From Hippopus hippopus (taxonomy: Eukaryota; Mollusca; Bivalvia; Cardiida; Cardiidae), in assembly GCA_946811185.2 (NCBI GenBank), contig OX328099.1:15899859-15963858 (forward strand): a stretch of 64,000 nt of DNA, in the 5' to 3' direction. Of the stretch, positions 1 to 64,000 are shown one piece after another (position 1 is the stretch's first letter; every line of letters begins with the position of its first letter). The notes beneath the pieces are model-generated. The model was not told the DNA's origin. It saw only the letters and a program-made list of their open reading frames with translations, and searched no databases. The position numbers and the translations under genes were made by a program.

Positions 1-470
1 GTTTAGTGTTTTATATGTGTAATGGATCACTTTTTAGTTTTTTTCATCCTATGAATGATTTTTTTCTCTCTAAATGGAATTTGTCCCTATATCGCTGAGT
101 TGAACTTAGATTTTTTGCACTATAAAGGATTTCTAAATGTCTGAGCACTGAGTTGAACTTAGACTTTTTTTTTACCCTATGTATGATTTTTTTCTTTCTA
201 AATGTCTGACCATTGAGTTGAACTTAGTCTTTTTTTTTACATCTATAAATGATTTTTCTCTTTCTAAAAGGAATTTGTCCCTAAATCATTGAGTTGGACT
301 TAGTTTTTTCTTCACCTATGTATGATTTTTTCTCTCTAAAAGACTGAGTACTGGGTTGGCCTTAGCTTTTTTATTCTATGAATGATTTTTCTTTTCTAAA
401 TGTCTGGACATTGAATTGGGCTTAGTCTTTTTTCTGCATCTACGAATGATTTTTTTACTCTTTGGAGTGT
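1..470. repeat. Left terminal tandem array of element 1
   Basis: About seven imperfect units of roughly 55-65 bp, each with a GAGTTGAACTTAG-like core, a T run, an AATGATTTTT-like segment and TCTAAA(T/A)G. The reverse complement of the same unit forms the right end of the element (about 12545-12875). The array runs off the window start, so its full length is unknown. Confidence 0.8.
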
Positions 471-581
471 AACTCTCTGGAGTGTGAGTCTTTGGAGTGT
501 AACTCTTCTAAAAGAAAGAAGTTTGACAATTTGAAGAAAATGACAATTTGAAGAAAGATAGAACTTTCGTGGTAGATGGTT

Positions 582-597
582 AGCCCTGAAAAGGGCT
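582..597 (-). terminator. Histone-type 3' stem-loop for the 629-943 gene
   Basis: Read on the minus strand this is AGCCCTTTTCAGGGCT: a perfect 6-bp stem with a TTTC loop, followed by AACCA and then CACGAAAG about 10 nt on. Stem size, loop and ACC tail match the replication-dependent histone mRNA 3' signal, and the purine block resembles the U7-pairing downstream element (sea urchin type CAAGAAAGA). It begins 32 nt past the stop codon. Confidence 0.8.
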
Positions 598-628
598 GTT
601 TTGAGAAGAGCTGATTTTATGAAAATGT

Positions 629-943
629 TTATTCAGTATCAGCATCAGTCGATTCGCTGTCTGACTCACTCCTTTCAGTGGCGATTTGCGCACGGAAAAG
701 ACGGGTCACCTGCTCAGTTTTTAAAATAACATACTGAAAATACATCTCAAGCATGCCCTCAATAATGAGTTCCTTCATCCGAAGGTTATAACAGAACACA
801 CTGTTATTAGCAAGCTCAGCCCTCTCGTATCGTCTTCTCACTCCAGCTAGGCGTTGTTTAAGTAAGACGATTTGTCTCCTTGCTCTTATTAACTTTCGCT
901 CAGTATCCATCCAAGTGATGAGTGGTGATTGTCTTGAAGCCAT
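629..943 (-). CDS. Small basic helical protein, function unknown (104 aa)
   Basis: I do not recognise a family. The N-terminal half is rich in Arg and Lys with a heptad-like helical pattern (residues about 14-45, QIVLLKQRLAGVRRRYERAE), and the C-terminus is acidic and Ser-rich (ESDSESTDADTE). The ATG at 943 lies 40 nt below a TATAAA box (983-988, minus strand), with an E2F-like site and a CRE upstream. The stop is followed by a histone-type stem-loop at 582-597. This gene plan (CRE/E2F-like/TATA promoter, short ORF, stem-loop end) recurs at 8687-8893 and 11255-11491, so I infer an S-phase-timed small regulator. No membrane segment or signal peptide is visible. Confidence 0.65.
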   Translation of the reverse strand: MASRQSPLITWMDTERKLIRARRQIVLLKQRLAGVRRRYERAELANNSVFCYNLRMKELIIEGMLEMYFQYVILKTEQVTRLFRAQIATERSESDSESTDADTE

Positions 944-982
944 TGTGAAAAAATGAAATGTATGGAAAATAAATCGCCGAGA

Positions 983-1060
983 TTTATAGCTTTTCAGACG
1001 GATTGAACTAATTGACCCATGACGTCATTATCTCCTATGTTTTTCCCGCGTCAGCGTTTC
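983..1060 (-). promoter_or_regulatory. Promoter module A: TATA, CRE, E2F-like
   Basis: For the minus-strand gene starting at 943: TATAAA at 983-988, the CRE/ATF palindrome TGACGTCA at 1020-1027 and E2F-like TTTCCCGC at 1042-1049, with a CCAAT motif near 1090. The same arrangement occurs at 8933-8999 (minus) and 11137-11203 (plus). Conservation at three genes supports function; factor binding is inferred. Confidence 0.7.
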
Positions 1061-1129
1061 ATGCTGTTTTGGCTCCAAATTAATGTTATCCAATCAGATT
1101 CACCGTTGTTTTTTCTAATACTAATTGTT

Positions 1130-1275
1130 TTATTGTTGGCCAACCCATGGGTTTGTTACATTTTCTTGTTCGCGGATTTTATTGTTGACCAATCCATGGG
1201 TTTGTTACATTTTCTTGTTCGGGGATTTTATTGTTGGTCAATCCGTGGGTTTGTTACATTTTCTTGTTCGGGTTA
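1130..1275. repeat. Tandem 47-bp-class units
   Basis: Three units reading TGGGTTTGTTACATTTTCTT followed by GTTCGGGGATTTTATTGTTG. Further units lie at about 1990-2125 and, inverted, at about 10965-11060, inside both inverted-repeat arms. The open frame across them is a by-product. Confidence 0.8.
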
Positions 1276-1416
1276 GAAAAAACTAGAGTTTAACTAACCT
1301 ATGACTTTTTTTGATTGTGAATCTTTGCAGTGTAACTCTTCTAAAAGAAAGAAGTTTGACAATTTTGAGTTTTTTTGACAATTTGAAGAAAGATAGAACT
1401 TTCGTGGTAGATGGGT

Positions 1417-1432
1417 AGCCCTGAAAAGGGCT
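1417..1432 (-). terminator. Histone-type 3' stem-loop for the 1464-1730 gene
   Basis: On the minus strand AGCCCTTTTCAGGGCT again, followed by ACCCATCTACCACGAAAGTT. It is the same perfect 6-bp stem with a TTTC loop, 32 nt beyond the stop codon. Confidence 0.8.
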
Positions 1433-1463
1433 GTTTTTTTGGAGGCTGTGTTTTTTTCCAGTT

Positions 1464-1730
1464 CTAATGGCAACACCCGAAATTCGCTTGGCAAATGGGG
1501 CATGCTGTAATCTTCCTCCCAAATTCGATATCAACCAAGATGATATCCGGTGTTGTCTTTAATAATAGCTGAACTAATCTTTCGCCGAGATCTTTGTATG
1601 GTTGTGTTATACGTCGCAGTTGGTTTTGTTCCTCCTCTCCTACGAGACGAGTGGTTAGTTGCAATAACTGCTGGCCGGCATTTAGATACTCTTGGAGAGC
1701 CTCACGTAGTTGATGATTTACCTCTTCCAT
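1464..1730 (-). CDS. Small helical protein with C-terminal CPxCx4GC motif (88 aa)
   Basis: Start taken at the ATG at 1730; the frame stays open upstream but only through a GTG. The first 60 residues are helical and Leu/Gln-rich (LREALQEYLNAGQQLLQL), and the last residues are CPICQANFGCCH, a cysteine motif that could bind metal. The 78-aa protein at 11255-11491 ends in CPACRKVGGCA with the same CPxCx4GC spacing although the rest is unrelated. A second copy at 10636-10902 is broken by a stop codon. Promoter module B lies upstream (TATAAA 1823-1828, minus) and a histone-type stem-loop downstream. Function unknown. Confidence 0.65.
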   Translation of the reverse strand: MEEVNHQLREALQEYLNAGQQLLQLTTRLVGEEEQNQLRRITQPYKDLGERLVQLLLKTTPDIILVDIEFGRKITACPICQANFGCCH

Positions 1731-1870
1731 ATTGATATTGCTTCCGAATATTGACACTGCTTTCGAAGTGATCGTTAACTGAGAGTCAAAGAAATGGTGA
1801 ATGTGTGAAAAATAACACGGGCTTTATACGTTTACAGAGGATTGAAATTTTTTTAAAGAGCTCGGACCTG
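1731..1870 (-). promoter_or_regulatory. Promoter module B with conserved leader
   Basis: TATAAA on the minus strand at 1823-1828, with a leader of about 90 nt that is nearly identical to those at 9142-9239 and 10537-10635 (plus strand). The conserved leader suggests shared transcription start and timing. Confidence 0.65.
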
Positions 1871-2219
1871 GCAGAAAGCACATACATTTTTTCCATGCTA
1901 CGTTTCATGCTGTTTTGGCTCCAAATTAATGTTATCCAATCAGATTCACCGTTTTATTTTCTAATACTAAATGTTTTATTGTTGACCAACCCGTGGGTTT
2001 ATTACATTTTCTTGTTCTGGGGATTTTATTGTTGACCAATCCGTGGGTTTGTTACATTTTTCTTGTTCGGGGATTTTATTGTTACCCAATCCGTGGGTTT
2101 GTTACATTTTCTTGTTCGGGTTAGAAAAAAACTAGAGTTTAACTAACAGTTATGAGACGCTGTATGGGAAAAATGTAACCAGAACAAGTCTTTTGGGGGA
2201 AAAACAGAATGAAGAACTC

Positions 2220-2260
2220 TATTGTTTTTGAACTTTTATTTATTGAACTTTTATTTACTG
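2220..2260 (-). terminator. AATAAA poly(A) signals for the 2562-3218 gene
   Basis: Two minus-strand AATAAA hexamers within TTTTATTTATT-type sequence, about 300-330 nt past the stop at 2562. Their inverted copies lie at 10333-10355. Confidence 0.55.
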
Positions 2261-2269
2261 AACAGAACT

Positions 2270-2545
2270 AAACATTGAAACATTTTTTTTGCAATGCATC
2301 ATAAAAAAATTTCTTGACAATGAAAAAAATTTCTTAACAATGAAAAAAATCACAATGAAACATTTTTTTGCAATGCATCATAAAAAAATTTCTTGACAAT
2401 GAAAAAAACATTTTCTTAACAATGAAAAAATCGCACTGAAATATTTTTTCACATTGAATTATTCACAACGATTTAATCATGATGAAAAAACACACTGAAT
2501 TATTTTTTCGCAATGAATTATTTACAATGAATTAATCGCAAAAAC
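2270..2545. repeat. AT-rich imperfect tandem repeats
   Basis: Units alternate GCAATGCATCATAAAAAAAT with TTTCTTGACAATGAAAAAA and later CACTGAATTATT-type segments. The inverted counterpart is at about 9950-10320. Confidence 0.75.
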
Positions 2546-2561
2546 AGTATATAACAAATTT

Positions 2562-3218
2562 TTATAATGCAAATTCGCAAACACCACGAGTTTCACGTTT
2601 GTTTTCATATTCCGTAATGTCTTTATGCAATTGCTCATACCCAAAAAACATTGTATACTCACTGTCCATATCGTCGAAATCTCGTAGTCCTATGAATGGA
2701 GCAACATGTCTATAGGCGTCTTTTGTTGAAAGAGCTGAATTTACTACTTCTTCTGTAACATCTCTATCAAATAGAATATACCCTGACATGGTTTCCATTG
2801 TTTCTCCGTAGGAATCATGAACAGATCCTTTTTTGTAGCGTAAGTAAAAGTTAAATAGAACTGATTTCATTTTCACAACGTTAAGAAAACTTTCTTCTGT
2901 TGTTCCTATGATAAAAAATGTCCATCGGCTTGTGGATCGAAACAGTTTACTAATAACATTGTCTTTCATACAGCTATCTGCTAAATAAGTCTTGAGAACG
3001 AGATCCAGCCCCGAATCGTCCACCATCATCGCAATAAAGTTGAATATAGCATACACTTTGTATGACTTTTCTCCTTTTGCAACCCATTTAAACATTTTTT
3101 TGATCCAAATTTTCACACAGAAAAATTTAATGTTAAGCTGTGTTCGTTCATCAAGCGTATGCTGTCGAACAAATTCTCCATAAATTTTTTCACGTAGTTC
3201 TATTGGTAGCGGCAACAT
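2562..3218 (-). CDS. Unrecognised 218-aa protein of element 1
   Basis: It starts MLPLPIELREKIYGEF, which superficially resembles the opening of F-box domains, but I cannot support an F-box further on. The body is mixed and aromatic-rich with no signal peptide or clear membrane helix. The start lies about 80 nt below the PolB stop on the same strand, so it may be a second cistron or have its own TATA near 3316-3321. Its last 16 or so codons lie within the inverted-repeat arm, and a fragment of them recurs at 9896-9950 as a truncated 3' end. It ends with AATAAA signals, not a stem-loop. Confidence 0.6.
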   Translation of the reverse strand: MLPLPIELREKIYGEFVRQHTLDERTQLNIKFFCVKIWIKKMFKWVAKGEKSYKVYAIFNFIAMMVDDSGLDLVLKTYLADSCMKDNVISKLFRSTSRWTFFIIGTTEESFLNVVKMKSVLFNFYLRYKKGSVHDSYGETMETMSGYILFDRDVTEEVVNSALSTKDAYRHVAPFIGLRDFDDMDSEYTMFFGYEQLHKDITEYENKRETRGVCEFAL

Positions 3219-3300
3219 GATTGTTATTTTTTTGAACAGTTGCTAATATTTTTTCCCCGACTTACTTTGAGTGATTGGTACACAACAATGTGATATGAAA

Positions 3301-6300
3301 TTATTTTCTCAAGCTTTTATAACCATAGGGTACAGTATCAGTACCATTTACAATGACTGTCTTGGTGTATACAGAACGAAACGTTTTTGTTTGTGGTTCA
3401 CTGGTAACCGTTCTATCTCTGTGTCTTTTAATTTTACAATCATACTGAATTTTGATTTCTACTGTACGATCCAAAGCACATTTCGAATATGTATCGAAAT
3501 TTACCACCTGTTTTGTATTGTAATCCAGAGTAATCCCCTTTACTTTACATTTGCTTATCTCTTTTCCATCTTTTGTTTTCATTTTGTAAGCATAATTCTT
3601 AGGTCCAAGTCCTCTGAATTGAGTAATTTTACAAGCAGGCTCTTCATCAGTCCATTTTCCTAACCGGCTGTTAATAATAGGGGGATTCCATAATTCGGGG
3701 TCGTGAATGTACATACAACTATCTGTATCGAAATACAGAACTCTATCTTTTAACTTTTCAAGAACACTGTACAATTCCAACCTTGCATAAGCTGTTACGT
3801 AAGAACCTACTATCACATTGGCTGTAGCATGGGTGTCAATATGTTCCAACTTTGATTTATAGTTAACCAAGATGAATGAACAGTTCTCATCAAAGATTTC
3901 TATATGCTTTACAATGAAATTAGGATTGCTGACTAATTCAAAATATTTAGACGGATCACTGATGTATTCCGTCTGGATCATTTTTTCACGCTGAGCTAAT
4001 TTTCCCCAAAGGCAGTTCAACATAATCTTAGCAAATGATCTTCTCCCAGGATTTCTTTGAATACAACTTGGATCAAGACGAACACCTTCTGCCTTCTCAT
4101 ATTCACAAACGAACTGATCTTTTTCTGAGTCTGATTGACAGCTATCTGGATAACCACTGGCTTCTTGCTTAATTTTCAAGAAATTGTCCACATAATGTTT
4201 AAAGAACTGATCTGACACAGAATTGAAATGCCAAATTTCATACACTTGCAATAATCGATAACCGCAGTCAAGAGCCTTGAATAATTCAAAAGTAACCCAA
4301 GTTCCGACCAAAGCCCTCTCTTCTTCACCATGTCTACAAATGTTTGAGCTTTCTTCTGCACATTTCATACAGAGTGGAAACATCATTTTGTTGTTACAGT
4401 GAACTGGGAGAACGGGGTGAAACAAATCAGTTGGAGGCAAAACTTTGCATTTGATTAAGCCCTCATATTGTCGAATATTGTTCATGTCAATATTCTCAGC
4501 AGACAAAATTTCTGGCTGACCTACAGGATAGGATTTGTGTTTACAAACATAAGGGTACAGAGAACAGATATCGATGTACTTGATTTCCTTTTTGGTTTTT
4601 TCATCAACATCATATCCAATTTTTATTGCATTACATCTTCCCCCGGACAAACCATCCCTCGGATCGATAGGGTCCCAATGTGGATATAACTTTTCAATGT
4701 GTTTTTTGTACTCTTTATCCTTCATCTTAGCATCAAATTCGTGTTCCCAAATGTACACTACATTATATCCCATGTCTTCGATATCTGCTATACGTTCAAA
4801 AGTACGTTCGTACAATTCAGACATGGGTTTTCCATTAATAGGATTGATCTGATTTCGATCTGTATAGCATACAGGACAACCATGATACAAATCCCCAAGA
4901 AATTCATAAACAGTGTTTGATTGATAGTGAAAACCATCTACACTATATTTCCCGATTTGAGCTTCACCACCATTTTTTGCATGCTGAATATTAATACCTT
5001 TTTCCTGAGCAATGCTTTGAACCCATCGTATCGCTTTCATAGAAAAGCGACGTCTGGATGAGTCTTTACTTGAAATGATAGCTATTTGATTTTCTGGTAA
5101 ATATTTGCTTCGCCACACCTTGTTACAGGCATCTGCGATGGTAATCGCCTCTAAAAATGGACAAATACCACCCTGTTCGATAAACAGCTTTCTGAATTCA
5201 GCACACCCTCGTCTGAGGATATCAACGTCTGACCTACAGTACATTTCCATCTCCTTCTGAAAATTGAATTCCTCACCATTTCGAACTTTGTCATTATACC
5301 AAACTATAAATTTTGACCTAGCCTCTTCAGACATTGAGTCGGGCTTGTAATAAGACATATCTAAGTAGGGGCCAATGTAACTCCAAAAATCATCTGTATT
5401 AGCCCAGTGAGGAAAGTAACCTTTTTTCATTTCTTGAAGGCTAAAGGTGGATGGAAATTTTGCCAAACCAAAACTCATGAAATTGAAAGAATCGATCAGA
5501 CGTACACCGTTCAGTTCTAACTTCATAATATTGTTTCCATTCATGATCAATTTTGGAAGTTTTAACCCAACTTTGACAATATAGTCAAGAATGAACTGCC
5601 CGTCATAGCCTTTGAAATTATGGGCAATAGCCGTAACCCCTTTATGATGTTTTGAAAAGAGCCAGTTGCAAAATTGACTCAAAGTTTTTTCACCTTGAAA
5701 AATAACTTCCCTACCCTCTTCAAATTCACTGCATGTAGAACAATGAAAATCAAGTGATTTATCGATACATTCATCACACGCTCTGTGTGCGATACAATAA
5801 TTCGGGATGTGTACACCTGTGTCTTGTTTGCATTCAAAATCAAAGAAAATAAACTGTGGTTTTTTAACTACAGAAGAACTCGTCTCGTCATCGTTGTCAT
5901 GGTTCAACTTACTTTGGTAAGGCTGAATATAGCATTGATGAGAAAAGTTAACAATTCTCTTACAGATATGACATCTTTTCTTTCCATTGCAAACATGATT
6001 TTTCTTTCTGATATGATATTGTGCACCGCATTTCGAACAGAGTTTCACTAATTCACAAATGGATTTCTTTTCTTTACCTTGAACATTTCTGTGATTTTCA
6101 AAGCATTCAGCACTAAAAAAACGTCTACTGCAAACACTGCAAACATATTCTTTTGATTCTGATGGACATTTTCCTTTGCGATAACAACCTTTGCAGATAT
6201 TTGAACAAGCATGACTTTCCCGGTGAGGGTAACCCACATCACAGAACTCACAATAATATCCACAACTAAGAAAACCTTTGATAGATTTAATGTAGTCATA

Positions 6301-7365
6301 ATGGTTTTGATGAAAGTACAAATGTATGATCTTACTATTGGCTTTCACTTTTGGATGTTTAAATATTTTTTCCACTTTTGAATGCTGTTGATGAACTTTA
6401 ATGACATAGCCTTTTTCATACAAGAATGCTTGAATTTTTTTGTATTCGTCAATTCCTATAGGTTGTGTTGGTGTTGTGTTGTGTTGGTGAAACTCCAGTT
6501 TCATGTAACAATTTCTCAGCTTCAGTCTTTTGAAGAGGGCGGTTTGAACGACAAATACGATCCCATTTTCTTTTCCATACTTTGGTGTTTCACGTTCACT
6601 GTAGCAAATTCCCACAACAACAGCTCTTGCAAAACATAGTTGGTCATGATTGTCAATTTGAATAATGGATTTTTTCTTCTGGGCAAAAAACTTTGAATCT
6701 AATTCTGACGATCTATATTTTGGTTTTCCGCTACCACTTGGTGGTATTGTATGTGTAATGTCAAATGTCATGAATCCATCGTTCAAGACGAAATCTGTAT
6801 TCGATTGTAAAACTCGTTCAATTTCATTCAGCATAGTTTCACCTTGTAACTGGTCTGCAGCTAAAAAAGGAATATGGATTCCCATTTCCAACGAAGGATG
6901 ATTGATGGTAATCCTAATCATGTCCGTAGGGTTAGCATTTAACTTTCGAATGATTTCACGGGTAACATCGTCAAATAATCCAAGGAGTCTCTGAGGTGTT
7001 AATTCTTCAAATTTCTTAAAACTCAGCATCAGCACATGTGATTCTGTTTTAAATTTTCTTGACTTCTTATTACCCTTTTCTGTTAAATCATATAGACTTT
7101 TCATGTCTAAGTTAGAGTTGGTACTTTCATCGTCGCTATCATTTTCTTCTTTCAACGGTTTAGTTTTTTTCTTTTTTGTTGGTGGAATCACCTCATCGTC
7201 ACTTTCTTCTTTCAACGGTTTAGTTTTTTTCTTTTTTATTGGTGGAAACACCTCATCGTCACTTTCTTCTTTCAAAGGTCTAGTTTTTTTCTTTTTTGTT
7301 GGTGGAAACACCTCATCGTCACTTTCACTGTCTGAATAGGTTATTATTCTTTTTCTTTTACCCAT
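3301..7365 (-). CDS. PolB: Protein-primed family B DNA polymerase with nuclease-like insert (1354 aa)
   Basis: Replicative polymerase of the protein-primed (organellar and viral, pfam03175-like) class. Start chosen at the ATG at 7365 (MGKRKR), 55 nt below a minus-strand TATAAA at 7420-7425. Order by approximate residue: three 20-residue repeats of acidic SDDE plus KKKK (14-73); a Cys/His zinc-finger cluster (about 370-480); exonuclease I FFDFECKQD (about 507), II AHNFKGYDG (about 583) and III YCRSDVDIL (about 712); an insert with GGEAQIGKYSVDG and VYEFLGDLYHGCP (about 800-830) resembling a PD-(D/E)xK or Vsr-type nuclease; motif A YIDICSLYP (about 933), motif B KIMLNCLWGKL (about 1115) and motif C YFDTDSCMYI (about 1213). 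All catalytic aspartates are present and the frame is open, so it may be active. It is longer than the Polinton PolB at 22470 and only distantly related to it. Confidence 0.92.
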   Translation of the reverse strand: MGKRKRIITYSDSESDDEVFPPTKKKKTRPLKEESDDEVFPPIKKKKTKPLKEESDDEVIPPTKKKKTKPLKEENDSDDESTNSNLDMKSLYDLTEKGNKKSRKFKTESHVLMLSFKKFEELTPQRLLGLFDDVTREIIRKLNANPTDMIRITINHPSLEMGIHIPFLAADQLQGETMLNEIERVLQSNTDFVLNDGFMTFDITHTIPPSGSGKPKYRSSELDSKFFAQKKKSIIQIDNHDQLCFARAVVVGICYSERETPKYGKENGIVFVVQTALFKRLKLRNCYMKLEFHQHNTTPTQPIGIDEYKKIQAFLYEKGYVIKVHQQHSKVEKIFKHPKVKANSKIIHLYFHQNHYDYIKSIKGFLSCGYYCEFCDVGYPHRESHACSNICKGCYRKGKCPSESKEYVCSVCSRRFFSAECFENHRNVQGKEKKSICELVKLCSKCGAQYHIRKKNHVCNGKKRCHICKRIVNFSHQCYIQPYQSKLNHDNDDETSSSVVKKPQFIFFDFECKQDTGVHIPNYCIAHRACDECIDKSLDFHCSTCSEFEEGREVIFQGEKTLSQFCNWLFSKHHKGVTAIAHNFKGYDGQFILDYIVKVGLKLPKLIMNGNNIMKLELNGVRLIDSFNFMSFGLAKFPSTFSLQEMKKGYFPHWANTDDFWSYIGPYLDMSYYKPDSMSEEARSKFIVWYNDKVRNGEEFNFQKEMEMYCRSDVDILRRGCAEFRKLFIEQGGICPFLEAITIADACNKVWRSKYLPENQIAIISSKDSSRRRFSMKAIRWVQSIAQEKGINIQHAKNGGEAQIGKYSVDGFHYQSNTVYEFLGDLYHGCPVCYTDRNQINPINGKPMSELYERTFERIADIEDMGYNVVYIWEHEFDAKMKDKEYKKHIEKLYPHWDPIDPRDGLSGGRCNAIKIGYDVDEKTKKEIKYIDICSLYPYVCKHKSYPVGQPEILSAENIDMNNIRQYEGLIKCKVLPPTDLFHPVLPVHCNNKMMFPLCMKCAEESSNICRHGEEERALVGTWVTFELFKALDCGYRLLQVYEIWHFNSVSDQFFKHYVDNFLKIKQEASGYPDSCQSDSEKDQFVCEYEKAEGVRLDPSCIQRNPGRRSFAKIMLNCLWGKLAQREKMIQTEYISDPSKYFELVSNPNFIVKHIEIFDENCSFILVNYKSKLEHIDTHATANVIVGSYVTAYARLELYSVLEKLKDRVLYFDTDSCMYIHDPELWNPPIINSRLGKWTDEEPACKITQFRGLGPKNYAYKMKTKDGKEISKCKVKGITLDYNTKQVVNFDTYSKCALDRTVEIKIQYDCKIKRHRDRTVTSEPQTKTFRSVYTKTVIVNGTDTVPYGYKSLRK

Positions 7366-7521
7366 CGTTTTAGCTCTGAGTGAAAAGACAATAATGCAGA
7401 AGTGAGAAAAAACTAGCAATTTATATACCCTCTCCGTTGTAACAGTGTATAAATAAGCCGTTAGTTGTGAAAATCTATTCATTCTCCTACTCGATCTCAG
7501 TCAGTACAGCTGATAAAAAAT
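7366..7521. promoter_or_regulatory. Divergent promoter between PolB and the CCHC gene
   Basis: 156 bp with a minus-strand TATAAA at 7420-7425 (towards PolB) and a plus-strand TATAAATA at 7448-7455 (towards 7522). Neither the CRE/E2F module nor module B is present. Confidence 0.6.
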
Positions 7522-7995
7522 ATGAGTGAGTTAAAGCTGCAAAATACATCACCACTTAGAAAGAGGGTGTATCTGTATGTTAATCCATACACCCACGATT
7601 ATGAGATCAGCAATATACCATCAAAGTATAATGTTAAACATATCGGAAACTATGTGGGATCATTTTTATCCCAGCAACATTTAGAAGAAAAAGATGTTTA
7701 CCGTACTACCAGCTACAGAGTTTTGGATCAAGCGATGATTGACAAACGATATGGTGCGAATGGTGTGAGAACAAATATTTGTTTCACATGCAACGAAGCA
7801 GGACATTGGGCCAAAGAATGTCCAGAAAAAGAAAATCAGCTAGGTACAATTGTTTTTGTCTACGTGAATCCACACAGTCACGACATTGAGATTTCACCAT
7901 CATTTTACAACGTTGGTGGTTTCAAAGATATGAAATTCGTCGGGACACTAAATTCATTCTGCAGTGAAAATACATGGAAAAAAAGTTCACCATAA
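7522..7995 (+). CDS. CCHC zinc-knuckle protein with duplicated flanking module (157 aa)
   Basis: A retroviral-type zinc knuckle, CFTCNEAGHWAKEC (C-x2-C-x4-H-x4-C), sits at about residues 94-107 and implies single-stranded nucleic acid binding. It is flanked by two related segments of about 35 residues: VYLYVNPYTHDYEIS with IGNYVGSF before it, and VFVYVNPHSHDIEIS with VGTLNSF after it, an internal duplication. It is divergent from PolB with its own TATA box, so I infer a role in element replication. The TAA at 7993 is the only stop between this ORF and the 8032-8373 ORF in the same frame. Confidence 0.75.
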   Translation: MSELKLQNTSPLRKRVYLYVNPYTHDYEISNIPSKYNVKHIGNYVGSFLSQQHLEEKDVYRTTSYRVLDQAMIDKRYGANGVRTNICFTCNEAGHWAKECPEKENQLGTIVFVYVNPHSHDIEISPSFYNVGGFKDMKFVGTLNSFCSENTWKKSSP

Positions 7996-8373
7996 GCTAC
8001 ATCCTCATCGGTTGAAACTCAGACCGTAGACATGCAGAGCGACAAAGCGGCTAACAGCGATTCAGAAATCTGCAAAATAGCAGAACAGACAGAGAAAAAA
8101 ATATCTACAAACGATAATCTAAGAAATCAACAAACTTTGGATCTAAAAAACAACGAATTTTCTGCAGAACCGGGTTGTTCGTACGGAAAGGAAAAACAGC
8201 AAAACATCGAAAAGAAGAAAAAACGAGTAACAAAGAACTATTTCTTTTACAAATCAACAAAACATGAGGACAAAATCTGTCCAGATGTGGAATTAAAAAA
8301 CAACGATAGGAAAAGAAAACGTAAAACTAAATGTGAATCTGACATCTCGAAGAAAAAAGTAAAAACATACTGA
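7996..8373 (+). CDS. Basic low-complexity tail, in frame with the CCHC ORF
   Basis: After the TAA at 7993 the same frame continues open. The first ATG is at 8032, giving 113 aa if translated alone. The sequence is polar and Lys-rich with NLS-like KRKRKTK and KKKVK near the end and a predicted disordered character. It may be the C-terminal part of a 283-codon CCHC protein now cut by one nonsense codon, a stop-readthrough extension, or a second cistron. Family unknown. Confidence 0.5.
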   Translation, partial: ATSSSVETQTVDMQSDKAANSDSEICKIAEQTEKKISTNDNLRNQQTLDLKNNEFSAEPGCSYGKEKQQNIEKKKKRVTKNYFFYKSTKHEDKICPDVELKNNDRKRKRKTKCESDISKKKVKTY

Positions 8374-8575
8374 GTGAAAAAAGATTTCAATACAATAATG
8401 AATATAAACAAAAAAAGACTGACTTGATTTTTTTTCATTCATTTTTTTGTCTTTTACAGTTCATTCATTTTTTGTCTTTACAGTTCATGATTTGATTTTT
8501 TCATTGTACATAAGTTCTTTTTTTGAAATAAAAATATAAAATAATTACTTCTTACTTTTGACTTTTTTTAGTTAT
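8374..8575 (+). terminator. 3' region with AATAAA signal
   Basis: T-rich direct repeats (TTCATTCATTTTTTGTCTTT type) followed by AAATAAAAATAT at about 8525-8537, a standard cleavage/polyadenylation signal for the plus-strand CCHC unit. No histone-type stem-loop here. Confidence 0.5.
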
Positions 8576-8638
8576 GACTGTAAGTCTTTTTTTTACTTTT
8601 GACAATTTGAGAAGAAAGATCTTTCGTGCTAAATGGTT

Positions 8639-8654
8639 AGCCCTAAAAAGGGCT
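8639..8654 (-). terminator. Histone-type 3' stem-loop, UUUU-loop variant
   Basis: Minus strand AGCCCTTTTTAGGGCT: a 6-bp stem with a TTTT loop, then AACCATTTAGCACGAAAGA. The CACGAAAGA block is the closest of the set to the sea-urchin histone downstream element. It begins 33 nt past the stop of the 8687-8893 gene. Confidence 0.75.
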
Positions 8655-8686
8655 TTTTTTGAAGGATCTCACATTGACATCCAGCT

Positions 8687-8893
8687 CTACGATTCTTCCG
8701 CCCGATCCACTGGGATGATTTCACATCCACAGTGTTCGCAGCAAATCGTCGAACCTTCATCATCATCATAAAATCCTTCATCTGTATCTGGACAGTTATG
8801 CTTCTGCCCAAGATACTCGAGTATGGAAAAACATTTCCCACACTCTATCAGACATCTGTTTGCACAGTGAGGGCATACAAGAATTCGAACCAT
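8687..8893 (-). CDS. Small cysteine-rich, zinc-ribbon-like protein (68 aa)
   Basis: Cysteine pairs CPHC (residues 7-10) and ECGKC (about 17-21), and a C-terminal CCEHCGC cluster (about 51-57), suggest one or two zinc-binding folds. An acidic linker (DTDEGFYDDDEG) separates them. ATG at 8893, with TATAAA (8933-8938), CRE (8970-8977) and E2F-like site (8992-8999) upstream on the minus strand and a histone-type stem-loop downstream. Function unknown; context suggests an early regulator. Confidence 0.65.
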   Translation of the reverse strand: MVRILVCPHCANRCLIECGKCFSILEYLGQKHNCPDTDEGFYDDDEGSTICCEHCGCEIIPVDRAEES

Positions 8894-8932
8894 TCTGGAA
8901 CAAATATGATTTTATGTAAAATATCACTGGGC

Positions 8933-8999
8933 TTTATAGCTTTACAGGAGGATTGAACTAGATGACTCATGACGTCATTTTCTCCTATGTTTTTCCCGC
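8933..8999 (-). promoter_or_regulatory. Promoter module A, second copy
   Basis: TATAAA at 8933-8938, TGACGTCA at 8970-8977 and TTTCCCGC at 8992-8999 in the same order and almost the same spacing as at 983-1049. Confidence 0.7.
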
Positions 9000-9104
9000 G
9001 TCGGCGTTTCATTAACATTGTGCAATCAAATCGACGGTTATATTGGTGTTTTTTACCACTCCTAATTCGGTGTCACACAGTACAATACCGGTGCTTTCCG
9101 CCAG

Positions 9105-9239
9105 GTCCGCCCTCTTTAAAAATTTCAATCCTCTGTAAACGTATAAAGCTCGGTGTTATTTTCATATATTCACCATTTCTTTGATTCTCAGCTAACGATC
9201 ACTTCGGAAGCAGTATCAATATTCAGAGTCAGTTGCAAT
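9105..9239 (+). promoter_or_regulatory. Promoter module B, second copy
   Basis: TATAAA at 9142-9147 and the conserved leader of about 90 nt before the ATG at 9240. This is why the longer open frame from 9153 is not used as the start. Confidence 0.65.
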
Positions 9240-9902
9240 ATGAAGCACAACTTAGATGAAATCAACTTGAGCGATTTTCCATCAGTGGAAAACAATGGAG
9301 ACGTTCTTTCATCAGTTATGAATTCGACAATTATCAATCCACCACCGGAGTTAAATTCGACAACCATCATTCCAGCGACAGTGTTTGACAACATTTATGA
9401 AGAGGTAAAGCAGCTAAATTTGAAACAAGATAGCATGATGATCCGAATCATAGATCAGCTGGAGACTTTAAACAGACATTTGGAGGAAATTAAAACTTTA
9501 ACCGCAAGTACTGATCAGCTCAGTAGAAATATCGAGGTACTACGTCAACAGGATCAGCTCATTTCAACAACTCCTGTGAAGATTCCTGTGGAGTTCGAGT
9601 TTGATAAATCCAATCTTCACAATTTAGTGGACTCTATCGTAAGTGTTGTGAAGAAAAATCAACCAAAGAAAAATCAACCAAAGGAAAAACAACCAAGAAA
9701 AACAACAAAGCGGAAATCTGAGGAAGATGGTAACCATCTCCACAAGAAGCAGCGAGTTGATCAAAAACCAACTATACCAATATTGACAGGGCAGGGCAAA
9801 TACGGGAAAAACATTGACAATCACGTTGATTTCAAGATCCCGAAAAAACCAAAGACAGAACGAAAACAACCAAGAAAAAACAACAAAACGGTAGGAATAT
9901 GA
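9240..9902 (+). CDS. Coiled-coil protein with basic tail (220 aa)
   Basis: Start at the ATG at 9240, after the module B leader. The middle is a probable coiled coil (residues about 50-110, VKQLNLKQDSMMIRIIDQLE and on), followed by direct KKNQPKKNQPKEKQPRK repeats and several basic NLS-like clusters to the end. No family recognised; the layout would suit a nucleic-acid-binding or scaffold protein. The final codons come from the start of the right inverted-repeat arm at about 9896. AATAAA signals follow at 10333-10355. Confidence 0.6.
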   Translation: MKHNLDEINLSDFPSVENNGDVLSSVMNSTIINPPPELNSTTIIPATVFDNIYEEVKQLNLKQDSMMIRIIDQLETLNRHLEEIKTLTASTDQLSRNIEVLRQQDQLISTTPVKIPVEFEFDKSNLHNLVDSIVSVVKKNQPKKNQPKEKQPRKTTKRKSEEDGNHLHKKQRVDQKPTIPILTGQGKYGKNIDNHVDFKIPKKPKTERKQPRKNNKTVGI

Positions 9903-10494
9903 AAACAAATATGAAACTCGTGGTGTTTGCGAATTTACATTGCATAAAATTTGTTATATACTGTTTTTTTGCGATTAATTCATTGTAAAATAATTCGTTG
10001 CGAAAAAAATAATTCATTGTGATTAATTCATTGCGATTATTTCGTTGTGAATAATTCATTGTGAAAAAATATTTCAGTGCGATTTTTTCATTGTTAAGAA
10101 AATGTTTTTTTCATTGTCAAGAAATTTTTTATGATGCATTGCAAAAAAATGTTTGCTTGTGATTTTTTCATTGTCAAGAAATTTTTTCATTGTCAAGAAA
10201 TTTTTTATGATGCATTGCAAAAAAAATGTTTCATTGTGATTTTTTTCATTGTTAAGAAATTTTTTTCATTGTCAAGAAATTTTTTTATGATGCATTGCAA
10301 AAAAAATGTTTCAATGTTTAGTTCTGTTCAGTAAATAAAAGTTCAGTAAATAAAAGTTCAAAAACAATAGAGTTCTTCATTCTGTTTTTCCCCCAAAAGA
10401 CTTGTTCTGTCTACATTTTTTCCATACAGCGTCTCATAACTTTTTTGCTATATTAGCATGAAACGTAGCATGGAAAAAATGTATGTGTTTTCTA

Positions 10495-10635
10495 CCCTGG
10501 CCGAGCTCTTTAAAAAATTTCAATCCTCCTTAAACGTATAAACCCCTGCGTTATTTTTCATACATTCACCATTTCTTTGACTCTCAGTTAACGATCACTT
10601 CGAAAGCAGTGTTAATATTCGGGAGCAATATCAAT
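10495..10635 (+). promoter_or_regulatory. Promoter module B, third copy
   Basis: TATAAA at 10537-10542 and the conserved leader, here before a gene copy that is no longer open. Confidence 0.6.
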
Positions 10636-10902
10636 ATGGAAGAGCTAAATCATTAACTACGTGAGGCTCTCCAAGAGTATCTAAATGCCGGACAGCAGTT
10701 ATTGCAACTAACCACTCGTCTCGTAGGAGTGGAGGAACAAAACCAACTGCACTGTATAACACAACCATACAAAGATCTCGGTGAAAGGTTAGTTCAGCTA
10801 TTATTAAAGACAACACCGGATATCATCTTGGTTGATATCGAATTTGGGAGGAAGATTACAGCATGCCCCATTTGCCAAGTGAATTTCGGATGTTGTCATT
10901 AG
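10636..10902 (+). pseudogene. Broken copy of the 88-aa CPxCx4GC protein
   Basis: The ATG at 10636 is followed by an in-frame TAA at 10654-10656, where the intact copy (1464-1730, minus) has a Gln codon. The rest of the frame stays open to CPICQVNFGCCH. A protein could only come from an internal start or readthrough. Its downstream stem-loop is also damaged. Confidence 0.75.
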
Positions 10903-10938
10903 AAGTGGGAAAAAACATAGTCTCCAAAAAAACAAAAC

Positions 10939-10954
10939 AGCCCATTTCACGGCT
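10939..10954 (+). terminator. Decayed histone-type stem-loop
   Basis: AGCCCATTTCACGGCT keeps the outer stem pairs and the TTTC loop but has two mismatches at the top of the stem. It sits 36 nt past the end of the broken gene copy, the same place as the intact examples. Confidence 0.6.
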
Positions 10955-11136
10955 ACCCATCTACCGAACAAGAAAATGTAACAAACCCATGGATTGGCCA
11001 ACAATGAAATCCCCGAACAAGAAAATGTAACAAACCCACGGATTGGCCAACAATAAAACATTTAGTATTAGAAAAAACAACGATGATTCTGATTGGATAA
11101 CATTAATTTGGAGCCAAAACACCATGAAACGCCGAC

Positions 11137-11203
11137 GCGGGAAAAACATAGGAGAAAATGACGTCATGGGTCATCTAGTTCAATCCTCCTGTAAAGCTAT
11201 AAA
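11137..11203 (+). promoter_or_regulatory. Promoter module A, third copy
   Basis: GCGGGAAA (E2F-like, 11137-11144), TGACGTCA (11159-11166) and TATAAA (11198-11203) in order on the plus strand, leading to the ATG at 11255. Confidence 0.7.
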
Positions 11204-11254
11204 ACCCAGCGTTATTTTCCCGCACATCATTCATCTCTCCGACTTGTAGGCATA

Positions 11255-11491
11255 ATGGAATGCGCACTTCGAGACATGAGTTTCAGCGGGCTTGCCCAGC
11301 TATCATCAAAAGAAAAGAAGATGGACGGAAAAAAGAAGGAGATCATCGTGCCTTCTACTGAAGATTGGGGCAGTGACAACAAGCCACCGTTCTCACTGAA
11401 CTTCAACCTAGACGTTCAGGAGCTGAAAAGGCTAAAGAGGCGGGCAGCGAGTAGCTGCCCAGCCTGCAGGAAGGTTGGAGGTTGTGCTTAA
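11255..11491 (+). CDS. Small protein with C-terminal CPxCx4GC motif (78 aa)
   Basis: Unrecognised. It has a mixed-charge N-terminal part with a Lys-rich patch (KEKKMDGKKKE), a basic helix (LKRLKRRAASS), and ends CPACRKVGGCA. The cysteine spacing equals that of the 88-aa protein at 1464-1730 although the rest differs, suggesting a shared C-terminal metal-binding or interaction motif. Promoter module A is upstream. The stop lies in the loop of a 10-bp hairpin (11476-11503), followed by two stem-loops of histone type. Confidence 0.65.
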   Translation: MECALRDMSFSGLAQLSSKEKKMDGKKKEIIVPSTEDWGSDNKPPFSLNFNLDVQELKRLKRRAASSCPACRKVGGCA

Positions 11492-11512
11492 AAACACAAC
11501 CTCCAAAACCAG

Positions 11513-11551
11513 GTCCCTTTTAGGGACACCCCAACAGCCCTTTTCAGGGCT
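11513..11551 (+). terminator. Tandem histone-type stem-loops after the 78-aa gene
   Basis: First a variant with a GTCCCT/AGGGAC stem and 3-nt loop ending in ACCCC (about 11513-11527). Then the full AGCCCTTTTCAGGGCT at 11536-11551 with AACCATCTACCACGGAAG after it. It lies within 60 nt of the stop codon. Confidence 0.75.
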
Positions 11552-11559
11552 AACCATCT

Positions 11560-12495
11560 ACCACGGAAGATCTACCTTTCTTCAAATTGTCAGACGTAAG
11601 TTCTATCTTTTCTTCAAATTGTCATTTCTTCAAATTGTCAGACGAAAGTTCTACCTTCAAGCTGTTAGACGAAAGTTCTATCTTCAAGTTGTCATTTCTT
11701 CAAATTGTCACAGCTCTTTTCAGAGCTAACCCAACAGTCCTTTTCAGGACTAACCATCTACCACGAAAGTTCTATCTTCAAGATGTCAGATGAAAGTTCT
11801 ACCTTCAAGCTGTTAGACGAAAGTTCTATCTTCAAGTTGTCATTTCTTCAAATTGTCACAGCTCTTTTCAGAGCTAACCCAACAGTCCTTTTCAGGACTA
11901 ACCATCTTCCACGAAAGTTCTATCTTCAAATTGTCAGACGAAAGTTCTACCTTCAAGCTGTTAGACGAAAGTTCTATCTTCAAGTTGTCATTTCTTCAAA
12001 TTGTCACAGCTCTTTTCAGAGCTAACCCAACAGTCCTTTTCAGGACTAACCATCTTCCACGAAAGTTCTATCTTCAAATTGTCAGACGAAAGTTCTACCT
12101 TCAAGCTGTTAGACGAAAGTTCTATCTTCAAGTTGTCATTTCTTCAAATTGTCACAGCTCTTTTCAGAGCTAACCCAACAGTCCTTTTCAGGACTAACCA
12201 TCTACCACGAAAGTTCTATCTTCAAGATGTCAGATGAAAGTTCTACCTTCAAGCTGTTAGACGAAAGTTCTATCTTCAAGTTGTCATTTCTTCAAATTGT
12301 CACAGCTCTTTTCAGAGCTAACCCAACAGTCCTTTTCAGGACTAACCATCTTCCACGAAAGTTCTATCTTCAAATTGTCAGACGAAAGTTCTACCTTCAA
12401 GCTGTTAGACGAAAGTTCTATCTTCAAGTTGACATTTCTTCAAATTGTCACAGCTCTTTTCAGGACTAACCATCTACCACGAAAGTTCTATCTTT
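11560..12495 (+). repeat. 148-bp tandem array carrying ten histone-type stem-loops
   Basis: Five copies with exact 148-bp spacing (stem-loop starts 11712, 11860, 12008, 12156 and 12304). Each copy holds AGCTCTTTTCAGAGCT followed, 24 nt on from start to start, by AGTCCTTTTCAGGACT, then CCACGAAAGTTCTATCTTCA-type sequence with repeated GACGAAAGTTCTA blocks. The two stems differ from each other and from the gene-linked ones by compensated changes, while TTTC and AACC are constant. At 12452-12467 the two types are fused into an unpaired hybrid, consistent with recombination at the shared loop. The long open frames across the array are by-products of the repeat. Confidence 0.85.
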
Positions 12496-12544
12496 CTTTT
12501 AGAAGAGATGCGTTCCAAAAGAGTTATACTCCAGAGAGTTATAC

Positions 12545-12880
12545 TGTAAAGAGTAAGAATCATTCATAGAGATGCAGAAAAAAGTCTAAGTCCAACCCAG
12601 TGCTCAGTCTTTTAGAAAGAAAAAATCATTCATAGAGATGTAAAAAAAGACTAAGTCCAACTCAATGGTCAGGCAATTAGAAAGAGAGAAAATCATTCAT
12701 AGGGGAAAAAAGCTAAGACCAACTCAGTGATATAAAATAAATTTCCTTTTAGAAAAGAGAAATCATTCATAGAGATGCAGAAAAAAGTCTAAGTCCAACT
12801 CAATGGTCAGGCAATTAGAAAGAGAAAAAATCATCCATAGGGTGAAAAAACTAAGTCCAACTCAGTGATCTGACCATTTT
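12545..12880. repeat. Right terminal tandem array of element 1
   Basis: About five units, the reverse complement of the left terminal array (TAAGTCCAACTCA core with AATCATTCATAG). Similarity stops near 12875-12880, taken as the right end; a target duplication cannot be tested because the left end is missing. Confidence 0.7.
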
Positions 12881-12904
12881 TTACCCAGTCTGTCAGTCAT
12901 AAGG

Positions 12905-13090
12905 CCTGCACTTTGAATGCTAAATCCCTCTCAGGGTAGAGAGCCTGGGAAAAACTCCCCCCCTTTTCCCTTTTTTGCAAAAAATTCCGCTCAGGGACTG
13001 GAGCCTGGGGCATTTTTGTCCGCGGTTGCTGTCCAAACGGCCGCCATTTTGAATGCTAAATCCCTCTCAGGGAAGAGAGCCTAGGGACAA
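12905..13090. repeat. Direct repeat just outside element 1
   Basis: TTTGAATGCTAAATCCCTCT with CAGGG(T/A)AGAGAGCCT(G/A)GG occurs at about 12911-12948 and 13049-13086, 138 bp apart, with a related segment between. Origin unclear. Confidence 0.6.
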
Positions 13091-13161
13091 AATAAAAAAA
13101 AAATCTTTCGGGGACAGCAAATAGGGACACATTTTTGTCAGGGACGGTGATGTAGGGCACT

Positions 13162-13219
13162 CAGGGACGAGAGAATAGGGACACACTCAGGCCTAGGTGT
13201 GTCCGTATTCTCTCGTCCT
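13162..13219. repeat. Foldback of about 22-bp arms
   Basis: GGACGAGAGAATAGGGACAC pairs with its reverse complement ending near 13217, one mismatch, around a loop of about 9 nt. Probably the centre of a small foldback element. Confidence 0.65.
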
Positions 13220-13263
13220 TTACTACTAACAACGTTATCGTGGTTGTTTAATCGATTAAAATG

Positions 13264-13365
13264 GGCGCTGCCATGTTTAAGATCACGTGATTGGCAGTTC
13301 AAAATGGAAACCACCTTTAAACGGACGAGGTCAGATGTAGGTACGGAATCGGCCGAGTTGTGACA
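13264..13365 (+). repeat. Dispersed repeat shared with 51375-51474
   Basis: About 100 bp, including GATCACGTGATT, ATGGAAAC, ACGGACGAGG and AGATGTAGGTACGGAATCGG, recurs in the same orientation at 51375-51474 inside a Tc1-like remnant. Likely a piece of the same transposon family. Confidence 0.65.
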
Positions 13366-13439
13366 AGTCGCAGAACGCAGGTCATATGTCAGCATCTCCG
13401 AAACTATGCTTATTCCAATCGTACACTCCTATTAAGGTT

Positions 13440-14550
13440 ATGACTAGGTCTCATTCATACCTCTATAAATTTCGCATATAGTCTAGGTCCAATCATTATG
13501 TAATTCTTTAGATAAAGTTATGTATGTGATGAAAAGAATCTGGCATCCGTTGGCTAATAAGATAAAATTCTATTTATTTAACTCGTCTACAATAAATGAT
13601 TAAAATATCAAGCTCGCTTAATAACAGTTTTCTTGTCTTGTTTTAGAAAAGCAAAAAAATCTTAAACGCCAGCTTATGTCAAATCCTATTTATCTATAGC
13701 TCGTGTAAACCAATTTCAAGTTTACTAAATATAGTCACTGAACTGGAGTGTTTATTTCACAGAAATCACAATGACAATACCAGTGATTCACATATCGATA
13801 TGTACTTTAGATCAACGTTTTTAAATTAGTACACGAAAAAATCTTAAAATATCGATTTCAGAGTGCAATAGTGCGGGGATGTTCAAGGTGTTCTAAAACC
13901 CCATTTACAAAGGTTTCTTTCATTATTCAAATGTAAAATGGTAGGCATTTACTCCATTTCAAATTGTTGAAATATTTCTTCAAAGTAAAAAAAAAAGATA
14001 TAATTCGAAAAGAATCTCAGACCCATTGTTCATCTATTCTGTAATTATTACTGCCATTTCTGACAAAATAAGGTTGGAATATATAAAAGGGGAACAAGAA
14101 ATATCTTAAAAAAGATAGACGGTGTAAGTTTGCCAGCAAACATGCAGGGGCCCTTAGAATAAACATCTCTAAATTTTTTACGAATCACAAATTCCTATTT
14201 ATTGATTTGTTTACAGTACCAAAAATTAGGTAAAAAGCCAGCTCTTTCAGGTAGGTCGAAAAATGACAGGAATGGAAGTGGTGGTGTTGCATATGTCGAT
14301 CACTGAGTCAGTCAGTGGGTAGAATTTTTTGTAATTGGGTAGCATCTTTTGTCCTGTCGTGGGCTGCTTCTTTGATCGATCGGTGTTTCGGTGACTCGAT
14401 GGGTTACTTTTTGGTAGGTCAGTGGCCAGTTTACTTCGTTAGTCGTTTGATGAAGTCTTAGTTGTAAGGGCAGTCTGCTGGTGGGTGCCTGCCTATTTAG
14501 TGTAGGTCAGTTTGTTGGTCGGTCGGTTGGTCGGTCATTTAGTCGGCTGT
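13440..14550. other. Non-coding spacer, no gene seen
   Basis: AT-rich sequence without a convincing ORF or repeat up to about 14280. From 14290 to 14540 there is low-complexity GGTCGGT/GTCAGT-type sequence. Confidence 0.6.
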
Positions 14551-14554
14551 ACAG

Positions 14555-14770
14555 AAAATTAACCCTTAACCTGTTAAATAAGTGAAATGAGACTTTGAAG
14601 CCCCGTGTAAAACCCAAAGTTTTGCTAGTTCAAAGGTATTATTTAGGCGGAAAATATTTCCTTTTTGGACAGTGTAGATCCAGGATCAGACCGCACGTTC
14701 TGTGCAGCCTGATCTTGATCTACACTGTCTGCAAATGGTCCTAGAGTTGCGCTTTGCAGCCTAAGGGTTA
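14555..14770. mobile_element. MITE family A copy
   Basis: Ends TTAACCCTTAA and AAGGGTTAA enclose a hairpin, GACAGTGTAGATCCAGGATC pairing with GATCTTGATCTACACTGTC (about 14678-14731). Family A recurs about ten times in the window. Confidence 0.7.
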
Positions 14771-15284
14771 AGATCTATAGGTGATCACTAGCTTTGCGTT
14801 GGTACGACGTTGCTGTAATAGAAGCAAGTTTAGGTCAGAAATCATCTGGCTTGGCTTTTGAAAACATTCAAGGAAAAAAAGGCGAAAAAATGCTGATACT
14901 CAGCTTTCTTTTCTTTTTTTCCACCATGTTTCTTAAAAATTCATAAACAAATCTTTAACTTCATTCTTTTCGGTTATTTATCGGGAAATAATGATGGATT
15001 ATCAGGTTTGACAATTTATGGTTACGACCGGTTAATTAACCGATTTCAAAGCAACTAGTAATGAACCACAGTACGGAACTTTCTTTAGTAAAACGCCTTC
15101 CCTTCCCACTAGGATACCGTTTTACTAACAATTCGTAATTTTTTGCGAAAGAAATTTCGTAACTTTACGCCTACGTACAAATTTACGAAATTCGTCAAAT
15201 ACGTTTAACTAGTCTTCGTAACTGTGAATTTTCGTAAGTAAATATTTCCTAACTCTTCAATTGAAGGCGGAAACAGTAGTTCCT

Positions 15285-15900
15285 GCGCACTAGTTTACTA
15301 GGTCAACAGTGCGTGCCATTCAACCAGAGGGAAATACGATGTAATTTATGCGTATTTACCCTACATTTCTCGCGCTTTACGTAATTTTGCAATGAGTTGT
15401 TATGTGAGGGGGTTACGCCAAGGGGAATTACCGAAAACAACTGTATTGGATTTTTTGATGAAAGTCTCAACAAAAAAGGAGTTAGAAGCATGAAATAAAT
15501 AGACTTTTTGTTGTTCTCGTTGTGAGATCGAAATTTATTTCATCGAGTGAACATCATCGGTAATATTTTCACGAGTAGCAAATTTGAACAACACTTGATT
15601 TGTCGTCTGCAAGTGTTTTGAATTTGGATGAACCTAAGATCTTATCGCCTAATAAAGAGTTAATAAAGTGGGCGACAATTCGTTGCAAGGCAGCCGGTTG
15701 ACTGATGTACATGACGGTTTGTGAATCAAAGGACGAGCTTGCGTACATACTCCAGTATAGGTCTGGCAAGAAACTGGTAACACTGAGCCTTTGATCTCTT
15801 TGTGGCAGCTGGTCAGATTGTGTCGCAGGAAGGCAAGGCTTTTATTGGCCTTCCTGGCATTGCAGTTTACAGCACCATTATGGGTGAACAAAACGTATAG
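15285..15900. repeat. Dispersed repeat shared with 49675-50075, plus family B remnant
   Basis: About 290 bp (15285-15575) match 49675-50075 in inverted orientation (ACATTTCTCGCGCTTTACGT and TTTATTTCATCGAGTGAACA are landmarks), with a shorter relative at 61020-61080. From 15590 the sequence resembles family B flanks (AAGTGTTTTGAATTTGGA). Confidence 0.55.
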
Positions 15901-15969
15901 GAGACTAGAACCTTACATGGTAAAAGAAAAGAACACGATTGGACGGTGAAGAAAATATTGCGATACAAA

Positions 15970-16230
15970 GAAATGGGTCATGCTCTGACAAAAATGGGTT
16001 TATGCATCTCTGTTACGAGAGCTATACCTAGCAGGTCATCGCATAATTTTGGATTCCGAAAAAATTCGTTTTGCCGGAATTTTGGCTGAATACTGGGGTG
16101 AAATAGTCCTTGCAAATGCAGAAAATCGATCGATAGCAAACAGCTTCGACTCATGTCAGCCTGCGCGAACTGCGCAAGCTGACATGGGTCGATACCTTTT
16201 TGCAGATGCATGATGCCTCCTTTTCACAGA
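15970..16230 (-). mobile_element. MITE family C copy
   Basis: Reverse-oriented copy with the hairpin ATGTCAGCCTGCGCGAACTG / CGCAAGCTGACAT at about 16151-16186 and a TGCATCT end. Confidence 0.6.
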
Positions 16231-16654
16231 TCATTGCTTAAATAGTAATTAGTCACATTATTTTTCACAGTCTGGGAGAAATTATCTGTGCTTTTTAGCA
16301 ATCATATGCATGTATATTCAATCGTAACCTTGTTGAACGACCCTCGTTCTGATCGTGACTTGAAAAAATAACCACTGACGCCGATTCTTTTATGATCGAG
16401 AATAATTGGAAATATCGGACATATCAGATAGCTAGATTTATAAATAGCAGAAATATAATGTGAAGTTTATACTGTCCGAGGCCAATAATATTATTTTTTG
16501 AAGGATAACTCGTTTGGCGCAAGAATAAATGTAGCGTTTGCTAAAGATTTTGAAAATTTTTCAAAATTTTTGCTTTGAAGAAATCGTGATAAAGCATAGG
16601 GAAACATCCTGGAATTTATGTTAAGTACAGAAATTTTGTAAAACATTGTGACAA

Positions 16655-16752
16655 AAGGGGAAATTGCTCGTTCCGAGCAATTTCTCCTTTTGCCACAAAG
16701 TTTTCAGAAGTAGTTTGCGGTAAGTTGTTTACGGGGGGGGGGGGGGGGAGTT
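16655..16752. repeat. Hairpin and poly(G) tract
   Basis: GGGGAAATTGCTCG pairs with CGAGCAATTTCTCC (about 16656-16686), a family B-like core. A run of about 16 G follows near 16733-16749. Confidence 0.65.
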
Positions 16753-16907
16753 TAACCAGGTTAGTGTTTAATGTTTATCTCATATAGAATTCTTCTTTTT
16801 TTTTTCAATTATAGACCACAAAGCTTTAACAAACACTGTGAAAAACAGAGAAACTATTTTGAGGATCTAAATTTAGTGTCATCGGGATAACTTTCAAATT
16901 CATTCCA

Positions 16908-16994
16908 ATGGTTTGTTGTTTAGTTTGCGGCACCGGATCGGGCGTCATCGCCTGTATCTTTAGTCTGATTTTCAGCATCGTTGCGACGTCTCAC
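16908..16994 (+). CDS. Exon 1 of host four-TM claudin/PMP22-like gene
   Basis: Coding exons 16908-16994, 41031-41130, 43381-43539 and 44531-44694 join without frame change into a 169-aa protein. Exon 1 gives the ATG, MVCCLVCGTGSGVIAC and a first transmembrane helix ending IVATSH, with donor GTAAGT. The product is a four-TM protein of the claudin/PMP22/EMP type: short N-terminus, first extracellular loop with Trp and two Cys (exon 2), TM2-TM3 (exon 3), TM4 and a short tail (exon 4). Such proteins act in cell-cell junctions or membrane organisation; the exact member is not determined. Intron 1 is 24 kb and contains the Polinton. An upstream non-coding exon cannot be excluded. Confidence 0.7.
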
Positions 16995-17409
16995 GTAAGT
17001 GATGATTTCATAGCGTGAATTACTTCGTTGGTAGTTTTTCGATATTTAATTATAATGACTTGTGCTTTTGCTTTTATTTTTTGTTTATATTTCATGTGAT
17101 ATCTCCCTTTTCACAGTTTTCCAGGTATGTTATTCACGTCGGTCAGTGTACCTAGCCATGTTTTTCTGGAGCCTTTTTTTTAACATTAGGACCTACTTTG
17201 CACAATGTTTTCCCAAGTTGCTGTCTGCTTTCCCGCATAATAACAAAATTATGTTCAATGGTTATGGAGAAAGTAATTTTGATGCAAGGACTCTCATTAG
17301 CTAAAAATTAACTTTGGGGAGCAATTATGTTCAAGAATGGGTTATCACGTCATAACAACGTAGAATAAAGTGTTTATTAAAGCGTATAACTTTATATTTG
17401 TCAGTTCTG

Positions 17410-17522
17410 ATATGTGGTTACCTATTTGTTCATTTTCTGTCTGTCTGTCTGTCGCTCTGTCTGTCTCTCGCTCTCTTTCTCTCTCTCTCTCTCTATGCCA
17501 CCAATCGATCGATCGATCGATC
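17410..17522. repeat. Microsatellites (CTGT)n, (CT)n, (ATCG)n
   Basis: Adjacent simple repeats; the Arg/Glu-rich and Ser-rich frames across them are artefacts. Confidence 0.9.
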
Positions 17523-17689
17523 AACATAGAAAAATTACAATCAAACAAGTGTAGACTTAACACTCAGGATGATTTATAACAGTCAATATCTGTCCATCCT
17601 GTCCATGCACGGCTGATTTTATGTAAAATCAATTACAAGATCAAACCCTTTTCTGTATGCATTTCTTTTACGTCCGAAAAAACAATCGG

Positions 17690-17745
17690 CTTTGTAAAAC
17701 ATCGTGGAAAAAGGAGCAATTGCTTGTGACAAGCAATTGCTCCTT
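17690..17745. repeat. Family B-type hairpin
   Basis: AAAAGGAGCAATTGCTTGT pairs with ACAAGCAATTGCTCCTTTT around a 1-nt centre, followed by CCCACAATTTTCT. It has family B flanks with a different core word. Confidence 0.7.
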
Positions 17746-17894
17746 TTCCCACAATTTTCTGAAGCTGTTGAAAAATGAGATATTCCTTTCTTTGAAGTTT
17801 TTTTTTCCGTTGTGTAGTTTTTTAAGAAATAGCTTGTACAGGAATGTATCGAGCTCTGGAGAGTTAAACAAGTAAACTGCGACTTTCTTGTTAA

Positions 17895-18120
17895 AGACCG
17901 GGGTCCTGCATGGTTAAGTGGTAAATTGTAGGGCTCGTGACCTGGAGGCTTCGGGCTCGAGCCTCACCTGATCCACTGGGCCCTTCGTGGGAGTGCACTT
18001 GGTCAGGACACCTCAGAACCCCAGCCTTGTACTAGTGAAACCCAGGAAATACATAAATATATGAGCTGTCGCCGTGAAATATTGTTGAAAGTGGCGTAAA
18101 ACACCATTCAACTCAATTAA
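17895..18120 (+). mobile_element. tRNA-derived SINE
   Basis: A box-like TGGTTAAGTGG (about 17911) and B box-like GGGCTCGAGCCTC (about 17950) are followed by a body and a tail, AGCTGTCGCCGTGAAATATT plus GTTGAAAGTGGCGTAAAACA. The tail recurs at 44130, 59085 and, inverted, at 47390, 57085 and 60785. Tail type matches SINEs common in molluscs. Confidence 0.65.
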
Positions 18121-18199
18121 ATTCCTGTTTAAGACCACAATATAGTACTTTTTAGGGTTTCGTTTGTTCAGAATATTATGTCCTAAAATATTTAAAAGT

Positions 18200-18535
18200 G
18201 TAGATCTTAGATTAAACTTCATGTTTTGTGCAGTCTGATCTTCATCTACACATTCTGCTAAAAGGATTTGAAACTGCTCTTAGCGTGGTTTTGGTTAAAC
18301 CGTCATGCGCGAATTCCATAGAGTTGTACTCTGACAAATCTTTTGTAAATCAAGTTCGATCATAAAATCATAATTTAGCATATTCTTAATCATTACAATT
18401 ATCTGCTTGAAACAGTAGACATGGTACGATTCCATCCCTTATGGACCTAAGCACGACTCAATGCGGACAGTGTAGATTAAGATCAGACTGCACGGAACGT
18501 GCAGTCTGATCTTGAATCTACATTGTCCGATTCGT
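18200..18535. repeat. Family A hairpin copies
   Basis: A decayed copy near 18198-18260 and a good one at about 18466-18529: GACAGTGTAGATTAAGATCA with a near-perfect reverse complement, GTGCAGTCTGATCTTGAATC. Confidence 0.65.
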
Positions 18536-18719
18536 TGAGACTTCTTTCCGACGAAAAGATCTTTTTAAATCGCATTTTTCTTAATTGGGTAGAAATTTAA
18601 TTTCATTTTAGGATTGAGCAATTAAAGGGTCGAATCACATGAAGCTAACGCATCTTTGTGACCGGAAACAACTTCTGGTAAAGTCATAAGGTGTTTTGTC
18701 GGGGTCAGTTCGTATTATA

Positions 18720-19030
18720 GCTTAGCTCAGTTGCCCAGTCGGTAACGTACAGAGCTTGAAACGAGGTGGTCGCTGTTTCGATTCCCCAGCTTTGCACTTT
18801 TTTTTCCGAGCACTGATGATAATCACTGAGATAGGATCCATTCCTCTCTCATCGATGACCATTGTTTCGACGATGTTTATGTGGGAAAGCAGCAAGAAGC
18901 GGGGGTGGGGAAGGGAGGAAAGAAGCTATTGTCCGAAATATTTGTAGAAAAAAATTAAGAGAACTCATAGAAGCATAACTAAAATAGTATTGAAAACGGC
19001 GCTAAACACGATACAAACATACAAACAAAC
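18720..19030 (+). mobile_element. tRNA-derived SINE, second type
   Basis: TAGCTCAGTTGCCCAGTCGG (A box region, 18719) and CTGTTTCGATTCCCC (B box, about 18774) lead a body ending in ATTGAAAACGGCGCTAAACA and an ACAAACATACAAAC tail. Confidence 0.6.
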
Positions 19031-19216
19031 GGCAGTATGTCAAGATACGGCTAAAAACGAGAAATACGCGGGTTACTTTTAACTTGATGATTTTTCAGAT
19101 CCTTTTTTGTTTAAAAAATACAGATTTATTTAAGTTACATAGACGTATGGGCTTGGCATTACAAGAGCACTTCATAAGATGTCGTTATCGATCAGAGATT
19201 GACAGACAGTATACAT

Positions 19217-19477
19217 ATGACATGCAACACGCGAAAAGGGGCATACGGATATTTGCGTATATTGTAGTTCCGGGTCAGCCTGCGCACTCCGCGCCGACTA
19301 ATCCGAAACGACACTTTTCGTTTTTATGTATTTTTTTGTTTTGCGCAAGTCTACTGTAGGGCAAAATCTAATGTAGTCGTAAAGTGCCGTCTCGGATTAG
19401 CCTGCGCGGACTGCGCAGGCTGATCCGAGATGACACTTTACGCAAATGTCCGACTGTCCCTTTTCGCGTGTTGCAGG
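19217..19477. mobile_element. MITE family D with CG-rich hairpin
   Basis: TIRs GCAACACGCGAAAAGGG(G)C at 19222 and its inverse ending at 19475 enclose a hairpin, TCGGATTAGCCTGCGCGGAC pairing with CGCAGGCTGATCCGA (about 19393-19430). Confidence 0.65.
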
Positions 19478-19739
19478 CCATATATGTAAAAGGAGAACTT
19501 GATCGCCGAACTTTTCAAACGAAACGAAAACCAATATTTCTGCATGCGGAACATTATTCATATTTCTCTTTCTATCGATCAGTTTTTACGCTTTGATAAT
19601 TTCTAAAACCTGTGTCATAATAATAATGAAAAAAAATCTAGCGTGCTATGCAAAAGAAGTGGACATAGATAAACCTGGCCGTCAGTTCAGTCGGATCATG
19701 GCAGACATACTTCAGTATTGTCTCTAATTACACCATTCC

Positions 19740-20025
19740 ATCCTATTTCTATTTGTTTGTTTGTATTGGAGTTTAACGCCATTTTAACAGCTATGGTTAT
19801 AACACGGCGGCCAGTGCATCTACGGATGTGTTTCCTGACTTTCTCCCACCAGTACTGACACAGCTTTCTCTACAAGTCACTGACCACTTTTCTTACATGC
19901 ATCAGAGGCGAGAGGCTCGCAAATCGCCGGAAAGAAAGTTTGCCACAACCGGATATCGAACCCGCAACCACCAGGTCACGAGTCAGATACGCTAAAACCT
20001 GAACTGCGCGGCCATGCTCCTATTT
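19740..20025 (-). mobile_element. SINE copy, inverted
   Basis: Reverse complement ends in a tRNA-like B box (GGTTGCGGGTTCGATATCCG) and A box region near 20000, with TTTAACGCCATTTTAACAGC tail at the other end. Confidence 0.55.
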
Positions 20026-20486
20026 TTAAGTCGACTTTTATACTATATTTATAAGTTAGCCTTTTGTTGTGCTAATCAGAGCGTTTTTGCGGACAATGTA
20101 GATCAATATCAGACGACAAAGAACGTGCAGTCGTAATTAAACAACGGCATGCAAACACACAGCGATACCACTATTTATGTTTATTCTACCAAACGACACA
20201 ATTTTACTTGGTCAGAATTAAAATTGTGCTTTTGCTACGATACCAGATTGATTATTTTCACTCTTCTTCGTTACCGAATCAATTATTTAAGCTTGAACAA
20301 TTTTAAATCAATAGATAGAAGGGTCCGAAACAATAGCAGTTTGTTTAAGTGGTAATCTCTCTCTGTCTTTGTCTCTGTCTCTCTCATAATGTATTAATAA
20401 CCTTTTTTCATCCTATGGCATTTGACTGATAGGGATTGAATGTTATTTATGCGTTATCCGACCCAGTAGAACAAATACGTTTCAGC

Positions 20487-20728
20487 CATGCTCTGTGAAA
20501 AGGGGGCTTAATGCATCTGCAAAAAGTATCGACCCAGGCTAACCTGGGCAGAATCTTTTTGCTATCAGTCAATTTTCTGCATGTCCAAGGACAGTCTACC
20601 TCATGCTTAAGTCGGTTTTTGACAAAAAGTAGTCATTATGGATTCATAATTACTAGTATGTGATAACTTGCTTGGTATAATGCATCGCGGAGATGCATTA
20701 AGCCCCCTTTTGCCAGAGCGTGGCTCAC
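20487..20728 (+). mobile_element. MITE family C copy
   Basis: TIRs CCATGCTCTGTGAAAAGGGG and CCCCCTTTTGCCAGAGCGTGG around the decayed hairpin GACCCAGGCTAACCTGGG. Confidence 0.7.
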
Positions 20729-20930
20729 TTATTTATTAATTGAAAGCAAATTTTGTAATGTTGACGATATACATTCTACAAGTCTGTTAAACAAACATTT
20801 TTGTCTGTCTGTCTGATAATCTTGTTCAATTTCTCTGCGAGTTTGTATGCTATACAAGAAAGCAGTGTGAGACAAGGGTATACTAATCAGTATGGAGATT
20901 TGCTGGTTTATATTGTCTTTAACGCCGTTT

Positions 20931-21275
20931 CCAACATTATATCAGTTATATCGCGGTTGCCTGTGCATGTATACATCCAACATTATTTCAGTTATATCGC
21001 GGTTGCCAGTACATGTATCCAACATTATTTCAGTTATATCGCGGTTGCCAGTGCATGTATCCAACATTATTTCAGTTATATCGCGGCTGCCAGTGCATGT
21101 ATCCAACATTATTTCAGTTATATCGCGGTTGCCAGTGCATGTATCCAACATTATTTCAGTTATATCGCGGTTGCCAGTGCATGTATCCAACATTATTTCA
21201 GTTATATCGCGGTTGCCAGTGCATGTATCCAACATTATTTCAGTTATATAGCAGTTGCCTGTGCATGTATCCATG
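20931..21275. repeat. 42-bp minisatellite, about eight copies
   Basis: The unit starts CCAACATTATTTCAGTTATA and continues TCGCGGTTGCCAGTGCATGT. Because 42 is a multiple of three, all frames stay open and the predicted repeat proteins are not genes. The unit resembles the inverted SINE tail at 47390. Confidence 0.9.
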
Positions 21276-21429
21276 CTTTTCTTGGTTTTTTTTTTTTTTA
21301 TACGAAAACTTTGCACAATATTCTTCCAAAGACCACTAGCTGCTTTCCAACATAACAATAGTCTAAATAATGATAAATGGTGAGAAAGGAATGAATCGAG
21401 TCGTAATTACTATCAACAATCTTCAGAAA

Positions 21430-21470
21430 GAAGTTCGCCGAGCTTGGAATTCGAACCCAAGACCCCATGA
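21430..21470 (-). other. tRNA-like T-arm/B-box half at the left end
   Basis: On the minus strand TTGGGTTCGAATTCCAA can fold as a T-arm and matches the B box. The matching A-box/D-arm half lies at the right end (39722-39755), so element 2 may interrupt a tRNA-derived unit. Confidence 0.4.
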
Positions 21471-21540
21471 GAGATGTATAGAAGGGGTTTCTCGCGCAAA
21501 ATATAAAAAGCGAATCGAAACGAATCGAAACGAATCGAAA

Positions 21541-21716
21541 CGCACCGCACCTCACCTCACCTCACCGCACCGCACCGCACCTCACCTCACCTCACCTCAC
21601 CTCACCGCACCTCACCTCACCTCACCTCACCTCACCTCACCTCACCGCACCGCACCTCACCTCACCTCACCGCACCGCACCGCACCGCACCGCACCACAC
21701 CGCACCGCACCGATTG
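21541..21716. repeat. Pentanucleotide array (CGCAC/CTCAC)n
   Basis: About 35 five-base units switching between CGCAC and CTCAC. Mirrored at 39484-39620; shorter CCGCA runs also flank the internal modules (22441, 26481, 29397, 33593, 36198, 38146 and 38717). Confidence 0.9.
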
Positions 21717-21837
21717 TAAAATGCGCCGGACTCTTCTGAATGGTATATTCAATCATAAACGCACCGCATCGCGTATATATAATATACATCCGTATATAAT
21801 ATACATCCGTATATAATATACCATCTCCCTGAGATCT

Positions 21838-21912
21838 TTACCATCTCCCTGAGATCTTTACCATCTCCCTGCAGAGACATACGCGTGAGCCTTTTAATGT
21901 ATTAGGGTCGCT
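21838..21912 (-). other. MCP 3'-end fragment in left TIR
   Basis: Inverted copy of the segment at 39286-39345, which matches the end of the MCP gene (37905-37970): GACCCTAATACATTAAA and ATGTCTCTGCAGGGAGATGG. Confidence 0.7.
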
Positions 21913-21955
21913 ACAAAACGAGATAATTCTTCGATGCGCGTAAATATATATTTTT

Positions 21956-22440
21956 ACATTTATCTAAGTATAATTTAACCAGATAAATGTACATTTATTC
22001 TTTTAGTCCATATAGCTATATGGGCAAAAAATACGAAACGAGATAATTCCTTTCAGGCTGGTTGAAAGATGGACAAATATCGCGTATCGGAATAAACGCG
22101 GATCGTTCGGAATAAACGCGGATCGATCTTTTTTACATTTATCTAAGTATAATTTAACCAGATAAATGTACGTTTTTTTATTTAGTCCATATAGCTATAT
22201 GGGCAAAAAATACGAAACGAGATAATTCCTTTCAGGCTGGTTGAAAGATGGACAAATATCGCGTATCGGATCGTTCGGAATAAACGCGGATCGTTCGATC
22301 TAAAATCTTTTCTTTTTTACATTTATCTAAGTATAATTTAACCAGATAAATGTACGTTTTTTTATTTAGTCCATATAGCTATATGGGCAAAAAACACGAA
22401 ACGAGACAATTCCTTTCAGGCTGGTTAAAAAATGGATAAA
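21956..22440 (+). repeat. Three double-palindrome modules in left TIR
   Basis: Each about 120-bp module has a hairpin (ACATTTATCT / AGATAAATGT, as at 21956-21990), a 16-bp perfect palindrome CCATATAGCTATATGG (22008-22023, 22187-22202, 22371-22386), then GGGCAAAAAA and CAGGCTGGTT. The inner one carries a minus-strand AATAAA (22362-22367) about 105 nt past the PolB stop. Confidence 0.9.
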
Positions 22441-22469
22441 CGCACCGCACCGCACCGCACCGCATATTT

Positions 22470-25400
22470 TTAGGCTATGCGCTTATGAAACAAAGCCAAT
22501 GTGCTCACCTTATCACTCATTACATATCTTCCATCTTGCCCACACGATAAACCTATTTTGTCAATCTCCTCACTATATATTTCGTGTTGATAACTACGTA
22601 TATTACGTACAGTTACACTCTTTTCTTTTTCTCTATAAATACAATCGAGATAATCGTTTAAAGTAATCTCACCTTTAAAGTCTCTATTGATACCTTTACA
22701 CTTTGCAACGTCTTCATCTCCCTCAACCGCATAATAATAACTCTTACTACACACCCCCGCATACTCCGTAATTATTTTACCACCGGCTTCATCTTTTAAC
22801 ATTCCCAACACTTTCTTATTCGCCCCAACATACTCCTTTCCAATCGGATGATCACCCGATAAATTACTGGTATCAAAATGCGTTTTAACATCAGGAGCTA
22901 TTTCTTTAAAAATATCTTCACTTTCAATCCTACACATAAAACTATCTGTATCGGTGTATAACAACTTTATCCTATTACTGAACTTAGGAAGCAAATAATC
23001 GTAGTAAACCTTATACATCTTTAATTTAGCTATTTCCAACACCACAAACCCAACGAATCTAGGCTTTGCACATTTAACTACATCATTTCTTTTATGAATC
23101 GCTATTAGATCTTCACTGAACATAACTGGTTTTACGTATCTCGGATCTCTAACTAACTTTTCCGCTCTTTCTACATCATTAACAATCTCCACGTTACTCT
23201 GATTCTTTTCATTTTGAACGGTTTTACCAAATATAGCGTTGTTAGCTAATTTATAACCTTCTTGTACACTCTTCGATTTAGCTTCTGTTCTACGTTTAGT
23301 GTTAAACGCGATGTATTCACCCACTTTATCATTTACTAAAAACTCGTATCCTCTGTGAATTCTCGTAAGCTTAACTCCCTTTTCGATGTAAAATTTTAAA
23401 TTCTCGCAGTACACCGAATACTCTACTTTATTCCTTAAATTAGGACACATCTTTTTAATTCCGTTTATTTCTAAATGTTCGGGCGCTAAGGGAAAGTCAT
23501 TGAACAAATCATGCAACTCTTCAGGAATCTCTAAATCAACCACTAACATACAAGGAACATTTCTCCAGTTAGTTACATCATCCATCTCACCTTTAACGGC
23601 GTATGGCAACATTCCACTCATAGCATCACCGTACAAATTATTCATGTCCCAGTAAGTTATGAAAACGCTCTTCTTTGTCGGATCGTAATTCTTCATGTAT
23701 TTATTATTAGCTTTAGCGTGTCTGTGAACACAGATACTCATACCCCCTCTAATTCCTTTTTCAACATCATCATACAATCGAAGATCGGTAATAAGTTTAT
23801 ATTTCTGTCCGGTGTATTTTAACATCTGCTTCCAACTCTGACCCGGTAAAGTATATGACATAACTGGATCAAGATCAAAGTCTTTTACACAAGCCTTTCT
23901 ATAAGCTTCTATTACATCGACTAATATCAATACATCCTTTTCACAGTACACCCTTTGATAGTCTTCTATAGTTTTACAACTAAATGCATTCCACCCTTTA
24001 ATCGCGGTCTCATAATCATCTTGGCTGATACCTTTATTTTTTAATCTAGAATAAAAGCAATCTATGTTTGGAAGCTTAGTTTCTTTTAATCTATTCGTAG
24101 AATTTACGTATTCATAAGGAAACACGCCTTTCCCTTTTAAAACCTCTTTATCCACATTCTTGCCAAAATGTTTACATATTTCGATCATATCATCATTCTC
24201 TAAATCTTTAGCTAATTCATCCAAACTAGCCTTTTTAAAACGTAAACTATCTAAAAATCTAACTTCATGTTTTCTCATGTTACTCAACATTATAAATTTA
24301 CTGAAAGAAATATAAGTTTGTTCGTTAGAAGGAATAACTTTCATGTCTAATCTATTATAACCGGCCAATTGTTTTATGAAAAGATGCGCATCGAATCTAC
24401 CGAGATTATGAAAGAAAACGGGTGTAAAAGTACTAATCCATTTCTTTCCATCTTTAAATCTATTCGAACATTTCTTACTGTTATTCATCAACTCTCTAAC
24501 AAACACACCCGCCACATCTTCACCATCTTCCTTTATAACATAAGAAACCATGTAACTTTTACACACATCCTCATCTTTACTTTTAACATAAAAGCTATAA
24601 CCACTAGCCACATGTTTTTGGTATATTCTACCATCTTCTCCTCGAAATTCAACGGGAAACGTCTCAAAATCGCTATAAATAGTTACGTTAGGTATAATGT
24701 TTTTATGTAATGGAGGGCGTATATATCTAACCGTATCATTTTTACCCTTCTCAGGAAGTGAGATTATAGTTTCATCACTACACGTTTTTTCGTGTTTAAC
24801 AAACGTTCTTTCCTCAGTAAAATGTCTCTGGCACTTATAACAAACAAACATTTTATCTTTATGTTTACTTATTTGTCTATTTAACAATCTAGATAAATTA
24901 GTAATGAGGTAATAATGGTTTTCGTAATATAACAAGGGTATTATATTAGAATTTTCCGTTATATATTTCTTTCCATCATATATTATAGGGGTTCTTTTAG
25001 CTTCATTATCAACACTATAAACGATTAAGTGGATGTGTGGATTGTCCATCTGAAACTTTTCTATTTCATCACTTCCAACGGGATAGGACACGTTATTAAA
25101 ATTAGCGTGTTTGTCTCGAGGAATAAGTCTATCTTCTTTAGTGATTCTACCTTTATCTTTATTTCTAGGGTTGAAATATCTAAGTATGCACCAGTAAAAA
25201 CATTTCCGATCGACTTTATTTAACATCGTAACAGTAGCTTTCTTTCGATCTAACCATTCGGGTAAATCAACCTTTACACATCCTCCTTTAAAAGGAATGT
25301 AATTGGCGTAAATAAGTTTTACATTTTTGAAATATGATACGGACCATCCACTTTTTTCATATTCTTTTCTTTGAAAAGCGCCTACTATTTCATTTCTCAT

Positions 25401-25496
25401 TTCACTCAACAAAGCTTTTTTATTAGTCCAAATGTAATTAATATGAGGATGGGAGTTGAAGTAGTATAATCTCTTTTCTCCTCCATCTCTATCCAT
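22470..25496 (-). CDS. PolB: Polinton protein-primed DNA polymerase B (1008 aa)
   Basis: Replicates the element by protein priming. The start is the ATG at 25496 (MDRDGGEKRLYYFN); the frame is open upstream but runs into the divergent gene at 25519. Approximate residues: C2H2/CCHC-like finger CYKCQRHF...HEKTC (215-235); exonuclease I YSDFETF (275), II FFHNLGRFDAH (367), III YCEKDVLIL (520); motif A WDMNNLYGDAM (621), motif B KLANNAIFGKT (751), motif C YTDTDSF (847). All catalytic acids are present and the frame is uninterrupted. The last 57 codons lie in the TIR and are duplicated at 38539-38711. A poly(A) signal is provided by the adjacent module. Confidence 0.95.
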   Translation of the reverse strand: MDRDGGEKRLYYFNSHPHINYIWTNKKALLSEMRNEIVGAFQRKEYEKSGWSVSYFKNVKLIYANYIPFKGGCVKVDLPEWLDRKKATVTMLNKVDRKCFYWCILRYFNPRNKDKGRITKEDRLIPRDKHANFNNVSYPVGSDEIEKFQMDNPHIHLIVYSVDNEAKRTPIIYDGKKYITENSNIIPLLYYENHYYLITNLSRLLNRQISKHKDKMFVCYKCQRHFTEERTFVKHEKTCSDETIISLPEKGKNDTVRYIRPPLHKNIIPNVTIYSDFETFPVEFRGEDGRIYQKHVASGYSFYVKSKDEDVCKSYMVSYVIKEDGEDVAGVFVRELMNNSKKCSNRFKDGKKWISTFTPVFFHNLGRFDAHLFIKQLAGYNRLDMKVIPSNEQTYISFSKFIMLSNMRKHEVRFLDSLRFKKASLDELAKDLENDDMIEICKHFGKNVDKEVLKGKGVFPYEYVNSTNRLKETKLPNIDCFYSRLKNKGISQDDYETAIKGWNAFSCKTIEDYQRVYCEKDVLILVDVIEAYRKACVKDFDLDPVMSYTLPGQSWKQMLKYTGQKYKLITDLRLYDDVEKGIRGGMSICVHRHAKANNKYMKNYDPTKKSVFITYWDMNNLYGDAMSGMLPYAVKGEMDDVTNWRNVPCMLVVDLEIPEELHDLFNDFPLAPEHLEINGIKKMCPNLRNKVEYSVYCENLKFYIEKGVKLTRIHRGYEFLVNDKVGEYIAFNTKRRTEAKSKSVQEGYKLANNAIFGKTVQNEKNQSNVEIVNDVERAEKLVRDPRYVKPVMFSEDLIAIHKRNDVVKCAKPRFVGFVVLEIAKLKMYKVYYDYLLPKFSNRIKLLYTDTDSFMCRIESEDIFKEIAPDVKTHFDTSNLSGDHPIGKEYVGANKKVLGMLKDEAGGKIITEYAGVCSKSYYYAVEGDEDVAKCKGINRDFKGEITLNDYLDCIYREKEKSVTVRNIRSYQHEIYSEEIDKIGLSCGQDGRYVMSDKVSTLALFHKRIA

Positions 25497-25518
25497 CCTT
25501 TTCAATAATAATAAAAAA

Positions 25519-26142
25519 ATGAACGATACGAGTACATTTAGAATAACTACACCCAGTTTTCCAAACGTCAATTCAATGGTATTTAGTTCGATAAAATACA
25601 ACGGAGTTAAAGGCGTTTCCCATCTAATAAAATCATCATCTCCACCATCACAACCCGCATTGTACTGTTATCAACCCAATGAAACGGGTCAAAAACTAAT
25701 GTTAAACATTAAATACAACAAAGACTTTAACGATTTTCTTCGAACGATATTTGACGGTTGTTCTGATAGCGATAAACAAATACTCGATACGCAATATAAC
25801 ATAGATAAGGTATTAGATAAGTTCGAACAAGATGGATTTATTAAAGTTAAAGTTGACACGGACATGTTTCAAGATGGTGAAGAGTTCTTTATAAATAAAA
25901 TTAGTAAAGAGTATATGCCATTTCTACCCTTTTATAAATCGGAAATTAAGAAAGGTGAATACGCCATAGAAGTTAGAGGGTTGTGGAATAATATTGAAAG
26001 AGACACAAGTGGTTTGATCATGAGTGTAGGAGGAGTTATCGTTGAGGAGGTAATTTCTCTCGAAACAAATAGTGGTGGTGATGAACGAAATAGAAGGGTA
26101 AATACATTCAAAACTCTTTTGGGACGCGGATATATAAAATAA
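25519..26142 (+). CDS. Unrecognised Polinton protein (207 aa)
   Basis: Divergent from PolB across a 22-bp gap, with the A-rich leader ATAAAAAAATG at its start. It begins with a Ser/Thr/Pro-rich segment (MNDTSTFRITTPSFPNVNSM) and then has a mixed soluble sequence without motifs I know. The position beside PolB would suit a replication partner such as a terminal protein, but nothing in the sequence shows it. The next small gene follows 16 bp later on the same strand. Confidence 0.65.
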   Translation: MNDTSTFRITTPSFPNVNSMVFSSIKYNGVKGVSHLIKSSSPPSQPALYCYQPNETGQKLMLNIKYNKDFNDFLRTIFDGCSDSDKQILDTQYNIDKVLDKFEQDGFIKVKVDTDMFQDGEEFFINKISKEYMPFLPFYKSEIKKGEYAIEVRGLWNNIERDTSGLIMSVGGVIVEEVISLETNSGGDERNRRVNTFKTLLGRGYIK

Positions 26143-26158
26143 TACTAATATTAAAAAA

Positions 26159-26350
26159 ATGTTCGGAAACAAAAAAAAGAGATATTTAAAATTAATCTAC
26201 GAACAAGATTTAAAGATTCGGGGATTAGAAAAAGTCATTGCGAGTGTATTAGAAACGATTGAAAACGATAAAAAGAAAAACGTTGAAAATTTGATGAAGA
26301 TATTAGATATAATAACCGATTTAAAACAAACCAACTTGTCTGGGCAATGA
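26159..26350 (+). CDS. Small coiled-coil protein (63 aa)
   Basis: Starts in a TTAAAAAAATG context, 16 bp after the previous gene. Lys/Glu/Ile/Leu-rich and helical throughout (IRGLEKVIASVLETIENDKK), a likely short coiled coil. Family unknown. Followed by a double-palindrome module that separates it from the convergent ATPase gene. Confidence 0.55.
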   Translation: MFGNKKKRYLKLIYEQDLKIRGLEKVIASVLETIENDKKKNVENLMKILDIITDLKQTNLSGQ

Positions 26351-26368
26351 TTTATAGCTACGTTTTAT

Positions 26369-26512
26369 ACATTTATCTGAGCATAATTTAACCAGATAAA
26401 TGTATGTTTTTTTACTTAGTCCATATAGCTATATGGGCAAAAAACACGAAACGTTTCAGGCTGGTTAAAACACGGACAAACGCACCGCACCGCACCGCAC
26501 CGCACCGCACCG
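26369..26512 (+). repeat. Double-palindrome module with CCGCA run
   Basis: Hairpin at 26369-26403, palindrome CCATATAGCTATATGG at 26421-26436 and a CCGCA run at 26481-26512. It sits between two convergent 3' ends (26350 and 26515). Confidence 0.88.
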
Positions 26513-26514
26513 TT

Positions 26515-27322
26515 TTAATATAAATGTTGTTCTTCAGAACACATATAAAAATCATCGAGTTTGCATCTATATTTACCTTCATCTCTTCTACTAGATAGAT
26601 CTATCACTATAAAACCATAATCTTCTTTCCAACATATATTACAAAGTCTAAAAAATTCATCTTTACTCATATCTTGAGTAGCGTATTCGTTATAAATATA
26701 ATCTAAATTTCTTTTATCCTGAGGAAATATACAAAGAAAGTTAGCATTTTCCCTAATGGTTTGTTTTTCTAAATGAATGAAGTTTTGAGTTAAAAAGAAA
26801 CAATCAACGTTACTGTCTTCCATGGGTGTAATACTTTTCACATTTCTTTTGTTTTTCGCCTATTAAATCATCGAATATTATTAGGTTTTTCCTATTTTTA
26901 TCTAATTCTCTAGGATCAGGTACGTCGTTAGCATGTTCATGAAAAGATACTTCTATCTGACTGCCAAGCGTTTTATTTCGAGCCGTAAATTCTTTTTTTA
27001 ATTCACTAAACAAAGTCTTTCTGCATATTTCACTACTACCCGGCTGACTACATATTTTAAACACATAATTAACTGCTTCTTTAGGTAAACCAGATTCGAA
27101 TGCGTCTCTTAATAATACGTAATCATCTTGATGCGCGCTTTTAGTGAAGAACATTAATTTGTCATAATCTAACCAACCGGGTTTTAATAGTAAATTGAGT
27201 AAAAGCGTTGTTTTACCACAACCAGATTTACCTACTATTATTCCTCTAATGCTTTTAGGAAATAATGGATTGTTATTTCTACTCATGGTAGTTTTATCGG
27301 TTGAATAATTACTAATTTCCAT
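26515..27322 (-). pseudogene. Packaging ATPase (FtsK/HerA type), frameshifted
   Basis: DNA-packaging ATPase of the Polinton/adenovirus IVa2-like class. The N-terminal frame (27322 down to about 26815) has Walker A GKSGCGKTT near residue 32 and Walker B LIIFDD near residue 150. The reading then shifts: the conserved continuation (DCFFLTQNFIHLEKQTIREN, the sensor region) is in another frame from about 26830 to 26515. A one-frame break near 26815-26825, in non-homopolymer sequence, disables the protein unless it is a sequencing error. Start at 27322 or the internal ATG at 27286. It is divergent from the PLA2 gene across a TATA-rich 49-bp gap. Confidence 0.85.
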
Positions 27323-27371
27323 GTTGATGCGTTTTATATATATAATTATTATTATTTATATATATAAAAAT

Positions 27372-27899
27372 ATGAGCGATTCTATATATTGCGTAAAATG
27401 TAAAAAGAAGACTGATTCTAATAACATTACGATGGAAACTTCTAAAAATGGAAGAACAATGAAACGTGGAACGTGTGTTGTGTGTGGCACACGCAAATCA
27501 GTATTTGTGAAGGGCATGCAAAAAGGTGGTAGTTTAGAATTGACGGGTAGCGGTTTAATAAATAGAATGATTAACAATCTTCCTATTGAAATGCATTTAC
27601 CGGGTCATAATTTTACAGGACCGGGTACTAAGTTAAATAAAAGATTAAACTCCGATTTAACTCCTAAGAAATGGAGTAAACCCATTAATAGAGTAGATCA
27701 AGCCGCTTATAATCACGACATATGCTACATGGAAAATAGTGACACTAAAACCAGAAATGAAGTATGTGATAAAGATATGATGAAAGAATTAGACGGTATA
27801 TATAACCCCTCAATAAAAGAAAGAATGGAAAGAGGTTTAGTATCTAGTATAATAGGGACAAAAGTGAGATTTGGGTGGGGGGAAAAAAAACATCTTTAG
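27372..27899 (+). CDS. Zinc-ribbon plus phospholipase A2 protein (about 175 aa)
   Basis: Start at the ATG at 27372; the hydrophobic upstream extension is AT-rich leader. Residues 7-38 have paired cysteines CVKC and CVVC, the zinc-ribbon seen in adenovirus- and adintovirus-like proteins (DUF5679-like). Residues about 74-125 show a parvovirus VP1-type PLA2: LPGHNFTGPGTKL (calcium loop) and VDQAAYNHDICY (catalytic His-Asp). Such domains help virions breach endosomal membranes. LTGSG at about residues 57-61 fits the adenain cleavage pattern. The ORF ends in a G6A8 run where the integrase frame opens. Confidence 0.85.
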   Translation: MSDSIYCVKCKKKTDSNNITMETSKNGRTMKRGTCVVCGTRKSVFVKGMQKGGSLELTGSGLINRMINNLPIEMHLPGHNFTGPGTKLNKRLNSDLTPKKWSKPINRVDQAAYNHDICYMENSDTKTRNEVCDKDMMKELDGIYNPSIKERMERGLVSSIIGTKVRFGWGEKKHL

Positions 27900-29395
27900 C
27901 TGATGAGATACATAGACGTACTAGAAGAAATTTTAAAACTAGAAAAGTTACGGTGCCTCATGCTGATAATACATGGACAGCCGATATAGCTATTTTACCC
28001 GATGATCTTAAAAAAGCGAATGATAACAAAAGCCATCTTTTAGTTATCGTTGATGTTTTTAGTAAATATGCGTGGGTAAGACTTTTAACTAATCATAAGA
28101 GTGATACAATAGCGAGAGAATTTCATTCAATCTTTAAAGAATCGGGTAGAAAACCTTTAAAACTATGGACCGATAGAGGAGGTGAATTTATCGGGATGAT
28201 AGATAATCCGAAAAAGGGAGAAGGTCAATTTGAATGTGAACATTGCAGTCAGAGATTTAAAACGAAAAGTACTCTCACTAATCATATAAGACGTCAATGT
28301 CCCGTATTATTTCCCGAATTAGCCAAGGAAAATAAAACTACATTAGGTAAAGATATAACCCTGTATCACACTGAAGGTAAAAACAAAGCTAGTGTAGCCG
28401 AACGATTAATTAAAACTTTTAAAGGAAAGATGTGGAGATATATGACGGATAATGCGACGGATAGAATAATAGACGCAATCCCCGATTTAGTGAAAGAATA
28501 TAATAATACGTATCATTCTACTATAAAGATGACGCCTATTGAAGCGAGTAAACCAAAAAATCGTGAAGAGGTTTATAATACCGCTTATAAACCAGATGAT
28601 GGAGATAAAGAAGAAGAATTAAAGAAGATTAATATTAAAGAAGGTGATCTTGTTAGAGTCGTTAGAACTAAAAAGGCTCTTGAGAAAGGATATAGCCCTA
28701 ATTGGTCTTTCGAAATATTTAAAGTAAAAGAAGTTCGTAAAAATACTAATCCCGTTACTTTCATTTTACAAGATGCGAATGGTTATATAATCAAGGGGGT
28801 GTTTTATAAAGAAGAGCTTCAAAAGACTGACTATCAAATGACTGATGATATGGGCTATACTGAACCTAGAATTAAACAAAACGTTTTATTGGGGAAAGAG
28901 GCTGTAGCTAAAGAAGCTAAAAGACAAAAGGAAAAGAAAACTAGACAACGCGAAAGGCGGGGGAAAGGACTCGATAAGGTAATATCTTTGCCAGATGAGG
29001 TGTTATCCAATTTTGACCTAGAAAATGCATGCAATCATTTAACCGGGTGGAGAGGGGTATTTTCGAGAGACGCATTGCCATCAAAACCGCTGATACGTGA
29101 ATGCGGTATATTAAATTTAGATGATAGCAAAGGAGAGGGAACCCATTGGGTTGCTTGGTATAAAAATAAGGATAACAACCTTTATTTTGATAGTTATGGA
29201 ATACAACCTCCTATTGAGATAATAAAATATTTAGGTGATAATATATATTACAATTCGGGTCAAATACAAAAGACTAGCACATTTATCTGCGGACATCTGT
29301 GCGTTTATGTGTTGCATATGCTTAATGAGGGGATGGGTTTGCAGCCTATTGTGTCACATTTAATGAAAATGAGAAACGAGTTAAACGAAATATGA
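27875..29395 (+). CDS. Integrase (DDE, zinc-finger insert) fused to adenain-like protease
   Basis: A retroviral-type integrase with a C-terminal cysteine protease in one frame. No ATG precedes the catalytic core; the frame opens inside the end of the PLA2 ORF at an A8 run, so it may be made by -1 frameshift, or an indel may have split the genes. Residues counted from 27875: catalytic D37 (TADI), D100 (WTDRGGEF), E176 (VAERLIKTF). The D2-E gap is 75 residues, not about 35, and holds a finger CEHC...H...C (121-142). An SH3-like domain follows (GDLVRVV, about 255). The protease, about 375-506, has THWVAW (His, about 422), FDSYG (Asp), GQIQ (Gln, about 463) and CGHLC (Cys, about 472). It would cut virion proteins during maturation. 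Confidence 0.88.
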   Translation: MGGKKTSLADEIHRRTRRNFKTRKVTVPHADNTWTADIAILPDDLKKANDNKSHLLVIVDVFSKYAWVRLLTNHKSDTIAREFHSIFKESGRKPLKLWTDRGGEFIGMIDNPKKGEGQFECEHCSQRFKTKSTLTNHIRRQCPVLFPELAKENKTTLGKDITLYHTEGKNKASVAERLIKTFKGKMWRYMTDNATDRIIDAIPDLVKEYNNTYHSTIKMTPIEASKPKNREEVYNTAYKPDDGDKEEELKKINIKEGDLVRVVRTKKALEKGYSPNWSFEIFKVKEVRKNTNPVTFILQDANGYIIKGVFYKEELQKTDYQMTDDMGYTEPRIKQNVLLGKEAVAKEAKRQKEKKTRQRERRGKGLDKVISLPDEVLSNFDLENACNHLTGWRGVFSRDALPSKPLIRECGILNLDDSKGEGTHWVAWYKNKDNNLYFDSYGIQPPIEIIKYLGDNIYYNSGQIQKTSTFICGHLCVYVLHMLNEGMGLQPIVSHLMKMRNELNEI

Positions 29396-29396
29396 G

Positions 29397-29825
29397 ACAC
29401 CGCACCACACCGCACCGCATCGTCATATTTTTACGCTTCAGAGTGGATAAACGTCTCGAAAAAGTTATATTTTTACATTTATCTAAGTATAATTTAACCA
29501 GATAAATGTACGTTTTTTTATTTAGTCCATATAGCTATATGGGCAAAAAATACGAAACGAGATGAATCGTTTCAGGCTGGTTAAAAGATGGACAAATGTC
29601 GCGTCTCGAATCGTTCGAAATGACGGGAATCGTTCGAAATGACGGGAATCGATCGGGATCGTTCGAAATGACGGGAATCGATCTAAATCTTTTCTTTTTT
29701 TACATTTATCTAAGTATAATTTAACCAGATAAATGTACGTTTTTTTACTTAGTCCATATAGCTATATGGGCAAAAATACCAAAACGAGATGAATCGTTTC
29801 AGGCTGGTTAAAAGATGGACAAACG
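29397..29825 (+). repeat. Two double-palindrome modules between convergent genes
   Basis: CCGCA-type run at 29401-29420, modules at 29475-29600 and 29702-29825, palindromes at 29527-29542 and 29754-29769, separated by GGAATCGTTCGAAATGACG repeats. They lie between the ends of the integrase (plus) and fibre (minus) genes. Confidence 0.88.
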
Positions 29826-29839
29826 ATTCAAATGTACAT

Positions 29840-32182
29840 TTAATCGTTTTTGTCTATATATTCTGGAAAGTTGAGATCTATGTTTTTATCGATATGGCGG
29901 GGTGTATCAAAAGAATCATCGATTTTATAATCATTTTCATCAAACTCCATAACAATCATCAAAGAAACGTGCAAACGAGCCGTTCCTTTAATTTCCCCTC
30001 TAGCTAGCGAAGTCTCATAGTATGGAAAGTTAGTTTTATAATCGTATTTAAGCGAAAGTTTTTCTCGAAAATCTAAATTTACGACTTTATCTATTATGTG
30101 AACGAAAGGTAGGTCAAAATACTTAACTCTACTCGGTGGATTCTCCCTCAAATCATCTGGTAGGGGGCTATGATTCCAAACACTAAAAAAATCTCTTTCA
30201 GTTTTATCCACAAAAATAGAGATTTTTTCACCACCATAATGAGCTTTTAATGCAACGTCTTCTTTATTGTCATAGGTTATCGTTTTCTTTACTATCGTTT
30301 TTACAATTTTGCAGGGGAGTGGCACCGTGTATTCATTTTCGTTGTTAAAAGAAAAAGAAAATGTTTGGTTTTTATATATCACTAAATTTGCCATTTCCCT
30401 CCTCTCTCTCTCGAGATCTCTCTCGAGTACTTCGTCAATTCTACAAAACACGTTCCATCGATGTTTGGTGATTCTAGAAAGAATTCTTTTCTCAAGCTCT
30501 AAGAATTGTTCATCTAAGTATCGTTTGCTCGATTCCACGTATTCTTTAGACAGCGATTCCCTTTCATCTATTACGGCTATGGCACCGTCTATTGTTTTGA
30601 TAGACATAACATCCACATAGTTTTTGTTTACCACATCATATTCGTTGACAAAATTGTCTCTATACAATCTGATTTTGTTCGCTGTCGCTAAATCGCCTCT
30701 CGCTACGTATGTTGGTCCTTGATCTAACATCACTGCAACTTCATTTCCATCTTTATCCGTTACAACGTTTGTTTTATCCCACGCTGTTTGTTCATCCACA
30801 TATTTCTTGTTTGCCGCTTCTTTTTCTTCCCTCGGATCTCGAACGTTTCTGATCTCATTAAAGTTCATATTCATATAACCATCCAAGTTGTATCCTCCAT
30901 TTTCTTTTCTCAACGGATCATTTTCTACAACTCCTTCGATCATTCTATCTACATATTCTTTAGTCGCTGGTTGATTGTTTTTAGTAGGAGTTGGAATGTT
31001 AGTGATTTCATTATAACTCATATCTATATCATCAACAGCCATGAAATGTCCGTTTTGTTTTAAAAACACACCTTCATCAGAAAAACTGATGTCACCCGCG
31101 GCAATGTTTTTAAGCGCATCATCCACATATTGCTTTGTCGCAACATCGTCTTTCTTAAACGAATCTTTACTCTCCCGTATTTTATTCTCTATACTATCAT
31201 CGACATATTTTTTATTGGCCGCTTCAAAATTACGATTGGGAATTTTTACACCCAATATTCTTTTCTTCCTCATGAATATGTCTCCTTCCGCTTCAAAACC
31301 AGATTCTGTAGGTGTAAAGGCCAAATGACTTCTTGGAACCGCATCGTTTTTATCAGCGGGTTCTTTTAAATTTCTAATTGTATACGTACCTTCCATATTA
31401 ATATCGGCGGGTGATTTAAACTCACCATCTCTTTTTATCAATATTACATCAGATTTAACAATATCATCAATGGCTTGTTGCTTTTTCAGTTCTGCACTAT
31501 CATCTACATACTTTTTATTAGCCACATCTCGATCTTTAGTTGGAGGAGGAACTTCTTTTATGGGTTTATTCCTCATGTAAATTTCCTTTTTAGCGTACGC
31601 GTTGTCTCCTCTAATATCAAAAACATCACTGACTCCGGATAAACGATTAACAGCCGCATCCACATACTTTTTTTGTACAACATCATTCTCTTCTTGAGGA
31701 TCACCAACATCTTTTATATTAAATCCTCTCATATTTATAGTATTTTTAGCTACAAAATCATTTTGTCTATATATAAAAGGCGAATTACCCGCTAAAGCTC
31801 TTTCCGTTTTTTCTATAGCCGTATCTACGTATATACGATTTGCAGCATCACTATCTCGAGTGGGAGTAGGAACATTTTCTAACTTATGGGTATTAGTAAA
31901 ATCCAATGAACCCTTTATTAAAAACGCGCCATTTTGTTTACCTCCAATAACCCCCGTTCCTTTAGTATTATCTACATAATCTTTATTCGCCGCATCCCTC
32001 GGATTAACTGGATCATTTAAATTCCTAATTACGTTACCTGCCATGTTTAAACTTCCTATTATCTCACTACTTCCATCCACTTTAACAAAGTTGTCATTAA
32101 TGAATGTTAAACTTACTCTTCCATCATCACCGATAGAAGACCTAATTAGTTTATTATGTATTCCAAATTTATTCACTGACAT
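29840..32182 (-). CDS. Fibre-like protein with repeated (A)NKKYVD units (780 aa)
   Basis: The first 570 or so residues contain about ten units of roughly 45-60 aa of the type I-x-N-x-x-P-x4-DAANKxYVD (AANKDYVD, AANRIYVD, VANKKYVD, ATKEYVD, VVNKNYVD), the pattern typical of phage and Polinton-type trimeric fibres. The last 190 residues are non-repetitive and Asp/aromatic-rich, a candidate receptor-binding head. No signal peptide. It shares a 24-bp divergent promoter with the penton-like gene, which supports a virion role. Full-length open frame. Confidence 0.75.
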   Translation of the reverse strand: MSVNKFGIHNKLIRSSIGDDGRVSLTFINDNFVKVDGSSEIIGSLNMAGNVIRNLNDPVNPRDAANKDYVDNTKGTGVIGGKQNGAFLIKGSLDFTNTHKLENVPTPTRDSDAANRIYVDTAIEKTERALAGNSPFIYRQNDFVAKNTINMRGFNIKDVGDPQEENDVVQKKYVDAAVNRLSGVSDVFDIRGDNAYAKKEIYMRNKPIKEVPPPTKDRDVANKKYVDDSAELKKQQAIDDIVKSDVILIKRDGEFKSPADINMEGTYTIRNLKEPADKNDAVPRSHLAFTPTESGFEAEGDIFMRKKRILGVKIPNRNFEAANKKYVDDSIENKIRESKDSFKKDDVATKQYVDDALKNIAAGDISFSDEGVFLKQNGHFMAVDDIDMSYNEITNIPTPTKNNQPATKEYVDRMIEGVVENDPLRKENGGYNLDGYMNMNFNEIRNVRDPREEKEAANKKYVDEQTAWDKTNVVTDKDGNEVAVMLDQGPTYVARGDLATANKIRLYRDNFVNEYDVVNKNYVDVMSIKTIDGAIAVIDERESLSKEYVESSKRYLDEQFLELEKRILSRITKHRWNVFCRIDEVLERDLERERREMANLVIYKNQTFSFSFNNENEYTVPLPCKIVKTIVKKTITYDNKEDVALKAHYGGEKISIFVDKTERDFFSVWNHSPLPDDLRENPPSRVKYFDLPFVHIIDKVVNLDFREKLSLKYDYKTNFPYYETSLARGEIKGTARLHVSLMIVMEFDENDYKIDDSFDTPRHIDKNIDLNFPEYIDKND

Positions 32183-32206
32183 ATTTTAATATAGATATAT
32201 ATTAAA
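32183..32206. promoter_or_regulatory. 24-bp divergent promoter with near-palindrome
   Basis: The whole gap between the fibre ATG (minus) and the penton-like ATG (plus) reads ATTTTAATATA / TATATATTAAAAT, near symmetric. Bidirectional initiation from TA-rich sequence right at the start codons is inferred. Confidence 0.5.
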
Positions 32207-32974
32207 ATGGCGAGTTTTCAGATAAAAGTTCAAGGTAAAACATCAGATTTTACTACATATTTTAATCCATCAATTGACCTGGGTTCAGATAAGAAGTATG
32301 AAATCGCTTTACTCGACTTAGAAACTTATTATTCGTTTCCCAACGTTTCTGAAGAAAATAACGTTTTTAGATATTCGAGTGATAATGGAGCTAACTGGAA
32401 CAGATTGGAAATTCCCACTGGAAGTTATGATTTAGTTGATATATATGATGCAATGACGTTGTTTATGAGAGAACGAGGAGATTACGATGAAATTAATGAC
32501 GAATACCCCATCGTTCTTCGCGCGAATTTAAACACTCTCAAAAGCGTATTCTCTATAAAACCGGGTTATCAAATTAATTTACAAGGAAGAAGGAGTATAG
32601 CCAGTTTATTGGGTTTTGAAAAACAGGCATATGGGGAAGGTTATCATACAAGTCAAAAGATAGTGGATATTTTAAAAGTTAATTCGATTAACGTACTAAT
32701 TAACATCATTGGTAACAGTTACGATAATGGATCACTTTCAACTTCTATCTATTCATTCTTTCCAAAAAGCGAACCCGGTTATAAAATCATTCAGGAACCT
32801 AACATACCCGCGTATCTTCCTATATTTACTCAAAACATAAGCGATTTAAACGTTAAAATTACTGATCAAGATGGTAACTTATTAGATTTTAGAGGCGAAA
32901 GGATTTCGATTCGTTTTGGCGTCCGTGAAATAGTTGATTACAATAAGTTGTTTAGAGAATTGATAGATAAATAA
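32207..32974 (+). CDS. Penton-like minor capsid protein (255 aa)
   Basis: Predicted single jelly-roll vertex protein of Polintons/adintoviruses. Evidence is the family-like opening (MASFQIKVQGKTSDFTTYFN, then KYEIALLDLETYYSFPNV), length in the usual range of about 250 aa, beta-rich composition and C-terminal IRFGVREI. It is the first gene of the plus-strand late block and lies next to the fibre gene, which fits a fibre-anchoring role. Full length. Confidence 0.82.
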   Translation: MASFQIKVQGKTSDFTTYFNPSIDLGSDKKYEIALLDLETYYSFPNVSEENNVFRYSSDNGANWNRLEIPTGSYDLVDIYDAMTLFMRERGDYDEINDEYPIVLRANLNTLKSVFSIKPGYQINLQGRRSIASLLGFEKQAYGEGYHTSQKIVDILKVNSINVLINIIGNSYDNGSLSTSIYSFFPKSEPGYKIIQEPNIPAYLPIFTQNISDLNVKITDQDGNLLDFRGERISIRFGVREIVDYNKLFRELIDK

Positions 32975-32995
32975 AAAAAATATTTCTTATTTAAA

Positions 32996-33592
32996 ATGAC
33001 TGATGAAAGCAAAGAATATGAAATAAGAAAAATCAATCTTACACCGTCTCAAGAACTAAAAATAGCGAGAGACATTAAAAGCGGTTGTAAACAGATTCGT
33101 ATAAGATTAACTCATAATGATATAGTTAATGGAACGAAGGAAATTCCATTAAACGTTTCTCAAGCTCGTAAGATCGATAAAGCTCGCGAAAACGGAAAGG
33201 GTGTTCAAATACAATTGTCTAGAAAGCTTATACAAAAAGGCGGATTTCTCCCCTTACTTGCGGGATTAGCTGCCAGAGCATTACCCGTTCTAGCAAAAAC
33301 AGTTTTACCCGCATTGGGAGTAGGAGCATTGAGTGGATTAGCTAGTACTGGAGTAAATAAAGTGTTGGGAAGCGGTTTATATCTTAAGAAAGGTGGAAAC
33401 ATCGCGCAAATAGAAACAGATGGTGAGGGATTGTATTTGAAGCCTTATAAGGGTGGTGACGCAGAATTAGAGCAATATGGTGATGGATTGTTTTTAAAAC
33501 ATAGAGATGGTAAAATTTATGATGGTAAAGGTATTTTGTTAGGACCCGATTCGCCTTTTAAGAATATTCCTTTGTTGGGAGCTTTACTTTAA
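32996..33592 (+). CDS. Adenovirus pX-like core/membrane-active protein (198 aa)
   Basis: A charged N-terminal half (residues 1-80) with basic patches, then a hydrophobic Ala/Leu-rich segment (FLPLLAGLAARALPVLAKTV, about 84-103, continuing to about 115) and three related GLYLKKGG / GLYLKPYKGG / GLFLKHRDG repeats. It resembles the adintovirus protein compared with adenovirus pX. VLGSG before the first repeat is close to an adenain site. Probable DNA condensation or membrane role in the virion, by family resemblance only. Confidence 0.65.
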   Translation: MTDESKEYEIRKINLTPSQELKIARDIKSGCKQIRIRLTHNDIVNGTKEIPLNVSQARKIDKARENGKGVQIQLSRKLIQKGGFLPLLAGLAARALPVLAKTVLPALGVGALSGLASTGVNKVLGSGLYLKKGGNIAQIETDGEGLYLKPYKGGDAELEQYGDGLFLKHRDGKIYDGKGILLGPDSPFKNIPLLGALL

Positions 33593-33735
33593 ACGGTGCG
33601 GTGCGGTGCGTTTCGATACGTTTGTCCATCTTTCAACCAGACTGAAACGTTCTGTATTTTTTGCCCATATAGCTATATGGACTAAAAGAAAAAACATACA
33701 TTTATCTGGTTAAATTATACTAGATAAATGTATAA
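33593..33735 (-). repeat. Double-palindrome module, reversed orientation
   Basis: GGTGC units, then GTTTGTCCATC, palindrome at 33665-33680 and hairpin to 33732. This is the first module in the opposite orientation; all modules further right share it. Confidence 0.88.
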
Positions 33736-33770
33736 AACGTTCTATAGAAATATATTATTCATTAATAAAA

Positions 33771-34145
33771 ATGAACAATGTATTTGACGTTATTGAGAAT
33801 AAACCGAGGAAAAAAGTTAAGAGTATAACGTGGATTCCTGAAATGAGAGTTAAATTTCCACCCGTTAAAAAGAGTTTAACTACATGGAATCTTTTCACTC
33901 AGGTAGACATTAAACTTCCCAGTAAAGAAGGTAGAAGAATTTCATTGGGATTTGGTTTTAAAAAGTGTGCGGGTGTCGTTCTCGTTACAATAAGTAATGA
34001 ATGGAGAGGACAGATTGGTATAATAAACGGCACAATCGCGGAAAATCGGGTTAACGATATAATAGTATACGCGTATAATTTCTCAACTGATTCCATCGTT
34101 ATTCCCGCCGGTAAATTAATAATTAATCTAGATTACTCGGTTTAA
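33771..34145 (+). CDS. dUTPase-fold-like protein without clear catalytic motifs (124 aa)
   Basis: Length and pattern recall the dUTPase jelly roll: a basic N-terminus, DIKLPSKEGRRISLGFGFKK, then GIINGTIAENRVNDIIVYAYN and a terminal VIPAGKLIINLDYSV matching the closing G-x-x-I-x-x-L strand. The canonical active-site Asp/Tyr motif (GVIDxxYxG) is absent, so an enzyme role is doubtful and a structural role possible. Starts in an AATAAAAATG context after a module. Confidence 0.45.
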   Translation: MNNVFDVIENKPRKKVKSITWIPEMRVKFPPVKKSLTTWNLFTQVDIKLPSKEGRRISLGFGFKKCAGVVLVTISNEWRGQIGIINGTIAENRVNDIIVYAYNFSTDSIVIPAGKLIINLDYSV

Positions 34146-34166
34146 TTTTTATCTTACGGTAATAAA

Positions 34167-34852
34167 ATGGTAGATATAGATGATAAAGAAACTGGTAAAC
34201 TAATATCCTCCGATAATATATATCCCTCAATACAACCCCCAAGCGCCCCTCCTATTTCGAGTATGAACGATGGTGGTCATTCTTATAGAATGAGAAAGAT
34301 AGAAGAAATAGAGAAGTATTTTGAAAACGAAATTCAAATCAGACAGGCTTTAGAGAAAAAGTATTTTCGCGGATCTAGGGTTGTTAAGAACGTTGATTTG
34401 TTTTAACTACGGTTGCCATTGGTGCCGGTGCTGGCGGTATCGGGTTGCTATCAACAATCGTGGCAATTCCCGCGGCGGTGGCTTTGGAAGGTGTTGCACT
34501 GGGTACGGGTATTTTAGCTATAGTTGGCAATTTCATTACCAGGAACACTGATGCTAAAAGGGAAAAACACATGAAAATAGCTCAAACAGCAACGACTAAA
34601 CTTAACACTGTAAGGGATAAGATCTCTAAAGCCATTAAAGATAACTATGTATCAGATGAAGAATTTAAGGATATTCTCGAAGAACAAGAAAAATATAAGG
34701 CAATGAAGGATGAAATACGTAAAAAGATTAAAAGGAAGCTCACTGAGGATAATGCTAAGGATATATTCGAACAAGGTTTAAAAAAAGGGAAAGAAGAGGC
34801 AACAAATACGATAAGGAGTGCAATAGAAAGGAATCGAGGAGGTCCTTTTTAA
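34167..34852 (+). pseudogene. Polinton membrane-associated protein, split by a frameshift
   Basis: The first frame, 34167-34406, has a Pro/Ser-rich N-terminus with PPSAPP (residues 24-29) and a charged helix (KIEEIEKYFENEIQIRQALEKKYF). The continuation is in another frame, open from before 34445 to 34852 but without an ATG, with long hydrophobic Gly/Ala/Leu stretches (about 34418-34540) and then a Lys/Glu coiled coil. A break in the T-rich stretch near 34395-34405 separates them. Other Polintons have one ORF of this plan, as I recall; function unknown. PSAP can act as an ESCRT-binding late motif, but such short matches are weak evidence. Confidence 0.6.
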
Positions 34853-34998
34853 AGGAAGTGGTGATATTTCCTAAATTGAGATGTAAATGCGTTTGTGGGT
34901 TGGGAGATATCGCTGATTTATAACCCCGAGATACTCCAGGGTTTTCGTGACTTACCTTAGGACTTTCCCCGGGATATATTTTTCCCACCCTAATAAAA

Positions 34999-35775
34999 AT
35001 GTCATTTTATAAGATAGACAACCCTTCGGAAAGAAGTAAAAAAATTATGGAGTTTCTCGCCATGAAAAGGAGAATAAGACAGCGAGACTCTTCCGAAGAA
35101 ATGGGTAGGGAAAGATTTACTCAAAATTTAGAAAAGATGTTTAAACCAGTTACTGATCAAAGTAAAAATCTTAAAAAACGGATTGAAAGTATTAATGAAG
35201 AACGTAAAAAAGAAAGTGGTAAAATGTTGGCAGCTATTGAAGGTTTACCGCAAGCTTTGTCTCCCGCTATTCTGCAGACTTTACCGCCACCACCAATGCT
35301 ATCGTTCTCTGATGATGGTGACGCGACTGGAGATGTCAAATCATCATTAAAAGCTTTTCCCGTTAATATCGATAGAATTAAAGAATTGGACTACGATGAA
35401 GAAGATGGAGTTTTTTCAATAAATAATAAAGAGATTAGACTCGATCCTATAAATCACAATATAGAGTTTATGGGGGAGACGTATCGAAATAGAGCAAATC
35501 TTTTTCATCTCATTGCTGGAGATGGTACTAACCCAAATTTTATTCGAGCTTTAGATGATGAAAAAGCGGTAAAAGATTACGCGAAAATTATGGTAGATTC
35601 TGGTGTATTACATCGATATGGTGATGTAACGAGTAATTTCCCTAATGATATATTAAGAGGTAAAAACCCGAAATGGAATAATCTTTTAAAATATATATGG
35701 TTTAATAGATACGAATATATGGATGATGAAATGTTAAACGAAAAATTTACGGAAAAATCATATGAGAAGTTTTAA
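34999..35775 (+). CDS. Conserved Polinton protein of unknown function (258 aa)
   Basis: Starts in a CCTAATAAAAATG context. N-terminal coiled-coil region (residues 1-85, KNLKKRIESINEERKKESGK), Pro-rich linker with TLPPPPMLSF (about 93-102), then a folded C-terminal half (GVFSINNKEIRLDPINHNIE; KWNNLLKYIWFNRYEYMDDE). I recall similar ORFs between the penton and hexon genes in mollusc Polintons, with no assigned role. Its end overlaps the next frame by 14 bp. Confidence 0.65.
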   Translation: MSFYKIDNPSERSKKIMEFLAMKRRIRQRDSSEEMGRERFTQNLEKMFKPVTDQSKNLKKRIESINEERKKESGKMLAAIEGLPQALSPAILQTLPPPPMLSFSDDGDATGDVKSSLKAFPVNIDRIKELDYDEEDGVFSINNKEIRLDPINHNIEFMGETYRNRANLFHLIAGDGTNPNFIRALDDEKAVKDYAKIMVDSGVLHRYGDVTSNFPNDILRGKNPKWNNLLKYIWFNRYEYMDDEMLNEKFTEKSYEKF

Positions 35776-35791
35776 AAAAACTGAAAAAGAA

Positions 35792-36088
35792 ATGGCAACA
35801 GAAGGGATTATTCTATCCGATAAAACGAGATCTCTCATTAATACCGCAAAAGGTAAAGTTAAGTATAAACTAAGTGATAAAACGGGTAAGGGTATAAAGA
35901 AAGTATCTAATACCATAATCATTCCAAAAGACATTGAGGCTTTGGGTGATAGACTTAGGCTTTTATGGGCGAGTAAAACGGCGAAACACAGTAACGTTAA
36001 AAATGAAATAATATCTATATGCGATGAATTGCTAAGACAAAATGCCATAGAATCGCGCGATTATGATACTATTATGAGGGAATTATAA
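35792..36088 (+). CDS. Small Polinton protein (98 aa), overlapping reading frame
   Basis: The first good start is the ATG at 35792 (MATEGIILSDKTRSLINTAK), though the frame has an ATG at 35762 inside the previous ORF. Helical second half (DIEALGDRLRLLWASKTAKH, EIISICDELLRQNAIESRDY). It may be a separate cistron or the C-terminal part of the 258-aa protein reached by frameshifting. Followed by a module and a GGTGC run. Confidence 0.55.
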   Translation: MATEGIILSDKTRSLINTAKGKVKYKLSDKTGKGIKKVSNTIIIPKDIEALGDRLRLLWASKTAKHSNVKNEIISICDELLRQNAIESRDYDTIMREL

Positions 36089-36089
36089 T

Positions 36090-36235
36090 GCAAAGCGTTC
36101 TGTATTTTCTGCCCATATAGCTATATGGACTAAGTAAAAAAACGTACATTTATCTGGTTAAATTATGCTTAGATAAATGTATAAAAATACACATTTCGGT
36201 GCGGTGCGGTGCGGTGCGGTGCGGTGCGGTGCGAG
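36090..36235 (-). repeat. Double-palindrome module with GGTGC run
   Basis: Palindrome 36113-36128, hairpin 36145-36181, GGTGC run 36198-36232. It lies behind the 33771-36088 gene block and before the next gene. Confidence 0.88.
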
Positions 36236-36269
36236 AATTATAATTTTTCGTATATAAAAAAAGGGAGAT

Positions 36270-36641
36270 ATGGCTATAATAACTGATAATGAAGGATATG
36301 ATGTTGAATATGTTTACGGAGGTTCAAATATAATTACAACATTAGGTAATCTCGCCAGTAAAATATTTTCATCCACCGCAGCAGCAACTGCGAAAAAGGC
36401 GGCTAAATCGGCAGCTGAACGGATTATTAAGGATGTAGGTAAAGCCGCTGTACAAAAGACCGGTGAAGAAGCTGGTAAATTAGTTAAAAGTAAGATCGGG
36501 CAAATGTTAGCAAAAACTCCAAAAAGAGCGTCATCCGATATCCCGATAGCTGGACAAATATTGTCAGATACCCCTCGTCCTAAATTAAAATCATCCGCTC
36601 CAACTATTTATTCGCCCAATGGATTGAGTAGCGTTATATAA
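36270..36641 (+). CDS. Small Ala/Lys-rich virion-type protein (123 aa), protein VI-like
   Basis: The N-terminus has EYVYGGSNIITTLGNLASKI: VYGG|S resembles an adenain site, followed by an amphipathic helix. The middle is Ala/Lys-rich (residues 33-75) and the end Pro/Ser-rich (YSPNGLSSVI). This is the plan of adenovirus protein VI and its Polinton counterparts, which disrupt membranes after cleavage. It sits immediately upstream of the hexon-like gene, 30 bp apart. Confidence 0.6.
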   Translation: MAIITDNEGYDVEYVYGGSNIITTLGNLASKIFSSTAAATAKKAAKSAAERIIKDVGKAAVQKTGEEAGKLVKSKIGQMLAKTPKRASSDIPIAGQILSDTPRPKLKSSAPTIYSPNGLSSVI

Positions 36642-36671
36642 AAATTAAAATCTTTCGTTATTAAAAAAAAC

Positions 36672-37991
36672 ATGTCAATTCAAGATGGAAGAATATTAGA
36701 ATGGAATAGCGCGGTTGCCATTGATGAAAGTATAGAAAAATATCAATTTAGAAGATACGCTCCCAATATAGGTGCAAATCAGTTAAATACTACCGGTCAA
36801 ATTAGATTTGATATCGAAAATCAAGATATATTTACTCATCCTCATGGAAGTTATTTATATTTTAAAGGACAGTTATTACAAAAAGGTGTTAACCCGGGAG
36901 ATGCACCGGCACCTTATGCTGGCGGTTCAAAAGCCACTTTAATAAACAATGGAATAATGTTTCTTTTTGAAAGAATTAATTACTTAATTTCGGGACGAGA
37001 AGTTGAAAGTGTTCGAGATCCGGGTCAAGCTACTACAATGTTGGGATTGTTGACGTATTCGGATGATTTTAATCGAAGTTTTGGATTAAACCAATGTTGG
37101 TTAATAGATAGTGGTGACGGTGGGTTCGCTGCTGAAAATGTAACGGGAATACAAAGAAGGGATTTTATACTTAAAAACGATGGACATTTCTCTTTCATGA
37201 TTCCTCTTTCCCATATATTCGGTTTTTGCAATGATTATAAAAGAGTATTATACGGTGTTAAACAGGAGTTGATATTAAACAGACAAAATGATGATTACTC
37301 ACTATTTATACAGGCTCCAGCGAGAACTGGTATAGTAAATTTAACCGATATTTATTGGTTTATGCCTCATGTAACACCAGAGCTTGGAAACATGGAAATG
37401 TTGTATAAACAAATAGAAGATAAATCAATGGTGCAAATTGGGTTTAATTCTAGATGGTGTGATAATGCTGTTGTACCACAATCAACTGATTGGACTTGGA
37501 GATTATCTACTAAATCAGCTGCAGAACGACCTAGATATTTAATTTTAGGATTTCAACCTTCTGTTATAAATCAAACAGTAAATACTGGAAAATTTTCATA
37601 CGGAACTGATGATAAACAAGTAATAAACGCTATGGTTTATATAAACAGTGAAAGATATCCCGAAATAGATTATCATCTCGATTTCGCGAATGATGATTAT
37701 AGTAGAATTTTTTTAGATGCAGTTAGTTTTAGAACTCAAAGTATGAGTATTAATAATTATATGGGTAATTGTAGTATTAACCCCGTTAATTATAAAAACA
37801 TTTTTCCTCTATTCGTATTTAACGTTTCTAAGCAAAGCGCGAAATTGAGAGCTAGTGTATTGGACATTCAAATTAGAGTAGTGTTTAAAGACGCTCCAGA
37901 CCCTAATACATTAAAGGCTTATGTGTTAGCGTTAAATGATAAGATTATGTCTCTGCAGGGAGATGGTAAAGATTTTAGTGTTATGGTATAA
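36672..37991 (+). CDS. Major capsid protein, hexon-like double jelly roll (439 aa)
   Basis: Main virion shell protein of Polintons/adintoviruses. It starts MSIQDGRILEWNSAVAIDES followed by the family-like YQFRRYAPNIG and SYLYFKGQLLQKG; later SRWCDNAVVPQSTDWTWRLS and FDNDDYS-like FANDDYSRIFLD, ending IRVVFKDAPDPN. Length is typical (430-500 aa) and the frame is intact. LQGDG near the C-terminus fits the adenain pattern. The last 60 bp or so are copied into both TIRs. Last gene of the plus-strand block. Confidence 0.88.
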   Translation: MSIQDGRILEWNSAVAIDESIEKYQFRRYAPNIGANQLNTTGQIRFDIENQDIFTHPHGSYLYFKGQLLQKGVNPGDAPAPYAGGSKATLINNGIMFLFERINYLISGREVESVRDPGQATTMLGLLTYSDDFNRSFGLNQCWLIDSGDGGFAAENVTGIQRRDFILKNDGHFSFMIPLSHIFGFCNDYKRVLYGVKQELILNRQNDDYSLFIQAPARTGIVNLTDIYWFMPHVTPELGNMEMLYKQIEDKSMVQIGFNSRWCDNAVVPQSTDWTWRLSTKSAAERPRYLILGFQPSVINQTVNTGKFSYGTDDKQVINAMVYINSERYPEIDYHLDFANDDYSRIFLDAVSFRTQSMSINNYMGNCSINPVNYKNIFPLFVFNVSKQSAKLRASVLDIQIRVVFKDAPDPNTLKAYVLALNDKIMSLQGDGKDFSVMV

Positions 37992-37996
37992 AATAT

Positions 37997-38312
37997 TTGC
38001 GGTGCGTTTGTCCATCTTTTAACCAGCCTGAAAGGAATTATCTCGTTTCGTATTTTTTGCCCATATAGCTATATGGACTAAATAAAAAAACGTACATTTA
38101 TCTGGTTAAATTATGCTTAGATAAATGTATAAAAATACGCTTTTCGGTGCGGTGCGGTGCGGTGCGTTTCGGTGCGGTGCGGTGCGTTTGTCCATCTTTT
38201 AACCAGCCTGAAAGGAATTATCTCGTTTCGTATTTTTTGCCCATATAGCTATATGGACTAAATAAAAAAACGTACATTTATCTGGTTAAATTATGCTTAG
38301 ATAAATGTAAAA
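37997..38312 (-). repeat. Two double-palindrome modules after MCP
   Basis: Palindromes at 38061-38076 and 38241-38256, each with GTTTGTCCATC start and hairpin, separated by GGTGC runs. Plus-strand AATAAA occurs in both (ACTAAATAAAAAAACG), a likely MCP poly(A) signal. Confidence 0.88.
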
Positions 38313-38352
38313 ATATTTCGCATTGAACTTTTTTTTTAAATATCACGAACAC

Positions 38353-38450
38353 ATTTGCATATTATTATGCATTTGCATATTGTTATGCATTTGCATATTG
38401 TTATGCATTTGCATATTGTTATGCATTTGCATATTGTTATGCATTTGCAT
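38353..38450. repeat. 18-bp tandem repeat with six octamer sites
   Basis: ATTTGCAT (inverse of the POU/Oct octamer ATGCAAAT) occurs at 38353, 38371, 38389, 38407, 38425 and 38443, exactly 18 bp apart, joined by ATTGTTATGC. Confidence 0.9.
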
Positions 38451-38540
38451 ATAAGATTACACACGGTGTATAAGATTACACACGGTGTATAAGATTACAC
38501 ACGGTGTATAAGATTACACACGGTGTATAAGATTACACGT
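38451..38540. repeat. 19-bp tandem repeat
   Basis: Four complete units of ATAAGATTACACACGGTGT and a partial fifth, directly after the octamer array and ending at the inner TIR boundary. Confidence 0.9.
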
Positions 38541-38711
38541 ATTTATAGAGAAAAAGAAAAGAGTGTAACTGTACGTAATATACGTAGTTATCAACACGAA
38601 ATATATAGTGAGGAGATTGACAAAATAGGTTTATCGTGTGGGCAAGATGGAAGATATGTAATGAGTGATAAGGTGAGCACATTGGCTTTGTTTCATAAGC
38701 GCATAGCCTAA
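38539..38711 (+). pseudogene. PolB C-terminal fragment in right TIR
   Basis: Inverted copy of 22470-22642. It encodes the same last residues (YREKEKSV to FHKRIA) with no change, so TIR exchange is recent or ongoing. Not a gene. Confidence 0.92.
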
Positions 38712-39285
38712 AAATATGCGGTGCGGTGCGGTGCGGTGCGGTGCGGTGGGGTGCGGTGCGGTGCGTTTATCCATTTTTTAACCAGCCTGAAAGGAATTGT
38801 CTCGTTTCGTGTTTTTTGCCCATATAGCTATATGGACTAAATAAAAAAACGTACATTTATCTGGTTAAATTATACTTAGATAAATGTAAAAAAGAAAAGA
38901 TTTTAGATCGAACGATCCGCGTTTATTCCGATACGCGATATTTGTCCATCTTTCAACCAGCCTGAAAGGAATTATCTCGTTTCGTATTTTTTGCCCATAT
39001 AGCTATATGGACTAAATAAAAAAACGTACATTTATCTGGTTAAATTATACTTAGATAAATGTAAAAAAGATCGATCCGCGTTTATTCCGAACGATCCGCG
39101 TTTATTCCGATACGCGATATTTGTCCATCTTTCAACCAGCCTGAAAGGAATTATCTCGTTTCGTATTTTTTGCCCATATAGCTATATGGACTAAAAGAAT
39201 AAATGTACATTTATCTGGTTAAATTATACTTAGATAAATGTAAAAATATATATTTACGCGCATCGAAGAATTATCTCGTTTTGTA

Positions 39286-39345
39286 GCGACCCTAATACAT
39301 TAAAAGGCTCACGCGTATGTCTCTGCAGGGAGATGGTAAAGATCT
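39286..39345 (+). other. MCP 3'-end fragment in right TIR
   Basis: GACCCTAATACATTAAA, GGCT and ATGTCTCTGCAGGGAGATGG match MCP codons at 37905-37970 with an internal gap of about 20 bp. The AGGGAGATGG(T/C)A part is then tandemly repeated. Confidence 0.75.
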
Positions 39346-39714
39346 CAGGGAGATGGCAAAGATCTCAGGGAGATGGTATATTATATACGGATGTATATTA
39401 TATACGGATGTATATTATATATACGCGATGCGGTGCGTTTATGATTGAATATACCATTCAGAAGAGTCCGGCGCATTTTACAATCGGTGCGGTGCGGTGT
39501 GGTGCGGTGCGGTGCGGTGCGGTGCGGTGAGGTGAGGTGCGGTGCGGTGAGGTGAGGTGAGGTGCGGTGAGGTGAGGTGAGGTGCGGTGCGGTGCGGTGA
39601 GGTGAGGTGAGGTGCGGTGCGTTTCGATTCGTTTCGATTCGTTTCGATTCGTTTCGATTCGCTTTTTATATTTTGCGCGAGAAACCCCTTCTATACATCT
39701 CTCCCATGGTCTTG

Positions 39715-39760
39715 GGTTCTGTACGCTCGCTACCGACTGCGCCACTGGGGTTGGGTGAGT
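39715..39760 (-). other. tRNA-like A-box half at the right end
   Basis: On the minus strand CAGTGGCGCAGTCGGTAGCG resembles a tRNA D-arm and A box. See the T-arm half at 21430-21470. Confidence 0.4.
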
Positions 39761-39779
39761 AAGGTGAACCTACATGACA

Positions 39780-40660
39780 ATTAAATTTTCATTTCTCTAA
39801 ATGCTTTCAACAAAATCTCTTTGTTGTCGTAAAAAACAGGACCGTATGGAAACGGGATAAAGACCTCTCCTTCAGACCCCTTTTTCTTTTTAGCCCTTTC
39901 AGAGCCCCGGCAAAAACAGGAACTTTTGCGGACGGCATAGGTCAAGATGAGACTGAACGAAATCTGCAACTGTTATCTGCAGTCTGATCTTAGATCCATA
40001 ACACCTACGTTTTCAGTTGATCCAACTAGATTTAAATCTTTTTGAGTTCCACTGGATTGTTTCTATGGCCGTCCTACGAGGTCAGGTTTTACATTCGGCG
40101 CTGCAAGAATCGAATTGAATTGTCAGCTAATCGAACTTTTGTCATCAGAAACTTTTAAAGCTGCCTTAAACCTTTATCACACAAGCCTGAGTTTTATTGA
40201 CCCTGAGGAAGAAAGCCTCTGAAAACATTGTGGGAAAAGGAGAAAATGCTGGTAACCAGCATTTTCTCCTTTTCCCACAATGTTTTCCACCCTTCTCATA
40301 AAAAATTTCAATTTTTGAGTCACATGTATTTTTTCGTCCGCAAAAGCTTTCAATTTGGACAAATCTAAAATTTCCTCGCCAAGTGAAGAGTTAACCCACT
40401 GGGCACCCAACTTGTGAAACACGATGTGAGTAGTGGCCTGTTAACAGGGGGTTTTATGCATCTGCCAGAAACATCGACTCATGTCAGCCTGCACAGTCCT
40501 GTTTGCTAATGCTCGACTTTCTACATGTAAAAGGACCATTCTACCTTATGACTCAGCCAGTTTTTTTGACAAATGGATAATTATTATGCGTCAGCTTGCT
40601 TTGTATAATGTATTACGAAGATGCATTAAATTCCATTTCACCAGAGTGTCGCTCATACAT
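39780..40660. mobile_element. MITE cluster: families A, B and C
   Basis: A decayed family A hairpin (39932-39995); a family B copy with core AGAAAATGCTGGTAACCAGC (about 40225-40285); a family C copy (40450-40655) that has lost most of its hairpin. No coding sequence. Confidence 0.65.
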
Positions 40661-40734
40661 GTATAGGCCTTTGTTGAGCAGGTAAAAATGCCAGATCTTG
40701 TGATTTTATCTTTTTTTAAACATCTCTGGGACAG

Positions 40735-41020
40735 AGTAGATCCTAGATCACATTGCAAGTTCTGTGTAGTCTTGTCTTAGGTCTACACTGTTCGCTAAAG
40801 TTTCTTTAATTGCAATCGTGCCGGGAAGTATAGAATTTGATTGACTTTAGCCATGCTCTGTGAAAATTTTCTGTATGTAAAAGGACCAGTTTACCTCATG
40901 ATTAAGTCGGTTTTTGAAAAAAAGTGGCTGTTATGGATTCGTCAATATGTGATGACTTGCTTGGTACCATGGATCACGGAGATGCATTAAACCTGCTTTT
41001 GATAAAGCATGGCTCATTTT
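40735..41020. mobile_element. Family A remnant and family C copy next to exon 2
   Basis: A family A-like stretch (about 40737-40795), then a family C copy without hairpin (about 40849-41016) ending AAGCATGGCTCA. The family C end directly meets the T-run and CAG acceptor of exon 2. Confidence 0.6.
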
Positions 41021-41030
41021 TTTTTTTCAG

Positions 41031-41130
41031 AGCGTTGGATTCAGCTCGCCAAAATGGTACAAGGACGATGATGACGGAACATTTATCGGAATTTACTACT
41101 CATGTGATGGAACAGACTGTGATCAGAAAG
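41031..41130 (+). CDS. Exon 2 of the four-TM gene
   Basis: T-tract CAG acceptor at 41020-41030 and donor GTAACG. 100 bp, phase 0 in and phase 1 out. Encodes the first extracellular loop, with WYKDDDDGTFIGIYYSCDGT and a second Cys five residues on, resembling the W...C...C pattern of claudin-type loops. Confidence 0.7.
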
Positions 41131-41139
41131 GTAACGTCA

Positions 41140-41565
41140 CGGCAATGAATTTTACACCTACATAATTGAATGGTTACACTGCAGAATGAGGAGATATTTA
41201 ACTGACTCTATATGGGACTTTCTAGAGTCCCGAATAGAGAGTTCCGAATACGGATTTTTTATGTACGAAGCTAAAGTTAAGTATATGCATACTACTCAAA
41301 GTTTGTTAAGCACCAAGATTTCCTAGCACCGTAGCAGAGTCTGTATTCTATATTTTTTTTTATGTTAATATTGGAAATCATTCAGTGGTGTATCGAGAAG
41401 GTCTTCAGTACACAAATTGCCTTGTATGTCAAGTAAATTCCTCGTGCAAGTCTTGCAAATGCAGTTACCCTCAATTTTCATAGTGTTTTGAGACACTGCA
41501 TACATGTACCAAACTTGTGTACACTCTTTATCCTTCACTTTCTTTTGGCTGAACGTTTTTGACGT
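41140..41565. other. Intron 2 spacer, nothing recognised
   Basis: AT-rich sequence without a convincing repeat or ORF. Confidence 0.5.
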
Positions 41566-41569
41566 TAAA

Positions 41570-42060
41570 ATGGCAAATGTAAATGTCAGAAGACATTTAT
41601 CAGATGCAGACATTTGGCGGGCAGTGTAATTGTTGGGTCAAGGGGCTCTTCATCGTGAGGTAGGTGAGGCACTTGGTGTGCACCATACTGTTATCACAAG
41701 AGCCTGGGCGAGGTACCAGCAGTATGGTACACATATCAGGCGACATGGTGGTGGCAGGAGAAGGGCTATATCTGCAGCTGATGATCGATGTTTGGTCATC
41801 CAGGCTCGGAGAAACCGCTGCAGACTGCGACTGCAACTCAACTGCGTTCCGACCTTCAAAATGCTTCTGGGGTCAGAGTTTCGACTCACACCGTACGCAC
41901 ACGGTTATACGAAAGTGGCCTCGCGATGGAGAAGACCATGTATTCATATGATCCCCCTATCTCCAAACCACTGTCAGAATCGGTTTGTTTGGGTGATGGA
42001 CCATGTTGAATGGCGGAGAATGGACTGTCGAATTGTCCTCTTTACAGATGTACCCTTATA
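41570..42060 (+). pseudogene. Degenerate Tc1/mariner-type transposase
   Basis: Starts MANVNVRRHLSDADIWRAV then a stop, continuing LGQGALHREVGEALGVHHTV with the helix-turn-helix of Tc1-like transposases; after a frameshift TATQLRSDLQNASGVRVSTH (second HTH), then NRFVWVMDHVEWR and IVLFTD, where the first catalytic Asp stands. At least one stop and two frameshifts; the rest of the DDE domain is missing. Confidence 0.75.
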
Positions 42061-42117
42061 CACGTATGTGATTTACCATATACACAAGGCACCTTCTGCA
42101 AGGAAGAGTTGATTCAG

Positions 42118-42202
42118 TGTATCGTCGGTTTACTTCCAAAACCTCGTAACTACAGCTTGTAACAAGCTGTAGTTACGAGGTTTTGGAAGTAAATCGACGG
42201 TA
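42118..42202. repeat. Near-perfect foldback, about 37-bp arms
   Basis: CGTCGGTTTACTTCCAAAAC begins an arm that pairs, with one difference, with the segment ending GTTTTGGAAGTAAATCGACG, leaving a TAA loop. It lies between the Tc1 remnant and a family C MITE. Confidence 0.85.
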
Positions 42203-42210
42203 TGTATGTG

Positions 42211-42380
42211 AGCCACGCTGTGTGAAAAGAGGCTTAACGCATCTGCAAAAAGTATCGACTAAGGTCAGCCTGCGCCGTCCGAGCAGGCTGACCTGGACCG
42301 AAACCTTAATGATGACTTGCTTGGTATAATGCATCACAGAGATACATTAAACCCCCTTTTGCAAGAGTATGACTCATAAT
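42211..42380 (+). mobile_element. MITE family C copy
   Basis: Hairpin AGGTCAGCCTGCGCCGTCCG / AGCAGGCTGACCT at about 42262-42295, with the usual TIRs. Confidence 0.7.
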
Positions 42381-42915
42381 ATACGCAGGAACGAAAACTT
42401 CTACGTGAAAAACAATGACGACAGCTCTGGTTGACAGTACTTACAATAAGTGCAATATGGTGATGAACCATTATGCTTTTTATTTAAGATACTTATGGCA
42501 AAAGGAGTAAAGACGCGAGACAATATGTATTTCCAGAGAGAGATGAAAAACTGTTCACACTTGCAATAAATGTGGTTTAAGGAAATATCGTCTTTTTCTA
42601 CGGCATATACTCGACGTCGACGTCCATTTTGACGTCACAGCAGCTGCACTTGCGTCTCTAAGTTTGTAACTGCCGACTTGCACATTTTGCGCGTGATCTT
42701 TCTCATTTCTCATGATATTGACAGTTTGAGTTTTTCCATTGATGTTGGGAGAACTTTTGCCCAGATCAGCACTTTAAGAACTTCTGTTATTGGTTGCCTG
42801 ACACTTTTATAGAAAAATCATGCCCTGCTATTAGAGTTACCGTTTGAGCTGCTCTCGGCACTGACGGGTTAATTGAACGATTACTTTTTATTGAAGATGA
42901 TGAAGGAAATGCCTA
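42380..42915. other. Intron 2 spacer
   Basis: No gene. It may include flanks of the transposase remnant that follows. Confidence 0.4.
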
Positions 42916-42916
42916 G

Positions 42917-43150
42917 ATAATCAATAGCAAACGCTATTTGAATCTCTTGAAACGTACGTTCCTACCAGCACTATGTCGCAAAGACAATAACAAGATACAA
43001 GTATAGTTCCAGCAAAATGGTTCTGCAACCCACACTGCACAGAGCGTTCTACTATGACTGGAAAATATCTCTGGCACGCGGTTTATATATACTTGAAGTC
43101 GGAGAGTCCGTGGCCAACCCACTCCCCGGATTTCTGTCCTTTTGATTTTT
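42917..43150 (+). pseudogene. C-terminal DDE transposase remnant
   Basis: A conceptual frame gives QRYLNLLKRTFLPAL, then FQQNGSATHTAQSV (family pattern FQQDGAxPHTA, second catalytic Asp changed to Asn) and ...PTLPGFLSF resembling the HSPDLxPxDFF end. Stops interrupt it. Mariner/Tc3-like; the exact family is not clear. Confidence 0.55.
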
Positions 43151-43380
43151 TTTTTTCTTTGGATTCATCTCAAATGAGCAGTTTCATAGTGCAATTACAA
43201 TTTTTTTGATATGGTATCTTGCTATTTGTAAAAGCTTAATGTGTATCAAACATTATGAAACGACTTGTAGTACTTAACGTGCTTTATAGATTATAGATAT
43301 GTATCATTGGACACCATGATGCCTCTCTTTTGCAAAGATCGTGGATAAAAAAAAAAGCACGTAACAATATGTACTTTCAG

Positions 43381-43539
43381 TGGAAGATGAAGACCTGTTT
43401 ACCCTGGGAGTGATCGTGCTCTTGTCTAGCTATGCAATATCTGTGATCTTCCTCATAGTCACGTGCTGTACACACTATAGATATGTATCCTTGGGCACCA
43501 CTGTGACTATGGTTTTTGGCGGATGGTTCATTGTTCAAG
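43381..43539 (+). CDS. Exon 3 of the four-TM gene
   Basis: Acceptor TTTCAG at 43375-43380 and donor GTAAGA. 159 bp, phase 1 in and out. Encodes TM2 (TLGVIVLLSSYAISVIFLIV), a short basic loop with CCTHYRY, and TM3 (TTVTMVFGGWFIVQ). Confidence 0.75.
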
Positions 43540-43734
43540 GTAAGACCAAGGCGACCCTTGGCCTTCTTAAACCTCAAACAAACAAGCTCATGTTCTTACG
43601 ACCTTGATCAAAAAGTCTTCTTGAAGCGATTTTCTTTAACCCCTAGAGCGCTAAATAAACCCGACATATTCCATCCAGAAATAAGACCCAAATACTTGCA
43701 ATTTGATGGTTGCATTTGTCTGTAGTGTTTAGGC

Positions 43735-44190
43735 TATGTGGACACTTTAGATCAAAGATGAGACTTACGTTTTGTGCAGTCTGATCTTGATCTACAGTAG
43801 CCGCAGAAGCAACTATGGATTAATGGACTTTGAGACCTCATTTGCATGTAAACTCAATTCATTTTTTAAGCGTTTCAAAATGCGGTGTGGCCACACCGTG
43901 CAGAGAGGAGCTGTAAAATCGACGGGCATGCCGGGTCAAAAACAGGATGTTTTTATGTTATGCAAGACCCAATCCTTGGCTTAGTTGTTCATACGCTGAA
44001 ATTGTGATCAAGAAAACAAAGCGGATTCTTCTTTGTGCGCTGCTCATAGTGGGGTGACTATAAACAAGGTACTGCAAGGTCCCAGCCTAGTTCTAGTTAA
44101 ATCCAAGTAAAGGCTCCAAGGCGTGGGCTGTTGCCGTGGCATTTCTGAAATACTGTTAAAAGCGACATGGAATACCATTCAATAGATTTT
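43735..44190. mobile_element. Family A MITE and SINE fragment in intron 3
   Basis: Family A hairpin at about 43738-43800 (CTTTAGATCAAAGATGAGAC with its partner); SINE body and tail at 44060-44185 (GGGCTGTTGCCGTGGCATTT). Confidence 0.6.
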
Positions 44191-44530
44191 TGACATAATC
44201 CGGAACTATTCAACTGGCACAACACCAAGATCCATATTCACCAACCATTCTAAATTTCATTTTAGGCCTAATTTTAGATTTAAAAAGTAAAACAACTTCT
44301 GATTAGCTAGACCATTTGATTTAGCCAATGAAAACTTGCGCCTTTTCAAATTTAGAAGAATCTTGAGAATAAGCTTAAGACTGTTCATAAAAATGGTTAG
44401 TGGATAAAAACGCTTTTTTCGATTCACAAGTGTTTTAGAAAATTTCAATGAAAGTCGATTTTTTTTCCGACTAACCTGGACTTAAAACCTTCATTGTAAA
44501 TGTATATCATCCTTTTTACCCTCTTTCCAG

Positions 44531-44694
44531 AGATTCTAACGACGATCATCCTCATTATAATTGCTACAAGATACGACGAAATTGGCTGGTCGACGTATGT
44601 ATTTACACTTCCGGGGATAGCAGCTATTCCAATCGTGGCCTTGATATTGCTCTATAAGAAATGTTCCCCGACCTCTAGTATTGGCATCGTTTAA
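44531..44694 (+). CDS. Exon 4 (last) of the four-TM gene
   Basis: Acceptor CTCTTTCCAG at 44521-44530, phase 1, stop TAA at 44692-44694. Encodes ILTTIILIIIATRYDEIGWS, TM4 (FTLPGIAAIPIVALILLY) and the tail KKCSPTSSIGIV. Confidence 0.75.
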
Positions 44695-44766
44695 GTTTGC
44701 TGCTTTTCAACCTTTGTCCAGTTCAACTCATTACCAAACAAACTATTTTTCGATGTACTTATAACT

Positions 44767-44895
44767 TACAAGTATAACGAAATTGGCTAGTTTGACGTTT
44801 GCTTTCATGCTTCTTTGAATAGCAGCCATTCCGATCATGGCATTGATACTACTGTACAAAAAAATAGTTAGCCTACTTCTAATATTGGTATTGTA
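44767..44895 (+). pseudogene. Decayed tandem copy of exon 4
   Basis: Matches 44566-44690 (ACGAAATTGGCT, TAGCAGCCATTCCGATCATG, ATTGGTATTGT) with substitutions and small indels that break the frame. A TA-flanked MITE starts at its end. Confidence 0.75.
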
Positions 44896-45461
44896 CAGGG
44901 TGTCCGGAAAGTAAGGTAACACTTTTATACATTTATAATAGGGCTTTAAATTTCAGAAGAAGAGTTAAAAATACTGTATACATACATGTAAATAAAATAT
45001 GTGAGTTTTTTGTTTATAAGTTTCATTCAATTTTCATCACATTATGCACTTTTGTACGGATTTCAAATCAAAAGTATCTTCCTGTCATTGACGTCATTTT
45101 AGTAATTAATAACGTTCTTTCACTTCCTGTTGTCTGGACATGTTTTGAAACAAAATGTGTGGTTTTGGGCACATAAACAACAATGCTGTTTCACTTAAAT
45201 CTTTTTTGTAAGTGTGTGGCACGGGAAAAACATAAAAAAAAACCCGTCACATTAAAGCATCATAAATTACTAAAATGACGCTGATGAGAAATAGATCTTC
45301 AGATTTATAATAATGTAATGAAAATTGAATGAAATCATCACACACACACACACACAAAATACATATTTTATATTCATGCGTATATATTTCTATCTCTTCA
45401 TCTGAAATTAAAGCCGTATCATAAATGTTCAAAAGTGTTACCTTGCTTTCCGCTAACCCTG
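44896..45461. mobile_element. TA-flanked MITE with long TIRs
   Basis: CAGGGTGTCCGGAAAGTAAG at 44896 and its imperfect inverse ending at 45461, with TA on both sides, as for Tc1/mariner-type insertion. Further inverted similarity extends inside (TTCATTCAATTTTCATCACA against TGTAATGAAAATTGAATGAA). A (CA)n tract lies at 45335. No transposase. Confidence 0.8.
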
Positions 45462-45544
45462 TATAAGATGTCCAACTCCTTTCAACGTCCTAACTTACTC
45501 ATTGCAAAACAGGCTGTTATGTAGACAATTTATCATCTTCTTAT

Positions 45545-46143
45545 GAAGACCAAAAAATGCTGGTCAACTTAAGCTTTCAAAGTTCACGGAATATAGCCAT
45601 TCTGATCGTGGTCTGCTCAAAGAGATTAAAAGAACATATGTCCTCAATTTTGATCTCAAGAATATTTTTTCAGCACAAGATGATGAAAATAATTTTTGCT
45701 TGTAAGCTCATTCAGTCTAAACACTATAAAGTCTCAAAACAGGCAGAACGATTTGGTTTGCACAAAAGATGTACGAGCTTTGCCTGCAAAAGCCGTCTTT
45801 TTGATATGCAACACAGGCTTTTAAGAGAACCGGAGGTTGCATTTTTCATTCTCGTTTTCTTTTTTCATATGAATCGACAAAAATATCAATAAAAAAAACA
45901 AAAGAACAAAGAAAATCAAATTTCTTGATTTTCCTTTTGGCATGCCTTATCAGCCTTTAAATTCAAACAAACAAGAAAAGTGTTGAGCAATTTTGTCTGG
46001 TAAGAATGTAAGTTGATGGTTTTCAGAGCACAAAGACTGAATATTTAGCAAAATGAAAGATTTGATATTTTGGTATGTGTGTGTTCCCTTAATTCTTTTG
46101 AGCAGTGTACTACTGTACAAGTCTGTAGTATTGGTGTTGTTTA
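45545..46143 (+). pseudogene. Second decayed exon 4 copy, split by a MITE
   Basis: Left part 45545-45612 (GGAATATAGCCATTCTGATC) and right part 46106-46143 (TACTACTGTACAAG, GTAGTATTGGTGTTGTTTAA) match consecutive parts of exon 4. The 490 bp between them is a separate insertion. Confidence 0.55.
45613..46105. mobile_element. MITE with CTGCTCAAA TIRs
   Basis: CTGCTCAAAGAGATTAAAAG at 45613 and the inverse of CTGCTCAAAAGAATTAAGGG ending at 46105. Non-autonomous; the open frame inside is not gene-like. Confidence 0.7.
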
Positions 46144-46189
46144 AAAACCAAACGATCAGTCGTCTGCAGCAAGTTTGTTTTATGGGGTA

Positions 46190-47190
46190 ATGAGTTAACC
46201 CTTTACCAAATAATCCTGTGCTTTGACGACCCTGAAGAAGGAGGTCGTTGTAAACATTGTGGGAAAAGGAGAAAATGCTGGTAACCAGCATTTTCTCCTA
46301 TTCCCACAAAGTTTTCCAGGCTTCCTAAGACAATTCATTTCATTTTAGCCAAAGTCAGCTCGTATTCAAATGCGTTTCGGTTTGGACAAAAAATCTGTTA
46401 TGTGGTAAAGAGCTGAATTCTTTACCAGACGACAAAATTTGGAACGGTCCAATTTGAATGCAGTTGCAGACGACAAATTAAACGTGGCTTAGACGATAGG
46501 ATAGTTCTTTGAGATGGTTTAAAATTTGCTAGAAAAAGGGAGAATACTGCTTACCAGGATTTTCTCTTTTTCCACCATTGTTTTCAAAAGAATTCTTTCT
46601 CATGGTCGTTAAAACTTGGGATAGTGTGGTAAATGGTAAATCAGCTCTATGGCTGTGATATTTATAATGTTAAACTTGTGTTATTTGTAACTCTTGTTGA
46701 TATTGTACAAAATATAGAAATGAAAAGTTAAAAGTACATTCATTATTCATATGTATTGGATTATTAACCCTAGACTGATAAGCGCAACTGAAGGACCTTC
46801 TGCAGACAGCGTAGATCAAGATCAGACTGCACAGAACATGCAGTCTGATCTTGGATCTACACTGTCCGACAGAGAGATGTTTAAAAAAAATAGCTTTGAA
46901 ATAGCAACATTTGGGGTTTTACTATCGGCTTGAAAATTTCATTTCAGTTATTAGTAGGTCAAGGGTTAACCCTTTACCATACGATTTTTGAGGCTCATCC
47001 AAATCAAAAGAAGCAGCAGTTAATAAATTTGAAAGTAGTACAAATGAGCTGAAGTTCTTTGACAGTGTAGAAAACATTGTGGGAAAAGGAGAAAATGCTG
47101 GTTACCAGCATTTTGTCCTTTTCTCACGATGTTTTCGATAGCCTTCGTCCTCCGAGCCGTGAAAACTCGGGGCTGATTGGTAAAGGGTTA
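46190..47190. mobile_element. MITE cluster: B, B, A, B
   Basis: Family B copies with cores at about 46255-46315, 46530-46580 and 47075-47130 (GAGAAAATGCTGG(T)TACCAGC), and a family A hairpin at 46798-46865 (GCGTAGATCAAGATCAGACT). Ends TTAACCCTTTACCA recur. Confidence 0.75.
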
Positions 47191-47359
47191 ACTTGATGTG
47201 TTATTTTAACTTTTCTTGTTATTGTACAAAATGTAGAAAGACAATGTGAAAGGCAAATTATTCAAGTGTATTAGATTGTTTAAAAAAAAAGTTGTCTTGA
47301 AACGGCAGGCTTATGGAAACAAACTATATGTACTTCTAATACCTTGTTGGATGATTGAT

Positions 47360-47530
47360 CGGTTGATGTAGGGTGTTTAAGGCCGTTTTCAACATTATTT
47401 CAGTTATATTTCGACGGCAAGTGCAATTATCTATAATTCTGTTTTCCCGGAGTTTCTTTTAACCAGTACTTCGTACAATACTATTCCCAAGTCACTGTCT
47501 CCTTTCACACATAACCATCCCTAAGGGCTC
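47360..47530 (-). mobile_element. SINE tail and body fragment, inverted
   Basis: GTTTTCAACATTATTTCAGT and TATATTTCGACGGCAAGTGC are the inverse of the SINE tail at 18070; the same words form the 42-bp minisatellite at 20931. Confidence 0.6.
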
Positions 47531-47539
47531 GTACGAGCA

Positions 47540-48890
47540 AGAAGAGCTACTGATGCACTATTTTATATAAAACTGCTGATCCACCGTTTTATAGAAAAAC
47601 AAATCCTTTATACACTTATTTGTATAAAGGATGATGTGGTTTTTGCTTGTTCAACTCATATTAAACTTTACTGTGATATTTCCAGAATCAGTGAACCCTG
47701 GCTTCTTTTCAGGTTTTAGATTTCTTACTTGAAAATTTGTCTTGATCTCTTCACAAAATAAAGATATTATTGTTACAAATTTTTCAGAAATACCTTTAAA
47801 TATTGACAATCTATATTTCTACTTATTTTCTTTTTTTCCTTTCCATCCTTTTATTTTTTTATTTATACTACGCAGTTGTACATAAACTTTATGTTTATTT
47901 TTGTTAGCGCCCAGTGGTTTTTCTTTTCACATATAAATACACTGTAAAACTTAGTAGACTAAAAGGATTATCGCTGTTTTACAATCAGTAGTGACGATAC
48001 CTGGAAGTATACCCACTGCTGACGAAGAGCAATGACCTACCAGAATGCGAACTGGGATTCACTGGATACATTTCAAAGACCCTTACCACTCAGCCATTGA
48101 GGACCTTCTGTGATATATTGTGTAAGATCTATAATGAATTGATAACTTCCAGAATTTTGTCCTTTTCAGACGATGTTTTCTGCCCATCCAAAAACAAATT
48201 TTAATTTTTGAGTCACATCAAAATTTGTCGTCTGCAAATATCTTTGATTTGGGAAAGTCTAAAATTTTTTCGTTTTGTAAAAATGTTAAAACCTTTGTTA
48301 CCGAAAAAACTGTTTTGTGCGCCTGTTAACTACTCAGACACGGAATTTATTTTTTTGATGTTACTCTTGCATCTATATTGATCTGCTAAATTCTTTGGTT
48401 TTTTATTAAAACGTTTGTTATCAAAATAATTGGATTGTGTGGTTTTTGGCGTAGCTGAATGTGCTGGCTTTTGGCTTACTTGTGGGCATGCTTTATTCGA
48501 ATAAATAAATAGTAATTTACTATTGGTCAAAAATGAAGACCTGTTTATTCTGCAGACCCCTGCAGGCCTATTTTTATGCAATTCATGGTTACTTTTCAAT
48601 ATTTCTCTTTATATTGAGTCACAAGAAAGTTTAAATTCTCATATTCCAGTGCCTCTAGGGCCATCTATTATTTTTTCTTAAAGATATTTCTTGCTTTCAG
48701 TGTTGCAAAGTTCTGTTATACATTGAACAACTTCCAATTATTAACCTTTCGAGCAATAAGCAAAATTAGGGTGAATTTGTGGACAGTGTAGATCAAGAAT
48801 AGACCTCACTGAGCTAGATGGTCTTTCAATAAAAAAAACTGTAGTTTGAAATTTGTTTGAAGTTTTACAGAATTTAATTTTGGGTCTTCA
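47540..48890. other. Non-coding stretch
   Basis: AT-rich without a gene. It contains SINE-like debris (47990-48110) and a family B remnant (48150-48290). Confidence 0.5.
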
Positions 48891-48892
48891 GT

Positions 48893-49535
48893 TTGAGCCA
48901 TGCTCTATGGAAAGGGGGCTTAATACATCTGCCAAAAGTATCGACCCAGGTCAGCCTGCGCAGTCCGCGCAGGCTGACCTGGGTCGGTACATTTTGCTTT
49001 TTGTAAATTTTCTGCGTTTCAAAGGACCAGTGTACCTCATGCTTTAGTTGGTTGTTATACAAAAATGGATTTTATGGATTCTTTATACTGTGATGACTTG
49101 CTAGGTATCATGCATCACAGAGATGCTTTAAACATCTTTTTGCCGGAGAATGGCTGTTACATGTATGTAAACATGTCGGTCTGGTGTAGGCTGGGGAGGA
49201 GGAAGAAAGAGATATAAGCTTATCTCATGAAAAATATACATGCAGACTGATCTTCGATCCACGATGGTAAAGTCCGAACAAAACAGGTGCAAAAAAAAAA
49301 AGAGGTTTATGCATCTTCATGATGCATCTACCCAGAACTTCATCACATGATAATTATGGGTCCATAAAATCCATTTTTTTCGAACAAACGACTCAATCAT
49401 GAGGTAGAAAATGGTTTTTTGACATGCAAAAAATTTACACATTGCAAAAAAAATCGAAAATTGGAAGTGCATTAAACCCCCCCCCCCCCCCCCCCCCACT
49501 CCCAGAGGATGGCTCGTTTTTGAGCGCTCTAACAT
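48893..49535. mobile_element. Two MITE family C copies
   Basis: 48893-49157 has a 14-bp-arm hairpin, CCAGGTCAGCCTGCGCAGTC with its inverse. 49305-49530 is an inverted copy without hairpin, with a poly(C) run of about 20 at 49478-49498. Confidence 0.75.
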
Positions 49536-49674
49536 TTAGATGTGCAAATATGACTTTTTTACGGCACTACAGGAAACAGCCTTAGAAATCTTTTTACAAA
49601 CACACATTGCTTTTTAGCTTTGTCTTTAAGGTCAAGATCACTGTCATGAAAACTTATACATAGAGGATATTTGG

Positions 49675-50075
49675 TTTTTTTTCGTGGCGCAGCCACGAGT
49701 GAAAATATTACCGATGGTGTTCACGAGATGAAATAAATTTCGATCTTTCACCCAAAAAAACAAATATTCTATTTATTTCATGCTTTTAACCCTTTCTGGG
49801 AGGAGCTTTATCAAAATCCAGTACAGTTTTTTTTTTCCGTTATTCCCCGTGGCGTACCCCTCCCGCATAGCAACGCATTACAATATTACGTCAAGCGCGA
49901 GAAATGTAAGGTAAATGACGTCATATTTCCATCTGGTTGTGAGGCACGCGCAATTTACCTAGGCAATAAGAACATGAAAATCGGTATTTTTACTGGTCAT
50001 ACCCGTGTAATATTGAAAAATATTTTCACTGCTATTTCTCGATATCCTACCGGAAAGCATGAAATAAATAGGTGG
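49675..50075 (-). repeat. Dispersed repeat shared with 15285-15575
   Basis: Inverted relative to 15285; landmarks are GAGATGAAATAAATTTCGAT and TCAAGCGCGAGAAATGTAAG. Both copies carry GTAATATTTTCAC(T/G) ends. Confidence 0.6.
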
Positions 50076-50340
50076 TATGCTCTCTGAAAAGGGGGCGTCT
50101 TTTTAGCATCTGCAAAAAGTATCGACCATGTCAGCCTGCGCAGTCCGCGCATGGATCGAAGTATTTTGCTATTTGAAAATTGCATACATGTCAAAGGACC
50201 GTTTTACCTCAAGATTTAGTCAATTGTAAGACAAAGTGGATTTTATAGATCCATAATTATGTGACAAATTGCTTGGTATAATGCGCCCCAGGAATACATA
50301 AAACCCCATTATGTCAGAGTATGGTTTATGTAATACATCT
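50075..50340 (+). mobile_element. MITE family C copy
   Basis: GCTCTCTGAAAAGGGGGCGT start, a degraded hairpin (ATGTCAGCCTGCGCAGTCCG), and an AGAGTATGG end. Confidence 0.65.
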
Positions 50341-50529
50341 TAAATTCTTATCTGCAGTGATTTCAACAACCTGTACTGTTCATAAAAGAGCAGGGGATAT
50401 TTCATTCCAATAGGGAAAATTTTAAAAGATGTTAACCTTTACCTTTTATCTTTATATAACACTTGTAGTAACAACTGAAATACATTAATTAATAGACACA
50501 CGAGTCCGTATTTAATTTTGCGTTGTTTT

Positions 50530-51665
50530 AAGTTAAATCTCTATTTACGAATACGCTATGTCAACGTCAATTTTCACCTGAAATCAGTAACGGGTAGGAC
50601 CATCTTGACTGTCACAGCATGCTACACAGGGACGTCTTATGCATCCCGATGAGACGTTTTATGGTGTTCTGTGGGATGTGTTGCCATTCCTCGTTTAATG
50701 CTACACTGAGCTCGCCCAACGACTGTGGAGGTGGATTACGCCTTTTTACAAGTTTCCCAATGACACCTCATAGATGCTCGATAGGTAATAGGTCAGAGCT
50801 CATCGCAAGCCATGACAAATGTCGGATACTTCGATCCATTAAATGCTCTTTTACAACCGTTGCGCCATGAGCCCTGGATCATCATCCTGGATAATGTACT
50901 CGTGCCCGTGTCTCAGAGCAGCAGGGACATCACTGGAAACCAAAATGTTATCTCGATAGTAATGTCCAGAGACTCTACCTAGACACACATACAAATCTGT
51001 CTTGTCCACCACTGTGATTCTACCCCATCCGATAACGCAGAAGGTGTAGTTCACACCCACAGATGCATTCGGCATACCTCGGGTGATGGGAGCCATCAAA
51101 TCCCTCGGCTGTATCTGGTGGATTGATATGCACCAGATCGGTACATACCCGGAAATACGCCGGTTTACCGTTCTGAAAATTGTAAGGCTCCTCTTAAAAA
51201 AGAAAACTTGAGTTTCAATTTTCTATCGAAATCTTTCTAACTATATTTCAGTTGAGTTGGCAAACAGTTCGTACATTCATTGTTTATCAATTCCGATAAA
51301 AGTTTTCACCGACAGATAAACAGATGTGAATAACTTCATCGAGGTTCTTTATATCGTTGCTAAATGACTGACAGTGGCGCGCCATGTATAAGATCACGTG
51401 ATTCGCAGTTCAAATGGAAACGACCGTTATACGGACGAGGTTAGATGTAGGTACGGAATCGGCCGAGTTGTGACGGGTGCCACAGATGTACATGACAAGA
51501 GGAAAGGCAACGGATCCCATGGAACACTATTGGACGTCTGATAGAAAGCATAAGACGTGGCCGTGTTGTATATTGTGACAACCGAGGTGGTCCTAACTTG
51601 CACTGACTTCATGTGAAAATTGACGTTGATGTGACGTATTTGAAAATGCTGACTTAACTTTAAAC
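50530..51665 (-). mobile_element. Degenerate Tc1-like transposon with TIRs
   Basis: Ends of about 130 bp are inverted copies (GTCAACGTCAATTTTCACCT near 50562 against the inverse of 51615-51640). Inside, on the minus strand (51100-50610), lie transposase C-terminal motifs: ITVVDKTDLYVC, HEYIIQDDDPGLMAQRL (pattern FxQDDNAxxHxA, catalytic Asp kept) and SLGELSVALNEEWQ-like sequence. N-terminal half missing; stops present. The segment 51375-51474 recurs at 13264-13365. Confidence 0.75.
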
Positions 51666-51759
51666 AGCACTACTTGGCATATCGACATATACATTTGTGT
51701 CTATTGATGCATTTAAATTACTTATTTCCATTAATGGAACACTTCGAATGACAGGCGCG

Positions 51760-52000
51760 TTTAACTCTTTACAAAACGACAAAATTTTAGACAGTTTTAA
51801 AATGGAAGCATTTCCAAAGGACATAATAAATGTGGCACAAGTAATGGTATTTGTCTGTAAAAGATAAGAAAACATTGTGGGAAAAGAAGAAAATGCTGGT
51901 CACCAGCATTTTCTCCTTTTCCCACAATGTTTTCAAAAGCTTTCTTTCTAAGGGTCGTGAAAACTCGGGATTGTGTGGTAAAGGGTTAAACTTATACCTT
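51760..52000. mobile_element. MITE family B copy
   Basis: Core AGAAAATGCTGGTCACCAGC inside a perfect hairpin of about 32-bp arms with one difference (about 51872-51932), TTTACAAAACGACAAAATTT flank and a GGTAAAGGGTTAA end. Confidence 0.8.
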
Positions 52001-52524
52001 GCATCTATACAAGCGGAAACACATTTCATTGCGATAGAGTGTCTGATAAGTACATTGAGGCTCTCATTTCTCATTTGTTAATCTCGTCATTGGTTTATTG
52101 ATGTTTAATTTACGTTACTAACACCGTATCTGTCCTAAATATGTTGCACTGTCTCCCGAGACTTGTACATTTTCGTACCAGCTATGGGAAAGAGTGTTCA
52201 AAGAGAGATAACTCTGTCGGACTGCCAATCACAATTATTGTTACTACAAATTGTAAGTAAAGGTAAAAGGTAACAGTTGATTTTTTTTTCATTTTTCCCA
52301 TTGACATGAAAAATCCCTCATCTTTTTGAGTGGTGTATATTAGCCAGGTTACAAAAGTTCGAATCGAGATAGATATTGATATGCAGATAGATACTGAAAA
52401 TGTCCTAAACCGGTTTGAGACTTTTTTCGTGCAACTTCAGCTTGGACTTGCAGTTTACTCATTCTTTGGTTGATTTTCTTCCCAAAGAAAATCAGAGCTT
52501 CAGCCTAGTATTTATAGTACACCC

Positions 52525-53155
52525 GTCCCCATTTCAACTATTTACCAAAGGAAAAAAAAAAGAACTTGCCCAAATCCAAAGCACTTGTGGGCGACACAAT
52601 AAATGTTGCTCAAACGGCGGAAATTGTCTTTGAAACGGTGGAAAATATTTTGGGAAAAAACGACAGAATGCTGGTTACAAAAAGTTACCTCTTTTCCAAC
52701 TTTATTTTCTAAAACTTTCTATTTCAAGTTCATTAAAACTCGGGATTGTATGGGTAAAGCTTAAGAAAACATGATCAAGTGAGCGGACTCAAATACTACA
52801 ATACGGCTGAAAGTGGTGCAAAACCTTTAAAAAAAGTAGGAAAGGAATACACAGCGTTTGAACATAACGTTATTTTGTTGGTATGACGCAAATGAGTCGC
52901 ACTCCAGCATAAGGGCGTTTAATGCATTCCCGTGATTTATTTTACAGAGCATCACAACGTTATGGATCCATAAAAGCCATTTTGTATAGCAACCGACCGA
53001 ATCATGAGGTACACTGGTCCTTTGACATGCAGAAAATTTATCAATAGCAAAAACTTTCGACCTAGGTCAGCCTGCGCAGACTGCTAAGGTTGACAAGGGA
53101 CGATACTCTATGCATATGTATTAAACCCCCTTTTCACGGAACATGGCCCATCTTT
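52525..53155. mobile_element. Family B and inverted family C copies
   Basis: Decayed B copy at 52530-52765 (GACAGAATGCTGGTTAC). An inverted C copy at 52905-53150 ends ACCCCCTTTTCACGGAACATGG. Confidence 0.65.
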
Positions 53156-53225
53156 TGAGTCTTATACAGAAACCTCGTGTTCAAAAAAACGGCACAAGAC
53201 TAAGACGGTGGAAATATGAAAGACC

Positions 53226-53305
53226 GTTTTAGCAGACAGATAGACAGACAGACAGACAGACGGACGGACGGACGGACGGACGGACAGACGGACAGACAGA
53301 CAGAA
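53226..53305. repeat. Microsatellite (CAGA)n/(CGGA)n
   Basis: About 20 tetranucleotide units changing from CAGA to CGGA and back. Confidence 0.95.
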
Positions 53306-53529
53306 AGAGATGCATCATGTATAGCAATAAGTAAGGTTTTTTCTGCAATCCAACTCTTCAAAAGTAAAATGTGAGATACCATTCGTGCTTGTAGACCATA
53401 TCGTTTTTTTTTTTTATAGATTATACACACGAATCCGAAAGTACCCAAAGAAACAGCGAAATCCTACTTTTCAACTGGCATACTCAGAATTTTGATTCAG
53501 ACCTGCCATTCTATCTTCTGTTATTACTC

Positions 53530-54110
53530 CTTTGCCAAACAATCCCTAGTTTTAACGAGAAGTCATTTGAAAATACCATGGAAAGGGAAAAAGTGCGGTT
53601 CAGAAACATTGTCTACTTTTTTCCACAGTGTTTACAAGCCTTTTCTCAGAAAATTCAATCATTTAAACTACAATCTAAAGTTTTTTCCTCTGATGAAGTG
53701 TTAAAGAAAAATACACAAATACACATAACCAGGTGGTGATAATCGAGCAGACATAATGTTTTGTGTGGAGGTGGGGGGGGGTGTATAAGAAAAATAACTC
53801 TCGCAGGTCTAATAGGAGAATTTGAATTATTGTTTCCCTTTAAACACTACAGAGCAGAGGTTTAAACAGACTTACCTCCCTTTAATCAGTAATTATTTAA
53901 CCGTCAAGCGGCTAAATAAGTAAAATGAAACTTCCAAGCCGATAGTAAAAACCAAAATGTTGTTATTTCAAAGGTGTATTTTGGGGAATACTATCTCCGT
54001 ATCGGACAGTGTAGATCCAAGATCAGACTGCACGTTATGTGCAGTCTGATCTTCCTCTACCCTGTCCGCAAAAGGTCTTTGAGGGCGCTTTGCAGCCTGA
54101 GGGTTAATAA
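53530..54110. mobile_element. Family B and family A copies
   Basis: Decayed B copy at 53530-53705. Family A copy at 53895-54108 with a strong hairpin, GATCAGACTGCACGTTATGT and its inverse (about 54003-54065), and an AGGGTTAA end. Confidence 0.7.
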
Positions 54111-54579
54111 GACTATAACCCGTCTGCCGCGAAGAGTGACCGTTCAATTGCACTCTTGGGAACAGTGTAGCACAAGATCAAACAGCAACGGACGTGCAGT
54201 CTTATCTTGGGTCTACTGACAGTAAAAGAATTATATATGTACCGTATTGTAAATAGGTATTGTTAGTTATTATTGGTAATACAAAACATGTTGTTGAGAA
54301 AATCGTTAAATCATTACCTCCTAGTACAAAATTAGCCCAGTTGACTTCGTAAACAATCTTATAAAAGTATGGGAAATATGTGGTCTGATTGAACGGGCGA
54401 TTATGTACATAAATGTACATACATTATTACATGCTATTTTGGCTTTTCAAAAATCGCTTGTTTTGTGACTTAAGTATTCCTTTCCCTTCGGCAAGATATT
54501 TTCAAAAGTGGTCTGCTGCAAGCATCAAAAAGCCGTAGGCAATGTGTGGACACATGAATCCTTGAAATGTTAATAAATG

Positions 54580-54800
54580 AAACAAAAATTTCCCCTCAAT
54601 AGTAAAAAACCAAATATTGCAATTTCAAAGTTTATTTCACCCAGGGATCTTATATGTGTATATACGATCCCTGTTTCACCGGAAAGAATATACCGTATCG
54701 GACAATGTAGATCAAAGATCAGACTGCACGTTCTATGCAGTCTGATCTTGTTCTAAACTGTCCTCGAAAGCGCCCGGAGTCGCACTTAGCAGCCTAAGAG
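54580..54800. mobile_element. MITE family A copy
   Basis: Hairpin GATCAGACTGCACGTTCTAT and inverse at about 54700-54765, with the family flanks CAAATATTGCAATTTCAAAG and CTTAGCAGCCTAAG. Confidence 0.7.
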
Positions 54801-55650
54801 CAAAAATACTACTCCACACCGTGTTAATCATAGGTGTGTCCTGTTTATTGGTATAAAAAGAATAAAATTTTACCTTTATCAAAGCTTTTTTTATAACATT
54901 TTTTCGAATTCAAAGGGAAAGAAAGCATTTTTTTAAGACAAAAGTCCTTGTTGCACAGTGTTGTCTATTTCTTTTTTTTTTCTTTAAACGTTTCTTCCTT
55001 GCATCACAATAAATTTTTAGTCCGACTAAATAAATGATAAGACTGAAAACAATATGTATGGTAAAGGATAAAAATACCAGATCAAAGTAGGGTGGATGGT
55101 CAACACCTAAATTCGGGTGTTTTGTTGGCAAACTTGACGTTCCGATCGGATGGATGTCATTTTACAAAATACATATTTGTCCCACCAAAATTTTCGTTTA
55201 TATACTGCTTATTTTTAGACCGTGTCACGTGATGTGATGTCATCCGGGACAGGATAGTAAATCCAACATACCTGGGAGACGTGATGACGTCAAAGGTAGC
55301 TCTTTCGATCACGATTTTGTTCGGACCCTTTTCTACGAAATGCTGCATGACAGCAGGGAGAAAAATAGATTATAAATCAACATAAAAATGTTAGTTTTTG
55401 CGTTTTAAACATGAAACAGCATACAAAATACACAAACATAATACAAATATAGGCAATTAAACGATAAGTTCAGTTACCTCTTGAATTGCAGGGAAAAAAA
55501 TAGTCCCGAGTGAGTAATTATTAAAAGGTAGGAAAGTGTTATGCGCACCGTTACTCTTCGCTGCAAAATGACTTGCATAAATTTTGCTTTGAATAGGGTC
55601 TGAAGGCAGATTTCCATCACAAATGCAGATAACTTAAGTCAAACGTAAGC
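54800..55650. other. Non-coding stretch
   Basis: AT-rich, no gene recognised. GATGATGTCAT-type words near 55215-55300 are not enough to call a site. Confidence 0.5.
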
Positions 55651-56735
55651 ATTAGGTAGCGAACGGTGTACATCCAAGATCAGACTGCATGTTTTGTGCA
55701 GTCTGATCTTAAACTACGCCGTCCGCAACAGCTACGCAAATTATATTGTCGGCAAAAGAGATTAGGTGACAAGTCTTTTTTTTTTCCCACCTTATTCAGT
55801 CCATTCATAAGGATGCGTCATTGTACAGGTGCTCGGTGTACTACAGTAATCCTTATGGACAAAGTCTGAAGACCCGCCCTTTGAACTTCGTGTTTTCATT
55901 CGAGCCATACTCTGTGAAAAAGGATTTTAATTCATCTGCAGTCCGCGCAGGCTGACCCGAGTCTATACTTTTTTACTTTAGGTAAATTTTGTGCATGTCC
56001 AAGGATCACTCTAACCCATAATTCAAGTTTGATGTTATACAAAATGAACTATAATTATTGATCCATTATTATGTGATGACTTGTTTTGTAGAACTTATCA
56101 AGGAGATGTCTTAAACCCCCTTTTCATAGAGCAGGGCTTATTATTTTTTTCCTCCAATAATGTTACGTTCCATACGTATTGCTCATGTCCTATGCTTGCG
56201 ACTTTGCCGAGACCTGTTAGCTCATTCGGAATTGCAAGAGGCCAGTGATTGTGCTTTAGTTAGGATCTCTTACCAAATAATCTCTTGTTAAAGACCCTGA
56301 CAAGTATGGGAGAAAAGTGCTGTCAACAAGCATTTTCGCCTTTTCTCACAATGTTTTCTAGCGTTACAAAGGCAATTCTAATCATTTATACCACGTATGA
56401 TTCGTCGTCTGCAGATTTTTTCAGAACTGAAGAGTCGAAAATCTTGTCGTATGGTGAAAAATTTACTAGCGGGACTCTGTGAAAATGGGGCTCAATGCAT
56501 CTGCGAGAAGTATCGACCCAGGTCAGCCTGCGCAGTCCGCGCAGGCTGACCTGGGTCGAAACTTTTCGCTATTGGTCAATTTCCTGCACTTAAAAGGACT
56601 AGTCTACCTCATGATTAAGTCGGTTTTTAAAAAAAAGTGGCTGTTATGGATCCATAATTACGTGATGACTTAACTGGTATCATGTATCATGGAAATGCAT
56701 CAAGTCCCCTTTTCACAGAGCATGGCTCATACATT
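55650..56735. mobile_element. MITE cluster: A, C, B, C
   Basis: A hairpin at 55658-55725; C copies at 55905-56145 and 56470-56735 (the second with an intact CCAGGTCAGCCTGCGCAGTC hairpin, 56519-56553); decayed B copy at 56265-56470. Confidence 0.75.
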
Positions 56736-57084
56736 ATTTCATCATAACAAGCAGAATCCAATGAAGTTAGATCACAATTTCAACTATACATCATTTTATT
56801 TTGTTTTTCTCTTTTCTATTCCTATACCCACGTTTCTACCTTTTCAAGGGCTAATTTAATCATTGAAAAAGATTCGTTACGGCCTCTGAATATGCTTTCA
56901 ATGGTATGCAACAAGACTCATATCTCTCTCACCGCTGAAAAATATTACAATGTTTATGTGGGAAAGCAGCCGACGGTTTTAAAGAGTCTTACACGTTGTA
57001 CTGGTTAACGAAAGAAATAAATGGATTTGTTCACAAGTCAAACGGTTACCAATTAAACATAGTAAAAAGTATTTGATAAAACAG

Positions 57085-57290
57085 TTTTACACCGTTTTCA
57101 ACATTATTTTTGCCATATCACGGCGACAGCCTACTTATTCACATGGGTTAATTGGTTACACCATTACTAAGCTTGGGGCACTGAGGTGTCTTCTCCGCTC
57201 CAACAAAAAATCCAGTGCTTTCAGTAAGGATCGAACCCGGCGCCTCTAGGTTTCGAATTCTTCACCTTTGCCACTGATCCACGGAGGGCC
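57085..57290 (-). mobile_element. SINE copy, inverted
   Basis: Tail inverse CCGTTTTCAACATTATTTTT, then a body with the inverted B box (GGATCGAACCCGGCG) and A box (CCACTGATCCACGGAGGGCC). Confidence 0.65.
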
Positions 57291-57479
57291 CCCGATTTAA
57301 AACTGAGTGTCAGAGCAGACTTTTCCAGGACTTTGAACTGCTGTTTTTGCCGTTTCCATATAAGGACACGTTGTATTGTAAATCGTTGACTTCAAAGCAG
57401 GCGTGACTTATTTACAACGGGGATTTTTGTCCATGCAAGCTGTCACTAAAAGCGGCTACTACGTGTTCATTTACAGCTT

Positions 57480-57700
57480 AAAAACCTTTCATCAGACGAC
57501 ATTATTTATACTTGTCTAATTTGAAACCTTCTGCAGACGACAAAATAGATATAGCTCAACTGTTGAAAATTGTCTTTGAAAGGATAGAAAACATTGTGGG
57601 AAAAGGAGAAAATGCTGGTTACCAGCATTTTCTCCTTTTCCCACAATGTTTTCAAAAGCCATCTTTCCCACGGTTGTTCAGAGTTAAACCCTTTACCAAC
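57480..57700. mobile_element. MITE family B copy with perfect hairpin
   Basis: AAAACATTGTGGGAAAAGGA to its exact inverse (57587-57653) around GAAAATGCTGGTTACCAGCA. TTTACCAACTGACCTC begins another partial copy at 57690. Confidence 0.8.
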
Positions 57701-57937
57701 TGACCTCGGGCTTTAACTGCCCCGAGGAAGGACGCTTTTGAAAACATAGTAGGAAAAGGAGGACATGCCCAATTTCCACGTATTTATTCTACTCTGTCAA
57801 ACTCGAATCTCATCATTGGAGCCACATTATATTTGTTTATTTGTACAGGTTTTTAATACGGTCAAGTTCGTTTTTGCTTTCAACATGTGATAAAGATTTG
57901 ATTCGCCGAGGGCTTATTCGCTTCCATATATAGAACG

Positions 57938-58735
57938 AACAATTCCTTATTTAGCAGCTGTGACCTCGCCTGACGTAATTCAATGTCAACACCCAACAGC
58001 CTGTCGCACGAATTACGGGTGCTTTACGAGGTATAAATAGCTCTACGGGTAAAAATCTCGAGTAACCATCATCACGAGGTATGGCAATAGACAATGGCAA
58101 ATACTGTAAACCAAGATCAGAAATTGCACAGAGCAATCAGTGTCTGATCCGGGTGCGCAACGATTGTTGTGGGAATAGAGTTGTCGGTTTTTTTCTGTCC
58201 GCATCATGAACTGGATGCAACTGTACGAAAGGAAGGGTGATGCCCCAATAATGTTATATAGACACGTCAGATTAGAACGATGAATGCTTTATTTAACAAT
58301 GGTGACCTCGCCTGACGTAATTCAGTGTCAACACCCAATGGTCAGATCATTACGAATTACGGGTGCTGTACAAAGTATGAATAGCTCTGCGGTACAATCC
58401 TCTGGTAACCGTCATAAAAAGCTTTCACAACAGAAAATGGTAAACACTATAGAAAAAGATCAGAAATCGCAAAGAGCGACGTCTGATCCGGATGCACATT
58501 ATTTGTTGCAGGATTAGAGTATTTTTGTCCCAAATGTAACCTGGATGCATCCTTACAATAGGAAAGGTGATATCCCGAAATAATATAGACACATCAGATT
58601 AGAATTAAAAGTTCCTTATTTAACAATGTTGACCTCGCCTGACGTAGTTTTATGTCGACACCCGAAATGTCTGTTGAACAAATTACGGGTGCCTTACGCA
58701 GACCATTACGTCACACCAATACACTTTAAATAAGT
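57938..58735. repeat. Tandem repeat of about 345 bp, 2.3 copies
   Basis: Units begin GACCTCGCCTGACGTAATTC at 57961, 58303 and 58630, followed by CAATTACGGGTGC-type and GGTATAAATAGCTCT words, then GATCAGAAAT and ACTGGATGCA. No ORF runs through. A possible distant copy lies at 60005-60290. Confidence 0.75.
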
Positions 58736-58974
58736 ACAATGACAAGAGATTAATGTAACCATCTCTAACCTTTCTGCTGCAATTTGCCTCAGGAAACGGG
58801 AGCTCTGCTGCTTATGATTATGAAATACTACGTCTAAGGTCTCCAAAAAAAAAAAAACGTTACGATATTGAGCCACGAATCTTTTTTCTCTTAAACATAG
58901 AATCCCTTTGAGCAAATCAGTGAAATGGAGCCACTGCTGGTTGTAGACACATTTCAGACTTACACTCCTGTTTT

Positions 58975-59155
58975 CCCCGAGCCCCACCTGATCCGCTAGT
59001 TGTTTCGTGGAAGTGTCCATAGGCAAGACACTTCAGAGCCCAAGCCTAGTACTGGTGAAACCAAGGAAATACATGAATATGTGAGCTGTCGCCGTGATAT
59101 GACTGAAATAATGTTGAAAGCGGAATAAAACACCATTTAATTAATCAATCCTGTT
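58975..59155 (+). mobile_element. SINE copy (3' body and tail)
   Basis: CCCCACCTGATCCGCTAGTT body and tail GTGAGCTGTCGCCGTGATAT, ACTGAAATAATGTTGAAAGC, ending AATTAATCAATC. Confidence 0.7.
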
Positions 59156-59209
59156 TTCCCCAATAAAACAGTTCACCCTCCTTTCAGCGTCATACTCTGA
59201 CTAAATAAA

Positions 59210-59285
59210 CTTGTCCAAGATCAGACTGCACGTTTCGCCTATCATAGGCGAAACGTGCAGTCTGATCTTGAACCCGCCTGTTTAG
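59210..59285. repeat. Long near-perfect family A-type hairpin
   Basis: CAAGATCAGACTGCACGTTT and CGCCTAT pair exactly with the following inverse; outer arms CTGACTAAATAAAC pair with GTTTAGTCAG. Confidence 0.8.
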
Positions 59286-59574
59286 TCAGGCTTATAAATT
59301 ATAAGATAAATATCTTTGTGAGTTTCAGTGGCTTATATCTGTAGCCGTGGAAAGAGGTACAGGTTAAGTTTTTGGCGCCGAAATAATTGAGCAGAATTGC
59401 CTCCTATCAAATTTTCACCTGAGCAGTGCAACCAGTGAGCATTCCGTTATGCACTCTGTAAAAATTATAATGCGAAGTATTGCATGGTACCGGTAATAAG
59501 AAACTCAGGAAGACCATGCATAGGTGCACCCGCTATCCCGATATCATAGTGAATGTTGAAAACGGCGTGACACA

Positions 59575-59995
59575 CCTTAAGAACATACTTTTTACTCTTT
59601 ATCAAACAATCCCAATTTTTCAGAACCAACGTAGAGAGGATTTTTGCCACCAGTATTTTCTCCTTTTTCCACAATACTTTCTACCCTTTCAAAGACGAAT
59701 TTAATGTTTTAAGACACATTTGTTTTGTCACATGCAAATGACTTCAAGTTGGACCTGACTAAAATATTGTCATTTAGTTATCCCCTAGCCCGCTAGATAA
59801 GTAAAATGAAACTATTCAAGCCCATAGCAAAACCCCAAACGATGTTATTTCAAAGTCATTCTGGGTAAAATATATCTTTTTATCGGACAGTGTAGATCCA
59901 AGATCAGACTGCACGTTCTGTGCAGTCTGATCTTGATCTACACTGTCTGCAAGAGGTCCGTAAGTAGCGCTTAGCAGCCTATGGGTTAAGATTTA
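59575..59995. mobile_element. Family B and family A copies
   Basis: Decayed B copy at 59590-59780. Family A copy at 59780-59990 with the full hairpin, GACAGTGTAGATCCAAGATC and its inverse (59885-59946). Confidence 0.75.
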
Positions 59996-59999
59996 AACT

Positions 60000-60740
60000 T
60001 AACGGGATAGAATAGCCGAGTAACCATAAAACCAAGGTAGAGTACGCAATGACCGAATTATATCTGGGATGAATTGGGACATAGTACAAAACCTATCTTA
60101 CCTGGAAGCCAATCCTATCTGAAACTCTGTTCATTCATACACTCGTCTGACTCATGATACTACAAGCTCAAACACATAATGACAGTAGACAAAGGAAGAC
60201 ACTGCAGATACAGCCAGATCAGATGCCGTAAAGAGCTGCGTCTGATACGAGTTTACATTATTCGACCGCGGAGCATAGATGCCAAATAAAAAGATATAAA
60301 AAGCTGGCGCCCCCGTACTGACATAAAGACCCTTCCGATTTTTATCATAACACTATACCACTCGACAAAATTGTAGACATGTCTAAATTGAAAGCTTTTG
60401 CAGATGACAATTTAAATGTGGCTCAAATGATGAAATCTGGTCTTAGATTCAGCTTACTGAACTCTCGTGCCTGCAGAATTTGAATTGTTCACACCAGAAA
60501 CATAGATTGCGTTATGTTTATTGGATCTCGATTGTGTTGAGATGATCGAAAGTACTGATGGAGTAGTGAAGAGTGTAGAGCAAGATCAGACTGCATATAT
60601 GTGCTGGCTGATTTTGTTTTACACTCCCCTTAAAAATTCTTTGGTCACGAACGGCAAAAGAAGAGTTAAATTTAACGTATGGATCTATGTGTGCAAGTCA
60701 TTATTCCATTTATTCTTCAACCAGGTGTCTGTCGTCACCT
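60000..60740. other. Non-coding stretch
   Basis: Possible diverged copy of the 345-bp repeat (60005-60290), a family B fragment (60340-60430) and a family A fragment (60570-60625). No gene. Confidence 0.45.
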
Positions 60741-60925
60741 ACAGCACGAAACAGCTTGTTTGGTCTCCTGGGATTTAGCATCGCTTTCAACAGTATCTCA
60801 GTCATATCTTGGAGGCTTCTTACTTGTTCTCGTGTTTTTTTAATTTCTGCGGGACAAAACCGAAGTTCTACTTAACCTATTTACAAATACAATGCCTTAG
60901 CCACTGAGCTACGAAGAGCCCCTCA
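60740..60925 (-). mobile_element. SINE fragment, inverted
   Basis: CGCTTTCAACAGTATCTCAG tail inverse and a TAGCCACTGAGCTACGAAGA A-box region. Confidence 0.55.
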
Positions 60926-61106
60926 GTTCCAAACATCCGTCTTGCTCTGCCATATCACAGAGTAGCTTTCTAACACAGGGTGTATTTTCCCAGCCAGTAT
61001 GAAATTAGAGGAAATTTGTTTTTTTCGGTGAAAGATCGAACAATTTTTCATCGATTGAACATTATTGGTAATATGCGCACGATTGGCGCAGTCTTATTTG
61101 CTAATT

Positions 61107-61326
61107 AAAGGATAGGGCACCCTAATGGGATTCGTGTAATATCGCCTTTCATCGCCAAAATCGTACGGATTCAGCTTAGACTCGGGTAATCCGTAATCGA
61201 TGTGGGGAACCAGCGTCTATCGGCTGATCGATTACGAATTACCCGAGTCTTAGCTGAATCCGTACGTTTTTTTTTTCGGCGATGAAAGGCGATGTTACAT
61301 GAATCCCATTAGGGTGCCCTATCCTT
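61107..61326. mobile_element. Foldback element of about 220 bp
   Basis: AAAGGATAGGGCACCCTAAT at 61107 pairs with its inverse at 61326, and inner arms CGTACGGATTCAGCTTAGAC / GATTACCCGAGTC also pair. Almost the whole unit folds on itself, with a small loop near 61200. Confidence 0.85.
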
Positions 61327-61329
61327 AAT

Positions 61330-61865
61330 GGCAATATCAGTCTGAAATAGGGTCCTTCAATTATTATTTCGGCCACGGTCAACCCACGACACGAATGATT
61401 CAGACAACACTGTACACATTCTACAACTTTCCATCGTGTAGAAGACACGTTGAAAGACCAAAGCATTGCATGACATTCTCCTTTTCTCGAAATTTAAAGT
61501 CATAAGAACGCATTAGTTCAGAGAATGACAGTTGTGTTTATGAGCCGATACTTTCGGAACCGGAAGACCAACACAACATTTTCTCGTAAGAGCCATTGAC
61601 TCTGAATATGAAATTTCCTACCCGTGTTTATTTTTCCGGCCAGTCGGAAAGGTAGCCTTTGAAAAAGGTTAGAATTATCCCAAGAAACATAATCATGTTT
61701 GAAGTAAGTGTCTTGAATGACACCTGAAACTAAGAGGTGGCCATTAATGACGTGTCGCCCCCTCTAAGTGCAGTGTAAGGTAACACAAGAGTTTTATTAT
61801 TATTGGTACTAACTGACAGGCAGCTTAGAGAAAAGCCATCACGATTTAATCTTTACATTGCTTAG
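61330..61865. other. Non-coding stretch
   Basis: No gene or repeat recognised. Confidence 0.45.
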
Positions 61866-61869
61866 TGCG

Positions 61870-63090
61870 ACTCACTGACCTTTTGAGGACAACGTAGATC
61901 AAGATCAGACTGCACAGAACGTGCAATCTGATCTTGGATCTACACTGATAAGGATATATCTTTCCGCTAAAAATACGAAATTATGAAAATATGAATTTGG
62001 AAAATTTGGGTTTGTCCTATCGGCTTGAAAGTTTTTGTTTTATTTAGCAGGATAAGGGTTAAACTACCTTCTTTAGCTGTTCAAGACATTAATCATTTGT
62101 TCAACTTAACCCTTCGCCACACAATCCCGAGTGAATCTGAAGAAAGCAATCTTTGAAAACATTGTGGAGAAAGGAGAAAATACTTCTAAACACCATTTTC
62201 TCCTTTTCCCACAACGTTTTTTGCCCTATCAAAAACCGTAAGCAATCGTCACTTGAGATACATTTAGTTTATTGTCTGCGAATACTTGTTTGGTAAAGAA
62301 GAGTTAACCTTGAAACTGCTTAACCCTTTACCAAACGACAAAATTTTAGACAGGTCCAAATTGAAAGCACTTGTCGACGACAAAATAAACTTAACTCAAA
62401 AATTGAAATTTGTTCCCAGCAGAGTAGAAAACGTTGTGGGAAAAGGAGAAAATGCTGGTTACCAGCATTTTCTCCTTTTCCCACACTGTTTTCAGAAGGC
62501 TTCTTCCTCTGGGTCGTAAAAACCAGGGATTGTTTGGGAAAGGGTTAAAGGACATATTGGACACTCGTAGACAAGAAAAAAAAAAAAAACTGATCTTTTT
62601 TTTTTTTGATATTTTCTCATGACATCTCACAAAATGATTCAACTCTGAAGGAAAAAATATTGGTGCATAAGTTTGCACAGAACATGATTGTCTGTTCTTC
62701 GAATCGCAGTTTGAAATATTTTGTGGGACATGTTTGCAAACACAGCTACAGAATTAGTATTGAAACAATCGGTCTATACATGTACCACGCCTTCCTCCAA
62801 CCCCGTCCCCCGACCGCAACCCCGACCCCATCCAACCACTTCCCCTATCGCCCCCCTTTAACCCTCACCAAACATCCCTTCTTTTTGATGACCCTCAGTA
62901 AAAAGGCCATCGCGAATGCTTTCAATATAGACAAGTCTATGAATAAGATGTGGCTAAAATGATAAAATTTGACCTGGAAAACATTGCGAACAAAAGGAGA
63001 ATATTCTGGTTACCAGCATTATCTCCTTACCGAGAATGTTCTCATTATGATTAATTTTGTTCAAAGTGCCGTAAAAACTCTGGATCTAGC
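61870..63090. mobile_element. MITE cluster: A, B, B, B
   Basis: Family A hairpin at 61885-61950. Family B cores at 62153-62218, 62430-62490 (near-perfect) and 62975-63040. TTAACCC(TT) ends recur at 62105, 62321 and 62546. Confidence 0.75.
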
Positions 63091-63099
63091 GGTAAATTG

Positions 63100-63860
63100 T
63101 AAATGAGCCATGCTCTGTGAAAAGGGGGCTTACTGCATTTGCGAAAAGTATCGACCCAGGTCAGCCTGCGCAGTCCGCGCAGGCTGACCTAGGCCGAAAC
63201 TTTTCGCTAGTGGTCAATTTTCTATATGTCCAAGGACCAGTCTCCCTCATGATTGAAGCAGTTGTTAAAAAAAGTGGCTGTTATGGGTCCATAAGTATGT
63301 GATGGCTTGCTTGTTATGATGGATTACGGAGATGCATTAAGCCCCCTTTTGTCAGAGTATGGCTCAAATTAATTGATAAACCTCTTTCGATGCTAAATGC
63401 TAAATGGACCCATTTTTCTCTAGCTTACTTTTTTTCAAGGTGCTACGTTACAAAACAAGTGATTCAAGATCGGTCTGCGTGATTTTGCAATCGAGTTCTC
63501 CTGAAAATTTCGTAATTAAGGTAGAAACTGATCATGTCGCCAATGATGAAATACGTCCGTATGCTCATTTCTTTTTTTCAAATATGTTTCCTATTTCACT
63601 ATTTTTTTTCAATGACCGCCCATATAAAAAAAAAAAGTGAGTCATGCTCTGTGAGAAGAGATTTTAATGCATCTATAAATGGTATCGATCTAGTTCGGCG
63701 TAGGTACATGTAATTTTTTTGCCAATCAAAGGACCAATCTAGCCAATGATTCAGCCTGCTTTTGAGACCATATTAGAGCAATGACTTGACTTGCTGGGTA
63801 CAATCCACTACCAAGACGCATTAAACCCCCGATTTCACGAGTGCCGCTCTTATATATTTG
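63100..63860. mobile_element. Two MITE family C copies
   Basis: 63105-63365 with an intact hairpin, CCAGGTCAGCCTGCGCAGTC (63157-63193). 63640-63860 is a diverged copy. The gap between shows no gene. Confidence 0.75.
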
Positions 63861-63884
63861 CAACATTTCCTACAAGTTTGACTT

Positions 63885-64000
63885 CTGGACAAGGGAGGGG
63901 GCGGGGTGGGGGTTTAAAGGCTGGAGGGAAGGGGGACGGAGGGGGGGGGGTGGTTGAGCGGAAAATCTGAAAGTACTGGCAACCAGCATTTTCTCCTATA
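63885..64000. repeat. G-rich tract and truncated family B copy
   Basis: GGGGGCGGGG-type tract at 63890-63955, then TACTGGCAACCAGCATTTTC, the middle of a family B hairpin cut by the window end. Confidence 0.7.

Follow-up and report, generated by a model that had tools for sequence, protein, structure and literature searches.

A PolB element and its genes

The window analysed here, a 64,000-nucleotide stretch of the Hippopus hippopus genome, contains part of a PolB mobile element of 15,745 bp (~15.7 kb), which spans L009:7483-10000 and window positions 1-13227. The following boundaries and genes were annotated:

1..13227, no strand assigned: in-window part of the PolB element (long inverted repeats, termini, 6-bp duplication)
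Ending at 13227: right terminus CCTTTACTACT
13228..13233, no strand assigned: target site duplication AACAAC, other copy at L009:7477-7482, read at both ends
629..943, minus: g104, 104-aa ORF, predicted helical hairpin
1464..1730, minus: g88, 88-aa ORF with C-terminal CPICQANFGCCH
2562..3218, minus: g218, longer gene, neither stem-loop nor histone-type promoter
3301..7482, minus: PolB (PF03175, 1393 aa), stem-loop absent within 500 nt of the stop
7522..7995, plus: g157, zinc-knuckle ORF without stem-loop
8032..8373, plus: g113, without stem-loop, AATAAA at +153 past the stop
8687..8893, minus: g68, 68-aa Cys-rich ORF, weak zinc-ribbon matches
9240..9902, plus: g220, 220-aa ORF, histone-type promoter motif, AATAAA signals, without stem-loop
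10637..10902: second g88 copy with internal stop, mismatched stem-loop behind
11255..11491, plus: g78, 78-aa ORF ending in CPACRKVGGCA

Polinton/Maverick elements and adintoviruses carry PolB, measure 15-20 kb and have long terminal inverted repeats and 6-bp target duplications. The present element shares these hallmarks, namely PolB (PF03175, E 1.4e-44 in Pfam), length, terminal inverted repeats and 6-bp duplications. The latter are identical in all three copies with both ends read (AACAAC, TGCGAC, AATGTT); for three further copies the left end lies outside the 601-base piece. However, no retroviral-type integrase domain, capsid protein, A32 packaging ATPase or adenovirus-type protease was detected in the nine element ORFs scanned, and the small genes with histone-type ends described below further set the element apart. 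A second element in the window (21453-39719) is likewise of Polinton-like size with long inverted repeats, but encodes a DJR capsid protein and an A32-type ATPase; PolB is absent from the 11 of its ORFs scanned, and the host histone model introduced below finds nothing in it.

The PolB gene is present in at least 33 copies in the host genome, 28 of which (28/33) lack an internal stop, and the copies are 96% identical to each other in PolB. Nine protein relatives of PolB were found (34-74% identity), and none of g220 or g88. Among viral contigs, PolB alone gave no match, while a PolB alignment retrieved one distant locus (L013, 36% identity), in which the Rfam histone stem-loop model RF00032 found nothing at E<=1; a 20-nt stem-loop pattern did not match the viral contigs either. 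The element is rich in internal repeats.

Histone domains were absent from g104, g88, g68 and g78 (Pfam, E<=0.01). The sequence-only reading had called these four small ORFs unrelated, which is nearly right, except that the 88- and 78-aa proteins share, by eye, similar Cys-rich C-terminal endings (CPICQANFGCCH and CPACRKVGGCA). Single-sequence structure models were confident for g104 (a helical hairpin) and poor for g88; they add nothing on function.

Histone-type 3' ends behind the small genes

Behind these genes we located the following modules:

582..597, minus: histone-type stem-loop of g104 (pattern, RF00032, host model)
564..571, minus: CACGAAAG, HDE-like block of g104
541..546, minus: TTGTCA motif downstream of g104, at a distance similar to that in host histone genes
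1417..1432, minus: histone-type stem-loop of g88 (pattern, RF00032, host model)
1399..1406, minus: CACGAAAG, HDE-like block of g88
1376..1381, minus: TTGTCA motif downstream of g88
8639..8654, minus: histone-type stem-loop of g68 with TTTT loop (pattern, RF00032, host model)
8621..8628, minus: CACGAAAG, HDE-like block of g68
8600..8605, minus: TTGTCA motif downstream of g68
10939..10954, plus: mismatched stem-loop AGCCCATTTCACGGCT behind the second g88 copy
11536..11551, plus: histone-type stem-loop of g78 (pattern, RF00032, host model)
11562..11569, plus: CACGGAAG, HDE-like block of g78
11587..11592, plus: TTGTCA motif downstream of g78
11627..12471, plus: tandem array of 148-bp units with stem-loop pattern matches (two per unit, 11 in all) and GAAAG blocks

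The four intact stem-loops behind g104, g88, g68 and g78 lie at the coordinates and on the strands given by the sequence-only reading. We measured stop-to-stem distances of 31, 31, 32 and 44 nt for the 104-, 88-, 68- and 78-aa ORFs (32-45 nt in that reading), and a purine-rich block lies behind the AACC-type flank (CACGAAAG in three cases, CACGGAAG in one). The AACC itself follows only three of the stem-loops; at 1417-1432 it is replaced by ACCC. Overall, the pattern AGYYCTTTTNAGRRCT matched 15 times in the window versus 0.01 expected (none of 100 shuffles reached 15), and 11 of these matches fall inside the tandem array, which that reading had not listed, nor had it listed the TTGTCA motif, the histone-type promoters or the damaged stems of altered gene copies. 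Array units are followed by TTGTCA in some cases and GATGTCA in others, and pairing is incomplete in the last match (12452-12467). The array lies near one terminus of the element, with mirror copies near the other. A degenerate stem-like sequence and a possible gene remnant near L009:9760 were left out of all counts.

A covariance search bore out the proposed resemblance to histone mRNA ends with one model and stayed under the curated threshold with the other. With RF00032, the four sites and another five in the array scored 22.4-28.5 bits, under the gathering score of 34; since 4/6 of the host histone genes checked also fall short of 34 (30.0-33.5), a sub-threshold score is not disqualifying. 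A covariance model for which six host histone 3' ends were the sole input separated 14 element sites (E 4e-8 to 9e-5) from the rest of the 74 kb searched, where the best match outside the element reached 0.29. Six other copies, represented by 12 flanking stretches, yielded 71 hits with the same model (E<=0.05).

The similarity extends beyond the hairpin. Host and element have the stem-loop, the GAAAG-type downstream block and TTGTCA ~30-35 nt past the stem in common at matched spacing, and stop-to-stem distances are 31-44 nt in the element versus 28-39 nt in six host genes (host counted by hand). When host and element were compared over just the 46 nt that follow the stem, the best score was higher than in any of 674 background windows for each of the five element modules tried. 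Stem pairing was complete across 12 sequences (72/72 cells paired), with three of the six stem pairs altered on both sides; the closing pair is A-U in the element versus G-C in the host. None of 500 shuffles reached the observed percentage paired, number of double-change cells or covariation score, 10/500 reached the number of pairs with double changes, and 500/500 reached or exceeded the number of further pair types.

We also searched the host for U7. RF00066 gave no match among 65 of 398,645 candidates scored, and control genomes likewise gave none. The pattern CTTTCN{0,8}AATTTGTCTAG matched the host 10 times versus 18 for a reversed control, and to the eye several of these matches resemble fragments of a single repeat. 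The best candidate (25.9 bits) lacks the 3' stem, and none of the 10 matches is a convincing U7.

Promoter motifs and conservation among copies

The 5' sides of the small genes, and of g220, carry further histone-type features:

985..1006, minus: TCAATCC...TATA promoter motif of g104
1825..1845, minus: TCAATCC...TATA promoter motif of g88
1856..1881, minus: 26-nt box of g88 with AGGTCCG core, 88% identity to the host H1 promoter
8935..8956, minus: TCAATCC...TATA promoter motif of g68
9090..9116, plus: 27-nt H1-promoter-like box of g220
9125..9145, plus: TCAATCC...TATA promoter motif of g220
11180..11201, plus: TCAATCC...TATA promoter motif of g78

The pattern TCAATCCN{9,12}TATA matched six times in the window, always inside the PolB element, versus 0.21 expected. 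Host H2A and one further cluster site carry the TCAATCC motif with TATA 18-19 nt on, and the small genes show it at the host's spacing. Two element promoters share the 26-27-nt box with host H1 (E 1e-5 and 4e-5). Promoter and stem-loop do not always coincide: g220 has the promoter motif and no stem-loop, and one intact g88 (L039) lacks the promoter motif.

In six further element copies the modules again follow these small genes. Across the seven copies, counted after excluding tblastn rows that stopped >6 residues short of the C-terminus, a fully paired stem lies behind 7/7 g104, 13/13 intact g88, 7/7 g68 and 14/14 g78-type ORFs, that is, behind 41/41 complete small-gene copies. Five long-form g78 copies (one of them in L009) differ in their start; all five are complete and were counted as such. 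A stem-loop follows none of the seven copies each of g220, g218, g157 and g113. Three altered g88 copies, two with an internal stop and one (L042) without a stop at the usual place, have damaged stems with at most 4/6 pairs kept; the host model still matches two of them (L042, 36.7 bits; L044, 30.8 bits). Since the seven copies are closely related, features conserved in them argue only weakly for selection.

Polyadenylation signals were found downstream of some small genes: AATAAA lies 231-253 nt past g104 and g88 in the window, and AATAAA or ATTAAA ~214 nt past g68 in 5/6 other copies, so polyadenylation of these genes is possible. The stretch scanned past the stop of g78-type genes contained neither signal in 14/14 copies.

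Predicted use of the host histone machinery

The sequences show that host and element have these modules in common at similar spacing, that the stems pair, and that in seven copies the modules are confined to one class of the element's genes. From these features we predict, at a probability of roughly 0.84, that the small genes rely on the host's machinery for replication-dependent histone mRNAs for both transcription and 3' processing. The borrowing of S-phase histone 3' processing proposed in the sequence-only reading is thus supported by the host-model matches and the six further copies, with the functional step itself a prediction. Host histone-gene activators would recognise the TCAATCC/GGTCCG-type promoters, SLBP would bind the element stem-loop, the U7 snRNP would pair with the CACGAAAG block, and the transcript would be cut a few nt past the stem, without poly(A). 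The downstream array probably provides fail-safe processing sites ahead of the element end. Such processing would tie expression to S phase, and the small proteins would then be present during host replication, a time at which the PolB of the element could copy it too. The longer genes (PolB, g218, g157/g113, g220) are likely polyadenylated, since they have no stem-loop and AATAAA or ATTAAA lies downstream; we therefore propose two expression classes in the element.

Other explanations fit parts of these data. The transcripts might be mostly polyadenylated, with SLBP binding the stem-loop inside the transcript for translation or decay in S phase; the signals behind g104 and g88, and behind g68 in five of six other copies, would suit this, and human H2A.X has dual 3' processing (PMC7807067). 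Yet the g78-type genes lack such signals in all 14 copies, and the HDE-like and TTGTCA blocks are kept although they lie beyond the would-be cut site, which makes this reading unlikely. Another reading, also quite unlikely in our view, is that the element picked up modules and promoters alike from host histone genes and now carries them as functionless passengers of ordinarily polyadenylated genes. Their high similarity to the host's, the AATAAA 231-253 nt past g104 and g88, and the little time for decay implied by PolB copies 96% alike speak for it; but the double changes that set element stems apart from host stems are compensatory, paired stems are kept by every complete small ORF (41/41) and by none of the three altered g88 copies, and the module is common to four different small genes while being absent from g220, g218, g157 and g113 in 7/7 copies.

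A role of the hairpins at the DNA level, in replication, recombination or packaging, with the arrays near the ends as the functional form, would account for the eleven array matches near one terminus and their mirror copies near the other. It seems very improbable, because the stem-loops keep a fixed orientation and a narrow distance behind stops on both strands, and because it does not account for the resemblance of the HDE, TTGTCA and promoter sequences to those of histone genes. Chance hairpins or simple duplicates unconnected to histone genes might be expected in an element with many internal repeats, but hardly 15 pattern matches versus 0.01 expected; the clean separation by the host-only model already contradicts this idea, to which we give next to no credence.

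Taking host histone-type processing as the preferred reading, a multicopy PolB element has probably taken over a whole histone expression cassette (promoter motifs, stem-loop, U7-type element) for non-histone genes, with a second, S-phase-only class beside its polyadenylated genes and a processing site amplified in arrays near its ends. It would then probably be the first case of histone-type mRNAs in a mobile element or virus-like genome; our literature searches returned no precedent. Like replication-dependent histone genes processed by SLBP and the U7 snRNP (RF00032), the small genes combine small ORFs and short stop-to-stem distances with a 6-bp stem, a UUUC/UUUU loop, an AC-rich 3' flank, a GAAAG-type block and the host's own TTGTCA and TCAATCC motifs. 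They differ in that their products lack a histone domain and belong to a mobile element, that the stem closes with A-U, and that the stem-loops are also multiplied in an array.

Histone mRNAs have been described as the sole animal protein-coding mRNAs that end in a stem-loop rather than poly(A) (PMC6303110). If our prediction holds, non-histone genes on the stem-loop route would break this histone-only rule, and the element would exemplify a parasite timing its own genes to host DNA replication via host signals. It would also supply natural substrates that are not histone mRNAs, compensatory stem variants among them, on which the requirements of SLBP and U7 and the role of this host's TTGTCA and TCAATCC motifs can be studied, and copies that differ in gene and stem integrity make an expression comparison possible inside one genome.

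Histone-type 3' ends in the element and its host

The sequence-only reading had placed histone-type stem-loops behind four small genes of the PolB element (g104, g88, g68 and g78, ORFs named by length in amino acids), and all four are present as described. The pattern AGYYCTTTTNAGRRCT has 15 matches in the 64-kb window versus 0.01 expected from shuffles; 4 sit behind small ORFs and 11 in an array:

window 11627-12471: 148-bp tandem array, 11 stem-loop pattern matches

As host set we used H4, H2B, H2A, H1 and H3 from one part of the histone gene cluster (L010) and H2A.X, whose protein ends SQEF, from another locus (L012); gene names were assigned by reading the sequences. A stem-loop was found in 6/6 of these genes, followed 29-33 nt after the stem by TTGTCA in five (variant GTGTCAA in H2B), with a GA-containing block (consensus GAAAG) in between. 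Element modules keep this order. The four window genes have TTGTCA 33-35 nt past the stem, and the array units differ, some having TTGTCA at 31 nt and others GATGTCA.

The Rfam histone stem-loop model gave the element sites 22.4-28.5 bits, under its threshold of 34 (six host histone genes: 30.0-37.9 bits). A second covariance model was trained only on the six host histone 3' ends. Run on the window and the 10 kb directly before it (L009), this host-built model yielded 14 sites, all inside the element (E 4e-8 to 9e-5; next match E 0.29). With the stem excluded, the next 46 nt beat all 674 background windows against some host end in 5/5 element modules, although individual host-element pairs differ and some fail to outscore shuffles.

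In a set of 12 stem-loops, six from the host and six from the element, 72/72 cells are paired, with double-sided changes in 3/6 stem pairs: the base pair changed from G-C to A-U, the third and fourth positions from C-G to U-A. In 500 shuffles, the observed percentage paired, covariation score and count of doubly changed cells were never attained; the count of pairs with double changes was attained in 10, and that of further pair types was equalled or surpassed in every shuffle. Within this 12-sequence set, the basal A-U pair is shared by the six element sequences and absent from the six host ones.

The element and its copies

The element extends from L009:7483 to window 13227 (15,745 bp). The window starts inside it and the mirror-image end lies in L009, carrying a second array and a longer g78 relative (119 aa) with a stem-loop. 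Long inverted repeats connect both sides, the terminal sequences are AGTAGTAAAGG and CCTTTACTACT, and AACAAC flanks the element on both sides. A 6-bp duplication was found in 3/3 copies with both ends read (TGCGAC and AATGTT, each twice, in the other two), a count leaving out three copies whose left end lay outside the fetched piece. Just inside each terminus is a near-perfect hairpin (window 13166-13217 and L009:7493-7544). PolB comprises 1393 aa (PF03175). Since scanning nine ORFs revealed no integrase, capsid or ATPase domain, we do not class the element as a complete Polinton. The host genome (1.07 Gb), probably an animal's to judge by its stem-loop histone gene cluster, holds at least 33 PolB matches, the window's own plus 32 at 96% identity, a lower bound as only the best candidates were scored; 28 of the 33 lack an internal stop.

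Flanks from 6 of the 32 other copies gave 12 stretches, in which the host-built model had 71 matches at E<=0.05. Counted by tblastn across seven copies (the window's and these six), paired stem-loops are retained behind complete small ORFs. All g104 (7/7, one with a G-U pair), g68 (7/7) and g78-family genes (14/14) are intact with a fully paired stem. Among 16 g88 genes, 13 are intact, all with a fully paired stem, and three altered ones, two with an internal stop and one without the usual stop, keep at most 4/6 pairs; two of these still match the host-built model (36.7 and 30.8 bits). The seven copies are close relatives, and the retention therefore reflects common ancestry more than independent selection. 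In one other copy (L037:1729-3398), a tandem run of three g88 genes carries three promoter motifs and three stem-loops, one of each per gene. In the window, g157 and g113 share one frame (7522-8373), and the g157 match in six other copies has no stop at the window's g157 end, nor in the next 20 codons. From this comparison, the window copy appears to be interrupted at the g157/g113 boundary.

Promoters and a proposed route of expression

The promoter pattern TCAATCCN{9,12}TATA has six matches in the window versus 0.21 expected, all within the element, at g104, g88, g68, g78, g220 and a second (altered) g88. Across the copies, the motif lies upstream of 40/41 complete small ORFs, the exception being one g88 (L039). 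It precedes g220 in 7/7 copies, with a stem-loop in 0/7; g218, g157 and g113 (seven copies each) have neither. At histone loci, it stands 18-19 nt before TATA at two cluster sites, one of them H2A, and upstream of H2A.X with ATAAAT 28 nt on; many other places in the cluster have it without TATA at that spacing. The g88 and g220 promoters share 26-27 nt with the H1 promoter around AGGTCCG (88-89%; E 4e-5 and 1e-5, respectively). A resemblance to vertebrate H4 regulatory sites is possible. To our knowledge, neither of the motifs shared by the host histone genes, TTGTCA after the stem-loop and TCAATCC in the promoter, has been described in a histone-gene context. L010:2000-2160 contains a histone-type promoter (TCAATCC, TATATAAA, H1-like box) with no recognisable histone gene behind it.

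Judged by its sequence, the element most likely has two gene classes. AATAAA or ATTAAA lies behind the longer genes, and the small genes would enter the host histone-mRNA route. There, SLBP binds the stem-loop, U7 snRNP pairs downstream and the transcript is cut in between (PMC7026596, PMC6303110). Host SLBP would bind the small-gene stem-loop and U7 snRNP would pair with the downstream element, with cleavage between the two; S-phase timing of the small genes may follow. The array past the outermost genes likely traps read-through transcripts ahead of the element end. Counter to this reading, polyadenylation signals occur 231-253 nt past g104 and g88 in the window and about 214 nt past g68 in 5/6 other copies. 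A host U7 snRNA was not found by RF00066 (65 of 398,645 genomic candidates scored), nor a convincing one among 10 pattern hits. In a clam study, all histone mRNAs found reportedly had a stem-loop and only four had purine-rich elements nearby (PMC6210712).

We judge the original interpretation of these 3' ends to be right and better supported than claimed. In searches of open-access papers, the titles and abstract openings listed yielded no histone-type 3' end in a mobile element or virus. Since no described mobile element using the histone 3' route was found, we call the system new; its parts, a PolB element and the histone 3' end, were already known.

A second element in the window

A further element lies in the same window:

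21453-39719: second element, long inverted repeats
26810-27322: A32-type ATPase
27321-27899: PLA2-like/DUF5679 protein
36672-37991: DJR major capsid protein

No PolB was found among the 11 ORFs scanned. Whereas this element has a capsid protein and no PolB among its scanned ORFs, the neighbouring element has PolB and no capsid, and a split or helper relation between the two is possible. A 780-aa protein of the second element matches phage head-decoration and tail-fibre families.
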